From the NCBI GenBank assembly GCA_026391945.1, contig JAPLDA010000007.1, positions 1 through 49,038 of the forward strand: a DNA stretch of 49,038 nt, written 5' to 3'. Below the pieces are notes generated by a model that searched no databases, was not told where the DNA came from, and saw only the letters and a program-made list of their open reading frames with translations. Positions 1 through 49,038 of the stretch are shown piece by piece (positions within the stretch are counted from its first letter, which is position 1; every line of letters begins with the position of its first letter). Source of the DNA: Bacteroidota bacterium. GTDB taxonomy: Bacteria; Bacteroidota; Bacteroidia; AKYH767-A; 2013-40CM-41-45. A program made the translations under genes and the position numbers.

Positions 1-486
1 CATTACTTTTGATTATCAGATTATTAACCTGCAAAAGCAATGAATAAAATTCAAATCGTTGCACCCCTTCAACCCCTCTAAACCTCAATAGAATCAATAC
101 TTTCAAAGAACTTTATTAATAAACATCAAAACAGTAGTGATAACAAATGAAACCTCAAAAAAAGATGATCGAATGATTTTTCAAAAATAAAAAAATATTC
201 CATTATAAAAGACGACTCTTAACCATTTTCAAAATCCCTGGTTTTTCCATCTCCCAGTGTTCCATGTTTCATTGGAGAACTTCCTTTTTCAGGATCGGTT
301 TCCCACATCCTGAAAAATTCAATTTGCAATTTAAAAAAATAAAATGCTTTTATTTGCCCCCGGGAAAAAATTGCGAATTGCGAATTTTTGGTTACGAATT
401 GAAAAAAATCGCAACCATTATTCGCAATTTAAAATCCGAAATCCGCAATTGCCAGATTGAAACATTACTACTAATCAAATACATTA
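1..486. other. AT-rich non-coding stretch before topA
   Basis: No convincing gene is present. The only open frame of note (264-539, plus) runs into topA in another frame, is rich in Phe, Lys and Ile, and looks like chance. The one clear structure is the hairpin repeat at 369-429. No promoter matching the Bacteroidota TTTG/TAnnTTTG pattern stands out. Confidence 0.6.
369..429. repeat. Hairpin repeat, copy 1 (AATTGCGAAT variant)
   Basis: AATTGCGAAT occurs at 369-378 and overlapping at 376-385. Its perfect reverse complement ATTCGCAATT lies at 420-429. It belongs to the same family as the AATTACGAAT hairpins in the 29-36 kb region, with G in place of A in the arm. It lies about 60 bases upstream of the topA start. 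Confidence 0.6.
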
Positions 487-1236
487 ATGTCCAAAAACCT
501 TGTCATCGTAGAGTCGCCTGCCAAAGCAAAAACCATTGAAGGATATCTCGGGAAAGATTTTACCGTGAAGTCGAGCTACGGCCATGTGCGTGACCTGGTG
601 AAAAGTGGTATGGGCATCAACATCAAAAAGAATTTTGAACCGGTTTACGAAATCAGTCCCGATAAAGCGGATGTGATTAAGGAACTTCAGAAACTGGTGA
701 AGAAAGCTGATATCGTATGGTTGGCAACGGATGAGGACCGCGAGGGAGAAGCCATTTCATGGCATTTGTTTGAAGCGCTCGAACTCGATGAAAAAAATAC
801 GAAGCGGATTGTGTTTCATGAAATCACGAAGAAGGCGATCACGGAAGCCATCCTCCATCCGCGAAGCATTGATAAACACCTCGTGGATGCACAACAGGCA
901 AGGCGAGTACTCGACCGCCTCGTAGGTTTTGAACTTTCTCCCGTTCTCTGGAAAAAAGTAAGACCGTCTCTTTCTGCCGGTCGCGTTCAATCGGTGACCG
1001 TACGACTTGTGGTAGAACGCGAAAGGGAAATCGATTCGTTTAAAATAACTTCTTCTTATAAAGTAGTAGCTTTTTTTGAAGATAGCGGCAAGACTTTCAA
1101 AGCGGAACTTCCTAAAAAATTCAAAAAGAAAGAAGAAGCGGAAGAGTTTCTAAAGAGTTGCATCGGCGCTGATTTTAATGTGAAGAACCTCGAAGTGAAA
1201 CCGGGAAAGAAATCTCCTTCCGCAACCTCGAAGTGA
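487..1236 (+). CDS. topA: DNA topoisomerase I, N-terminal part (frame broken)
   Basis: This is the N-terminal 249 residues of a bacterial type IA topoisomerase, which relaxes negative supercoils. It begins MSKNLVIVESPAKAKTIEGY, the standard TopA Toprim start. The metal-binding DxDxE motif appears in WLATDEDREGEAISWH, followed by the start of the cleavage domain (SAGRVQSVTVRLVVERE). The frame stops at 1236 because a 38-bp unit is duplicated in tandem (1186-1261), and 38 is not a multiple of three. Removing one copy joins this frame exactly to the next one and gives a normal protein of about 822 residues. As read, this piece lacks the catalytic tyrosine and could not work alone. The family assignment is certain. 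Whether the break is real or an assembly error cannot be told from the sequence. Confidence 0.93.
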   Translation: MSKNLVIVESPAKAKTIEGYLGKDFTVKSSYGHVRDLVKSGMGINIKKNFEPVYEISPDKADVIKELQKLVKKADIVWLATDEDREGEAISWHLFEALELDEKNTKRIVFHEITKKAITEAILHPRSIDKHLVDAQQARRVLDRLVGFELSPVLWKKVRPSLSAGRVQSVTVRLVVEREREIDSFKITSSYKVVAFFEDSGKTFKAELPKKFKKKEEAEEFLKSCIGADFNVKNLEVKPGKKSPSATSK

Positions 1237-1261
1237 AACCGGGAAAGAAATCTCCTTCCGC
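1186..1261. repeat. Exact 38-bp tandem duplication inside topA
   Basis: Bases 1186-1223 and 1224-1261 are identical copies beginning AACCTCGAAGTG and ending CTCCTTCCGC. The duplication shifts the topA frame by two. With one copy removed, the translation continues without a break through VKNLEVKPGKKSPSAPFTT. Confidence 0.97.
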
Positions 1262-2993
1262 ACCGTTTACTACTTCCACGCTTCAGCAGGAGGCAAGCCG
1301 TAAACTCGGATACTCTGTTTCGCAAACCATGGTGATCGCACAGAAGCTTTATGAAAGCGGGAAGATTTCTTACATGAGAACAGATTCTGTGACTCTTTCC
1401 CAGGATGCTCTCGAAATGGCGAAGAATGTGATCCTTTCCAATTACGGAGAAAAATACCTGGAAATCCATCAGTATAAAACCAAGCAGGCATCGGCACAGG
1501 AAGCTCACGAAGCCATTCGCCCGACCGATATGGCTGTTGAAGTGGTTGACGGCGATTCACGTGATCAGCGTCTCTACGACCTGATCAGGAAAAGAACACT
1601 GGCATCGCAGATGGCTGATGCCGTTCTCGAGAAAACGGTCGTCACCATCTCCTCGTCACAGTCGGCGGAAGAGTTTGTCGCCACCGGTGAAGTCATTAAG
1701 TTCGATGGATTTCTGAAAGTGTATTTTGAAGGAACCGATGACGAAGACGATGACAAAGCGGAGGGAATTCTTCCTGCCATGAACATCGGCGATAACCTGA
1801 AAATGATGGAAGCTTCTGCCACAGAGCGTTTCACGCATCCTGCCGCAAGGTACACGGAAGCTTCGCTGGTAAAAAAACTCGAAGAGTTGGGAATCGGTCG
1901 TCCGTCGACGTATGCTCCAACCATTTCAACCGTACAAAAAAGAGGATACGTGGTGAAAGAAGAACGAACCGGAACGGAACGTTCGTATCATGTACTTGAA
2001 CTGAAGGGCGGAAAAATTTCACACCTCACGAAAACAGAAAATACAGGAGCCGAAAAAAACAAACTGTTCCCTACTGATATCGGAATGGTGGTAACAGATT
2101 TTCTCGTGTTGAATTTCAAAGACATCCTCGATTATAATTTCACGGCTTACGTGGAAAAGGAATTCGATGACATTGCAAACGGTGAGTTGAAATGGCAGAA
2201 GATGATCCAGGAATTTTACGGGCCGTTTCATGAAAACGTGGAGGTGACCACAGAGACTTCCGAGCGCGCTTCAGGAGAAAAAATTCTCGGGAAAGATCCT
2301 GCCACCGGTCTCACTTTGTTGGTTCGTGTCGGGCGTTTCGGTCCGATGGCACAAATCGGAACCACCGAAGAAGTGGAAGCCGGAAAAATTGAAAAGGCGC
2401 GTTACGCCAAGCTTCGTCCCAATCAGCGGATAGAAACGATCACGTTTGAAGATGCCATTGACCTGTTCAGGCTTCCGAGAACACTTGGATTGTTTGAAGG
2501 AGAAAATGTGGTTGTTGCCATCGGCCGTTTCGGTCCGTATGCAAAACATAAAGATGCATTTGTTTCTTTGAAAAAGGAAGATGATCCGTACACCATTACC
2601 CTTGAACGCGCCATTGAAACCATCGAAGAAAAAAGAAAAGCGCAGGCCGAACGGATCATCAAGACTTTTGCTGAAGATTCCGGTGTGCAGGTTCTTAATG
2701 GCCGCTGGGGACCTTACATAGCGGTGAAAGACAAGAATGTAAAAATACCGAAGGAGCGTGATCCGAAATCGCTGACGCTTGAAGAGATTTATGAGCTGGC
2801 AGCCAATGCGCCTGAACCGAAACGGTGGGGAAGAAAATCGTTCGGGAACAAGAATGCAGGAGGCTTTCAGCCGAATAAATTCGCAAAGAAAAAATCAGTG
2901 CCGGCAGAAGCCCCGGTAAAAAAAGCGGCAGCAAAGAAACCGGCTGCAACGAAAGCCCCGGCAAAAAAATCTCCTGCTAAGAAGAAAAAATAA
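1233..2993 (+). CDS. topA: DNA topoisomerase I, C-terminal part (frame broken)
   Basis: This is the rest of TopA, in the frame that follows the duplication. It holds the active-site tyrosine in SGKISYMRTDSVTLS, the GIGRPSTYAPTI motif, and the C-terminal repeat modules (GRFGPMAQIG, GRFGPYAKHK, GRWGPYIAVK) that bind single-stranded DNA. The tail is a Lys/Ala/Pro-rich stretch resembling histone H1 tails, common in this phylum. The nominal GTG start at 1233 lies inside the duplicated unit and is unlikely to be a true start. Together the two parts make one topA gene. If the break is real, the cell would need slippage or another topoisomerase, so an assembly or sequencing error is a serious possibility. 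Confidence 0.93.
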   Translation: MKPGKKSPSAPFTTSTLQQEASRKLGYSVSQTMVIAQKLYESGKISYMRTDSVTLSQDALEMAKNVILSNYGEKYLEIHQYKTKQASAQEAHEAIRPTDMAVEVVDGDSRDQRLYDLIRKRTLASQMADAVLEKTVVTISSSQSAEEFVATGEVIKFDGFLKVYFEGTDDEDDDKAEGILPAMNIGDNLKMMEASATERFTHPAARYTEASLVKKLEELGIGRPSTYAPTISTVQKRGYVVKEERTGTERSYHVLELKGGKISHLTKTENTGAEKNKLFPTDIGMVVTDFLVLNFKDILDYNFTAYVEKEFDDIANGELKWQKMIQEFYGPFHENVEVTTETSERASGEKILGKDPATGLTLLVRVGRFGPMAQIGTTEEVEAGKIEKARYAKLRPNQRIETITFEDAIDLFRLPRTLGLFEGENVVVAIGRFGPYAKHKDAFVSLKKEDDPYTITLERAIETIEEKRKAQAERIIKTFAEDSGVQVLNGRWGPYIAVKDKNVKIPKERDPKSLTLEEIYELAANAPEPKRWGRKSFGNKNAGGFQPNKFAKKKSVPAEAPVKKAAAKKPAATKAPAKKSPAKKKK

Positions 2994-3054
2994 ATTTTCA
3001 GCAACAGGTTACCTGTTTCAGAAGATCGACAGTAATTTTTAAAACCCAAACCCA

Positions 3055-4224
3055 TTGGACATTTCCGTTTTCTTTGAACCGCTTGACAGATCAAGGTTTG
3101 ATGTGTATGACGACCAGAAAACCGTGATGGGAAATGTGGTGAAAAAATTTCTTGACCCCGAAAAATTTCCTGACCGTGAAGGATGCCAGGTCGCATTCAT
3201 CGGTTGCGGCGAAGACCGTGGTTCGGTCATGAATGACGGCTGCGGAAAAGCGCCGGACATCATCCGTGAAAAATTTTACCAACTGAAGAAAGCAAAGCAC
3301 TCGTATAAAGTTGTTGACCTCGGGAATATCCGGTTAGGTGAGTCATTGAAAGACACCTACGCGGCATTGTCGGCCATCATGATGGAATTGCTGAAGGAAG
3401 GAATTCTGCCGGTTGTTCTCGGTGGAAGCCAGGATCTGACATTCGCGCAGTATGTAGCCTACCAGCAGATGGAAGAAACGGTGAACATCGTATCGGTGGA
3501 TGCCAAGTTTGACCTGGGATCAACCGAAGAAGAAATCCGTTCGAGTACGTACCTGGGGAAAATAATTCTGCATGAGCCGAATTTTCTTTTCAACTTCAGC
3601 AGCATCGGATACCAGACGTATTTCGTCGGTCACGACCAGGTGGAATTGATGGACAAACTTTACTTCGATGCTTACCGTCTTGGCCAGGTGAGGAAGGACA
3701 TGGAGGAAGTGGAACCGATCGTCAGGAATGCCGACATTCTCAGTTTTGATCTTACCGCTATCCGCCAGTCGGATGCACCCGGGAACGGCAATGCTTCTCC
3801 CAACGGATTTTATGGAGAAGAAGCCTGCCAGATCATCCGCTACGCTGGTATCAGCGACAAACTAACGTCCATCGGTTTTTATGAAACCAATCCGCTGTTC
3901 GATAACCACGACCAGACTTCTCACCTCGTCGCACAGATGATCTGGTATTTTATCGACGGGTTTTACAGCAGGAAAAAAGACATGCCGGTTTCGAACAAAT
4001 CAGGCTTCGTGAAGTACCGAGTGGCATTGAAAAAATCGGAACAGGAAATTATTTTTTACAAGAGCAAAAAAAGCGGCCGTTGGTGGATGGAAGTTCCATA
4101 CCCAAATGCAAAGACAAAATACCATCGTCATCACCTCATTCCATGCTCATACAAAGATTATGAAACGGCGTGCAAGGACGAGATGCCGGAGCGCTGGTGG
4201 CAGGCTTTCCAGAAGATCAGTTAA
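3055..4224 (+). CDS. Arginase/formimidoylglutamase-fold protein with degenerate metal sites
   Basis: This 389-residue protein belongs to the ureohydrolase (arginase/agmatinase/HutG) fold and is usually annotated in Bacteroidota as formimidoylglutamase. The start is TTG at 3055: a stop lies five codons upstream, the next ATG is 24 codons in, and the N-terminus MDISVFFEPL is a plausible family start. The three metal motifs are all recognisable but altered. GGGHD reads GGSQD (123-127), DAHxD reads DAKFD (149-153), and SxDxDxxDP reads SFDLTAIRQSDAP (from 230). Two histidines and at least one aspartate that normally hold the manganese pair are missing. Hydrolase activity is therefore doubtful and the true role is unknown. 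It sits between topA and the secretion block. Confidence 0.75.
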   Translation: MDISVFFEPLDRSRFDVYDDQKTVMGNVVKKFLDPEKFPDREGCQVAFIGCGEDRGSVMNDGCGKAPDIIREKFYQLKKAKHSYKVVDLGNIRLGESLKDTYAALSAIMMELLKEGILPVVLGGSQDLTFAQYVAYQQMEETVNIVSVDAKFDLGSTEEEIRSSTYLGKIILHEPNFLFNFSSIGYQTYFVGHDQVELMDKLYFDAYRLGQVRKDMEEVEPIVRNADILSFDLTAIRQSDAPGNGNASPNGFYGEEACQIIRYAGISDKLTSIGFYETNPLFDNHDQTSHLVAQMIWYFIDGFYSRKKDMPVSNKSGFVKYRVALKKSEQEIIFYKSKKSGRWWMEVPYPNAKTKYHRHHLIPCSYKDYETACKDEMPERWWQAFQKIS

Positions 4225-4307
4225 CCGGGATTTTTACGATCTTCCCGAATCACCAGTTTTTCTACAAAATGTTCTGTTTACTTTAACAATCCGGAGCTGA
4301 AAAAAAT

Positions 4308-4340
4308 TTTGTTTTTATTTTTTCTTTTTACTTACTTTAC
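4308..4340 (+). promoter_or_regulatory. Possible promoter for the porP-gld block
   Basis: TTTG at 4308-4311 is followed after 21 bases by TACTTTAC at 4333-4340, six of eight matches to the Bacteroidota TAnnTTTG box. It lies 66 bases upstream of the porP start. The match is imperfect, so this is tentative. Confidence 0.35.
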
Positions 4341-4406
4341 CCGCTCTAAGAAATTACAAGGAAACACGAGAGTTCGATTTTTACGAAAAATTACTCACCG
4401 CACGAT

Positions 4407-5324
4407 ATGAAAAAAGTCTACTTTGTTTTGATTCTGATTGTTTTCGGAAGCACGACCGCATGGGCACAGCAAGATCCCCAGTTCAGCCAGAACATTTTCA
4501 CAAAATTAGCGGTTAACCCTGGTTTTGCCGGAGCAAACGGAGCTTACTGCGGTACCCTTCTATACCGCAACCAGTGGACAGGTTTCGGCGGTGAACCAAA
4601 GACGATGTTGTTTACCGGGGACGCTTACATCGATGACATCAGCAGCGGAGTTGGTTTAACGGTTATTTCCGACCAGTTGGGATTTGATAAAAACCTCGGG
4701 ATACGTGCGGCATATGCTTACAGGACACAACTTGGTTCTGGAAAATTAGGTATTGGTGCTGACTTCGGACTGATGCAAAAATCCATTGACGGATCTAAAT
4801 TTATTTACAACGACGGCCCCGATGCAAGCATTCCTACCAACAATGTCAGTGGTGGTACTTTTGATTTGGGTTTCGGTTTGTATTACAACACCGATAAAAT
4901 GTTTGTTGGTGCTTCAGCTTCCCATCTCACAGAAGGAGAAATCAAATACAGCAACATCAAAACAAAATTAGCAAGGCATTATTATTTACAGGGAGGATAC
5001 AGTGTCGGATTAACCTCTTCACTCGATTTAAAACCATCGCTTCTTGTTAAGACTGATGGCGCTTCCACGCAAATGGATATCAACGCCAACCTGGTGATCA
5101 ATAACAAATATTGGGGAGGATTATCTTACCGTTTGCAGGATGCCATCGTCATCATGGTCGGAATGGAAATCATTCCAAACCTGAAGTTCGGATATTCATA
5201 TGATCTTACTACGTCAGATATAAAAACTTACAGCAGCGGAACGCATGAAGTGATGCTCGGATATTGCTTCAAGCCGGTGAAAGTGATTCATCGCCAGTTC
5301 CATAGAAATGTAAGATTCCTCTGA
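4407..5324 (+). CDS. porP: PorP/SprF-family type IX secretion outer-membrane protein
   Basis: This 305-residue protein has a signal peptide (MKKVYFVLILIVFGSTTAWA, cut before QQDPQFSQ) and a predicted beta-barrel body. The opening QDPQFSQNIFTKLAVNPGFAGA and the later FRNQW-like LLYRNQWTGFGGEP are hallmarks of the PorP/SprF family. PorP proteins couple secreted cargo or gliding adhesins to the type IX machinery in the outer membrane. Its place directly before gldK matches the porP-porK-porL-porM-porN order known from Porphyromonas, which supports PorP rather than one of the many stand-alone SprF paralogues. There is a 161-base gap to gldK. Confidence 0.88.
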   Translation: MKKVYFVLILIVFGSTTAWAQQDPQFSQNIFTKLAVNPGFAGANGAYCGTLLYRNQWTGFGGEPKTMLFTGDAYIDDISSGVGLTVISDQLGFDKNLGIRAAYAYRTQLGSGKLGIGADFGLMQKSIDGSKFIYNDGPDASIPTNNVSGGTFDLGFGLYYNTDKMFVGASASHLTEGEIKYSNIKTKLARHYYLQGGYSVGLTSSLDLKPSLLVKTDGASTQMDINANLVINNKYWGGLSYRLQDAIVIMVGMEIIPNLKFGYSYDLTTSDIKTYSSGTHEVMLGYCFKPVKVIHRQFHRNVRFL

Positions 5325-5509
5325 TAATTCTGGATTTGCCTGGAGGGATACAGGTTAAATTTGATGAAACTATAAATAGTGGTAAGGCGTTAAAGTAGTT
5401 CACACTAAAAATGAACACAATAATATTTTATCGGATTCGTTTTGGTAATTAATTCAGTATCACAATATCTAAGCCCATTAGTCAAATGATTCAGAAACCA
5501 ACAGGACTC

Positions 5510-6772
5510 ATGAGATACGCTAAAGTTTTCTCGATTGTTCTGCTCATCCTGGCGGGATGCAAAGGTGGTAACAAAGGCGAATTGACGGGAGTTCCTCATC
5601 GCGATAAATGGTATCAGGCTGATCCATACGGAATGGTTTACATTCCTGCAGGATCGTTCACGATGGGACCAAGCGACCAGGACATCGCATACACCCTCAC
5701 CTCGCAGGGAAAAACAGTAACAGTTCCTGCTTTTTACATGGACAATACTGAAATCACCAATAACGAATACCGCCAGTTTGTTTATTGGGTACGCGATTCA
5801 CTTGCTCACCGCCTGCTCGGGGGAGAACATCTTGTTGACGAAGGAGAATATGGCGAACACATCAACTGGCGAGCGAAAATCAAATGGGATGATGAACAGA
5901 ATGTGGAAACTCTTGCCGAACTTTTTCTTCCGGAAACAGAACGCTTTTACCGCAGAAAAGAAATTGATACCCGTAAACTTAATTTTGAATACTACTGGAT
6001 CGACCTCGTATCTGCTGCTCAGAAAGCAAACCGTGAACAAGGTTTAAAAGACCGTTCCGTATTCATCAAGAAAGATGTGATCAATGTGTACCCGGATACT
6101 TTATCATGGATGGCTGATTACGTGTATTCATACCATGAGCCTTTAACACAGATGTACTTCTGGCATCCTGCTTATGACGATTATCCCGTGGTAGGCGTTA
6201 CCTGGAAACAGGCGCGGGCATTCTGCATCTGGAGAACCCAGTTACTGAACAGCTACCTCGCCGAAAGCGATGATGCATTTGTGCAGTATTTCAGGTTGCC
6301 ATCAGAAGCTGAATGGGAATATGCAGCTCGCGGCGGACTGGAATTATCTCCGTATCCATGGGGTGGCCCGTACATCCGCAACAGCCGCGGTTGTTTTCTT
6401 GGAAACTTCAAACCGATGCGCGGAAATTATATGGATGACGGTGGTGTGTACACTGTGAAAGCAACATCCTACTGGCCGAACGATTACGGTTTATATTGTA
6501 TGGCCGGTAACGTTGCGGAATGGACCAGCAATGCATATGATGAGTCGGCATACAGTTTTACTCATGATGTGAGTACCAATTATGAATACGAGGCCAAGGA
6601 AACAGATTCGCCTGCGTTAAAAAGAAAAGTTATCAGAGGGGGTTCATGGAAGGATGTTGGTTGGTATCTTCAAACCAGCACCCGTTCTTACGAATATCAG
6701 GATACAGCCAAATGTTATGTAGGTTTCCGCTGTGTCATGAGTTTCTTGGGGCGAGATAAATCAGATTATTAG
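5510..6772 (+). CDS. gldK: Type IX secretion/gliding lipoprotein GldK (PorK)
   Basis: GldK is an outer-membrane lipoprotein that forms the periplasmic ring of the type IX secretion system together with GldN. I chose the ATG at 5510 because it gives a compact lipoprotein signal (MRYAKVFSIVLLILAGC, lipobox cysteine 17). An ATG at 5486 is also in frame and would add eight residues. The body is an FGE-sulfatase/SUMF1-type fold: FTMGPSDQDI, MDNTEITNNEYRQF, FRLPSEAEWEYAARGG, GNVAEWTSNAYD and VIRGGSWKDVGW are all present. In GldK this fold is structural rather than enzymatic. Length is normal. It is followed by gldL after 115 bases. Confidence 0.95.
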   Translation: MRYAKVFSIVLLILAGCKGGNKGELTGVPHRDKWYQADPYGMVYIPAGSFTMGPSDQDIAYTLTSQGKTVTVPAFYMDNTEITNNEYRQFVYWVRDSLAHRLLGGEHLVDEGEYGEHINWRAKIKWDDEQNVETLAELFLPETERFYRRKEIDTRKLNFEYYWIDLVSAAQKANREQGLKDRSVFIKKDVINVYPDTLSWMADYVYSYHEPLTQMYFWHPAYDDYPVVGVTWKQARAFCIWRTQLLNSYLAESDDAFVQYFRLPSEAEWEYAARGGLELSPYPWGGPYIRNSRGCFLGNFKPMRGNYMDDGGVYTVKATSYWPNDYGLYCMAGNVAEWTSNAYDESAYSFTHDVSTNYEYEAKETDSPALKRKVIRGGSWKDVGWYLQTSTRSYEYQDTAKCYVGFRCVMSFLGRDKSDY

Positions 6773-6887
6773 GATTTTCTCCCAGTTGAAAAAAAGTATT
6801 GATTTCCTGTCTGCTGAATCAAAGTATTTCATTCAGTTATTAATCATTATTGTCTAACCAGAATAACACACCAAACTCAATTTCACT

Positions 6888-7697
6888 ATGGGACTTACGG
6901 AGCTAACGCAAGGAAAAAAATTCAAAAAATTTATGGCAAGATTATACGGATGGGGAGCATCTGTCGTAATCATTGGAGCCTTGTTTAAAATTCAGCACTA
7001 CCCGGGCGCAGGTTTAGCACTGGTATTAGGGTTGGGTACGGAAGCCGTCATCTTCTTCTTTTCTGCTTTTGAGCCGCCGCATGAAGATGTGGATTGGTCG
7101 CTGGTGTATCCTGAACTTGCCGGCATGCAGGATGAAGATGCCATGGACAGGAAGAAAAAGAAAGCCATCAAGGATCCTGTTGCCCAGTACATGGATAAAT
7201 TACTTGCCGATGCCAACATCGGTCCCGATATGATTTCCAGTTTAGGTGCTGGTTTGAAGTCATTGGGAGACAACACCGGGAAACTGGCAGATCTCAGCAA
7301 TGCTACCGTTGCTACCGATGAATACGTGAAGAACGTAACCCAGGCTACTCAATCCGTTGGCAATTTATCGAACTCTTATACCAAAGCTGCACAGGCTGTG
7401 GAACAACTGTCATCTTCTACTGATGACGTGCGTGTTTACAAAGACCAGGTGGTTTCGGCAGGTAAGAACCTCGCAGCATTGAATGCCGTTTATGAACTGC
7501 AGTTGCAGGATTCCAATGAACACCTGAAGCAGACCAGCAAATTCTATGAAGGTATCAATGAGTTGATGTCGAATTTAAGTTCTTCACTGAACGATACAAG
7601 AAAATACCGTGAGGAAGTAGCTCTTCTTGCAAAGAATTTATCCCAGCTCAATACCGTTTACGGCAACATGCTGTCGGCTATGACTCTTAAATCTTAA
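6888..7697 (+). CDS. gldL: Type IX secretion/gliding motor membrane protein GldL (PorL)
   Basis: GldL is the inner-membrane stator-like part of the rotary motor that powers type IX secretion and gliding using the proton gradient. The 269-residue product has two closely spaced membrane helices near the N-terminus (about residues 20-35 and 41-60, joined by FKIQHYPGAG). The acidic residue Glu52 sits within the second helix (LGLGTEAVIFFF). Intramembrane glutamates in this segment are known to matter for GldL function. A long cytoplasmic region follows, with repeated helical segments (AALNAVYELQ, SQLNTVYGNM) likely to form coiled coils. It lies between gldK and gldM, 56 bases from the latter. Confidence 0.95.
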   Translation: MGLTELTQGKKFKKFMARLYGWGASVVIIGALFKIQHYPGAGLALVLGLGTEAVIFFFSAFEPPHEDVDWSLVYPELAGMQDEDAMDRKKKKAIKDPVAQYMDKLLADANIGPDMISSLGAGLKSLGDNTGKLADLSNATVATDEYVKNVTQATQSVGNLSNSYTKAAQAVEQLSSSTDDVRVYKDQVVSAGKNLAALNAVYELQLQDSNEHLKQTSKFYEGINELMSNLSSSLNDTRKYREEVALLAKNLSQLNTVYGNMLSAMTLKS

Positions 7698-7753
7698 GCG
7701 CTGATTATTTCGTTCATCAACACCACTCTTAACCCGACAAACACACCACCGAT

Positions 7754-9403
7754 ATGGCACAGGGAAAGTTAACCCCCCGGCAGAAGATGATTAACATGAT
7801 GTACCTCGTGTTAACAGCCCTGCTGGCTCTTAATATCACCAAGGAAGTCATCAATGCTTTTGTTACCATCAACGACAGCATTGAAATTTCGAAGGGAAAC
7901 ATTGAAAAGAAAAACGCTGATACGTATGCAGCTTTCAAGCAGGCCATGTCAGTGGATGCAAGTAAATACCAGGCGGTAAATGCAAAAGCTCAGAATATCA
8001 GGAAAGCAGCCGACAGCCTCGTGATGAATATTCAGACACTGAAAGAAAACCTGATCAGGGAGTCCGATAAAGTAGACAAAGGGAAAAATACTCCTGAGTT
8101 AAAGGAAATGGAGAGGAAAGACGATTATGATGTGCCAACAACAGTGATGTGTGGAACGGAGCAGGATGGAAAAGGAAAAGAAGCAACGCGGTTAAAAGCC
8201 ATGATGGAGCAATTCAAAAAAACAATCGTTGCCAACCAGCCTGATAATCCATCTACAGATTATCAGAAAAGCCTGAACATTTTATTAAATACCAGTGATC
8301 CTGATCCAAAAAGTGAAGCTTATAAGAGTGAAGGAAAAAGAACCTGGGAAATGAATAATTTTTATCATAACCCTGTTGTTGCGACTGTGGCTCTTCTAAC
8401 GAAGTATCAAAGCGATGTGCGCAATGCGGAATCTCATATTACGGATGATCTTCTGTCATCAGTGGATAAAAACATTATCAAACTTAACCAGTTTACGGCG
8501 AAGGTAATTGCGAACAGTACCGTCGTTACGATCGGCAGCGATTACCAGGCTGATGTATTTCTTTCAGCCACATCCTCTACGATGGCACCGGAAGTTTTTA
8601 TTGGTGCTACAACGGATTCCGCCGGCAGTAAAAACTGCAAAGGATGCGATGCAAAACCACTTCCTGTTGCTGACGGATATGGAAAGTATACCGATCGCCC
8701 GGGATCAGAAGGAGAAAAAAAATGGAGCGGAGTCATCCGTGTGAAGAAACCGGATGGCAGCTACGAACATTATCCTTTCAGTGAATCATACCAGGCTCAG
8801 AAACCAAACAGTGTGGTATCAGCGGATAAAATGAACGTGCTTTACATTGGCGTGGATAACCCGATGTCCATTTCAGTTCCCGGTGTTTCGAATGACAAAG
8901 TAAAAGTTTCGATTGAAGGCGGTGGCGGTTCATTGAAAGCAAATACACAGGCAGGAGGCGGACACTACATCGCTAGCGTCACCACTGTTGGAAAATCGAC
9001 CATTAAAGTTTCTGCAGAAATAGCCGGTAAGCCAATGCCGATGGGAAGTTTTGAGTACCGCGTGAAACGTGTTCCCGATCCGGTCGCAACTATTTCGAAC
9101 AGCAAAGGCGGACCGATCAACAAAAACCTTCTCGCTGCCGGAACCTTGATTCCCGTTCTCGAGAATTTTGATTTCGAATTATTCTTTAAGATCATGAGTT
9201 TTAAAATCACCATTGTTCAAACCGGTAAAGACCCGCTTGAACTCGAGGGACAAGGCAACCAGTTGACTCAACCCATGCGTGATGCCGTTTCCAAACTTCG
9301 TGGTGGTTCTAAAGTTTACATTGAATACATAAAAGCAAAAATGGCAACAGGGGCTGATCAGTCAACCCGCAGTTTGTCGCCGATGAGCTTCGTGATACAG
9401 TAA
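7754..9403 (+). CDS. gldM: Type IX secretion/gliding motor protein GldM (PorM)
   Basis: GldM has one N-terminal membrane helix and a long periplasmic arm that carries motion from the GldL stator to the GldK/GldN ring. The start MAQGKLTPRQKMINMMYLVL is the canonical GldM N-terminus. The helix covers roughly residues 13-30 (MINMMYLVLTALLALNI) and is followed by a helical first periplasmic domain. The later beta-rich domains include GVDNPMSISVPGVSNDKVKV, a conserved GldM C-terminal landmark. At 549 residues it is of normal family length. Gap to gldN: 23 bases, containing a clear Shine-Dalgarno sequence. Confidence 0.95.
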   Translation: MAQGKLTPRQKMINMMYLVLTALLALNITKEVINAFVTINDSIEISKGNIEKKNADTYAAFKQAMSVDASKYQAVNAKAQNIRKAADSLVMNIQTLKENLIRESDKVDKGKNTPELKEMERKDDYDVPTTVMCGTEQDGKGKEATRLKAMMEQFKKTIVANQPDNPSTDYQKSLNILLNTSDPDPKSEAYKSEGKRTWEMNNFYHNPVVATVALLTKYQSDVRNAESHITDDLLSSVDKNIIKLNQFTAKVIANSTVVTIGSDYQADVFLSATSSTMAPEVFIGATTDSAGSKNCKGCDAKPLPVADGYGKYTDRPGSEGEKKWSGVIRVKKPDGSYEHYPFSESYQAQKPNSVVSADKMNVLYIGVDNPMSISVPGVSNDKVKVSIEGGGGSLKANTQAGGGHYIASVTTVGKSTIKVSAEIAGKPMPMGSFEYRVKRVPDPVATISNSKGGPINKNLLAAGTLIPVLENFDFELFFKIMSFKITIVQTGKDPLELEGQGNQLTQPMRDAVSKLRGGSKVYIEYIKAKMATGADQSTRSLSPMSFVIQ

Positions 9404-9416
9404 TATTCCTAAAAAC

Positions 9417-9422
9417 AGGAGG
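9417..9422 (+). promoter_or_regulatory. Strong Shine-Dalgarno site before gldN
   Basis: AGGAGG lies four bases before the gldN ATG at 9427. It is notable because Bacteroidota genes, including most in this window, usually start without a clear Shine-Dalgarno sequence. Confidence 0.7.
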
Positions 9423-9426
9423 CAAA

Positions 9427-10275
9427 ATGAAATTCAAAATCTTGTTGGTTCTTACAGTGATGCTGATGGCAAGGACTTCCTTCGCCCAGTCGCTCAATGT
9501 ACTGGATGGTGTGTATGTGAAAGAACATACGGCCGAGCGTGAACCACTTACCTATTCATACCTGCGTGAAGCAGATGTGATGTGGTCAAAACGGATCTGG
9601 CGTGTCATCGACCTGAATGAAAAGATGAACCTCCCGTTGAAATATCCGATCGGAAAAATTCTCGACAGGAAAAGCCTGATCGATTTGATGCTGGATGCTA
9701 TCAAAGAGGGATCATTAACAGCGTACAGCACTACCGATGATGAATTCACCCTTCCCGTTACCATGAAGGAGATTGCTGCCAAAGGCGGAGCACGTTCAGA
9801 CACCACCAAAATGAACCGCCCTGATCCCCCTTATGAAGAATACGACACGGTGATTGCGAAAGAATTCGCCCCGGAAAAAGTAATCGCGTATCGTTTAAAA
9901 GAAGAATGGTTCTTTGATAAGCAGCGTTCCGTTATGGATGTTAGAATCATCGGTATTGCTCCAATGATTTATGATATTGATGAATCAGGTAATCTCCGTC
10001 CGGGCAATGTGAAAAAACCATTGTTCTGGGTTTACTATCCCGAAGCACGCAAACTGTTTGAGAACAGCGAAGTCTTCAACAGGGAAAACGACGGGTCAAG
10101 AAGGTCGTTTGATGATATTTTTCAAAAGCGTTTGTTCTCAAGTTTTATTTACAAAGAGTCGAATGTGTATGACCGTAGAATTGAAGACTACCGCCAGGGC
10201 TTAAGCGCATTGCTGGAAGCAGAGAGAATCAAAAATGACATTACTAATTTTGAACACGACATGTGGGAATATTAA
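9427..10275 (+). CDS. gldN: Type IX secretion/gliding protein GldN (PorN)
   Basis: GldN is a periplasmic partner of GldK in the ring of the type IX system. The 282-residue product has a signal peptide (MKFKILLVLTVMLMARTSFA, cut before QSLNVLDG). The body matches the GldN family: EADVMWSKRIWRVIDLNEKMN, YRLKEEWFFDKQRSVMDVRI and the distal WVYYPEARKLFENSEVFN are conserved landmarks. It is the last gene of the porP-gldKLMN block and is followed within 25 bases by a strong terminator. Confidence 0.95.
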   Translation: MKFKILLVLTVMLMARTSFAQSLNVLDGVYVKEHTAEREPLTYSYLREADVMWSKRIWRVIDLNEKMNLPLKYPIGKILDRKSLIDLMLDAIKEGSLTAYSTTDDEFTLPVTMKEIAAKGGARSDTTKMNRPDPPYEEYDTVIAKEFAPEKVIAYRLKEEWFFDKQRSVMDVRIIGIAPMIYDIDESGNLRPGNVKKPLFWVYYPEARKLFENSEVFNRENDGSRRSFDDIFQKRLFSSFIYKESNVYDRRIEDYRQGLSALLEAERIKNDITNFEHDMWEY

Positions 10276-10296
10276 TTCCCGCGCGGTTCAAAAGAA

Positions 10297-10330
10297 AAAC
10301 CCATCAGGCATTTGGCTGATGGGTTTTTTT
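10297..10330 (+). terminator. Rho-independent terminator after gldN
   Basis: AAACCCATCAG (10297-10307) pairs with CTGATGGGTTT (10316-10326) around an eight-base loop. A run of seven Ts follows (10324-10330). It ends the porP-gldN transcription unit. Confidence 0.85.
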
Positions 10331-10379
10331 GTGCCTTCTGTTTTATGAGTTGATTGGGTTGCTTGATTAACGGCCCAAC

Positions 10380-10411
10380 AAAAAAGGATGCCCATCATCT
10401 GAGCATCCTTT
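10380..10411 (-). terminator. Rho-independent terminator after atpC (minus strand)
   Basis: AAAGGATGC (10383-10391) pairs with GCATCCTTT (10403-10411). Read on the minus strand, the stem is followed by a T run, seen as As at 10380-10385. It lies 40 bases beyond the atpC stop and ends the atpD-atpC unit. Confidence 0.8.
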
Positions 10412-10451
10412 GTCTTGTATCTTGATTCTAAAATCTTGCTTCTCTGATTCC

Positions 10452-10691
10452 TCACGCCGACTCAGCCAGGATAATAATTTTGTTTTTTAAATTCTCCACC
10501 ACGCCGCCTTTTACATCAAACTCTTTTACGCCTTCCTGGTCTTTTACTCTTACTTTTCCGTTGAGAAGAGTGGAGATAACGGGAGCATGGTTCTTCAGCA
10601 TCTGGAAACGCCCGCTCATGCCGGGAACACTCACTGAGCTGACTTCTCCGCTGTAGATTTTTTTGTCGGGGGTGATTATTTCGAGGATCAT
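10452..10691 (-). CDS. atpC: ATP synthase F1 epsilon subunit (short form)
   Basis: Epsilon is part of the central stalk of F1Fo ATP synthase. At 79 residues this protein holds only the N-terminal beta-sandwich (MILEIITPDKKIYSGEVSSVSVPGMSGRF, then LKNHAPVISTLLNGKVRVK). It lacks the C-terminal helical hairpin that inhibits ATP hydrolysis in many bacteria. Such short epsilon subunits are usual in Bacteroidota. It follows atpD after 26 bases on the minus strand. The remaining ATP synthase genes are not in the window, as expected for this phylum, where atpDC often stands apart. Confidence 0.93.
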   Translation of the reverse strand: MILEIITPDKKIYSGEVSSVSVPGMSGRFQMLKNHAPVISTLLNGKVRVKDQEGVKEFDVKGGVVENLKNKIIILAESA

Positions 10692-10717
10692 TGGTAGATT
10701 AACTTAATGGACAAAAA

Positions 10718-12310
<1,593 letters not shown>

Positions 12311-12316
12311 TCAGGT

Positions 12317-12345
12317 TGCAGATTGAACTTAAATCCTATTTTTGC
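12317..12345 (+). promoter_or_regulatory. Promoter for icd
   Basis: TTG at 12317-12319 and TATTTTTG at 12338-12345 are separated by 18 bases. The second box is a full match to the Bacteroidota TAnnTTTG consensus. Transcription would begin near 12352, so the in-frame TTG at 12342 cannot be the icd start and the ATG at 12375 is favoured. Confidence 0.6.
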
Positions 12346-12374
12346 GCCTCATTAATTTAAAAAATACTATTGAA

Positions 12375-13667
12375 ATGACTGGAAATAAAATTACCATGAG
12401 TGCCGGAAAACTGAACGTTCCGGATGATCCGATTATCCCTTTTATAGAAGGAGATGGCACCGGGCCGGATATCTGGGCTGCTTCCGTTCGCGTTCTCGAT
12501 GCAGCTGTTGAAAAAGCATATCACGGCAAAAAGAAAATTTTTTGGAAAGAAGTTTTGGCAGGAGAGAAGTCCTTCAAAAAAACGAACAACTGGCTGCCTG
12601 ATGAAACCCTGGATGCTTTCCGGGAATACCTCGTTGGAATCAAGGGACCACTCACTACACCTGTTGGTGGCGGAATCCGTTCGTTGAATGTGGCGCTTCG
12701 GCAGATCCTTGACCTGTACGTTTGTCTTCGCCCGGTACGCTGGTTCGAAGGAGTTCCTTCACCCGTAAAAAATCCGGGAGCCGTCGACATGGTGATCTTC
12801 CGTGAAAACACAGAAGATATTTATGCCGGAATTGAATTCACTCCGGGTTCCCCGGAAGCGCAGAAAGTCCTTGACTTCATCGCTAAAGAATTTCCGAAGG
12901 AGTTCGGCAAAATCCGTTTCAATACAAAAGAAAAAGCTGCTGATTTCTGGAAGATGGTGGGGACTGATAAAGTTACTCCGGAGGTGATGGTGGGTGTCGG
13001 CATCAAGCCGGTGAGCAAAAGCGGAAGCATCCGTTTAATACACAGTGCCATCACGTTTGCCATCAAACATCAGCGCAGGAGCGTGAACATCGTTCACAAA
13101 GGAAACATCATGAAATTCACCGAAGGCGCTTTCCGCGACTGGGGATACCAGGTGGCGAAAGAGTTTTTCGGTGCAGTGGAAATTGACGGCGGCCCGTGGT
13201 GCAAAATTCCGGAAGGAAAACCGGGAGCAGGAATCATCATCAAGGATTCGATTGCAGACATCACCCTTCAGCAGGTGCTCACTCGTCCTGAAGAGTTCGA
13301 TGTGATTGCCACGTTGAATCTCAACGGAGATTATTTAAGTGATGCGTTGGCTGCACAGGTAGGAGGAATCGGAATTGCGCCGGGAGCAAACATCAACTAC
13401 ATCACCGGCCATGCGATTTTTGAAGCGACACATGGCACGGCTCCGAAATATGCCGGACTGGATAAAGTAAATCCGGGATCTGTTGTTTTAAGCGGAGCCA
13501 TGATGCTGGAACATCTCGGGTGGACGGAAGCGGCCACTCTCATTTACAAAGGAATGGAGAAAAGCATTGCTGCGAAACGCGTCACCTATGATTTTGAACG
13601 TTTGATGCAGGGAGCAACACTTCTCAAATGTTCGGAGTTTGGGGATGAACTGATAAAGCAAATGTGA
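12375..13667 (+). CDS. icd: Isocitrate dehydrogenase, NADP type
   Basis: This enzyme decarboxylates isocitrate to 2-oxoglutarate in the TCA cycle, reducing NADP+. It is the E. coli-like homodimeric class. The region [20 protein letters not shown] carries the substrate-binding serine and arginines. [16 protein letters not shown] and [20 protein letters not shown] (cofactor loop) match closely, and the end [24 protein letters not shown] is almost the same as in E. coli. From the ATG at 12375 the protein is 430 residues. The longer reading from TTG 12342 overlaps the promoter and is rejected. Downstream lies a two-way terminator at 13883-13917. Confidence 0.95.
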
Positions 13668-13749
13668 GGTTTTCCATTCAAGCAAAAAAGGGTAGTGACT
13701 CAAGATGAATTTCTCATTGCACGCTCTGTGTTTCTCAGTGCCCTCAGTG

Positions 13750-13809
13750 CCTCCGTGGTCAAATGTTTCTAAGAATTTAGTGTACCCCCCGGTACATTCA
13801 CCACGGAGG
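13750..13809. repeat. Inverted-repeat element in the icd downstream spacer
   Basis: CCTCCGTGGT (13750-13759) and ACCACGGAGG (13800-13809) are perfect 10-bp inverted arms. A second nested pair, TGTACC (13781-13786) and GGTACA (13791-13796), lies inside. The flank 13728-13759 (CTGTGTTTCTCAGTGCC, then CTCAGTGCCTCCGTGG) has the look of a dispersed repeat found in many environmental genomes. No coding sense is seen in 13668-13948. Confidence 0.6.
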
Positions 13810-13882
13810 ACATGGAGTTTCACCGAGACTTTCTGTTGTGAAGCATATACTGATATTAAATAAAATTGAAATGCCACTACTG

Positions 13883-13917
13883 AAAAAAGTCCTCTGCAAA
13901 GTGGAGGACTTTTTTTA
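13883..13917. terminator. Two-way terminator between icd and the minus-strand barrel gene
   Basis: AAAAAAGTCCTC (13883-13894) pairs with GAGGACTTTTTT (13904-13915) around a nine-base loop. T runs exist in both reading directions. It fits the end of icd on the plus strand and of the gene at 13949-14851 on the minus strand. Confidence 0.8.
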
Positions 13918-13948
13918 TAATTTATTTTTCTTTTCCTTTTTCCTTTTA

Positions 13949-14851
13949 CTAATCCAGCCTGATCCGATACGCTATTCCCGTAGTGTAAAACATCCCGTCG
14001 TTCGTGTGTAGTGCAGCACTGTTTTCTATGGCGTTGTTCTGGTTATCGTACAACTTATACATTCTGTAGAATGTTTGTCCTGCTTCGGCAAAAATTACAA
14101 GATGATCGGCAATGTAATAGTTGAGGTACAATTTTAACTGGTCGTGACCGAGTGCGTTGTCGCCTTCTCTCACATAACTGCTTCCTGATGCTTTGCTTAA
14201 CCGGTATGAACTGATCACCGACTGGAATGCTGCGCCCGCATATATTTTTTTGTCGATTTTATATTCGAAGTTCATGTTGGATGGTAAATCACCAAAGAGA
14301 TTCATGTGATCATTGATCTTCCATTCAATTCCGAGCAGCGGGATAAAATAATCTCCGAAAAATTCACGGTTGTAATAAAGCCCGAAATGATATTTGAGAT
14401 GATCGTTCTTTTTGTAGTTGGCTAACACGACTCCTCCGACCTGGAAGTCTTCCGAAGAAATGTCCTTGAAATCAGAATTGATTTTAGGAATCAGCATGAC
14501 CATTGTTCTCCATTTATCATTTTTCCAGCCGTGGTCATAACCGATGGCAAGGGAAGTACTGTACAGGCTGGTGTGAATCTGCTGATCACCCGAAATCGTG
14601 AAGTTCATTTTAGTCACATCACCATTCACCAGGACGAGGTCTTTGTTTTTCAATTCGAGCGGAAGTAAAATAGTTGCTTCGCTTAAACCGGAGTTCATCG
14701 TGTTCTTTGCATCGTTGTTAAACGATTGCTGCGGGAAATACTGGTACTTCACATTCAGCGGGTCAATAAACGGCTGCGAAGATGAAATCATGGGAGCGAC
14801 AAAGGTCGTCAACAGGATGATGAGGATTTTACTGCGGGTCAATGTTTTCAT
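13949..14851 (-). CDS. Predicted outer-membrane beta-barrel protein (DUF6268-like)
   Basis: This 300-residue protein has a signal peptide (MKTLTRSKILIILLTTFVAP, cut near ISSSQ) and a body of alternating amphipathic strands rich in Tyr, Asn and Asp, ending in an aromatic-rich strand (MFYTTGIAYRIRLD). This is typical of outer-membrane barrels. Segments such as LGIEWKINDHMNLFGDLPSNMNFEY resemble the DUF6268 family of uncharacterised barrels. No transport function can be assigned. A hairpin (ATGCCG 14864-14869 / CGGCAT 14875-14880) lies just upstream of the start in the presumed leader. The 274 bases between this gene and the stop of the preceding minus-strand gene hold no supported feature. Confidence 0.7.
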   Translation of the reverse strand: MKTLTRSKILIILLTTFVAPMISSSQPFIDPLNVKYQYFPQQSFNNDAKNTMNSGLSEATILLPLELKNKDLVLVNGDVTKMNFTISGDQQIHTSLYSTSLAIGYDHGWKNDKWRTMVMLIPKINSDFKDISSEDFQVGGVVLANYKKNDHLKYHFGLYYNREFFGDYFIPLLGIEWKINDHMNLFGDLPSNMNFEYKIDKKIYAGAAFQSVISSYRLSKASGSSYVREGDNALGHDQLKLYLNYYIADHLVIFAEAGQTFYRMYKLYDNQNNAIENSAALHTNDGMFYTTGIAYRIRLD

Positions 14852-15125
14852 TTTGATTTTTTAATGCCGTTCTCCGGCATATATTCATCCTGTTAACTCG
14901 CATGCACCCGGAAAGTTTTTTATTACGGAGCGAATTCTTACTCCTTGTATAGAATGAAAAAGACAGATCGGCGCATGACGGGTTGCTTTTTGATCATTAA
15001 AAGGAACCGGCTTGCGGAAGAGGAGGAAAGACTTACAGTTTCCGGGCTTGTAAATGGACTTGTGGAATTCCCTCGAGGAACACTTCTGCATACATTTCGA
15101 ATATCCAGGGAAAGACTGCTGCCAT

Positions 15126-18100
15126 TTATTCGATGACTATTTTTTTCCTGAGAACATTTTCCCCGTTCATGTTTTCAAGAGCAAGAAAATAAATTCCCTT
15201 ACTCATGTTTCCGAAGTCAAAAGGAATGGTTAAGTGCGTTTCAACTGCAATCGATTGACAAAGCATGGTCTCACCAAGGGCGTTGCAGATGATGAGTTGG
15301 TAAGGCGATGGTTGCGGTGATGAAATGTACAGTTCAAATTTTCCACCGGAAGGATTGGGAAGAATCTTTACCTGGAATGTTTGCTCCGCCGGATGAATGA
15401 TTCCCGAAATATTTCCGATCATGTTGATGTTGTCGAGATACAATGCCTGTCCGTAGTAACCGATGTTCTGAAAAGCAACTGACACATCACCCATCCCGGC
15501 AAATGCATCGAGGTTGATGACCTGTGTATTCCATTGTGTGGAAGTCGGGACGAACGTTGAAGATGTATTCTGCGGAGCTGTTGCCAGTGTGGCTCCTCCG
15601 TCAACGTAAACTTGTGTGATGGTGGTATCGCAGTCAGTCAGGACGAACACGGCAAGAGAATCACTGTAGGTTCCGCCGTAATAGGAATAAGCGTAATCGT
15701 ACGAAAGGTTTACATGTGTCTCCTGGGAAAGATCGTAATGAGGTGTGCGCAGTTCATTCTTCCTTCCGTTTGCATCCTGGTTGTAATTATCAAACCATGC
15801 ACTTTCCATACTGTTGCCGTAACCTCCGACGGAAGTTGTTTGGTACCAGGTTAACCCGTCGTTATTCACATCAAGCTCGTACCATTCCGGTGGAAGAAAA
15901 GAAGAGAATCCTTCGGTAAGAGGAAGCGGGTTCACATTGGTAACGTTCATATAGTTATTGATCGTTACGGTATCGTTTCCATTGTTGTTAGAGGCGACCA
16001 GGGTTACAGGAAAACTTCCGGCAGAAGTATATAACACCGTTGGATTTTGCAACGTGGATGATGATGGTGTGCCGCCCGGGAAACTCCAGTTCCAGGCAGT
16101 GGTATTGCTGGTGGATAAATCAGTAAAATGAACGGTGGAATTCCTGCAAATGATATTCATGTCAACAGTAAGGTCAGCGGCAGGAACCGGGAACGGCTGG
16201 TACATCTTCGATTCCCAGACTCCGCGTCCGTAATAAGCAACACGAAGCATTGCATTCGGGCTTCCGTCGTTGTACATCATGAAATCCCGGATATCAGCAA
16301 TGGTTGGCAGGCCCTGGGAATAATTTACCCAGTTGCTCATGGTATCGTTCCTGAAATAAACTCCTTTTGCCGAGCCGACATACACCGATCCATTGTTGCT
16401 GTAATCATCGTGATAAATTTTCAACTGGTTCACACCGGGAAGGTTTCCGGTGATGTTCGTCCAGGTTGTTCCCTGGTTCGCGGAACGATACACTCTTTTT
16501 CCACAGGTGAGGTAAATGATATTCGGGTTGTTCTTTGCGATGGCCATGCTTGCTGATACCGCCGTGTTGTATGGACTTGAAAGTGATGCATACGTCGGTG
16601 TGGCGCTCATCGCATTCAGGCTATGAAGAATGAGGTTGTTGTCTAACACAATATATACTTCATTGTCATCGACCGGTGAAACAGCAATCGCTTTTACCTG
16701 TGTATTCACGTAGGTAATGAGTGTCCATACAGGTGAAGCTGAATTCAGGTTGTCGGTTCTCCAGACATCGGCGGCTCCGACAAAAGCCGTATTGGGATGA
16801 AGAGGTGTGAATGTCATCACCACATCGTTGGTGGAAGTGGAAGATGAAAACGGCGGGTTCCATGACTGATCGCCTCCGTTGACGATTCTCCTGTTGCCTG
16901 TATGATAGTAAACACGGTTGTTCGCCGAATAATCAAACGACATTTTTTCTCCCCAGTCGCCGCCGCGGTTGGTGAACCAGTTGGAGTGATAATACAATTC
17001 GCCGTTGTCCTGCGTTCCGATGCTCACATACCTGTTGTTCAGATTGCTCTGGGCAGCATGGTAACATTCGGTGGCAGCGAGTCCGTCGGAACTTGCATTC
17101 CAGTTGTTGCCGCCGTCGGTACTGAGAAAAATTCCGCCGTCATTGGCATTGAACAACTGCTGGTGATTGTACGGGTTGTGAACAAGGTGATGCATGTCGG
17201 TATGGCAACCGGCCCACCAGTTCGTAAGCTTTGCCCAGGTGATTCCTCCATCCGTTGATTTCGCCACGTAAACAATGTTTGCATCATCCGGATCAACGGT
17301 GATGTCGAAGTTATAATTTCCCTGTCCGGCTGTGGTGGCGGTGTAGCCGTTCAGCATTTGTGCCGGGTTATGGTATATGGTGCTGAAGGAAGTTCCGCCG
17401 TTTGTTGATTTCAGTATCGTACATCCATCCACCACTTCACCGAGATAAACTACTTCCGGGTTTGCATGGCTCACGCCGATGCGCATGCCGTTGCCGTTTC
17501 CACCGGGAACATACACTCCATTGGTGATCGGAGTCCACGTTTCACCTCGGTTGGTGCTGCGGTAAAATTCAGAATAGGTACAGGCATAGAGGGTATCACC
17601 GCCGTTCCCGGGTTTTGAGATCATGTCAGTAAAACTTCCACCGGTAAATTTTTCAGTCCAGCTTAAACCGGCATCATACGATTTCCAGATTCCATCATCG
17701 GTGGCTGCAAGTATCACGGAAGGGTTTGCAGGATCAATGAGGATTTCAAGAGCCATCCTGTTCCCGATGTTTGCATGGGAAGCATTCCAGGAGAGCCCGC
17801 CATCAGTTGTTTTCCAGATGCCGAAACTCTGGCCGTAATAATTCGGGTCGCCGGTGCCGAGGTAGAGAATGTTGGTGTTGCTGTAATCGATGGCTACAGA
17901 AGCACAACTGAGCGCGGGCAACTGATCGGTTCCTGCAACGTGCCAGTGATGTCCCTGGTCGCTGCTGATGAACAGTCCTCCGGATGCTGTAGTGGCATAC
18001 ACCCAGTTCGAATCGACGGGATCAAATTTGATTTGTGTTGTTCTCCCGATGCCGTTGATCTGGCCGGAAATGTTCACCGGGAAATTCGCCGGGCCAGTGA

Positions 18101-18185
18101 GATGCCAGTTGGCCGTGATTTGTGAATGAGATGCGGCATGAATGAAAAGGAAGAAACAAAAGAGAAATTGTTTTTTCAATCGCAT
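15126..18185 (-). CDS. Large secreted BNR/sortilin-like protein with PKD-like domain and type IX sorting tail
   Basis: From ATG 18185 the protein starts MRLKKQFLFCFFLFIHAASH, a clear signal peptide. The longer reading from TTG 18233 would overlap the upstream gene and bury the signal. Residues of about 20-670 hold BNR/VPS10-like repeats (SSDQGHHWHVAG, TTDGGLSWNAS, SYDAGLSWTEKF, STNRGETWTPI). Next come a PKD-like domain (TVHFTDLSTSNTTAWNWSFP) and a jelly-roll domain of the choice-of-anchor type (about 775-940). The C-terminus (KILPNPSGGKFELYI ... KGIYFLALENMNGENVLRKK) is a type A sorting domain, so this is a likely cargo of the type IX system encoded at 4407-10275. Ligand or activity is unknown. 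It lies 20 bases after the small secreted protein on the same strand. Confidence 0.85.
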   Translation of the reverse strand: MRLKKQFLFCFFLFIHAASHSQITANWHLTGPANFPVNISGQINGIGRTTQIKFDPVDSNWVYATTASGGLFISSDQGHHWHVAGTDQLPALSCASVAIDYSNTNILYLGTGDPNYYGQSFGIWKTTDGGLSWNASHANIGNRMALEILIDPANPSVILAATDDGIWKSYDAGLSWTEKFTGGSFTDMISKPGNGGDTLYACTYSEFYRSTNRGETWTPITNGVYVPGGNGNGMRIGVSHANPEVVYLGEVVDGCTILKSTNGGTSFSTIYHNPAQMLNGYTATTAGQGNYNFDITVDPDDANIVYVAKSTDGGITWAKLTNWWAGCHTDMHHLVHNPYNHQQLFNANDGGIFLSTDGGNNWNASSDGLAATECYHAAQSNLNNRYVSIGTQDNGELYYHSNWFTNRGGDWGEKMSFDYSANNRVYYHTGNRRIVNGGDQSWNPPFSSSTSTNDVVMTFTPLHPNTAFVGAADVWRTDNLNSASPVWTLITYVNTQVKAIAVSPVDDNEVYIVLDNNLILHSLNAMSATPTYASLSSPYNTAVSASMAIAKNNPNIIYLTCGKRVYRSANQGTTWTNITGNLPGVNQLKIYHDDYSNNGSVYVGSAKGVYFRNDTMSNWVNYSQGLPTIADIRDFMMYNDGSPNAMLRVAYYGRGVWESKMYQPFPVPAADLTVDMNIICRNSTVHFTDLSTSNTTAWNWSFPGGTPSSSTLQNPTVLYTSAGSFPVTLVASNNNGNDTVTINNYMNVTNVNPLPLTEGFSSFLPPEWYELDVNNDGLTWYQTTSVGGYGNSMESAWFDNYNQDANGRKNELRTPHYDLSQETHVNLSYDYAYSYYGGTYSDSLAVFVLTDCDTTITQVYVDGGATLATAPQNTSSTFVPTSTQWNTQVINLDAFAGMGDVSVAFQNIGYYGQALYLDNINMIGNISGIIHPAEQTFQVKILPNPSGGKFELYISSPQPSPYQLIICNALGETMLCQSIAVETHLTIPFDFGNMSKGIYFLALENMNGENVLRKKIVIE

Positions 18186-18205
18186 GATATGGACGGAGGG
18201 AAACA

Positions 18206-18655
18206 TCACTTCGATGATTTTTGTTGTTCCCATATCCGCAATCGTTCGGAAGGAGTTAAAATGTATCCGTTGGATTCAACATACGGAAGTGTTGCGCGCA
18301 GCCAGTTTCTGAACTTCTTATATTGGAACGCATATTGTTCTGATTCTTCTCTTTCTTTTTCTGCCCTCGATTGAAAAAGTTTTTCAAGGGAATTTTTTCT
18401 TTTCTCTTTGTTGCCGTGTTCCTGGCCGATGATTTCTTCTTCTTCAACGGGCTTTGTCCTCGATTTCCAGAACAGGTTAAATGCTTTGAGGGTTTCAAAA
18501 TAGTTGGTTGTGGTGTCGCCCATCATAGCAATCCAGTAGGGATGTTTCTCGTATTGCCTGTCAGAAATTTTTCCGTGAAGATCCTGGCCATTTCCTTTTT
18601 GTGAAAAAAAAGAAACGCAGAAAAACAGGATGAACAGGGTGCCAGCGGTTTTCAT
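18206..18655 (-). CDS. Small secreted hypothetical protein
   Basis: This 149-residue protein has a signal peptide (MKTAGTLFILFFCVSFFSQK, cut near GNGQ). The mature part begins with a conserved-looking HPYWIAMMGDTTTNYFETLKAFNLFWKSR segment (about residues 38-66). A highly charged Lys/Glu region follows, then RNWLRATLPYVESNGYILTPSER. No catalytic motif is visible. It is directly upstream of, and probably co-transcribed with, the large BNR-repeat secreted protein, so the two may work together outside the cell. Function unknown. Confidence 0.7.
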   Translation of the reverse strand: MKTAGTLFILFFCVSFFSQKGNGQDLHGKISDRQYEKHPYWIAMMGDTTTNYFETLKAFNLFWKSRTKPVEEEEIIGQEHGNKEKRKNSLEKLFQSRAEKEREESEQYAFQYKKFRNWLRATLPYVESNGYILTPSERLRIWEQQKSSK

Positions 18656-18806
18656 CAGGAAGGATTAACATCATCAATAAAGGCATGCAGATGTTGTGGT
18701 GTAAAGATAATTTATTTCAGGGGAATGCCGATTCATTTCCATGAGAAAAGGCGTGCATGTTATTCCGTACGGATGAAAAGTTCTTTATACATTCATCATT
18801 TCGTGA

Positions 18807-18836
18807 TTGCTTTTCTCTTTTCAATGTCTATTTTTG
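18807..18836 (+). promoter_or_regulatory. Promoter for the GH3-family gene
   Basis: TTG at 18807-18809 and TATTTTTG at 18829-18836 are separated by 19 bases and match the Bacteroidota promoter pattern fully at the second box. The TTG that an open-frame reading would take as a start codon is thus better seen as the -33 box. Confidence 0.6.
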
Positions 18837-18863
18837 TTCACATCACACATTGAACAGAAACGG

Positions 18864-20387
18864 ATGCCTGTATTAGGTGCATTAATCAAACAAGGGATCA
18901 AACTTTCCCAGCGGGTAAAACGCCGGGAGCAAACTCCCATTCAGCAGCAGCGAAGGGTTTTGAAAAAATTACTCCGGTCTGCGGAGTTCACTTCATTCGG
19001 AAGTTTTTATCATTTTTCAGAATTTCTCCATGAGCGTAATTTCATGAGACATTTTCAGCAACAGGTACCGGTTTTCAATTACAACAGTTTATTTGAAGGC
19101 TGGTGGAACCGTTGCCTCGCAGGAGAAGAAAATGTAACGTGGCATGGACGGGTTAAATATTTCGCACTGAGTTCGGGTACCTCTGAAAGCGCGAGCAAAC
19201 ACATCCCGGTCACACGCGAGATGGTAAGAGCGTTGCGCAAAGCCAGCATCCGGCAAATGCTCACGTTAAGCAAGTACGATCTGCCGGCATCATTTTTCGA
19301 AAAAGGTATTTTGTGGCTTGGCGGAAGCACCGATTTAAAAAAGCACAGCGGGTACTACGAAGGTGATGTGAGTGGCATTTCTGCCCGGAGAGTGCCGATC
19401 TGGTTTCAGAAATATTACAAACCTGGAAAAAAAATATCAAAAGAAAAAGACTGGAACATCAAGCTGGAAGAAATCACGAAGCAGGCGCATCACTGGGATA
19501 TCGGCATCATTACCGGTGTTCCGGCATGGGTGCAGTTGCTGATTGAAAAAGTGATTTCGCATTATCAACTGAAAACCATTCATGATATCTGGCCGAATCT
19601 CCGCGTGTATGCCCACGGCGGAGTTTCCTTTGAACCATACAGGAAAAGTTTCGAAAAATTTTTCGCTCACCCGGTTCATTACATTGAGATGTACCCGGCT
19701 TCAGAAGGATTCATTGCTTTCCAGGCCGAACCGGATGTCAGGTTCATGAAACTGGTATTGAACAACGGTATTTTTTATGAGTTCATTCCTTTTGATGAAA
19801 CGAATTTTGATTCCGCCGGTGAGCCTTTAAAGGATGCGCGTGTACTTCTGATCAATGAAGTGGAAGAAGGAAAGGACTACGCGATCCTGCTCAGCACATG
19901 TGCCGGGGCCTGGCGCTATTTAATCGGTGATGTGATTCGTTTTACCTCGAAGGAACATGCTGAGATGATCATCAGCGGCCGTACCAAACATTTTCTCAGC
20001 CTTGTCGGGGAACACCTCTCTGTCGATAATATGAATAAAGCGATTGAAAGCCTTTCACAGGAATTCAATATTGAAATCCCGGAATTTACAGTGGCCGGAA
20101 TTCCTTACGAAGGAACATTCGCACACAAGTGGTTTCTTGGAACCCATGCTGACATCGATAAAAACCTTCTGAAGAAGAAACTGGATGATAAACTGAAAGA
20201 ATTGAATGACGATTATGAAGTGGAACGAAGAAGTGCTTTGAAAGATGTATTCGTCGAACTGGTTCCATCTGAAAAATTCTACCAGTTCATGTCGGCAAAA
20301 GGAAAACTGGGAGGACAGAATAAATTTCCGCGTGTGATGAAAGGCGCACAGTTGGAAGAGTGGGAGAGGTTCTTGAACCTTTCATGA
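18864..20387 (+). CDS. GH3-family acyl-acid amido synthetase-like protein
   Basis: GH3 proteins are adenylating enzymes of the acyl/firefly-luciferase fold. In plants they join indoleacetate or jasmonate to amino acids, while bacterial members mostly have unknown substrates. From ATG 18864 the protein is 507 residues. The three ATP/AMP motifs are present: SSGTSES (about 103-109), YPASEGFIAFQ, and WRYLIGDVIRF. They are followed by GRTKHFLSLVGEHLS, where the hinge to the small C-terminal domain begins. The family call is firm and the substrate is open. Its position 2.6 kb upstream of a probable indoleacetate operon is suggestive, but it has its own promoter and GH3 genes are widespread in Bacteroidota. 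An enzyme that conjugates or activates an aryl acid is one possibility. Confidence 0.9.
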   Translation: MPVLGALIKQGIKLSQRVKRREQTPIQQQRRVLKKLLRSAEFTSFGSFYHFSEFLHERNFMRHFQQQVPVFNYNSLFEGWWNRCLAGEENVTWHGRVKYFALSSGTSESASKHIPVTREMVRALRKASIRQMLTLSKYDLPASFFEKGILWLGGSTDLKKHSGYYEGDVSGISARRVPIWFQKYYKPGKKISKEKDWNIKLEEITKQAHHWDIGIITGVPAWVQLLIEKVISHYQLKTIHDIWPNLRVYAHGGVSFEPYRKSFEKFFAHPVHYIEMYPASEGFIAFQAEPDVRFMKLVLNNGIFYEFIPFDETNFDSAGEPLKDARVLLINEVEEGKDYAILLSTCAGAWRYLIGDVIRFTSKEHAEMIISGRTKHFLSLVGEHLSVDNMNKAIESLSQEFNIEIPEFTVAGIPYEGTFAHKWFLGTHADIDKNLLKKKLDDKLKELNDDYEVERRSALKDVFVELVPSEKFYQFMSAKGKLGGQNKFPRVMKGAQLEEWERFLNLS

Positions 20388-20428
20388 TGTGTTATCCGAT
20401 TTTCTATGATAACAGTTTGCAACTATTT

Positions 20429-20436
20429 TAACTTTG
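20429..20436 (+). promoter_or_regulatory. Possible -7 box for the propeller gene
   Basis: TAACTTTG is a full match to TAnnTTTG and lies 36 bases before the ATG at 20472. A TTTG at 20416-20419 is too close to be the -33 partner, so only this box is proposed. Confidence 0.4.
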
Positions 20437-20471
20437 AGCCAATCATTAACAAAATTAATACGTTAAAAAAA

Positions 20472-21878
20472 ATGAAAAAGAAATTATTGTTTACTTCAAT
20501 CTTTTTTCTGGGAACTCTTGTATCCCAGGCCCAATGGCAGCCCGATGTGAGACTGACCAATGATCCAGCGCCCTCCAATACCTCATTGAATAATGCCTGG
20601 TGTGTAGCTTCAAGCGGAGACACTGTGATTGCGGTGTGGGATGACCAGCGTGATGGGAACTATGAAATATACTACAAACGCTCAACGGATGCAGGTTTAA
20701 GCTGGGGAGCAGATACACGGCTTACGAATAACACTTCTTATTCATACGATCCTTGTATTGCCATATCGGGATTGAATATACATGTTGTTTGGCAGAATGA
20801 GCAAAATGGCTTCTACCAGATATACTACAAACACTCCACCGACGGAGGCCTGAACTGGAGTGCAGATACCAGTCTTACAAATGTTTCTGCTGATTTGTGG
20901 AATCCATCGATCACATTAAACGGTACGGCTGTGCATGTGGTATGGGAAGATGAACGTCAGGGGAACTCTGAGATCTACTACAAAGGTTCAACGGATGGAG
21001 GTTTAAGCTGGGGAGCTGATACACGACTCACGACTGACATTGCTGATTCATGGAATCCTTCTGTATCAGTATCCGGTTCGGTTGTGCATGTTGTGTGGTA
21101 TGACAATCGTGACGGGAACTGGGAAATCTACTACAAACGCTCTGCAGATGGAGGCGTAAACTGGGGAGCAGATGTGCGGATGACAACGAACCCTTCTGTA
21201 TCAAGGTATCCGTGTGTCACCGTATCCGGCTCAGTTGTGCAGGTGGTGTGGCATGACGATCGCGATGGGAACTATGAGATCTATTATAAACGCTCAACAG
21301 ATGGAGGCCTGACCTGGGGATTGGATACAAGACTGACGAATAGCGCTGGTGGTTCATTTTTCCCTTCTGTCGCCGTATCCGGTTCTTTCGTGCATGTCGT
21401 ATGGTTTGACATGCGTGATGGCATCTATGAGATATACTACAAACGCTCTGTAGATGATGGGATAAGTTGGGGAACAGATACCCGGCTTACGAATGACTCG
21501 GCCTATTCATTTTATCCTTCTGTTGCTGTATCCGGCCCGGTTGTGCATGTGGTCTGGCAAGACATGCGTGATGGGAACTACGAGATTTATTACAAACGCG
21601 ATACCACAGCAAATACGATCGGAATAAATGAATCTCCTGCTTGTGAGAATACCATTCAAATTTTTCCTAACCCGTTTTTAAATAGAATGACTGTCAACAA
21701 TAGTAAAAACGAACTTTGTGAAATCACTATTTATGACATTACTTCAAGAATATTAGTGCATCAAAAATTTACCAATACCATTACTTTAAACACATCACAA
21801 CTTGCAAATGGAATTTATATTTACGAAGTGAGAAACAAAAATACAGTGCTCAGGAAAGGTAAGATAGCGAAAGATTGA
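20472..21878 (+). CDS. Secreted seven-blade beta-propeller protein with type IX sorting tail
   Basis: The ATG at 20472 gives MKKKLLFTSIFFLGTLVSQA, a clean signal peptide, so the reading from 20406 is too long. The body has seven sialidase/BNR-like units of 51 residues. Each carries an HVVWxDxRDGNYEIYYKRS-type core followed by a (D/G)GG(L/I)(S/N/T)WG-type motif (Asp-box-like) and a DTRLTN strand. The first strand (VRLTNDPAPSN) closes the ring with the last half unit. The C-terminal ~85 residues (IQIFPNPFLNRMTV ... QLANGIYIYEVRNKNTVLRKGK) are a type A sorting domain. No catalytic sialidase arginine triad is evident, so a binding or scaffold role outside the cell is more likely than glycosidase activity. 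Confidence 0.88.
   Translation: MKKKLLFTSIFFLGTLVSQAQWQPDVRLTNDPAPSNTSLNNAWCVASSGDTVIAVWDDQRDGNYEIYYKRSTDAGLSWGADTRLTNNTSYSYDPCIAISGLNIHVVWQNEQNGFYQIYYKHSTDGGLNWSADTSLTNVSADLWNPSITLNGTAVHVVWEDERQGNSEIYYKGSTDGGLSWGADTRLTTDIADSWNPSVSVSGSVVHVVWYDNRDGNWEIYYKRSADGGVNWGADVRMTTNPSVSRYPCVTVSGSVVQVVWHDDRDGNYEIYYKRSTDGGLTWGLDTRLTNSAGGSFFPSVAVSGSFVHVVWFDMRDGIYEIYYKRSVDDGISWGTDTRLTNDSAYSFYPSVAVSGPVVHVVWQDMRDGNYEIYYKRDTTANTIGINESPACENTIQIFPNPFLNRMTVNNSKNELCEITIYDITSRILVHQKFTNTITLNTSQLANGIYIYEVRNKNTVLRKGKIAKD
20661..21599 (+). repeat. Tandem 153-bp coding repeats (propeller blades)
   Basis: The (Y/F)(E/Q)IYYK-type segment begins at 20661 and recurs every 153 bases up to 21579 without any change in spacing. 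Each period encodes one 51-residue blade. DNA similarity between periods is high, for example the ACTACAAACGCTC core at several positions. Confidence 0.85.
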
Positions 21879-22122
21879 TGCGCCATATTTTCATCGGGAC
21901 AGCAACACATCCGGTGACATTGAAATTACTTTCTTTGATTCCGATCGCGATGGATGAATTTGAATCGGAAAAATTTTCACATGGAGAATGCGAGAGTGGG
22001 GAATGGGCGAGCCGGAGTTTCCAACTCCTGTCACCGATTCTCCCATTCACCGGTTCAATTTGATATTTGGAAACAAGAACAAATAAATTAGTTACTTAAA
22101 AAAATGATGTCAACCTGCCACC

Positions 22123-22731
22123 ATGCTTGAGCCCATCCTCAGTGGAATCATCTTCGGACTTCTTCTCGCCATCATGCTGGGGCCGGTTTTTTTTACGCTG
22201 CTCCAGACTTCACTGCATGAAGGTTTTAAGGCAGGCGTTTTCCTCGCTCTCGGCGTGTTGATGAGCGATGCGTTTTGCATCATGGTGGCTTATTTATTTG
22301 CTTCACAACTTGATCTTTCAGGAAAATACAAAGTCGTGATGGGATGGACAGGTGGTTTGTTGCTGATCAGTTTCGGTGTGATTAATTTTTTCAGAAAAGT
22401 AAAACCGAAGGAAGTGGATGATGATAAAAAAACCGTTCATGCTAAATTTATGCTGAAGGGTTTTGTCATGAATACGCTGAACCCGGCCGTGATCCTGTTC
22501 TGGGTGGGTGTGATCAGCCTGGTGAAACTGAAAGAAGGATATACCAAACTGGAAGATGCAGAATTTTTTGTTTCTGTACTGGGAACAGTATTCAGTATTG
22601 ATTTACTGAAAGCATTCATCGCCAACCGGATTTCTCATTTGCTCAATGCATCTGTTTTGCACTGGATCAACTGGATCGTCGGAATTGTCCTGGTCGTTTT
22701 TGGTGCGGGGATGATCATCAAAGTTGTGTAA
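22123..22731 (+). CDS. LysE-family amino-acid exporter-like membrane protein
   Basis: This is a 202-residue polytopic protein of the LysE/RhtB class, which exports amino acids or related metabolites across the inner membrane. The N-terminus (IIFGLLLAIMLGPVFFTLLQ) carries the family's GPxFF/L motif, followed by LHEGFKAGVFLALGVLMSDAF. About six hydrophobic segments can be seen, with the charged loop KVKPKEVDDDKK after the third. KGFVMNTLNPAVILFW is the second conserved block (NxxNP). The substrate cannot be read. It is the last gene before the aromatic-acid operon, separated from it by 267 bases in which no gene is seen, so membership of that operon is uncertain. Confidence 0.88.
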   Translation: MLEPILSGIIFGLLLAIMLGPVFFTLLQTSLHEGFKAGVFLALGVLMSDAFCIMVAYLFASQLDLSGKYKVVMGWTGGLLLISFGVINFFRKVKPKEVDDDKKTVHAKFMLKGFVMNTLNPAVILFWVGVISLVKLKEGYTKLEDAEFFVSVLGTVFSIDLLKAFIANRISHLLNASVLHWINWIVGIVLVVFGAGMIIKVV

Positions 22732-22967
22732 ACAGAGCATCTTCCTTTTTCGCATGACATCTTTGGATGAAACAACTTCAACTTTGTTCATGTTTTTATG
22801 TTCCCTGTGATCAGTTAAAAGAACATCGGAACCCAATCAGTATTCTATTTCTTGTATTCCTTCCTTTTTCTGAATGATAAGTACGGATTAAACAGAGCCT
22901 CTTCATTTCGACTCCGTTACCATTCCGGTGCATGACCTTTATCATACTTTAATATGTTACATAAAAA

Positions 22968-22975
22968 TACTTTTA
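22968..22975 (+). promoter_or_regulatory. Possible -7 box for the 25-kb catabolic operon
   Basis: TACTTTTA matches TAnnTTTG at seven of eight positions and lies 24 bases before the ATG at 22999. The upstream spacer is AT-rich but has no clear TTTG box at the right distance. Tentative. Confidence 0.3.
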
Positions 22976-22998
22976 TCGGATAATAAAGGAATAGAAAC

Positions 22999-25017
22999 AT
23001 GGCATACACTTTTAAAAATCTTAACGTAGAAAAAATCTCAGTCATCGGCGCCGGCCAGATCGGCCCCGACATCGCATTGCATTTTGCAAAATCTCTTGCT
23101 CCTTTCGGAGTACCTGTAGTGGTGGTGGATATTTCACCACAGGCATTGGAGAAGGCGAAAGAAAAAGCTTTTAAAAAAATTCAAAAAGGTGTGGAGACCG
23201 GTGCGTTTAAACCGGAGCAGGCTGAAAAAATAAAGAACGCATTGCTTTTTTCAGCAGATTATGAGCATGTGAAAGGATCGCAATTGGTTATAGAAGCTGC
23301 CACGGAAGATGAGAACATAAAGGACAAAATATTCCGCCAGGTTGAATCACTTACGGATGACCGGTGTGTTTATCTTTCCAACTCATCCCACATGCAGCCG
23401 GAAGTTATTTTCCGGAACATCAAGAATAAATCGCGTTGCCTCGTGGCGCATTATTTTTTCCCTGCTGAAATTAACCCGGTGGTGGAACTCATTCCCGGCA
23501 AGGAAACAGATGCTTCTCTTTTAAATATCATGCTTTCCTTCTATGAATCCATTGGCAAAGTTCCGATTCGTGTAAAAAGTTCCTATGGCTATGCCATTGA
23601 TCCTGTCTTCGAAGGAATTTGCCAGATTGCTATTTCGTGTTTTGAAAAAGGCCTGGGCAGTGAAAAAGAAATTGATGCAGCCGCAGTGAAAGCACTGGGA
23701 CTGGGAGTCGGGCCATTTACCGCGTTGAATTTAACAGGAGGAAATCCCATCACCGCACACGGTTTGGATGAAATGGGAAAGTTGTTGATGCCGTGGTTTA
23801 AAACTCCCGCAGCACTTCATGAAAAAAATCAGAAGAAAGAAAACTGGAATACCGCTCAGCGAGGAGAAAAAGTAGAACTCTCTCCCGCGAAAGAAGAATT
23901 GTTAGTGAAAGAATTTCAAGGTGGGTTTTTTGCGTTGACATCTTTTATCCTGGAACTTGGTATTGTTGACATCAACGATTTGAATATGGCTTGCGAGATG
24001 TCGCTGGTGATCAAAGCGCCTTTTTCTTTCATGAATAAAACAGGAATCGACCGTGCATACGACCTGGTGAAACAATTCTGTGCCGGCCACCCTTCCTTTC
24101 CTTTCCCGGGAAATTTGGAAAAAGCAAAATCAGAAGGCGGATGGAAGTTGCAGGACATTGTCACCGAAAAACGCGATGATGTTTTACTCATCACCCTCCG
24201 CCGCCCGAAAGTGTTGAACGCTCTCAACCTGGAAGTGCTACGGCAGGTGAGGAAAACACTGGAAGCTGCAAAAAATGATGCGGCCGTGAAAGCCGTTGTC
24301 ATCACCGGTTTCGGAACCAAAGCATTTGTGTCGGGAGCTGATTTGAATATGCTCGCCGCGTTGAAAACCCCAGACGAAGGCTACAACAATTCACGAACCT
24401 TTCAATCGGTGCTCGATGATGTTGAAAATTATTCGAAGCCTGTTGTGTGTGCGATGAATGGTTTTGCATTTGGCGGAGGAAATGAATTGGCCATGGCCTG
24501 CACCACTCGCATCTGTAAAAAAGGATTACCTGTGCTGGTTTGCCAGCCGGAAGTGAACCTCGGTTTCATTCCCGGCGCCGGCGGAACACAGCGGCTGCCG
24601 CGGCTTGTAGGAGTCGAAAAAGCGGCGGAGATTCTACGGACAGGGAGAAATGTCTCTTCAAAAGAAGCGGCTGAAATAGGGTTGGTGTATAAGGAGGCGG
24701 AAGGTGATCTCGTGGATGAAGCAGTACAACTTGCCAGGCAGCTTGCATCCGGAGAAGTGAAAGTGAAAAAAGTTTCCAAAGAACCACTCAGTGCCAACGG
24801 AAATCCGCAGCCCATCGACATCGGCCATTTGAGTAAAAAAATTGATGCGATCCTGGTGAAAGCTATTTACGAAGGTTCGCGGATGAGTTTAAAAGACGGA
24901 CTTGATTTTGAATCGCGGATGTTTGGCGAATGCCTCAGTACAGAGGATATGAAAATCGGTTTGGAAAATTTTAAAACCAACGGACCCAAAGCAAAAGCAA
25001 ATTTCATTCATAAATAA
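22999..25017 (+). CDS. Fused 3-hydroxyacyl-CoA dehydrogenase / enoyl-CoA hydratase
   Basis: This 672-residue bifunctional enzyme is for beta-oxidation-type steps. Residues 1-300 form the NAD-dependent 3-hydroxyacyl-CoA dehydrogenase, with the Rossmann motif GAGQIG (17-22) and the catalytic His151 in AHYFFPAEINPVVEL. Residues of about 390-600 are a crotonase-fold hydratase with both catalytic glutamates kept, Glu496 (FGGGNELAMAC) and Glu518 (CQPEVNLGFIPGAGGTQRL). The dehydrogenase-first order is opposite to E. coli FadB. A fused protein of this kind is part of the known indoleacetate gene set of Azoarcus/Aromatoleum. Here it would hydrate 2-aminocinnamoyl-CoA and oxidise the product to 2-aminobenzoylacetyl-CoA (inference). 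It is first in the operon, with two bases between its stop and the next start. Confidence 0.9.
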   Translation: MAYTFKNLNVEKISVIGAGQIGPDIALHFAKSLAPFGVPVVVVDISPQALEKAKEKAFKKIQKGVETGAFKPEQAEKIKNALLFSADYEHVKGSQLVIEAATEDENIKDKIFRQVESLTDDRCVYLSNSSHMQPEVIFRNIKNKSRCLVAHYFFPAEINPVVELIPGKETDASLLNIMLSFYESIGKVPIRVKSSYGYAIDPVFEGICQIAISCFEKGLGSEKEIDAAAVKALGLGVGPFTALNLTGGNPITAHGLDEMGKLLMPWFKTPAALHEKNQKKENWNTAQRGEKVELSPAKEELLVKEFQGGFFALTSFILELGIVDINDLNMACEMSLVIKAPFSFMNKTGIDRAYDLVKQFCAGHPSFPFPGNLEKAKSEGGWKLQDIVTEKRDDVLLITLRRPKVLNALNLEVLRQVRKTLEAAKNDAAVKAVVITGFGTKAFVSGADLNMLAALKTPDEGYNNSRTFQSVLDDVENYSKPVVCAMNGFAFGGGNELAMACTTRICKKGLPVLVCQPEVNLGFIPGAGGTQRLPRLVGVEKAAEILRTGRNVSSKEAAEIGLVYKEAEGDLVDEAVQLARQLASGEVKVKKVSKEPLSANGNPQPIDIGHLSKKIDAILVKAIYEGSRMSLKDGLDFESRMFGECLSTEDMKIGLENFKTNGPKAKANFIHK

Positions 25018-25019
25018 AA

Positions 25020-27146
25020 ATGAAATTCAAAGTAGGAATCGACATAGGAGGAACGTTCACTGACATCATCGCGATATCAGAAACGGGTGATACGACCGTG
25101 CATAAAATATTGTCGACACCGGAAGATCCTTCCATCGGTTTCATCAACGGGTTGCGGGAGGTGGCGGAAATGCGTTCCACCGGTTTTGAAACCTTTCTTT
25201 CTTCCGTTGACACGATTGTTCACGGAACCACGGTCGCCACCAATGCCTTGCTCACGTTAAAAGGAGCGAAGACGGCGTTGATCACCACGAAAGGATTCCG
25301 TGATGCTCTCGAAATGCGCCGGGGAATCCGCGAAGAACAATTCAACAATCATTACCGGAACGTTGTTCCGCTGGTGCCGCGCTACCTGCGGTTTACGGTG
25401 GATGAACGCATCAGCGCAGAAGGCAAAGTGGTGAAGAAATTCAACACGAACGAACTGGTTCCCATCATAAAAAAACTGAAGAAGGAAAAAGTGGAATCCG
25501 TTTGCATCTGTTTCATGAACTCATTCAAAAATGCCGCACATGAAAAACAGGCGGTAACATTTCTTCGTAAAAATCTTCCTGGAATTTTTGTGACGGCTTC
25601 GTTTGAAGTGCTTCCATCCATTCGTTTTTATGAACGCGTGAGCACCACCGCTGTCAATGCTTTTATCGGTCCCATCGTAGCGAATTATTTTGACAACCTC
25701 ATTAAAAAACTTGAGATCATCCGTTTCAAAGGAACACTGTTGGTGATGCAATCGAATGGCGGTGTGGTGACTCCCGAAGTCGTAAAAAAAATTCCGGCAG
25801 TTACTGTTTTGTCGGGGCCGGCAGCCGCACCAACAGCAGGGGCTTTTTATTCTTCGTTGCTTGGATATAAAAACTGCATCACCGTCGACATGGGAGGAAC
25901 GAGTTTCGATGCTGCGTTGGTGATCGACCATCAATGCGTCACCAGTACCGATGGATCGATCAACCGCTACCGCATCGCATTGCCTTCACTCGACATCATC
26001 ACCATTGGCGCCGGCGGTGGAAGTATCGGATGGATTGATAACGGTGGATTGTTGCGCATGGGGCCGCAGAGCGCAGGAGCCATGCCGGGTCCTGTGTGCT
26101 ATGAACGCGGAGGAAAAATGCCAACCTGTACCGATGCCGATTTAATATTGGGCTATCTCAACCCTCATTTTTTTGCCGGCGGAAAGTTAAAACTGAACAA
26201 AACAAAAGCGGAGAAGATTATTCAAACGGAACTTGCCGACAAACTTGGTTTGTCGACGCTGGAAACCGCCGCCGGTATGTTCCGCATCATCAATAACAAC
26301 ATGGCGCAGGGTGTACGCGAAATTTCCGTTGAACGTGGATATGATCCACGCGAATTCCTGTTCATCGTCGCGGGCGGCGCCGGTTCCATTCACTCTTCAG
26401 AAATCTGCAAGGAGCTGGAGATCTCCGTTTTTGTGGTGCCGAATGTGTCTTCCATTTTCTGCGCAGCCGGGATGTTGCTCGGTGATCTGAAACACGATTT
26501 CATCCGTTCCTATTTTTCTTCCTTTTCCAAAATTGATAAAAAATATTTCATCACGATTTTCAATGAAATGAAAAAAGAGGGAATGGAAACGCTGCTTCAT
26601 GAAGGTGTGAAAGAAAAGGACATGGAGTTGTTTCCCGTGCTCGACATGCGTTATGCAGGACAATACCACGAGGTGCCGCTCCAGGTAGAATGGAGTGACG
26701 TTGTAAACTTCAATCTCTCCAATGTTTTTGAAGCGTTTCACAAAGAGCATAACCGGCAGTTTGGCTATTCATTGAAAGAAGAAGAAACCGAAATGGAATT
26801 AATCAACGTGCGTTTGCGCGTGATCGGGAAAACCGAAAAACCAAAATTTCTTTCTTCGAAGGGCAAAGCAATCTCCCTTGAAAAAGCGGTGAAAGAAAAA
26901 CGCAAGGTATATATTCCTGAATTGAATGAATTGAAATTGATACCGGTGTTTGACGGTGATTTGCCGATAGGAGGATCGGTGATTCATGGCCCGGCTGTCA
27001 TTGAAAAAATCACCACTTCTGTTTTCATCAGCAACAAATATGATTGCCTCGTAGATGATTTCGGGTCGTTCATCGTGTACGAGAAAGAAAAATATCCAGG
27101 CGGATTTCAGCCGAAACAAAAACTGGTTGACGTGAATGAAAATTAA
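25020..27146 (+). CDS. Hydantoinase/oxoprolinase-type subunit A (probable oxindole-acetate hydrolase)
   Basis: This is the HyuA-like subunit of an ATP-dependent amide-ring hydrolase or carboxylase. The 708-residue protein starts with the ASKHA nucleotide-binding motif VGIDIGGTFTDI (4-15), and a second phosphate-binding block follows (ITVDMGGTSFDAALV, TIGAGGGSIGWID). Family members hydrolyse hydantoins or 5-oxoproline, or carboxylate acetone or acetophenone. The surrounding genes match the indoleacetate pathway, in which a hydantoinase-like pair opens the lactam ring of 2-oxoindole-3-acetate to (2-aminophenyl)succinate, so that is the preferred role. Ring opening as such is inferred from context, not from residues. 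It is paired with the B subunit at 27232. Confidence 0.88.
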   Translation: MKFKVGIDIGGTFTDIIAISETGDTTVHKILSTPEDPSIGFINGLREVAEMRSTGFETFLSSVDTIVHGTTVATNALLTLKGAKTALITTKGFRDALEMRRGIREEQFNNHYRNVVPLVPRYLRFTVDERISAEGKVVKKFNTNELVPIIKKLKKEKVESVCICFMNSFKNAAHEKQAVTFLRKNLPGIFVTASFEVLPSIRFYERVSTTAVNAFIGPIVANYFDNLIKKLEIIRFKGTLLVMQSNGGVVTPEVVKKIPAVTVLSGPAAAPTAGAFYSSLLGYKNCITVDMGGTSFDAALVIDHQCVTSTDGSINRYRIALPSLDIITIGAGGGSIGWIDNGGLLRMGPQSAGAMPGPVCYERGGKMPTCTDADLILGYLNPHFFAGGKLKLNKTKAEKIIQTELADKLGLSTLETAAGMFRIINNNMAQGVREISVERGYDPREFLFIVAGGAGSIHSSEICKELEISVFVVPNVSSIFCAAGMLLGDLKHDFIRSYFSSFSKIDKKYFITIFNEMKKEGMETLLHEGVKEKDMELFPVLDMRYAGQYHEVPLQVEWSDVVNFNLSNVFEAFHKEHNRQFGYSLKEEETEMELINVRLRVIGKTEKPKFLSSKGKAISLEKAVKEKRKVYIPELNELKLIPVFDGDLPIGGSVIHGPAVIEKITTSVFISNKYDCLVDDFGSFIVYEKEKYPGGFQPKQKLVDVNEN

Positions 27147-27231
27147 ATTTCGCAATGCAGGCCGGATAAAAAAAATGAAATGAATAAAGGACTACTGACA
27201 TTTTATAGTGCATACATAAAGTAAATGCCGG

Positions 27232-28902
27232 ATGAACATCGATAAAATACTCGTTTCCATTTTTCAGCGCGCATTCAAATCGATGACGGATGAGATGAGC
27301 ATTTCGCTGACGAAAACCACGCGCTCTCCCATCCTCTGCGAAGCGAAGGATTTTGTCACCGGTTTGTATGACGCAAAAGGGCAGATGCTGGAGCAAACGG
27401 AAAATCTTCCCATCCTTTCTTTTTCCCTCGGCCCTGTCTGCAAGGAAATTCTCAGGCAATACGGCAACGAGATCCACGAAGGAGATGTGATCATTCACAA
27501 CGATGTTTTTTCGATGGGAAACCAGAACAACGATGTGGCGATTTTCAAACCGATTTTTTTTGAAAATAATTTGGTGGGATGGTCTGCTGCAAAAGGCCAC
27601 CAGGCCGATATCGGCGGAGCTGTACAAGGCGGGTACAATCCGAATGCGACGGAAGTCTGGCAGGAAGCCATTCGCATTCCGGCGGTGAAGTTGTATGAAA
27701 AAGGAAAATTCAGAAAGGATGTCTGGAATTTAATTTTTGCGAACATACGTTTGCAAATGGTACAGGAAGATATTAAAGCACAGATCGGAGCCTGCACATT
27801 GGGAGAAAGAAGACTGCAGACATTTGTCGGGAAATACGGGCTGGAAATTTTCGAGGCACACAAGCAGGCCTTGTTTGACTCCACCGAAAAAATGATGCGT
27901 GCAGAAATAAAAGCCATTCCCGATGGTGTGTACACCGGCGGAAGCATGGTGTATTACGACGGGAAGCACAAGGGCAGCAAATTCCCGATCAAAACAAAAA
28001 TCACCGTTGAAAATGAAAACATCATTTTCGATTTTTCAAAATCATCACCGCAAACCAAAGGATTTGTAAACGGAACATACACATCTACCTGTTCGGCCAT
28101 TACCCTTACCTTTTTGCAAATGGTGAATCCAAACATTCCGCATAACGAAGGAATGATCAAGCCGCTGAAATACATCGTTCCCGAAGGTACCATCCTTCAT
28201 GCATCGTATCCTGCCGCCACCACGTTTGGAAATCACCTCTGTCCGCAGGTGGCCGATGCGATTTTCAAAGCGCTTGGGCCGGCCATCCCGGAAAAAGTAA
28301 CGGCTGGGTGGAATCATTTGCTCTGTTCACTTTTTACCGGCTCACATCCGCGCACCGGAAAAAAATATGTGGATATCTGTTTCCTCGGGATGAAGGGTGG
28401 AAGCGGCGCACTGAAAGGCGATGACGGGTATGATCACATCGGGATGATAGACGCTTCAGGCGGTGTGCTCGACCAGGATTATGAAATGTATGAACAGCAA
28501 ACGCCGCACATGATTTTGCAGCATGAATATTTGTGCGATTCAGGCGGCGCCGGCCAATGGCGCGGCGGTTTGGGAACGGAAACAAAAATTTTATTAAAAA
28601 GTGATAACACGACCATGGTGGTGTTCGGTGACGGCGACGTTGAGCCAAACTACGGATTGTTTGGTGGGAAGGGAAGTGTGTTGAATAAAATTGAATTGAA
28701 ATATAGGAACGGAAAAAAAGTAATTCCAAAGAGTAAAGACATCATCCATGGAATTCCTGACCTCACCTTGTATTCTCAAATTGCAGGCGGCGGCGGTGGC
28801 TATGGCAACCCTAAAAAAAGAGCGAAAGAAAAAGTATTGCAGGATGTAAAGAACGGAGTGGTCTCCAAAAAAGCGGCGGAGAAACTTTATGGAGTAAAAT
28901 AA
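27232..28902 (+). CDS. Hydantoinase/oxoprolinase-type subunit B
   Basis: HyuB-like partner of the preceding gene, 556 residues, normal length. Landmarks are SMTDEMSISLTKTTRSPILCEAKDF-type N-terminal sequence, the family's HNDPFxGGTH-like block written HNDVFSMGNQNNDVAIF, and KGHQADIGGAVQGGYNP, which likely forms part of the active site. The C-terminal CDSGGAGQWRGGLGTE is typical. The two subunits together would open the oxindole ring at the cost of ATP. An acetophenone-carboxylase-like reaction is the alternative, but no biotin-type or extra subunit is present. An 85-base spacer separates it from subunit A. Confidence 0.9.
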   Translation: MNIDKILVSIFQRAFKSMTDEMSISLTKTTRSPILCEAKDFVTGLYDAKGQMLEQTENLPILSFSLGPVCKEILRQYGNEIHEGDVIIHNDVFSMGNQNNDVAIFKPIFFENNLVGWSAAKGHQADIGGAVQGGYNPNATEVWQEAIRIPAVKLYEKGKFRKDVWNLIFANIRLQMVQEDIKAQIGACTLGERRLQTFVGKYGLEIFEAHKQALFDSTEKMMRAEIKAIPDGVYTGGSMVYYDGKHKGSKFPIKTKITVENENIIFDFSKSSPQTKGFVNGTYTSTCSAITLTFLQMVNPNIPHNEGMIKPLKYIVPEGTILHASYPAATTFGNHLCPQVADAIFKALGPAIPEKVTAGWNHLLCSLFTGSHPRTGKKYVDICFLGMKGGSGALKGDDGYDHIGMIDASGGVLDQDYEMYEQQTPHMILQHEYLCDSGGAGQWRGGLGTETKILLKSDNTTMVVFGDGDVEPNYGLFGGKGSVLNKIELKYRNGKKVIPKSKDIIHGIPDLTLYSQIAGGGGGYGNPKKRAKEKVLQDVKNGVVSKKAAEKLYGVK

Positions 28903-28906
28903 TAGC

Positions 28907-28980
28907 TACGAATTACAAATGGGCGAATTACGAATCTACGAATGAAGGCAAACAACAAGTTAGTTGTTTAACACATTCGT
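28907..28980. repeat. Hairpin repeat, copy 2
   Basis: Several ACGAAT units (28907-28944) are followed by a compound hairpin. ACGAATG (28938-28944) pairs with CATTCGT (28974-28980), and AACAAC (28951-28956) pairs with GTTGTT (28963-28968). It fills most of the gap between the hydantoinase B gene and the RidA-like gene. Confidence 0.6.
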
Positions 28981-28994
28981 TAATAATTTTAATC

Positions 28995-29429
28995 ATGAGT
29001 CATCAAACCATATTGCCTGACGGCTGGCCAACACCCAAAGGATATTTGAACGGAATCCTGGCTGAAAAGGGAAGAGTTCTTTTTTTGGCTGGACAGGTTG
29101 GCTGGACAGAAGAAGAGAAATTTGCCAGCGAAAAACTGGTTCCGCAATTTGAACAGGCGCTGAAAAATATTTTGGCCATTGTAACAAAGGCAGGAGGGAA
29201 GGCAGAAGACATTTGCAAGATGACTTGTTTTTGTAAAGACAGGAATCAATACCTGGAAAACAGAAAAGAACTGGGTGCAGTCTGGAAAAAAATCATGGGA
29301 AAACATTATCCATGCATGAGTATGATTTTCGTTGTTGACTTACTGGATCATCCTGCACTTATTGAAATAGAAGCTACCGCTGTAATACTTACCAATAACA
29401 AAGAACGAATTACGAATGAATACGAATAA
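28995..29429 (+). CDS. RidA/YjgF-family protein with altered active site
   Basis: RidA proteins deaminate reactive enamine/imine intermediates, especially those arising around PLP enzymes. The 144-residue product has the fold's landmarks (LFLAGQVGW, QFEQALKNILAIVTKAGGKAEDI, IEIEATAVIL). The arginine that most active members carry (in YPARxT) is replaced: the segment reads YPCMSM, with Met108 at the Arg position. The downstream glutamate (EIEA) is kept. The protein may thus bind rather than deaminate, or act on an unusual substrate such as an aminoaryl compound. The last ten or so residues (NKERITNEYE) are encoded by the hairpin repeat that begins in the gene's 3' end and look like an added tail. 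Confidence 0.85.
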   Translation: MSHQTILPDGWPTPKGYLNGILAEKGRVLFLAGQVGWTEEEKFASEKLVPQFEQALKNILAIVTKAGGKAEDICKMTCFCKDRNQYLENRKELGAVWKKIMGKHYPCMSMIFVVDLLDHPALIEIEATAVILTNNKERITNEYE

Positions 29430-29537
29430 TCGAATGATGAAACAGAGGGTATATAGAGAGGGTTCGGGTTATCATAAATTGTTTTTTATGATTCGTAAAT
29501 TAGTAATGATTTGTAATTCGAAAATTCGTAATTTGTA
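29404..29537. repeat. Hairpin repeat, copy 3, overlapping the RidA-like 3' end
   Basis: AATTACGAAT at 29408-29417, inside the RidA-like reading frame, has its perfect reverse complement ATTCGTAATT at 29524-29533. Further units (TACGAAT, ATTCGTAA, GTAATTCG at 29513-29520) fill the space. It ends just before the acyl-CoA dehydrogenase start at 29543. Confidence 0.75.
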
Positions 29538-29542
29538 GTACC

Positions 29543-30694
29543 ATGGACTTTGAATTAACCGACATACAAAAACAAATTCAGCAAACCTTTCGCGATTTCA
29601 CATTGAGGAAAGTAAAACCTGTAGCGGCCAAGCTGGATGAAGAGAAAATATTTCCAACGAAACTTTTCAAAGAAGCCGGCGAACTTGGTTTTTTCGGAAT
29701 GCGTTATCCCGAAAGTGCCGGAGGAAGCGGCCTTGATATTACTTCGTACTGTCTTGCCGTCATGGAACTGGCGAGGGGATCACTTTCACTGGCTGTTTCA
29801 TGTACCATGCAGTCACTGATGGGGACATTTTTTTTATTTCGTTTTGGTGATGAGGAGATCAGAAAAAAATATTTCATTGAAGCATTGAAAGGAAAAAAAA
29901 TCGGTGCTATCTGTATGACAGAGCCCAATGCCGGCAGCGACCTGTTCGGAATAAAATCGGTTGCGAAGATTACGGAGGACGGTTTCGTTTTAAACGGGCA
30001 GAAGACATGGGTGACCTCTGCACCCGTCGCTGATTTTTTTACCGTACTCGCCAGGACCAGTCCCGATGAACACCAGCCGGTAACGCAAACCGGTCTTTCC
30101 ATATTTTTTGTTCCCGCCAACCTCGAAGGAGTGATGATCGGGAAGACCATCGAAAAACTCGGGGTGTGCGGTTCCCTTACCAGTGAAGTCAGTTTTTCAG
30201 ATGTAAAACTTCCGAAGAATTATTTGCTGGGAGAGATTGGAAGCGGAACAAAATGCCTGATGGAGATTCTTGCTGAAATACGAATTATGACAGCGGCACT
30301 TGCCATTGGTGTTGCCACCGCGGCTTTTGAGGATGCTGTTGAATATTCCAAAACGCGTGAGCAATTCGGCAAAACGATCGGAACCTTCCAGGCGATAAAA
30401 ATGAAATTGGCCGACATGGCCGTGCAACTGGAAACGGCGAAGCATTATGTTTTTTATGCAGCATGGCTCAGCGAAAAAAATCTTCCACGCCAGAAAGAAT
30501 CCATGATAGCCAAGTTGTATGCATCTGAATGCGCGAACTCCATTTGTGACCAGGCGACACGTGTTTTCGCTTCGTATGGTTTTGCCATGGAATATCCCGT
30601 GCAGCGCTACTTCCGTGATGCCAGGTTTACACTGATCGGCGGCGGAACATCAGAGATTTTAAAAAACAATATTGGAAAAGAATTGGGATTATAA
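29543..30694 (+). CDS. Acyl-CoA dehydrogenase lacking the usual catalytic Glu (probable decarboxylating type)
   Basis: This 383-residue FAD enzyme of the acyl-CoA dehydrogenase family has the landmarks MTEPNAGSD, TWVTSAPVADFFTVLAR, TREQFGKTIGTFQAIK and VFASYGFAMEYPVQRYFRDAR. The catalytic base normally sits in (Y)EGT near the C-terminus. Here that segment is IGGGTSEIL, with Gly367 in place of Glu. The alternative base position used by isovaleryl-CoA dehydrogenase (Glu just before the helix arginine) is Ile in ILAEIRIM. Loss of the base fits an enzyme in which release of CO2 replaces proton removal, as known for the benzylmalonyl-CoA dehydrogenase IaaF of auxin degradation. The proposed reaction is (2-aminobenzyl)malonyl-CoA to 2-aminocinnamoyl-CoA plus CO2. 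No ETF genes are nearby. Confidence 0.88.
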   Translation: MDFELTDIQKQIQQTFRDFTLRKVKPVAAKLDEEKIFPTKLFKEAGELGFFGMRYPESAGGSGLDITSYCLAVMELARGSLSLAVSCTMQSLMGTFFLFRFGDEEIRKKYFIEALKGKKIGAICMTEPNAGSDLFGIKSVAKITEDGFVLNGQKTWVTSAPVADFFTVLARTSPDEHQPVTQTGLSIFFVPANLEGVMIGKTIEKLGVCGSLTSEVSFSDVKLPKNYLLGEIGSGTKCLMEILAEIRIMTAALAIGVATAAFEDAVEYSKTREQFGKTIGTFQAIKMKLADMAVQLETAKHYVFYAAWLSEKNLPRQKESMIAKLYASECANSICDQATRVFASYGFAMEYPVQRYFRDARFTLIGGGTSEILKNNIGKELGL

Positions 30695-30752
30695 ACAGGT
30701 ACGAATGTCAGATCTTAAAATTTAATTTTCATAAAACAATTCGACGCAGGTG

Positions 30753-31877
30753 ATGGAAATGAAACAAATTGAAAAGAGGCTGATCATGGATGGTTCTGAA
30801 CTCATCGTGGAATCGTTAGCCCGGTCAGGCGCTGATGTTTTTATCGGCTACCCGATCACACCGGCCAACCTTATTTATTCTTATTCCCATGAACGGTTCC
30901 CGTCGTTCTTTGCTGCTCCCGATGAAATCTCCACGCTTCAGTGGATGTGCGGATTTTCAGCGTCAGGAAAATTTCCTGTAACTGCCTCGTCGTTCCCTGG
31001 CTTTGCGCTAATGCTTGAATCGGTGAACATGGCATACATGATGGAATTGCCGATGCTGATCATCCTGGTGCAGCGCCTCGGCCCGGCAACAGGAACGGCT
31101 ACGTGCGGCGCGCAGGGTGATCTCGCCTTGCTGAACGGAATGATATCCGGCGGATTTTCTTTGCCTGTCATCAGCATCAGCAGCATGAAAGATTGCTGGG
31201 AACTGCCGAACAAGGCAATGAAAATGGCCATCGATCTCAGAACACCTGTCGTGTTGCTTACTTCCAAAGAAGAGATCATGACGCTGGCAGGGTTCTCCAT
31301 ATCGCAACTCCCGGAAATCAATTTGATCAAACGAAACTATTATTCCGGCAGTGAAACATTTGTTCCTTATCAAACGGATGATTCGCTTGTCCCGGAATTC
31401 CTGCCCGTTGGAAACACTTACCACCAGGTTCGTTTTACTGCATCTACCCACGACAAAAAGGGAATCATTCAGAATACTTCCAAAGAAGCCATTGATAATA
31501 CGAAACGCCTGGAATACAAACACCGGCAGAATCTTGAACATCATTTGTATTATGAATATGACCGGCAAAGCGGAGCGGATACACTCATCATTTCCTATGG
31601 AATCACCGCTTCAGCAGCAAGGGAAGCTGCCAGGTTGTTAAGAGCGGACGGAAAAAAAATTTCCCTGTTGATTCCGAAAACGTTGTTGCCGGTTTCACCC
31701 GCATACTTCGAAATAATGAACGGGTATGAAAAAGTGGTGATCGCTGAAGAGAATCTTTCAGGTCAGTATAGGAATATACTCTTTGGAGAATGCGGAAATA
31801 AAAATGTCGTTGGAGTAAACGGAATTGCAGAAATGATTACTCCTTCAAGAATTATTGATGAAATTATTAACATATAA
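30753..31877 (+). CDS. 2-Oxoacid:ferredoxin oxidoreductase, alpha subunit
   Basis: This is the pyrimidine-binding alpha subunit of a thiamine-diphosphate 2-oxoacid:ferredoxin oxidoreductase of the PorA/KorA/VorB group, 374 residues from the ATG at 30753. The GTG at 30750 is an alternative start. Landmarks are IMDGSELIVESLARSGADVFIGYPITPA, the domain interface AAPDEISTLQWMCGFSASGKF, and RLGPATGTATCGAQGDL. It pairs with the beta-gamma fusion that follows. Such enzymes make acyl-CoA and reduced ferredoxin from 2-oxoacids. The substrate is unclear: it may be an aryl-pyruvate, a branched-chain 2-oxoacid or 2-oxoglutarate. It is a second system beside IorA/IorB in the same operon, perhaps there to supply low-potential electrons. 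Confidence 0.85.
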   Translation: MEMKQIEKRLIMDGSELIVESLARSGADVFIGYPITPANLIYSYSHERFPSFFAAPDEISTLQWMCGFSASGKFPVTASSFPGFALMLESVNMAYMMELPMLIILVQRLGPATGTATCGAQGDLALLNGMISGGFSLPVISISSMKDCWELPNKAMKMAIDLRTPVVLLTSKEEIMTLAGFSISQLPEINLIKRNYYSGSETFVPYQTDDSLVPEFLPVGNTYHQVRFTASTHDKKGIIQNTSKEAIDNTKRLEYKHRQNLEHHLYYEYDRQSGADTLIISYGITASAAREAARLLRADGKKISLLIPKTLLPVSPAYFEIMNGYEKVVIAEENLSGQYRNILFGECGNKNVVGVNGIAEMITPSRIIDEIINI

Positions 31878-31880
31878 CTA

Positions 31881-31956
31881 CTAATTACGAGTAAGCCAAT
31901 TACGAATGATGAAATCGATACAAACTCACGTACGATTCGTAATTCGAAAATTTCAT
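31881..31956. repeat. Hairpin repeat, copy 4 (clearest form)
   Basis: AATTACGAAT at 31898-31907 and ATTCGTAATT at 31935-31944 form a perfect 10-bp inverted pair with a 27-base loop. Further partial units lie on both sides. It fills the spacer between the alpha and beta-gamma oxidoreductase genes. Confidence 0.75.
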
Positions 31957-31983
31957 AATGGGTAGGAATATAAAAGACGATAC

Positions 31984-33303
31984 ATGAAAGACTTTTTAAC
32001 CGACGCTGCTTTGCCATTCTGTAAGGGATGCGGTCATAACCACGTCGCCGTGAATACGGAAAAAGCATTGCAGCTTCTGGGATACGATCCTTTGAATGTG
32101 GTGCTGGTCACGGATATCGGTTGTCACGGCATCATCGACAAATCTTTTTTAACACATACGGTTCACGGGCTTCATGGCCGTTCCGTTGCGCTGGCAACGG
32201 GTATTTCAGCAGCGCTGAACGATCCCGGAAAAAAAGTGATTGTATTCATCGGCGACGGCGGAGCAACGATCGGCATGCAACATTTGATTGATGCGGCACA
32301 CAATGGTTTTAACATGACCGTTGTGATTCATAATAACATGCTCTATGGAATGACCGGAGGGCAACCCAGTGAATTCACGCCTTCCGGATTTAAAACTCCG
32401 ACCTTGCCCGAAGGTGGAACGAAAACCGGTTATGATATCTGTAAAATCATTTCCGCTGTGGATGGTGTGTCGTATGTAAGCCGCCTCGAAGGGATTTCTG
32501 ATTTTTCAGAACCGTTAGCAGAAGCATTTTCAAGAAAAGGATTCTCATTGGTTGAAGTGATGGAAATCTGTCCGAGCTATGGAGTAAAATCAAATCCAGG
32601 GATGAAACTTTCCAACGTGGTGGAAAACGCAGGGCTCTCCATAAAAAAATTCGTTGACAAAGAAACCGAAGTATATAAAACCGGAATTAAAAAAGATCTT
32701 CAGCCGCTTTTCAGCGAGAGCGATGCCATTGTAACTTTATTTCCGACGAAGCTGGAAAAGCCGGTTCGCCTGATGCTGTGCGGCTCTGCCGGTGAAGGAG
32801 TCCAGGCCGCTGCAGAATTTTTATTGAAGGCGGGAATGACTTCCGGATTAAACGGAATCAAAAAGGGAAGTTATCCTGTTACCGTTGGAGTAGGATTTTC
32901 AGCAGCGGAAGTGATCCTGTCGTCGGAAGAAATTTTATATACCGGCTCTCCCAATCCCGACATTCTTTGTGTGACCTCTGCCGATGGACTGGAATACGCC
33001 CGTAAAACGCTTTCCGGAATGAAAGGCGGAAAATTATTCATCGATAGTTCTCTCCAGGTTCCGGAAACGAAAGCAGAAATAATTTCTTTTCCGTTTCGCG
33101 AAAGGGGCGGAGCAAAAAACTCTTCGATCTACGGCATCTTTTATTTGCTGATGAAAACAGGAATGTTTCCGATGGAAGCACTGCTTGGTGTGTTCAACGA
33201 AAATAAAATTGCGAAAAAATTTGATGTGGATAAAATGTTTCAGTTGCTGAATGAGCCGTGGGCTGAAGGAATGAGTGATAAAAAAATGACTGTATCAAAA
33301 TGA
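31984..33303 (+). CDS. 2-Oxoacid:ferredoxin oxidoreductase, beta-gamma fusion
   Basis: This 439-residue protein joins a thiamine-diphosphate-binding beta subunit (about 1-250) to a gamma-type domain (about 260-425). The beta part has the cluster cysteines in FCKGCGHN, DIGCHGIID and EICPSYG. Its thiamine site is GDGGATIGMQH (starts near residue 90) with NNMLYGMTGGQ. The gamma part begins LMLCGSAGEGVQAAAEFL and ends with a short helical tail. No ferredoxin-like delta domain is present, so electrons should leave the single [4Fe-4S] cluster straight to a soluble ferredoxin. The stop overlaps the next start (ATGA at 33300-33303), which points to translational coupling with the thiolase-partner gene. 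Confidence 0.87.
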   Translation: MKDFLTDAALPFCKGCGHNHVAVNTEKALQLLGYDPLNVVLVTDIGCHGIIDKSFLTHTVHGLHGRSVALATGISAALNDPGKKVIVFIGDGGATIGMQHLIDAAHNGFNMTVVIHNNMLYGMTGGQPSEFTPSGFKTPTLPEGGTKTGYDICKIISAVDGVSYVSRLEGISDFSEPLAEAFSRKGFSLVEVMEICPSYGVKSNPGMKLSNVVENAGLSIKKFVDKETEVYKTGIKKDLQPLFSESDAIVTLFPTKLEKPVRLMLCGSAGEGVQAAAEFLLKAGMTSGLNGIKKGSYPVTVGVGFSAAEVILSSEEILYTGSPNPDILCVTSADGLEYARKTLSGMKGGKLFIDSSLQVPETKAEIISFPFRERGGAKNSSIYGIFYLLMKTGMFPMEALLGVFNENKIAKKFDVDKMFQLLNEPWAEGMSDKKMTVSK

Positions 33304-34700
33304 GTGATATCCAATCATACGGAATTGCCTGGCCTCGTTTCAGGATAGAGGATAGCATGCTGAATCCATCAACAGGAAGGAAAGGCGTTACCAGGGCCAT
33401 TTGTTTTTCCGATGAAGATGTGATGACACTTGCTTTTGAATCGTCGATAAATTGTCTGGCAAAATCTCAGATCTCGGATCTAAAATCTCAAATTGATGGT
33501 GTTTTCTTTGCCACCTCATCACCTGTTTTCAGGAACCGGTACCATGCCTCTTTTCTGGCTGACTTATTAAATCTTCCCCAGGGAATTTTGGCTGTTGATT
33601 TTTTAAACTCATCCCGCAGCGGAACGGACGCCTTGTTATTGGCCAATGAGTTGGTGGATACAGGTAAATACCGGAACATCCTGGTTGTTGCTTCTGATGT
33701 TGATTTCCCTTCCATCGGGAAAGAAACAGCTACGTCATTTGGCCACGCAGCATGTTCGGTTTTATTGAGCCGTGAAAAAGGAATGGCGAAGATCACTTCA
33801 GCACAATCATTCAGTTCATCGGTGGCGGAAGAATTTTCTTACAAGAAAAAAAACATTCAGCAGGATCCGAGGTTCAGTCGTGATGCAGGATTTAAAACCA
33901 ACCTGGCTTCAGCTTTGAAAAAATTTGTTTCAACTCCGGCATCGTTTGATGCGGTGATACTGAATTCGCTTTACGCCCGTTTGGCGGGAGCCGTTTTTGC
34001 AAAAGCCGGATTTGAAGAAAGGCAATTTACAAAAGATTCTCTCAGTCAGAAAATCGGAAACACCGACGCTGTTCACGCCCTACTTCTTTTGATGAATGAA
34101 ATGGAAAATGAAAAGAAAAATATTTTATTGGCTGACTATACAAATGGCACCAATTTTTTTGAAATCAAAAATCACTGTTCGCTGACTGAAAAAATTTTAC
34201 AAAACCAACTGCCGGAGTTTGAATTGATAAATTCCTACCAGGATTATTTACTGCTGCGTAAAGCCGGGAATTTCGAATCATTAAAATATGAAACCAAAGA
34301 AATGTTCTCTTCCGAGATGATGTATGAACGTGAGAAGGAATCATTGATTTACCTCGAAGGATTGAAATGCGCTGGCTGCGAAACCGTTTATTACCTGGAG
34401 ACTACACGTTGCAAAAAATGCATGGGCGAAAAATTCTCCGGAGTTCAATTGTCAAAAACCGGAACCGTATATGCCTTCACGCATGAACATTATTTCCCGT
34501 CGTCCTTTCCTCCGATCACCATGGCCGTGGTTGACCTGGATGGAGGAGGAAGAATAACCGTTCAGCAAACCGATACGATGTACCCGGAGAGAAATAAACT
34601 GGAGATCGGTTCAAGAGTAAAACTGGTTTTGAGAAAGATGATAGAGAATGGTTCGAAGCCTGATTACTTCTGGAAAATTGTTCTGATTAATAATTCTTAA
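33300..34700 (+). CDS. HMG-CoA-synthase-like protein fused to DUF35/OB-fold zinc domain
   Basis: This 466-residue protein has a thiolase-superfamily HMG-CoA-synthase-like N-terminal part (about 1-330) and a C-terminal DUF35 module with a rubredoxin-like zinc ribbon (CAGCETVYYLETTRCKKC) and an OB fold (GTVYAFTHEHYFPSSFPP). In the synthase part, the place of the catalytic cysteine reads FLNSSRSGTDAL, with no Cys, so it is probably not a condensing enzyme. DUF35 partners are known to bridge thiolases and HMG-CoA synthases, and the toluene-pathway thiolase BbsAB also needs an OB-fold partner. It most likely forms a complex with the thiolase encoded nine bases downstream. A short in-frame duplication (33461-33490) adds KSQISDLKSQ to a loop. 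Confidence 0.8.
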   Translation: MSDIQSYGIAWPRFRIEDSMLNPSTGRKGVTRAICFSDEDVMTLAFESSINCLAKSQISDLKSQIDGVFFATSSPVFRNRYHASFLADLLNLPQGILAVDFLNSSRSGTDALLLANELVDTGKYRNILVVASDVDFPSIGKETATSFGHAACSVLLSREKGMAKITSAQSFSSSVAEEFSYKKKNIQQDPRFSRDAGFKTNLASALKKFVSTPASFDAVILNSLYARLAGAVFAKAGFEERQFTKDSLSQKIGNTDAVHALLLLMNEMENEKKNILLADYTNGTNFFEIKNHCSLTEKILQNQLPEFELINSYQDYLLLRKAGNFESLKYETKEMFSSEMMYEREKESLIYLEGLKCAGCETVYYLETTRCKKCMGEKFSGVQLSKTGTVYAFTHEHYFPSSFPPITMAVVDLDGGGRITVQQTDTMYPERNKLEIGSRVKLVLRKMIENGSKPDYFWKIVLINNS

Positions 34701-34709
34701 CCCTTCATT

Positions 34710-35894
34710 GTGAATTCTAAATTGAATGACATAGCGATCATCGGAATTGGTGTTACAAAATTTGGTGAACTCTTTCATCAAAGTTACGATGACCTCGTTC
34801 GTGATGCAGCCATGCAGGCGGTAAAGGATGCCGGGATTTCTTTGGATGACATTGGCGCCGCCTGGCTCTCGACTGCTTTCCCGGAGATCGGTGTCTTTAA
34901 AGGAAGGAGCGGGATGGATTTGTGTGAACCGCTTTCCTTGTACAATATTCCCGTGACACGTGTTTCCAATTTTTGTGCTTCGGGTGCTGACGCCATCCGC
35001 AACGCCGTGAATTCATTGCGCGCAGGTGAATGCGATGTGGCCCTGGCATTGGGAGTTGAGAAACTCCGCGACCGGCAGCCGCAGGACAGCATTGTGAAAA
35101 TGATGGTCGAATACGGTCATCCTTTTCTACAGAAGGGATTTACTGCCGCCGGAACATTTGCCGTTTACGCCAATCGCATGATGAAAGAATACGGAGTGAC
35201 ACGCGAAGACATTTCATCGATCTCCGTGAAGAATCATTTTCATGGGGCGATGAATGAAAAAGCACATCATCGCAAAGCATGTTCCATTGAAGAAGTCATG
35301 GCATCACCGATGGTTTCCAACCCGCTTACAGTCATGGATAGCTGCCCGACTACCGATGGCGCTGCCTGTGTGATCATGGTTCGTGCTGAGGATATTGACA
35401 GAAAAAAGCACCGCCCGGTTTATATTAAAGGTGTCGGACTTTCCATTTCCACCGGCTGGGATTTGCCGTTCTTCGATCCGAACCATGATTTTCTTTCGTT
35501 CGAAGCAACACGCAATGCAGCGAAGATGGCCTATCAACAGGCAGGCATTATCAATCCCATTGAAGAAATTGATTTGATCGAAGTGCACGATTGTTTTTCA
35601 ATCGTTGAACTACTGACGTATGAGGATTTGGGATTATGCAAAACGGGTGAAGCAAAGGATCTGATACGCGGAAAAGAAACGCAGCTCGGAGGAAAAATTC
35701 CTGTGAATGTGAGTGGCGGATTATTGTCGTGCGGACATCCGGTCGGTGCAACAGGAATACGAATGGTTGTTGAAGTCGCCAATCATCTTCGCGGAAACGC
35801 CGGGGAACGGCAGGTGAACAATGCAAAGAGAGGACTGACCCATAACATCGGCGGGCCCGGTGCGATTGCATCGGTGATCATTTTAGAAAATTAA
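34710..35894 (+). CDS. Thiolase (SCP-x/lipid-transfer type)
   Basis: This 394-residue thiolase begins at GTG 34710; no closer ATG fits the conserved start DIAIIGIGVTKFGE. The nucleophile is Cys89 in VSNFCASGADAI. The second half has VHDCFSIVELLTYEDLGL and GGLLSCGHPVGATGIRM, whose Cys and His complete the active site, then NIGGPGAIASVIIL. It is the SCP-x-like subfamily found with DUF35 partners, not the classical FadA type. In the proposed route it cleaves 2-aminobenzoylacetyl-CoA with CoA to give anthraniloyl-CoA and acetyl-CoA, the last step coded here. The substrate is inferred from the neighbouring genes. Confidence 0.88.
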   Translation: MNSKLNDIAIIGIGVTKFGELFHQSYDDLVRDAAMQAVKDAGISLDDIGAAWLSTAFPEIGVFKGRSGMDLCEPLSLYNIPVTRVSNFCASGADAIRNAVNSLRAGECDVALALGVEKLRDRQPQDSIVKMMVEYGHPFLQKGFTAAGTFAVYANRMMKEYGVTREDISSISVKNHFHGAMNEKAHHRKACSIEEVMASPMVSNPLTVMDSCPTTDGAACVIMVRAEDIDRKKHRPVYIKGVGLSISTGWDLPFFDPNHDFLSFEATRNAAKMAYQQAGIINPIEEIDLIEVHDCFSIVELLTYEDLGLCKTGEAKDLIRGKETQLGGKIPVNVSGGLLSCGHPVGATGIRMVVEVANHLRGNAGERQVNNAKRGLTHNIGGPGAIASVIILEN

Positions 35895-35897
35895 ATG

Positions 35898-35998
35898 TTT
35901 ACGAAATACGAATCATTACGAATCTGGGAATAAATAAAATATAAACTCAGCAAAATCCAACGGCCGAATTCCGTGATTCGTAAATTCATGTTTCGTTA
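35898..35998. repeat. Hairpin repeat, copy 5
   Basis: TTACGAATC at 35916-35924 pairs perfectly with GATTCGTAA at 35975-35983. Extra units ACGAAATACGAAT (35901-35913) and TTTCGTTA (35991-35998) flank it. It occupies nearly all of the 121-base spacer between the thiolase and the B12-binding subunit. Confidence 0.7.
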
Positions 35999-36015
35999 AA
36001 AAAAATAAATTCAAA

Positions 36016-36390
36016 ATGAAAGTATTATTAGCAAAACCCGGGTTAGACGGACATGATGTGGGAGTGAAAGTGCTGGCTCATGCCATCAAAGCGGCCGGTC
36101 ACCAGGTCATTTACACAGGTCTTCGAAAATCCATTGAAGAAATTGTTCAGAAAGCAAAAGAGGAAAAACCGGATGTGATCGGGTTGTCTATTTTATCAGG
36201 AACTCACCAGGTGCTCTGTGAAAAAATGAATGATGAGATGAAAAAGCAAGAGGTGGAAATTCCCTGGATCGTTGGCGGAAATATTCCCGCTGAAGATGTG
36301 ACTGAACTTAGAAAAACCGGGGCACGGGAAGCTTTCCCTACCGGGACACAGATTGATGCAGTGGTGAAGTACATTGGAGAATTGAAATAA
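36016..36390 (+). CDS. B12-binding (small) subunit of a carbon-skeleton mutase
   Basis: This 124-residue stand-alone cobalamin-binding domain has the DxHxxG motif (Asp11-His13-Gly16 in GLDGHDVGVKVL; His13 is the lower cobalt ligand), SIL in LSILSGTH, and the VGGNIP loop. It is the separate small subunit for the mutase encoded directly downstream, an arrangement seen in isobutyryl-CoA, 2-hydroxyisobutyryl-CoA and archaeal methylmalonyl-CoA mutases and in the two-subunit mutase of the indoleacetate pathway. No MeaB/ArgK-type chaperone gene is present in the window. Confidence 0.92.
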   Translation: MKVLLAKPGLDGHDVGVKVLAHAIKAAGHQVIYTGLRKSIEEIVQKAKEEKPDVIGLSILSGTHQVLCEKMNDEMKKQEVEIPWIVGGNIPAEDVTELRKTGAREAFPTGTQIDAVVKYIGELK

Positions 36391-36454
36391 TGTCTATGTG
36401 AATTTACAAAGTTGTATTGCTTCTGTAAACCTGATTAACAATTTTTTTAAAAGA

Positions 36455-38074
36455 ATGGAAACAAAAACTGAAATTAAAAAGGAAGGAATCAAAAAAGTTT
36501 TTCTTGAGTCCGGACTTGAAGTAAAGCCCCTATATACTTACGAGGATGAGTATGGTAAAAATCCGGGCTTCCAGGAGGAACTGCCGGGACAATTTCCTTT
36601 TACCCGTGGCATCCACCCGCTGATGTACCGCAAGCGCCCGTTCACGATTCGCCAGTATGCCGGCTTTGCGTCGCCTGAAGAAACCAACGAACGTTTTAAT
36701 TTCCTGATTAAAAATGGCCAGACAGGTTTGAATGTGGCGTTTGATTTATCCACTCAATGTGGACTCGATTCAGATGATCCGCGTGCTCTCGGTGAAGTAG
36801 GAAGAGTAGGAATGGCGATTGATACGCTGGAAGATTTTGAAATCGCATTCAACGGTATCGACCTTGACAAGATTACGGTTTCTTTAACGATCAACGGTTC
36901 TGCGATCGTTCTGATGGCGATGTATTTTGCACTGGCAGAGAAAAGAGGATACGATTTAAAAAATCTTCGTGGCACGGCGCAGAACGATATCCTGAAAGAA
37001 TTCATCGGGAGAGGGACCTGGATTTTTCCCGTCGACAAATCCGTGAAACTCGTGGTGGATACCATTGAATACTGCGCGAAACATGTTCCCAAATATTCTC
37101 CGGTGAGTGTATGCGGTTACCACATCCGTGAATCGGGTGCGAATCCTGTGCAGGAAATGGCGTATGCATTTTGTATTGCCAAAGCGTATTCCGATGAAAC
37201 GATGAAACGCGGAATCGACATTGATGAATTCGCTTCCCGTCTTTCTTTCAACTTTGATATCTACGGAAATTTATTTGAGCAGATAGCAAAGTTCCGTGCC
37301 GGAAGAAGATTGTGGGCGAAGATCATGCGCGAAGAATACCAGACAAAAAAGGAAGAATCGTGCTGGATGCGGATGATTGCAGGCGGCGGCGGCGCCGGTC
37401 TTACCAAAGAGCAACCCGAAAACAATATTGTGCGAACGGCTTATTATGCTTTGATCAGTGCATTGTCGGGAACGCAAACCATGGCGTTGTGTACATACGA
37501 CGAAGCCTTCACCATTCCCACAGAGAAATCAGCTGAGATCGCTCTTCGCACGATGCAGATCATGATGAATGAAATGGGTATCTGCGATACCGTTGATCCG
37601 CTCGGTGGTTCCTATTATGTTGAATCGCTTACGAATGAAATGGAATTGGCCATACGAAATGAAATGATGAAAGTGGATGAGCAGGGAGGAATTATCAACG
37701 GCGTTGCAACAGGCAAGGTCCAGGAAACGGTTTCCAGGCAGGCATACGAGCGCGAGAAGGCCATGCAGGATGGAAAGATTTTGAAAGTTGGGTTGAACTG
37801 TTTTAAAAAAGAAGAAGAGAAACGCTCGGTGGAATTTCATCCGTACAATGTGGATGCTGCCACCAGGCAAGTGGAGAAGTTGAAAAAGAAACGAGCTGAA
37901 AGAAACAATGAAAAGGTAAAACAACTTTTAGCTGGAGTACGTGATGATGCGAATAAAAATTTAAACATGCTGACTTCCATCATCGCAGCGGTGAAGGAGT
38001 ATGCAACGGTAGGCGAAATTATTGATGTGCTGAAAGAAGTGTATGGTGAATACCAGGAGCCGATATTCTTTTAG
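36455..38074 (+). CDS. Coenzyme-B12 acyl-CoA mutase, large subunit (carboxylated substrate)
   Basis: This is the TIM-barrel subunit of a methylmalonyl-CoA mutase-type enzyme, 539 residues from ATG 36455. A GTG at 36398 would give a longer, less likely start. Three residues align by spacing with the Propionibacterium enzyme. Tyr68 (RQYAGF) is the counterpart of Tyr89, Arg186 (GRGTWIFP) of Arg207, and His223 (GYHIRESG) of His244. Tyr89 and Arg207 bind the substrate carboxylate, and mutases for non-carboxylated substrates change them. This enzyme should therefore act on a carboxylated thioester. The pocket segment STQCGLDSD (99-107) differs from the PTHRGYDSD of methylmalonyl-CoA mutase, which could make room for an aryl group. 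Proposed reaction: (2-aminophenyl)succinyl-CoA to (2-aminobenzyl)malonyl-CoA. Confidence 0.9.
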   Translation: METKTEIKKEGIKKVFLESGLEVKPLYTYEDEYGKNPGFQEELPGQFPFTRGIHPLMYRKRPFTIRQYAGFASPEETNERFNFLIKNGQTGLNVAFDLSTQCGLDSDDPRALGEVGRVGMAIDTLEDFEIAFNGIDLDKITVSLTINGSAIVLMAMYFALAEKRGYDLKNLRGTAQNDILKEFIGRGTWIFPVDKSVKLVVDTIEYCAKHVPKYSPVSVCGYHIRESGANPVQEMAYAFCIAKAYSDETMKRGIDIDEFASRLSFNFDIYGNLFEQIAKFRAGRRLWAKIMREEYQTKKEESCWMRMIAGGGGAGLTKEQPENNIVRTAYYALISALSGTQTMALCTYDEAFTIPTEKSAEIALRTMQIMMNEMGICDTVDPLGGSYYVESLTNEMELAIRNEMMKVDEQGGIINGVATGKVQETVSRQAYEREKAMQDGKILKVGLNCFKKEEEKRSVEFHPYNVDAATRQVEKLKKKRAERNNEKVKQLLAGVRDDANKNLNMLTSIIAAVKEYATVGEIIDVLKEVYGEYQEPIFF

Positions 38075-38082
38075 CCTCGCTA

Positions 38083-39300
38083 ATGAACAACAACAGGATG
38101 ACAGCAAAACGAATGACAGTTTTAAGTTTGGAACAGGCTCTCGCACTTCCCTTCGCCACACAGCGAATGGTGCACATCGGGTGGAGAGTCATCCGCATAG
38201 AAAATCCCCCTGATGAAAACGGCGGAAATGCCGGCGACCCCAACCGTTACATCGGTGCTGATTTGGGTTATCCTGATTTACACTCGTATTACATCGCTCC
38301 GAATATCGGAAAGGAAGCCATCACCATTAACCTGAAGAAAAAAGAAGGACAAGCCTTGCTGAAAAAAATTATTAAGGAGTTGAAGGTCGATGTTTTCCTC
38401 TGCAACACGCTTCCAAAAAGATACAAGCAGCTGGGAATTGATTTTGAAACGTTGAAGGAAGCAAACCCGAACCTGATCTGGTGCGGAATTTCAGCCATGG
38501 GTCCGGGATATCCTGATCATGCCGGGTACGATCCCGCTTTGCAGGCGTTGATGGGCTATTCTTATTTAACCGGTGAGCCTGATGGAAAGCCCGTCCCATG
38601 CGGGATTCCAATCATCGATCTCAAAGCCGGCGACGAAGCCTTCACACAGGTCATTCTCGCCATGATGGAAAATAAAACCGGTGGAAAAGAAATTCATATC
38701 TCCATGGCTCAATGTGCAGCTTCGTGGCTGATCACCGCTTTGCCGCAACTGGCCTTTGTAAAAAATGATAACGAAATATTTACACGCAGCGGAAACGAAC
38801 ACCGGAGTTTTATTCCGTGCAATGTGTATCCAACCAAAGACGGAATGGTGTACCTCGCCATAGGAAATGATCTGCAATGGGCAAAGTTCACTGCACTGAA
38901 GGGATTTGAATCTCTTGGAAATACTTCCCGCAAAACAAACCAGGGAAGAATGGATGATAAGGAAAATATTTATATGGAAATTGGTGAGCAAACAAAAAAA
39001 TATTCCACCCGGGAATTTGTCGACCTGTGCCTGTGCATCAACCTTTCCGTTTCTCCGGTGAATACGATCAAAGAAGTTTCATCGCTGGAATTTATTTCAA
39101 AAGAATTGTTGAAGACCCAATTGTCGGACGGCAAAACGGTTTCACTGTTTCCATCTTCCGTTGAAACTGAATTTCTGAAAAACAATCACCACACACTAAC
39201 CTGCGCTCCACGCCTGGGAGAGCAAAATGAAAAAATATTTTCTGAAGCTGGATTTCGGAAGGAAGAAATCAAATCAATGGAAATTGAAAATATTATATAA
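38083..39300 (+). CDS. Family III (CaiB/BaiF-type) CoA-transferase
   Basis: This 405-residue CoA-transferase has the standard N-terminal fold (VLSLEQALALPFATQRMVHIGWRVIRIE) and a catalytic aspartate, Asp179, in GIPIIDLKAGDEAF. AGYDPALQALMGYSYLTGEP is the usual block just before it. Family III enzymes move CoA between carboxylates by way of an aspartyl thioester. In auxin degraders a family III transferase (IaaL) forms the CoA ester of the arylsuccinate. The same role is proposed here, and the donor could be indoleacetyl-CoA from IorA/IorB or succinyl-CoA. It starts eight bases after the mutase, as expected for consecutive steps. Confidence 0.9.
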   Translation: MNNNRMTAKRMTVLSLEQALALPFATQRMVHIGWRVIRIENPPDENGGNAGDPNRYIGADLGYPDLHSYYIAPNIGKEAITINLKKKEGQALLKKIIKELKVDVFLCNTLPKRYKQLGIDFETLKEANPNLIWCGISAMGPGYPDHAGYDPALQALMGYSYLTGEPDGKPVPCGIPIIDLKAGDEAFTQVILAMMENKTGGKEIHISMAQCAASWLITALPQLAFVKNDNEIFTRSGNEHRSFIPCNVYPTKDGMVYLAIGNDLQWAKFTALKGFESLGNTSRKTNQGRMDDKENIYMEIGEQTKKYSTREFVDLCLCINLSVSPVNTIKEVSSLEFISKELLKTQLSDGKTVSLFPSSVETEFLKNNHHTLTCAPRLGEQNEKIFSEAGFRKEEIKSMEIENII

Positions 39301-39339
39301 CAACCGGATGACCATGAATGATTGCTAAATGACTCTTTG

Positions 39340-42300
39340 ATGTTAGAACGCACCATAAAAATACTCACGGCTCATTCCTCTCCTCACAAAACCTGCGTGA
39401 TGGGAAATGAAGGAATTGCCCGAGCTGCGCTGGAAGCCGGTGTGAATGGTGTGTTTTCTTACCCGGGAACTCCGTCGACGGAAATTTCAGAAATCTTCAA
39501 TTTCATCAATGGTTTTCAAAACAGTCATTCCAATAAGTTAAAATATCCTGAGCTCACTTCCGACCCGGTTTATTTTGAATACAGCATCAACGAAAAAATT
39601 GCTTTGGAAAAAGCGATTGCATTTTCCATCGGCAACCGCAGCGCCATGTGTGTGATGAAAAATGTTGGGATGAATGTGGCCAGCGACCCGTTGATGTCCG
39701 TGACGTATCAAACCATTGGCGCGCCATTGGTGATCGTTGTTTGCGACGATCCCGGCTGTCACTCCAGTTCCAATGAACAGGATTCACGGTACTGGGGCCG
39801 CATGGCTTCTGTGCCGGTCTTTAATCCCGCCACGCCTGCCGATGCTTTTGAAATGATCAAACAGGCGTTCGAACTTTCAGGAAAAATAAAATTGCCGGTG
39901 ATCGTACGCACCACCACGCGTGTTTCACATACACGCGGAATTGTTTCGTACGGAAACATCGTGCATGGGAATCGCCAGCCGAATTTTGAAAGGTTGCCTG
40001 AGCACATCAACATTCCTGCACGAACTGCTGCGGCGCATGCACGGCTGCTTCATAAACTGGAAGACAAACAGGTGTTGTCGCTGCTCGCAGCGAACACCAG
40101 GCTGGTTCTGAAAGGAAGTAAAGCCAAACTCGGAATCATCAGCAGCGGTGTGGCGACATCCTACGTCATTGAAATTCTTCACCGGTATGGCGTGACCGAA
40201 AAAATAAAATTGCTCGACATCGGAATGATTCATCCTTTCCCGGAAAAAGAAGTGCTGAGATTTTTGAAGGATGACATGGAGCAATACCTCGTGCTGGAAG
40301 AACTGGATCCGTTGATGGAGAATGAAGTGAGAACCCTTGCTCAGAAAAGCAACATTCAAAAAAATATTTTCGGAAAAGGTTATTCGGGGCTTGTTTCCAC
40401 AGGAGAATTCTCCATGGATTTGCTGACAGCCGTTTTGGAAAAATTCCTCCATGCATCTTTTAATAAAGACAAAAATATCCCGCTTGAAAATTCTGAAAAA
40501 TATTTTCAGAACCTGCCTCCGCGTCCTCCTGTTTTATGCGCAGGATGCCCGCACCGCGCAACCTTTTACCTGCTCAAACTTGCCATTCCAAGGGAACAAA
40601 GCGAATTGATTTTATGCGGCGACATCGGTTGTTTCGGCCTTGGTGCATTGCCTCCGTTAAAAATGATCGATACGATCAACCACATGGGAATGAGCATCAG
40701 CATGGCGCAGGGACTGTACGAAGCGTTTCACTCAGCCGGGGAAAATAAAAAAACAGTGGCGTTGGTTGGTGACGGAACATTTTTTCATTCCGGGCTTTCC
40801 TCTCTCGTCAACGCAGTTTATACACGCGCCAATATCCTCGTCGTGATTTTTGATAACCGGACCATCGGGATGACAGGGCATCAATCTCATCCCGGTGCAT
40901 CATCACTTCCGAAATATCATGAGATCGATATTCCTCCGCTCCTGAAGGGATTGGGCATTGAGATGGTTGAAACCATCAACCCGTTTGACCTGAAGGAGAG
41001 CATTGCCAAGCTCGACAAAGCCATGGCGCACGATGGTGTTTCTGTGATCATCTCAAAGGAGCCTTGCATTTTTGTCCATGATTTCAGGGAGAAGGGCGTC
41101 AGGAAAATGCAGATCGCAGTGGATCCGGAACGTTGTAATTCCTGCGCCAACCATGAAGATGTTGCTCTTTCCTGTTCTCGTTGTTATGCGCCGAAAAATA
41201 ATTTGTCGAGGGCGAAAGCAAAATTGCTTGCTGAAATTTCTATTCCTGGCAACGAACAACTTTGTCCTGCTAACATTTGCAATCACGGTTTTTTTAATTC
41301 CATCCTGGAAGGGGATTATAAGTCGGCCGTGGAAATTGTCCGTGATAAAATGTTGTTCGCGCGAACCTGCGGGGATATTTGTCATCGTCCATGCGAACTT
41401 TTTTCAAATGAGTCGAGTGTGGTTCCGATAAAAAAATTGAAGCACCTGGTATCCGCCGTTGATGATAACTACCGCGATTTTTCTGTGCCTGTTAAGAGAA
41501 CGCAGAACGCCCGTAAAAAAAATAAAAAAATTGCCGTCATCGGTGCAGGCCCGGCCGGTCTGAGTGCGGCATACGACCTGGCCCAGGTTGGATACGAAGT
41601 GGAAATATTTGAAAAAGAAAATAAAGCGGGAGGCATGGTAGCTCATGCCATTCCCGGTTTCAGGATGGACAAGACGGCTTTCGATTACGAAGCCATGCAG
41701 TTGGAAAAAATGGGAGTGAAATTTCATTTCAACATTTCTCTCGGAAAAGAAATATGGCTGGAGTCGTTGACAGAAGAATATGATGCCGTCATTCTTGCTG
41801 TTGGAATGAATAAATCGAAAACACTCGAGGTCATTGAAAAAAATATCCCGCCGGAAAAAAGAACGGATGCGCTTTTATTTTTGAAATCATTTAACCGGGA
41901 GGAAGAAACCATCAAACCAGGCTCATCCATTTTAGTAATTGGCGGAGGGAACAGTGCGATTGATGCAGCTCGTTCCGCCAAAAAAATGAGTGTAAAAAAT
42001 CAGGTGCTTGTTTCCTGTATTGAAACCCTGGATAAGATGCCGGCTTTCGCCGAAGAGGTGAGGCATGCGATGGAAGAAGGTATTGAGTTTCTTCATGACA
42101 GCGTGGTAGAAAGTTGTTCGCTTGACACATCCGGAAAAATACAGTGTTCGCTTCATGCATTTGATGAAAAAACATTTCTGCAACAGGTGTCGTGTGATTA
42201 TATCGTGACGGCAATCGGTCAGGTGGCTGAAGCACTTGTTATCGAAAAATTATCTTCAGATGAAAACCTGAGAGTCATCAGTAAAAACAGCCACACGGGA

Positions 42301-42750
42301 TACAAAAATGTATTTGTTGCCGGCGACATCAACGCCGGAAATCACATGAGCGTGATTGGCGCCATCGCTTCAGGAAAAAAAGCAGCGGTTGCTGCCAGGC
42401 AATTGCTCGAAGAGTATCCATACGCATACGAAGGGGAAAAAGCATTGGGACGATTGAATACAAATTCTCCTTTGCGAAATACGAATCAAAAAGAATTTAC
42501 GAATGAGGAGGGAGAATTGGGCGATCCGTATTTCGTACGGTCAGAAATTGAGCGATACAATCTTTTTCAATCCTGCCAGAAATGCAATCATTGCATTGAC
42601 AATTTCGGTTGTCCGGCCATGGTGAAGGTGAATGGGAAAGTACAGATTGATATGGCTCGCTGCAACCTGTGTGGATTGTGCATTGATGTTTGTCCGAACA
42701 ATGCCATTCATTGGGTGGATGCTGAAGAAAAAACCGGGATGACTTCATAG
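39340..42750 (+). CDS. iorA: Indolepyruvate oxidoreductase alpha subunit with inserted GltD-like NAD(P) module
   Basis: From the ATG at 39340 the protein is 1136 residues, against about 600-650 for ordinary IorA. Residues 1-590 are IorA: MGNEGIARAALEAGVNGVFSYPGTPS, the CAGCPHRATF motif, and the thiamine site GDGTFFHSGLSSLVNAVYTR (from 478). An insert of about 450 residues follows that resembles glutamate synthase small subunit. It has a cysteine-rich start (CGDICHRPCE, near 678), FAD motif IGAGPAGLSAAYD (from 734) and NAD(P) motif IGGGNSAIDAARSA (from 867). The IorA two-cluster ferredoxin domain (CQKCNHC ... CNLCGLCIDVCP, about 1078-1117) comes last. It should turn indolepyruvate, CoA and NAD(P)+ into indoleacetyl-CoA, CO2 and NAD(P)H. 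The linker before the ferredoxin part contains a hairpin repeat (42475-42535). Confidence 0.9.
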   Translation: MLERTIKILTAHSSPHKTCVMGNEGIARAALEAGVNGVFSYPGTPSTEISEIFNFINGFQNSHSNKLKYPELTSDPVYFEYSINEKIALEKAIAFSIGNRSAMCVMKNVGMNVASDPLMSVTYQTIGAPLVIVVCDDPGCHSSSNEQDSRYWGRMASVPVFNPATPADAFEMIKQAFELSGKIKLPVIVRTTTRVSHTRGIVSYGNIVHGNRQPNFERLPEHINIPARTAAAHARLLHKLEDKQVLSLLAANTRLVLKGSKAKLGIISSGVATSYVIEILHRYGVTEKIKLLDIGMIHPFPEKEVLRFLKDDMEQYLVLEELDPLMENEVRTLAQKSNIQKNIFGKGYSGLVSTGEFSMDLLTAVLEKFLHASFNKDKNIPLENSEKYFQNLPPRPPVLCAGCPHRATFYLLKLAIPREQSELILCGDIGCFGLGALPPLKMIDTINHMGMSISMAQGLYEAFHSAGENKKTVALVGDGTFFHSGLSSLVNAVYTRANILVVIFDNRTIGMTGHQSHPGASSLPKYHEIDIPPLLKGLGIEMVETINPFDLKESIAKLDKAMAHDGVSVIISKEPCIFVHDFREKGVRKMQIAVDPERCNSCANHEDVALSCSRCYAPKNNLSRAKAKLLAEISIPGNEQLCPANICNHGFFNSILEGDYKSAVEIVRDKMLFARTCGDICHRPCELFSNESSVVPIKKLKHLVSAVDDNYRDFSVPVKRTQNARKKNKKIAVIGAGPAGLSAAYDLAQVGYEVEIFEKENKAGGMVAHAIPGFRMDKTAFDYEAMQLEKMGVKFHFNISLGKEIWLESLTEEYDAVILAVGMNKSKTLEVIEKNIPPEKRTDALLFLKSFNREEETIKPGSSILVIGGGNSAIDAARSAKKMSVKNQVLVSCIETLDKMPAFAEEVRHAMEEGIEFLHDSVVESCSLDTSGKIQCSLHAFDEKTFLQQVSCDYIVTAIGQVAEALVIEKLSSDENLRVISKNSHTGYKNVFVAGDINAGNHMSVIGAIASGKKAAVAARQLLEEYPYAYEGEKALGRLNTNSPLRNTNQKEFTNEEGELGDPYFVRSEIERYNLFQSCQKCNHCIDNFGCPAMVKVNGKVQIDMARCNLCGLCIDVCPNNAIHWVDAEEKTGMTS
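42475..42535. repeat. Hairpin repeat embedded in the iorA reading frame
   Basis: CGAAATACG (42475-42483) has its perfect reverse complement CGTATTTCG at 42527-42535, with ACGAAT and TTACGAATGA units between. In frame it encodes RNTNQKEFTNEE and neighbouring residues in the linker between the GltD-like and ferredoxin domains. It belongs to the same family as the intergenic copies. Confidence 0.65.
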
Positions 42751-42753
42751 CAA

Positions 42754-43350
42754 ATGGAAAACAGATTTAAGATATTGATAACGGGAGTAGGCGGTCAGGG
42801 AATTGTTTACCTCACCAACATCCTTGTTGAAGCTGCCATGCTTTCTGAAATTCCTGTCAGCGTGAGTGAGATCCACGGCCTCTCCCAGCGTGGCGGAGTC
42901 GTGACCGCCGGAATCGGTTTGGGTGAACATTGCACGGGGTTTATTGGTAAAGCCGATGTTGATTTCCTGATCGGGTTGGAACCGCTGGAAACACAACGAT
43001 GCCTTCCATCCCTTCATAAAAACAGCAGCGTTATTTTCGGAGACCATCACATCCAGCCATATTCAGTGAATGCCCAGATGGCTGAATATCCTGATGTAAA
43101 ATCTTTTGCCGGTTACCTCGCGGAGCAATGCCGGGAAGTCGTTTTCATTGAGCAATTTCCAACCGGTATCGATTCGGTACTACATAACATTTTTCTTTTA
43201 GGAAGAGCTTCTGTGATGAAAGCATTCCCGTTGACGACAGAAAAACTTATAGAAGCCATTCGTTCAACTGTTACCGGAAGTTACCGGGATAAAACACTTG
43301 ACGTATTCCGGCAAGGTGTGGAGTTTAAGTTGAATAAGACACCGGTGTAA
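42754..43350 (+). CDS. iorB: Indolepyruvate oxidoreductase beta subunit
   Basis: This is the 198-residue gamma-domain-type partner of IorA. It begins FKILITGVGGQGIVYLTNIL, the family's signature, followed by VSVSEIHGLSQRGGVVTAGIGLG. It starts three bases after the iorA stop. IorA/IorB is best known from archaea and anaerobes, where it oxidises aryl pyruvates formed by transamination of aromatic amino acids. Here it provides the link between tryptophan and the indoleacetate steps. Confidence 0.92.
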   Translation: MENRFKILITGVGGQGIVYLTNILVEAAMLSEIPVSVSEIHGLSQRGGVVTAGIGLGEHCTGFIGKADVDFLIGLEPLETQRCLPSLHKNSSVIFGDHHIQPYSVNAQMAEYPDVKSFAGYLAEQCREVVFIEQFPTGIDSVLHNIFLLGRASVMKAFPLTTEKLIEAIRSTVTGSYRDKTLDVFRQGVEFKLNKTPV

Positions 43351-43360
43351 TCAATCTTGT

Positions 43361-43906
43361 ATGAGAGAACGAATGAAAAAAGTAAAGTCAGTTCAATACC
43401 CGCAGCATGAAATATCATTCATCCTGAATGGAAAAAAAGTTTCCTGCAAAACAAAGGGTTCGGCCGTATTGCTGGATGTGATCCGCGATGTGTTCGAATT
43501 GAAAGGAACAAAACCGGGTTGCCACGAAGGAGAATGCGGTGCCTGCACTGTTTTGGTGGACAATGTACCCGTGAACTCCTGCCTGTTCCTCGCTGTGAAT
43601 GCTGATGGAAAAAATATCCTCACGGTTGAAGGATTGTTGCATGCCGACGGAACGCTGGATCCCGTGCAGGAATCATTGGTGCAGAATGGTGCTGTGCAAT
43701 GTGGTTTCTGTTCTTCCGGGATGGCCATGTCGTTAAAAGCGCTGGTGCATCAATATGAAAATGCTCATCCCGTTGCTGGTGAAATCAAAAAAGGAATTCC
43801 GTCACGGGATGAAATTAAAAAACACCTCGAAGGAAACCTTTGCCGGTGTACGGGTTATGTGAAAATACTGGATGCTGCTGAAAAATTGTTTTTGAATAAT
43901 GAGTAA
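43361..43906 (+). CDS. Molybdenum hydroxylase, iron-sulfur subunit
   Basis: This is the small [2Fe-2S] subunit of a xanthine-oxidase-family enzyme, 181 residues. The plant-type cluster is held by Cys54, Cys59, Cys62 and Cys74 (GCHEGECGACTVLVDNVPVNSC region). The second cluster is held by Cys114, Cys117, Cys161 and Cys163 (QCGFC and NLCRCTGY). It is about 20 residues longer than most relatives through an N-terminal extension and a charged stretch before the last pair. A second ATG at 43373 could also be the start. It passes electrons from the molybdenum centre to FAD in the three-gene enzyme at 43361-47188, proposed to hydroxylate indoleacetate at C2. Confidence 0.92.
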   Translation: MRERMKKVKSVQYPQHEISFILNGKKVSCKTKGSAVLLDVIRDVFELKGTKPGCHEGECGACTVLVDNVPVNSCLFLAVNADGKNILTVEGLLHADGTLDPVQESLVQNGAVQCGFCSSGMAMSLKALVHQYENAHPVAGEIKKGIPSRDEIKKHLEGNLCRCTGYVKILDAAEKLFLNNE

Positions 43907-43918
43907 AGTTTTTGTCCA

Positions 43919-46294
43919 ATGAAAAAAAATTTAAAAGTCATCGGCAAACCAATTCCTAAACACGATGCCCGTTCACGCATCACAGGTGAAGCGGTATATG
44001 GCCATGATATCGTTTTGCCTCACATGCTTCACGGTGTCATCCTGCGAACGGAACATCCTTCAGCCATCATCGAATCCATTGATGTATCGGCAGCCAAAAA
44101 ACTTCCCGGCGTTGTTTGTGTGATCACTGCTGACGACGTGGACGTGAACAACATCAGCTACAAACGCGATCATCCCATACTTAAAAAAAACGAAGTGAAT
44201 TGCATCCGCGATGAGATTGCCGCCGTTGCCGCCGAGACTAAAGAAATTGCCAGGCAGGCATTGAAACTCATCAAAGTCAAATACAAAATCAGGAAGGGGA
44301 TTTACGATCCGCATGAAGCACTGAAGAAAGATGCTCCTCAAATAAATAAATTCATAGGCGGAAAATTCTCAAATAAAAATATCGCAGAAACATTTCACTA
44401 CGAACATGGGAATCTCGCTGAAGAAAAAAAGAAGAGTGCTGTTACCATCACTCGAAGGTTTACGCTCCCAAGGGTAACACATGCCTGCATGGCTACCAGC
44501 AACATCACGGCTCACTACACCAAAACGGACAAAAAGCTTTTGCTTTACAGTTCCACGCAGGTGCCTTTTTTGTACCAGCGTGATATGGCGCATGCACTTA
44601 AAATGAATCCGTCCGACATTCGAATCATACAACCCGTGATCGGCGGTGGATTTGGAAGTAAACTGGACATGTATCCGTTTGAACCGATCTGCGCATTGCT
44701 GTCAATAAAAACCGGGAGACCGGTGCAGATCCTTTATTCACGCGAAGAAGAATTCATTGCCTCTCCCACACGGCAACCTATGATTATTGATTTGACAGTA
44801 GGCGCCGATGCAAAAGGGAATTTTACTTTCAGGGAAATTAATATAATAAAAGACAACGGGGCTTATACTTCGTGGGGCGCCACTACTCCTTTTGTGATCA
44901 TGCAGGCGTTTTCTTCACTCTATAAAATTCCTGCCTGCTGTTTTGACGCCATGGCCGTTTATACCAACAATGTTTTTGCCGGTTCTTTCAGGGGATATGG
45001 AAATCCGCAGGCGACTTTCGCGTTGGAACGAATGATTGACTTGCTTGCCGATGAACTTGGAATGGGCAAAGCGGAGATTCGTTTATTGAATGCCAATGAA
45101 AAAGGAGAAGTCACCGGGCAGGGATTGCATTACGAAACCTGCGGGCACAAAGAATGTTTGGAAACGGTGATTGCAAAAAGTCATTTTAAGAAAAAGAAAT
45201 CTCCGGAAAAAAGTGGAAGATACAAACGGGGAATCGGCCTTGCCTCGATGTTGCATGTTGGCGGCGGCGCAAAAATATACCGTTCGGATGGTTGCGGCAC
45301 CACTGTGAAAATTGATCCTTATGGATTTTGCACCGTCATCACCGGCTCGACGGAAATCGGGCAGGGTTCAGAAACGGTGTTGGCCATGATGGCTGCCGAA
45401 GAGTTGGGAATTGATTTGAATAAAATAAAAATCATCAACACCGATACCGATGTGAAACCTTGGGACGTCGGGGTTCATGCCTCGCGTACGAGTTTTGTCG
45501 CCGGGAACTCATTGCTGGGCGCAATAAAAATTCTGAAAGAGAAACTCAATAAGAAAGCCGCTCAACTTCTCAATACCAATGATTCGTATTTTGATTATGA
45601 AAACGGAAATATTTATTTGCAAAATACGAATGGAGGCGAACCTGCGAATGCGAAAAAAAATTCGGTGTTAAAGAAAAATTCAGAAATACCGGATTCGTCT
45701 TTCGTAAAGTTAGATAAAGTCGTGCGCGAAATGCATTTTGGAGAACCCAACGAACTGGCCATTGCATCTTATTTCTATGAACCTTCCAGCAAGTTCCAGG
45801 ATAAAACATTCAAAGGAAATGTTTCAGGAACGTATGCCTTCGCTTCACAATCGATCGAGGTGGAAGTTGACACCTATACCGGCAACGTAAAAGTCCTCGA
45901 CATTTATGTGGCGCAGGATGTGGGTAAAGTGCTCAACCCGCTTTTGCTTGACGGACAAATTGAAGGAGGAATATTGCAGGGTGTCGGTTATGCATTGTCA
46001 GAAGAGTTGCTGGTGAAAGAAGGAAGAATATTGAATCCGAATTTTCACAATTACAAAATGCTCACGGCTGCCGATATTCCAAACATTCATTTTTATCCTG
46101 TGGAGACCAACGACAAGCAAGGCCCTTATGGTGCGAAAGGAGTAGGGGAAGCCCCGCTGATTCCTACCGCTGCTGCCATTGCCAATGCCGTGTGCAATGC
46201 ATTGGCCATCGAACTGCTGGATTTACCTGTTACACCTGAAAAAATTTTGAAAGCGCTTGCGGAAAAAGAGAAATTGAAAAAACAAACCGTTTAG
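43919..46294 (+). CDS. Molybdenum hydroxylase, molybdopterin-binding catalytic subunit
   Basis: This 791-residue large subunit of a xanthine-oxidase-family dehydrogenase starts KVIGKPIPKHDARSRITGEAVYGHD. It has the molybdopterin blocks IGGGFGSKLDMYPFEPI, FRGYGNPQATFALE (near 357) and GSTEIGQGSETVLAMMAAEELG, and the catalytic glutamate Glu744 in GAKGVGEAPLIPTAAAI. These enzymes insert oxygen from water, so no O2 is needed. Indoleacetate to 2-oxoindoleacetate is the reaction expected from the cluster. Xanthine or aryl-CoA substrates are less likely given the neighbours. A loop of about residues 555-600 holds a hairpin repeat (45582-45631) and further related sequence, and looks like an insertion. 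Confidence 0.92.
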   Translation: MKKNLKVIGKPIPKHDARSRITGEAVYGHDIVLPHMLHGVILRTEHPSAIIESIDVSAAKKLPGVVCVITADDVDVNNISYKRDHPILKKNEVNCIRDEIAAVAAETKEIARQALKLIKVKYKIRKGIYDPHEALKKDAPQINKFIGGKFSNKNIAETFHYEHGNLAEEKKKSAVTITRRFTLPRVTHACMATSNITAHYTKTDKKLLLYSSTQVPFLYQRDMAHALKMNPSDIRIIQPVIGGGFGSKLDMYPFEPICALLSIKTGRPVQILYSREEEFIASPTRQPMIIDLTVGADAKGNFTFREINIIKDNGAYTSWGATTPFVIMQAFSSLYKIPACCFDAMAVYTNNVFAGSFRGYGNPQATFALERMIDLLADELGMGKAEIRLLNANEKGEVTGQGLHYETCGHKECLETVIAKSHFKKKKSPEKSGRYKRGIGLASMLHVGGGAKIYRSDGCGTTVKIDPYGFCTVITGSTEIGQGSETVLAMMAAEELGIDLNKIKIINTDTDVKPWDVGVHASRTSFVAGNSLLGAIKILKEKLNKKAAQLLNTNDSYFDYENGNIYLQNTNGGEPANAKKNSVLKKNSEIPDSSFVKLDKVVREMHFGEPNELAIASYFYEPSSKFQDKTFKGNVSGTYAFASQSIEVEVDTYTGNVKVLDIYVAQDVGKVLNPLLLDGQIEGGILQGVGYALSEELLVKEGRILNPNFHNYKMLTAADIPNIHFYPVETNDKQGPYGAKGVGEAPLIPTAAAIANAVCNALAIELLDLPVTPEKILKALAEKEKLKKQTV
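45582..45631. repeat. Hairpin repeat embedded in the molybdenum-subunit reading frame
   Basis: ATTCGTATTTTG (45582-45593) has its perfect 12-bp reverse complement CAAAATACGAAT at 45620-45631, with a 26-base loop. Related units follow up to about 45715 (TGCGAATGCGAA, GATTCGTCTTTCGTAAAG). The stretch encodes a polar, Asn/Lys-rich loop. Confidence 0.75.
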
Positions 46295-46297
46295 TTT

Positions 46298-47188
46298 ATG
46301 GATTTTAATATCATCACACCGGTTACGGTTAAGGAACTTCTTGGAACCATGAAAAAGTTTCAAAAGAAAAAATTTCGTTTTGGAGCCGGATGCACCGATT
46401 TATTGATGGAGCTGAAAAGGAACCCGGAAGAAAATTTAACGGTCATTAATTTATCGCGTGTAAAAGATCCCCTGTTTACCGGGATAAAAAAATCAGCAGC
46501 AGGTTTCCGGTTCGGGGCGATGTTAACGGCGCATAAAATAATGGTGAACGAAGAGATCAGGAATAATTTTAAAGTCCTTCACGAAGCCGCAGAAAGCCTT
46601 GCTTCCACGCAGATCCGGCAGGTGGCAACCGTTGGCGGAAACGTGTGCACGGCGTCGCCATCCGGAGATATGGCCTGCGCATTGGTTGCGCTGGAGGCGG
46701 ATTGTGAAATACTTGGCATCACCGGAAAAAAAGGAATGGTTCCGATTACCGGATTTTTTACAGGCGTCAGAAAAACTGTTCTGAAAAAAAATGAGTTGCT
46801 GTGCGGAATTTTTGTGCCGGCGAAGAATAAAAAATCCAAAAACATTTATTCAGGTTTCGTTAAAATCGGGACCAGGCAGTCGATGGAATGTTCCGTAGTG
46901 TCGCTGGCTTATCATATACAGGCAGATGCAGGCGGGAAAATTATTCATGCCGGTGTGGCCATCGGCTCTTCGGCACCAACGATTCGTTTTGCAGAAGATG
47001 CTGCTCATTACCTGGTAGGAAAAAAGTTTGAAAATATTTCGGTGAATGAAAGAAAAGAATTTGCAGCAAGAGTGCTGACGTATGCAACTCCAATCGACGA
47101 CCTGAGGGCGACGGCCTGGTACAGGAAGGAAGTATTGTTCAATATCAGCAAAGCCATATTTGAAAATGATGCCAAAAACAGTCGGTAG
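46298..47188 (+). CDS. Molybdenum hydroxylase, FAD subunit
   Basis: This 296-residue medium subunit of the CoxM/XdhB type binds FAD and hands electrons to the final acceptor, probably NAD+. Landmarks are KFRFGAGCTDLLMELKRN (N-terminal FAD contact), RFGAMLTAHKIMVNEEI, and IRQVATVGGNVCTASPSGDM (about 105-124, the second FAD motif). A typical C-terminal CoxM-like domain (GVAIGSSAPTIRFAEDAAHYL) ends it. It starts three bases after the catalytic subunit, completing a three-gene small-large-medium order. Confidence 0.92.
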   Translation: MDFNIITPVTVKELLGTMKKFQKKKFRFGAGCTDLLMELKRNPEENLTVINLSRVKDPLFTGIKKSAAGFRFGAMLTAHKIMVNEEIRNNFKVLHEAAESLASTQIRQVATVGGNVCTASPSGDMACALVALEADCEILGITGKKGMVPITGFFTGVRKTVLKKNELLCGIFVPAKNKKSKNIYSGFVKIGTRQSMECSVVSLAYHIQADAGGKIIHAGVAIGSSAPTIRFAEDAAHYLVGKKFENISVNERKEFAARVLTYATPIDDLRATAWYRKEVLFNISKAIFENDAKNSR

Positions 47189-47249
47189 TATTTCATGACC
47201 ACGAAAAGGATAGCATGGCCCGGTATGTTTTTGTAAACGAATAAAAAAA

Positions 47250-48254
47250 ATGGAGACGAATTTGGCAGTGAAATTATCAGCAAACGAAAACTGTTACGGT
47301 TGTTCACCGAAGGCGCTTGAAGCCATCCGTGCGAAAGTCGGAGGTGTTTCTTTTTATCCGGAGGTGAATCCTGTTGCATTGAAAGAGAAACTTGCGGAGA
47401 AATACGGGGTGACTACAGGAAATATTATTGTGGGAGCAGGATCCGTAAGAATCATCGATGGACTCATCCAGACTTTTGTGAAAGAGGGAGAAGAAGTCCT
47501 TACGTTTGAAAAAAGTTTTGTTGCCTACGGACAGCTTTCCGGATTCCATCAACGCACCTGCCGGTTTGCCCCGCTAAAAAATTTTCGTTGTGTCCCGGAA
47601 AATCTTCTTCCCTTTATCAGCGACAAAACTCGTTTAATTTTTATTGCCAACCCGAACAACCCGACCGGTACGATGATCTCTCATGCCGAACTGGAAAATC
47701 TGCTGAAGACGATTCCCCGGAATGTCATCGTCACCATTGACGAAGCATACTCGGAGTATGTCACGGATGCTACTTTTCCTGATTCCATCCTCCTGCAAAA
47801 AAAATATCCGAACCTTGTCATCCTGCATTCTTTTTCAAAGATATACGGGTTGGCAGGATTGCGGATCGGTTATGCCATCATGGATGATAAACTTGCAGCC
47901 CGGATGGCAGAAGGACAAATTCCATTTTCATTGAATTACCTTTCATCGGCAGCTGCGCTTGCTGCGCTGGAAGATGAATCGTTTATCATCCAATCGGCTA
48001 GGGTCAATGCAGATGAACGCAATGTGTTGTACCGTGAATTGAATAGTCATGGAATTCATGTGTTGCCTTCACAATCTAATTTTATGTACATGTGGTTTGA
48101 GGAGGAAGGCGAAAAGAAAAAAGTGTACGATTTGCTTTTTAAAAACGGAATCCTTGTTTGTGATATGAAAATATTCGGACAGGAGAATGCATTGAGGATT
48201 ACCGTTGGCGATCACGAAACCAATAATAAAATGGTTAGGATCTTAACGGAATGA
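47250..48254 (+). CDS. HisC-like PLP aminotransferase (probable tryptophan/aromatic aminotransferase)
   Basis: This 334-residue fold-type I aminotransferase belongs to the histidinol-phosphate aminotransferase branch. The cofactor lysine is Lys197 in LHSFSKIYGLAGLRIGYA. NPNNPTGTMISHAELE and TIDEAYSEYV bind PLP, and the closing arginine is in ALRITVGDHETNNKMV. No histidine-biosynthesis gene is near. Members of this branch often act on aromatic amino acids, and its place after iorAB and the molybdenum enzyme suggests it converts tryptophan to indolepyruvate at the head of the route. HisC proper remains possible. It begins 61 bases after the FAD subunit and is the last plus-strand gene in the window. 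Confidence 0.85.
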   Translation: METNLAVKLSANENCYGCSPKALEAIRAKVGGVSFYPEVNPVALKEKLAEKYGVTTGNIIVGAGSVRIIDGLIQTFVKEGEEVLTFEKSFVAYGQLSGFHQRTCRFAPLKNFRCVPENLLPFISDKTRLIFIANPNNPTGTMISHAELENLLKTIPRNVIVTIDEAYSEYVTDATFPDSILLQKKYPNLVILHSFSKIYGLAGLRIGYAIMDDKLAARMAEGQIPFSLNYLSSAAALAALEDESFIIQSARVNADERNVLYRELNSHGIHVLPSQSNFMYMWFEEEGEKKKVYDLLFKNGILVCDMKIFGQENALRITVGDHETNNKMVRILTE

Positions 48255-48260
48255 AATATT

Positions 48261-48276
48261 TTCCGGCGAACCGGAA
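48261..48276. other. Short hairpin after the aminotransferase gene
   Basis: TTCCGG and CCGGAA pair around a CGAA tetraloop, seven bases past the stop and between two converging genes. It lacks a T run, so it is only a possible transcript end. Confidence 0.3.
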
Positions 48277-48297
48277 TCCTGATCCAGCGGACAATTA

Positions 48298-49038
48298 TTA
48301 TTTTTTCAATTCCAGGTTCATGCCGCACTCCGGGCATGCACCCGGTACCGTGTTTGTTTTTTCAGGATGCATCGGGCAGAAATACATTCCTGTTGAAACC
48401 TTGGTTTTAACCGGGATGAATTTGTAAGTAATGCCTGTGGTAACAAAATGCTGGGAAGCGATCTGTTGTTTGTTCACATACTGGTACAACGGAAATTCAG
48501 CGGAGACATACGCCGAGAACGATTTAAAAGAATAGCTCAACTGTGGAATCAGCAAAACTTTTTTACTGCCGGTTGCTTTCGGATCATAGTTAAAGTAACC
48601 GAACAACAATAAATCGGAATTGGTTTTCATCGAATCAATCCATTCTCCTTTCACCTGGAGCGTGATTCCCAGGTTTTCGAATAAAGTTTTACCGGCGAAC
48701 AAACCGATGCTCGCATAATCACCGGCCTTTTCGCCCAACTCATTCCACCCTTTTTTTATGTAAAGCAGGTTAGAGAAAACACGAAAATTACTTTTCGGAA
48801 ATCCCCGGAACAGTGAAGCGTAAAAAATAATATCCTGCGCCCCCGAAGTAGTCCTGATGGCCACCGGTTTCAGTATGTAAAATTCTTTTCCTGAAAATGG
48901 TTCAACCTGGCGTAACGTATCTTTCGGATTTCCAACGGGAATTTTTATTCCCAGTCCCAACGTGATTTCAACTTTTTTTGTCAGCGTTGATTTCTTAAAC
49001 ACATCATACCGCGGAAACAGGATGAGGTCGCCCCAGCC
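48298..49038 (-). CDS. Outer-membrane-barrel-like protein with C-terminal heavy-metal-binding domain (5' end outside window)
   Basis: The frame is open to the window edge. The bases beyond the GTG at 49002 encode GWGDLILFPRYDVFKK, which continues the protein, so 49002 is not the start. The visible ~246 residues are mostly beta-strand-like with barrel character (VEITLGLGIKIPVGNPKD, IPQLSYSFKSFSAYVSAEFPLYQYV). The last ~30 residues form a small heavy-metal-binding domain with the pattern YFCPMHPEKTNTVPGACPECGM, three cysteines plus His and Met, as found on copper pumps and efflux proteins. The barrel part resembles the transporter-like outer-membrane proteins that travel with metal-efflux systems. 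A role in metal sensing or efflux is inferred. The start and upstream neighbours are not visible. Confidence 0.75.
   Translation of the reverse strand, partial: GWGDLILFPRYDVFKKSTLTKKVEITLGLGIKIPVGNPKDTLRQVEPFSGKEFYILKPVAIRTTSGAQDIIFYASLFRGFPKSNFRVFSNLLYIKKGWNELGEKAGDYASIGLFAGKTLFENLGITLQVKGEWIDSMKTNSDLLLFGYFNYDPKATGSKKVLLIPQLSYSFKSFSAYVSAEFPLYQYVNKQQIASQHFVTTGITYKFIPVKTKVSTGMYFCPMHPEKTNTVPGACPECGMNLELKK

Follow-up and report, generated by a model that had tools for sequence, protein, structure and literature searches.

A GltD-like FAD/NAD(P) module inserted in the catalytic subunit of a predicted indolepyruvate oxidoreductase

Introduction

Within a 49,038-nucleotide stretch of Bacteroidota DNA (hereafter, the window), one gene encodes an IorA-type alpha subunit of indolepyruvate oxidoreductase (IOR) with a second redox module in the same chain. 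Which acceptor would receive the electrons of such an enzyme: NAD+, ferredoxin, or both? The fusion makes this question of enzymology testable, and we found no description of an IorA-GltD fusion in the literature searched. The initial annotation placed a GltD-like module ahead of the IorA ferredoxin domain and proposed that it either links the enzyme to NAD(P) or allows electron splitting.

Results

A single open frame spans positions 39322-42750 of the forward strand, on which all features described below lie. Alignments with homologues begin at the ATG at 39340, so the product (39340-42750) contains 1136 amino acids, compared to 579-610 for canonical IorA with its ferredoxin domain, consistent with the initial description of a protein about twice the usual length. 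The protein comprises an IorA thiamine core (residues 1-590), a GltD-like module (residues ~591-1026), and an IorA-type 2[4Fe-4S] domain (residues ~1075-1125). In profile searches, TIGR03336 matched ORF residues 23-619 (E 2e-182) and NF009410, a GltD-ferredoxin family, matched ORF residues 634-1131 (E 6e-83). The thiamine-diphosphate core (39340..41109) also matched TPP_enzyme_C, POR_N, and the PFOR/OFOR fold. The features of an IOR alpha subunit are present, namely the thiamine core, the IorA-type C-terminal 2[4Fe-4S] domain, and an IorB partner. The TIGR03336 score (607.7 bits) was below the curated cut-off of 650.9. Fused proteins from ten further genomes also fall short of it; three of these genomes have, in addition, a standalone IorA that passes. 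Similarly, the NF009410 (PRK12771 GltD-ferredoxin) score was 279 bits, compared to a cut-off of 516. These scores, together with an unusual cysteine spacing in the module, count against reading the protein as an NAD(P)-linked IOR.

As the NF009410 match extends to residue 1131, a whole GltD-ferredoxin protein could have replaced the IorA ferredoxin. Ferredoxin profiles ruled this out. For 35 proteins, the C-terminal ferredoxin (residues 1075-1125; 42562..42714) was closer to IorA ferredoxins (median 49 bits) than to those of GltD-ferredoxin proteins (median 21 bits), indicating that the GltD-like module is an insert, as first annotated. In most of the ten other fused genomes, the IorA profile matched the same long frame twice, at ~2-560 and again at ~550-595. 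The C-terminal domain contains eight invariant cysteines, which, with eight in the module, give 16 invariant candidate Fe-S ligands across 34 fused proteins.

The N-terminal part of the module (residues 591-712; 41110..41475) is a cysteine-rich Fe-S segment in which C599, C602, C612, C642, C647, C677, C681, and C685 are invariant in 34/34 aligned fused proteins. Fer4_20 was detected in 33 of the 34; the protein in the window, with its unusual cysteine spacing, falls below the gathering score (23.2 versus 25.8). The remainder is a FAD/NAD(P) Rossmann pair (residues 728-1026; 41521..42417), which matched Pyr_redox_2 in all 34 and, by Pfam, motifs, and structure comparison, contains adrenodoxin-reductase-like FAD and NAD(P) domains. 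The FAD motif GAGPAG (41542..41559), the NAD(P) motif GGGNSAID (41941..41964), and the cysteine-rich segment lie where the initial annotation located them and are conserved in 34/34 aligned fused proteins. From these motifs, we infer that the module would bind two Fe-S clusters, FAD, and NAD(P). One explanation for the module is that it is a structural relic, or serves some other reaction, in an ordinary ferredoxin-linked IOR. The retention of cysteine, FAD, and NAD(P) motifs in proteins with 51-76% identity to the one in the window makes this highly improbable. Just past strand 2 of the NAD(P) domain (42004..42045), V-x-V-S-C-I-E....MPA replaces YRR[T/D]...MPA. Loss of the YRR stretch, which is present in the NADP-type GltD relatives compared (4ylf and 8oh5), hints that NAD+ is more likely than NADP+ to be the preferred acceptor.

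Searching for this architecture (thiamine core, GltD, and 2[4Fe-4S] domain) in other genomes yielded 37 other loci that cross the junction in one frame. Two further loci (L065 and L068) are frame-broken. A sequencing or assembly artefact that joined two genes, which the initial annotation named as a possible refutation, could have explained such split frames; since both breaks lie inside the GltD part, away from the junction, and 37 other contigs span the junction, we regard this as virtually excluded. The thiamine cores of the fused proteins form one clade, a further argument against an assembly error. The sequences point to a single fusion event, since spread to many environmental bacteria, mainly uncultured Bacteroidota. 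The contig scan relied on two peptide patterns tailored to close relatives and may miss distant fused forms. Among 299 genomes from the phylum of one fused genome, G258, the threshold applied retrieved a fused form only in G258 itself.

In a predicted structure, residues 14-584 matched PFOR/OFOR structures (Z about 30) and residues 635-1086 matched Nfn/GltD (Z about 31); the Rossmann pair gave Z scores of 31.7 to NfnABC (9bov_A) and 29.7 to NfnI (5jfc_L). The match lists, from Foldseek and VIA, were dominated by these two large folds, and the ferredoxin end is outside what they probe. As the AlphaFold pTM was low (0.54), the domain arrangement and electron path remain proposals. Since the closest solved folds are those of bifurcating Nfn and Stn proteins, true flavin-based electron bifurcation could occur at the GltD FAD. 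However, non-bifurcating GltD and DPD match nearly as well. A single flavin module is present in the protein, and the operon contains no visible high-potential partner; moreover, no NfnA-like [2Fe-2S] or second-flavin protein was detected in the fused protein or the neighboring proteins scanned. NAD+-driven oxidation of a 2-oxoacid is already downhill, which also counts against bifurcation. Bifurcation is without direct support, and we consider it very unlikely. Of the two possibilities first proposed, the NAD(P) link is favored by motifs, structure, context, and relatives, and electron splitting is not supported, given the single flavin module and no NfnA-like partner seen beside the protein.

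The genes surrounding the fusion match, by family assignment, the anaerobic indoleacetate (iaa) pathway, and this iaa-like operon is conserved in most of 39 loci. Immediately downstream is iorB, encoding the gamma/beta partner subunit (42754..43350; PF01558 E 7e-20, with an IOR_beta match below cut-off). Of 33 fused loci, 31 have IorB downstream; in the remaining two, the contig stops before that point. Next are the [2Fe-2S] (43361..43906), Mo (43919..46294), and FAD (46298..47188) subunits of a molybdenum hydroxylase, assigned by family matches, and a HisC-type aminotransferase (47250..48254; TIGR01141 above cut-off) that is retained at the cluster end in most fused loci and is a candidate tryptophan transaminase.

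Upstream, family matches identified a 3-hydroxyacyl-CoA dehydrogenase/enoyl-CoA hydratase fusion (22999..25017), a RidA-family protein (28995..29429), the fused beta-gamma subunit (KorB-gamma; 31984..33303) of a second 2-oxoacid oxidoreductase whose KorA-like alpha subunit (30750..31877) matched OAFO_sf (E 2e-68), an HMG-CoA-synthase-like protein fused to a BbsA/DUF35-like domain (33300..34700), and a thiolase (34710..35894). A hydantoinase-like (lactamase) pair consists of an A subunit (25020..27146; caprolactamase alpha family, E 2e-199), which may be the ring opener, and a B subunit (27232..28902; caprolactamase beta family, E 1e-120). An IaaGH-like mutase comprises a B12-binding subunit (36016..36390) and a large acyl-CoA mutase subunit (36398..38074), above the TIGR00640 and TIGR00641 cut-offs, respectively. 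It is followed by an IaaL-like type III CoA-transferase (38083..39300; PF02515). The hydantoinase-like pair, the mutase pair, and the CoA-transferase were identified by family match rather than direct alignment to the Aromatoleum proteins. In the IaaF-type decarboxylating acyl-CoA dehydrogenase (29543..30694), and in 13/13 relatives, GGG replaces YEG; this GGG motif is specific to IaaF (PMC8360864). Among the neighboring proteins, family matches revealed no CoA ligase. As the indoleacetate pathway begins at indoleacetyl-CoA, this argues that IorA-GltD/IorB makes that compound.

Components of a class I benzoyl-CoA reductase are encoded in the same genome: BcrC, BcrB, and BcrD all exceed the cut-off, and one ORF is BcrA-like. 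Among 61 relatives, BcrB was above cut-off in 5/5 fused and 7/56 unfused genomes (Fisher p 1.3e-4, phylogeny ignored). Since this ATP-dependent reductase needs reduced ferredoxin, an enzyme that reduced NAD+ exclusively would squander electrons of low potential. Possibly, then, the enzyme has two outlets, producing both NAD(P)H and reduced ferredoxin for benzoyl-CoA reductase, with the GltD module acting as a ferredoxin/NAD(P) valve. A similar valve has been proposed for the 2-oxoglutarate:NADP+ oxidoreductase of Azoarcus evansii, as cited in PMC8163825. However, the separate KorAB of the cluster could supply ferredoxin, and in four of ten additional fused genomes no BcrB passes the cut-off; we therefore view a dual outlet as a possibility of rather low probability. 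That a single chain divides each electron pair between NAD(P)+ and low-potential ferredoxin serving the reductase seems more doubtful still. The genome has no RnfC above cut-off but does encode NuoF and terminal oxidases, which favors an NAD(P)+ outlet.

Discussion

We propose, with a probability of roughly 60%, that IorA-GltD/IorB is an indolepyruvate:NAD(P)+ oxidoreductase that yields indoleacetyl-CoA through a built-in electron outlet, with NAD+ the likelier acceptor. The conserved FAD/NAD(P) motifs, the structural match to Nfn/GltD, the gene context, and known NAD(P)-coupled relatives all argue for the NAD(P) link, and related OFORs convert indolepyruvate to indoleacetyl-CoA (PMC13290082). 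Tryptophan would be the source of indolepyruvate, which the fused IorA and IorB would decarboxylate at thiamine diphosphate to form indoleacetyl-CoA. Electrons would travel through the clusters of the IorA ferredoxin domain and the two predicted Fe-S clusters in the module to reach its FAD, from which hydride would reduce NAD(P)+, probably NAD+. Indoleacetyl-CoA may then proceed through Mo hydroxylase, lactam opening, CoA transfer, B12 mutase, IaaF, and beta-oxidation towards 2-aminobenzoyl-CoA. The fusion is a marker of an iaa-type cluster; this cluster and class I benzoyl-CoA reductase jointly predict that tryptophan and auxin are broken down completely without oxygen in Bacteroidota. We know of no description of such breakdown in this phylum. 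If electrons are instead split, tryptophan oxidation would pay for reduction of its own ring, making a thiamine enzyme the electron splitter.

Canonical IorA (TIGR03336) shares the thiamine core, the IorA-type 2[4Fe-4S] domain, and the IorB neighbor, but lacks a FAD/NAD(P) module. The A. evansii enzyme, reportedly described by Ebenau-Jehle in 2003, is said to use 2-oxoglutarate and a separate NADP-binding subunit. It is likewise a 2-oxoacid oxidoreductase, NADP+-coupled, in a host that reduces benzoyl-CoA (as cited in PMC8163825). Phenylglyoxylate:NAD+ oxidoreductase (Pad) is, by family names, another NADH-linked 2-oxoacid oxidoreductase of aromatic catabolism, with separate subunits, one of which the initial annotation described as GltD-like. 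In some Bacteroidota (L009/L029 and L012/L028), an unfused GltD-ferredoxin protein beside KorA and KorB likewise pairs a GltD-like unit for FAD/NAD(P) and Fe-S clusters with a 2-oxoacid oxidoreductase, although it is a separate gene with its own ferredoxin type, and its partner is Kor rather than Ior. The Aromatoleum iaa operon shares IaaL, IaaGH, and IaaF-type genes and the IaaF GGG motif; there, the CoA ligase IaaB activates indoleacetate (PMC8360864), whereas here IorA-GltD/IorB would yield indoleacetyl-CoA directly. Dihydropyrimidine dehydrogenase also unites a GltD-like module, a second catalytic center, and a C-terminal 8Fe ferredoxin domain in one chain (PMC8097209), but in a different order and with an FMN pyrimidine-reducing domain in place of the thiamine core. 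Pyruvate:NADP+ oxidoreductase (PNO) of Euglena and Cryptosporidium also joins a 2-oxoacid oxidoreductase and an NAD(P) module by fusion (PMC6993867); it is a eukaryotic enzyme that acts on pyruvate and carries a P450-reductase module, in contrast to the internal GltD module described here. We detected no Pfam match to a PNO-type P450-reductase/flavodoxin domain in our protein or the fused relatives scanned. NAD(P)-coupled 2-oxoacid oxidoreductases therefore have precedents with a separate subunit (Azoarcus KorABC) and as a fusion (eukaryotic PNO), and IorA-GltD would be a prokaryotic member with the NAD(P) outlet inside the catalytic subunit.

Results

The fused protein, IorA-GltD, lies within an open frame that runs without a break from position 39322 to 42750. 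Because its close homologues all start at the methionine codon at 39340, we assigned the gene to 39340-42750 (+) and numbered the 1136 residues from this methionine; canonical IorA proteins that include a ferredoxin domain are 579-610 residues long. Among NCBIfam profiles, the IorA family covers ORF residues 23-619 (E 2e-182) and a family combining GltD with ferredoxin covers ORF residues 634-1131 (E 6e-83); Pfam identifies the thiamine C-terminal domain, Pyr_redox_2 and Fer4. Most other IorA matches sampled in Bacteroidota genomes (e.g., loci L094-L122) are ~540 aa long, with no ferredoxin domain at the C-terminus.

Since the GltD-ferredoxin match extends almost to the end of the protein, the last domain might stem from the GltD partner. 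We scored the fused C-termini (n = 35) with profiles of both families. The canonical IorA ferredoxin profile gave a median of 49.3 bits versus 20.6 bits for the GltD-ferredoxin C-terminus, which rules out a GltD origin. Moreover, in most of the ten other fused genomes searched, the long frame contains two IorA-profile matches, at ~2-560 and again at ~550-595. Both results bear out the initial annotation, which had the GltD-like module inserted before IorA's own ferredoxin domain. The IorA match preceding the insert extends into the ferredoxin domain as far as its first CxxC, so part of that stretch may have been duplicated at the join.

The same fused protein occurs in four of 60 related genomes (61%-76% identity; one copy is cut by a contig end). 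Scanning 84,980 species genomes yielded 39 loci, which include these four, counted once; two further weak matches are irrelevant. The junction is in one frame at 37 loci (34 long, three cut by contig ends), ruling out a sequencing or assembly artefact, and the other two loci are frame-broken inside the GltD part. Most loci are from Bacteroidota, including Saprospiraceae and Flavobacteriales, and one locus each carries the label Ignavibacteriales, Armatimonadetes, Proteobacteria or Candidatus Hatepunaea. In a maximum-likelihood tree of thiamine cores, 33 fused proteins form one clade apart from 24 canonical proteins (support 100/100). The simplest reading is a single fusion event and later spread between phyla by transfer, although individual cases may reflect MAG binning errors.

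An alignment of 34 fused proteins shows only minor changes in three motifs: the FAD motif, GGGN-x-A-x-D (NAD(P)) and VFVAGD (second FAD motif). Sixteen cysteines are invariant, eight of them where the module starts (599, 602, 612, 642, 647, 677, 681 and 685) and eight in the ferredoxin domain. The first eight are spaced differently from those of canonical GltD, with ~30 extra residues in the fused proteins; by analogy with DPD, they could ligate two [4Fe-4S] clusters. The fused proteins also differ from Nfn, Stn and PRK12771 relatives where the second strand of the NAD(P) domain ends: the relatives have YRR[T/D]...MPA there, the fused proteins V-x-V-S-C-I-E....MPA. Without the arginines and with an added acidic residue, NAD+ would be favored over NADP+, a hint that NAD+ may be the acceptor.

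An AlphaFold2 model built from 34 sequences (mean pLDDT 77.7, pTM 0.54) is confident for the GltD part but not for the junctions and the ferredoxin end, so it does not fix domain placement or the electron path. Residues 14-584 resemble PFOR and related oxidoreductases (Z about 30; e.g., 7plm_A, rmsd 5.6, 514 aligned), and residues 635-1086 resemble NfnABC (9bov_A; Z 31.7, rmsd 2.9, 416 aligned), with NfnI, GltD and DPD matching the same region.

The fused gene belongs to an operon. Upstream of it, the operon contains two hydantoinase-like genes, RidA, an acyl-CoA dehydrogenase, a second 2-oxoacid oxidoreductase, an HMGCS-DUF35 fusion, a thiolase, B12 mutase subunits and a type III CoA-transferase; downstream are IorB, the three subunits of a molybdenum hydroxylase and a HisC-type aminotransferase. 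In gene content this operon, largely kept around the fused gene at other loci, corresponds to the anaerobic indoleacetate (iaa) pathway of Aromatoleum. The Aromatoleum pathway paper names IaaB, IaaL, IaaGH and IaaF, and reports that GGG replaces YEG in IaaF orthologues (PMC8360864). GGG is present in the acyl-CoA dehydrogenase of the window and in 13/13 relatives, which tests the pathway assignment independently. The ligase IaaB makes indoleacetyl-CoA in Aromatoleum. We recognised no CoA ligase in the window cluster, where IorA-GltD/IorB would instead supply indoleacetyl-CoA from indolepyruvate.

Several other genes in and around these clusters stood out. In the window, the second 2-oxoacid oxidoreductase has KorB and its gamma domain as one protein (31984-33303), and a BbsA/DUF35-like Zn-ribbon domain is fused to an HMG-CoA-synthase-like protein (33300-34700). 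Upstream of the indoleacetate cluster, 18807-20387 resembles, by eye, an amido synthetase of the auxin-responsive GH3 family, perhaps by coincidence. A topoisomerase I-like gene (487-2993) is split, possibly by a frameshift, into two frames that overlap (487-1236 and 1233-2993). At two other loci (L040:7175-8065 and L056:15501-16391), a CysK/CysM-like PLP gene, identified by eye, lies between the hydroxylase Mo and FAD subunits; L032, L033, L038, L042, L045 and L058 have unnamed ORFs of similar size, and the window lacks this gene. Next to the fused gene at the proteobacterial locus L066 are, by reading, what look like genes for a TrpB-like protein and a B12-mutase GTPase.

Discussion

Our best reading, at a probability of roughly 0.6, is that the fused enzyme carries out NAD(P)-linked indolepyruvate oxidation. 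The genome encodes NuoF and COX1-type oxidases, with no RnfC above cut-off, so NADH has an outlet. The same genome encodes, above cut-off, the class I benzoyl-CoA reductase subunits BcrC, BcrB and BcrD and 6-hydroxycyclohexene-carbonyl-CoA dehydrogenase, with a BcrA-like ORF below cut-off. Among relatives, BcrB is above cut-off in 5/5 fused versus 7/56 unfused genomes (p 1.3e-4, uncorrected for kinship), and in 6/10 additional fused genomes. As benzoyl-CoA reductase requires reduced ferredoxin (PMC9973337), a dual output to NAD(P) and, through a second exit, to ferredoxin is a serious rival, albeit one we consider unlikely. True electron bifurcation appears highly improbable.

The ATP-dependent benzoyl-CoA reductase genes and the dehydrogenase lie together (C61:44000-63500) in what is a Bacteroidota-type genome with COX1-type oxidases. 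Directly upstream of the fused gene at L035 (3711-8105), Pfam identifies a BcrAD/BadFG double-activase protein with DUF2229 (~1465-1475 aa), and L036 likely has the same arrangement, judging from size and position.

No description of IorA with an internal GltD insert was found in the literature searched. The fused protein is a conserved architecture of a known enzyme kind. According to a citation in PMC8163825, an NADP-dependent 2-oxoglutarate oxidoreductase of Azoarcus evansii is reported to serve electron transfer for ring reduction. A 2-oxoacid oxidoreductase carrying its own NAD(P) outlet is already known from pyruvate:NADP+ oxidoreductase (PNO) and from separate-subunit systems; what is new is the GltD insert internal to IorA.
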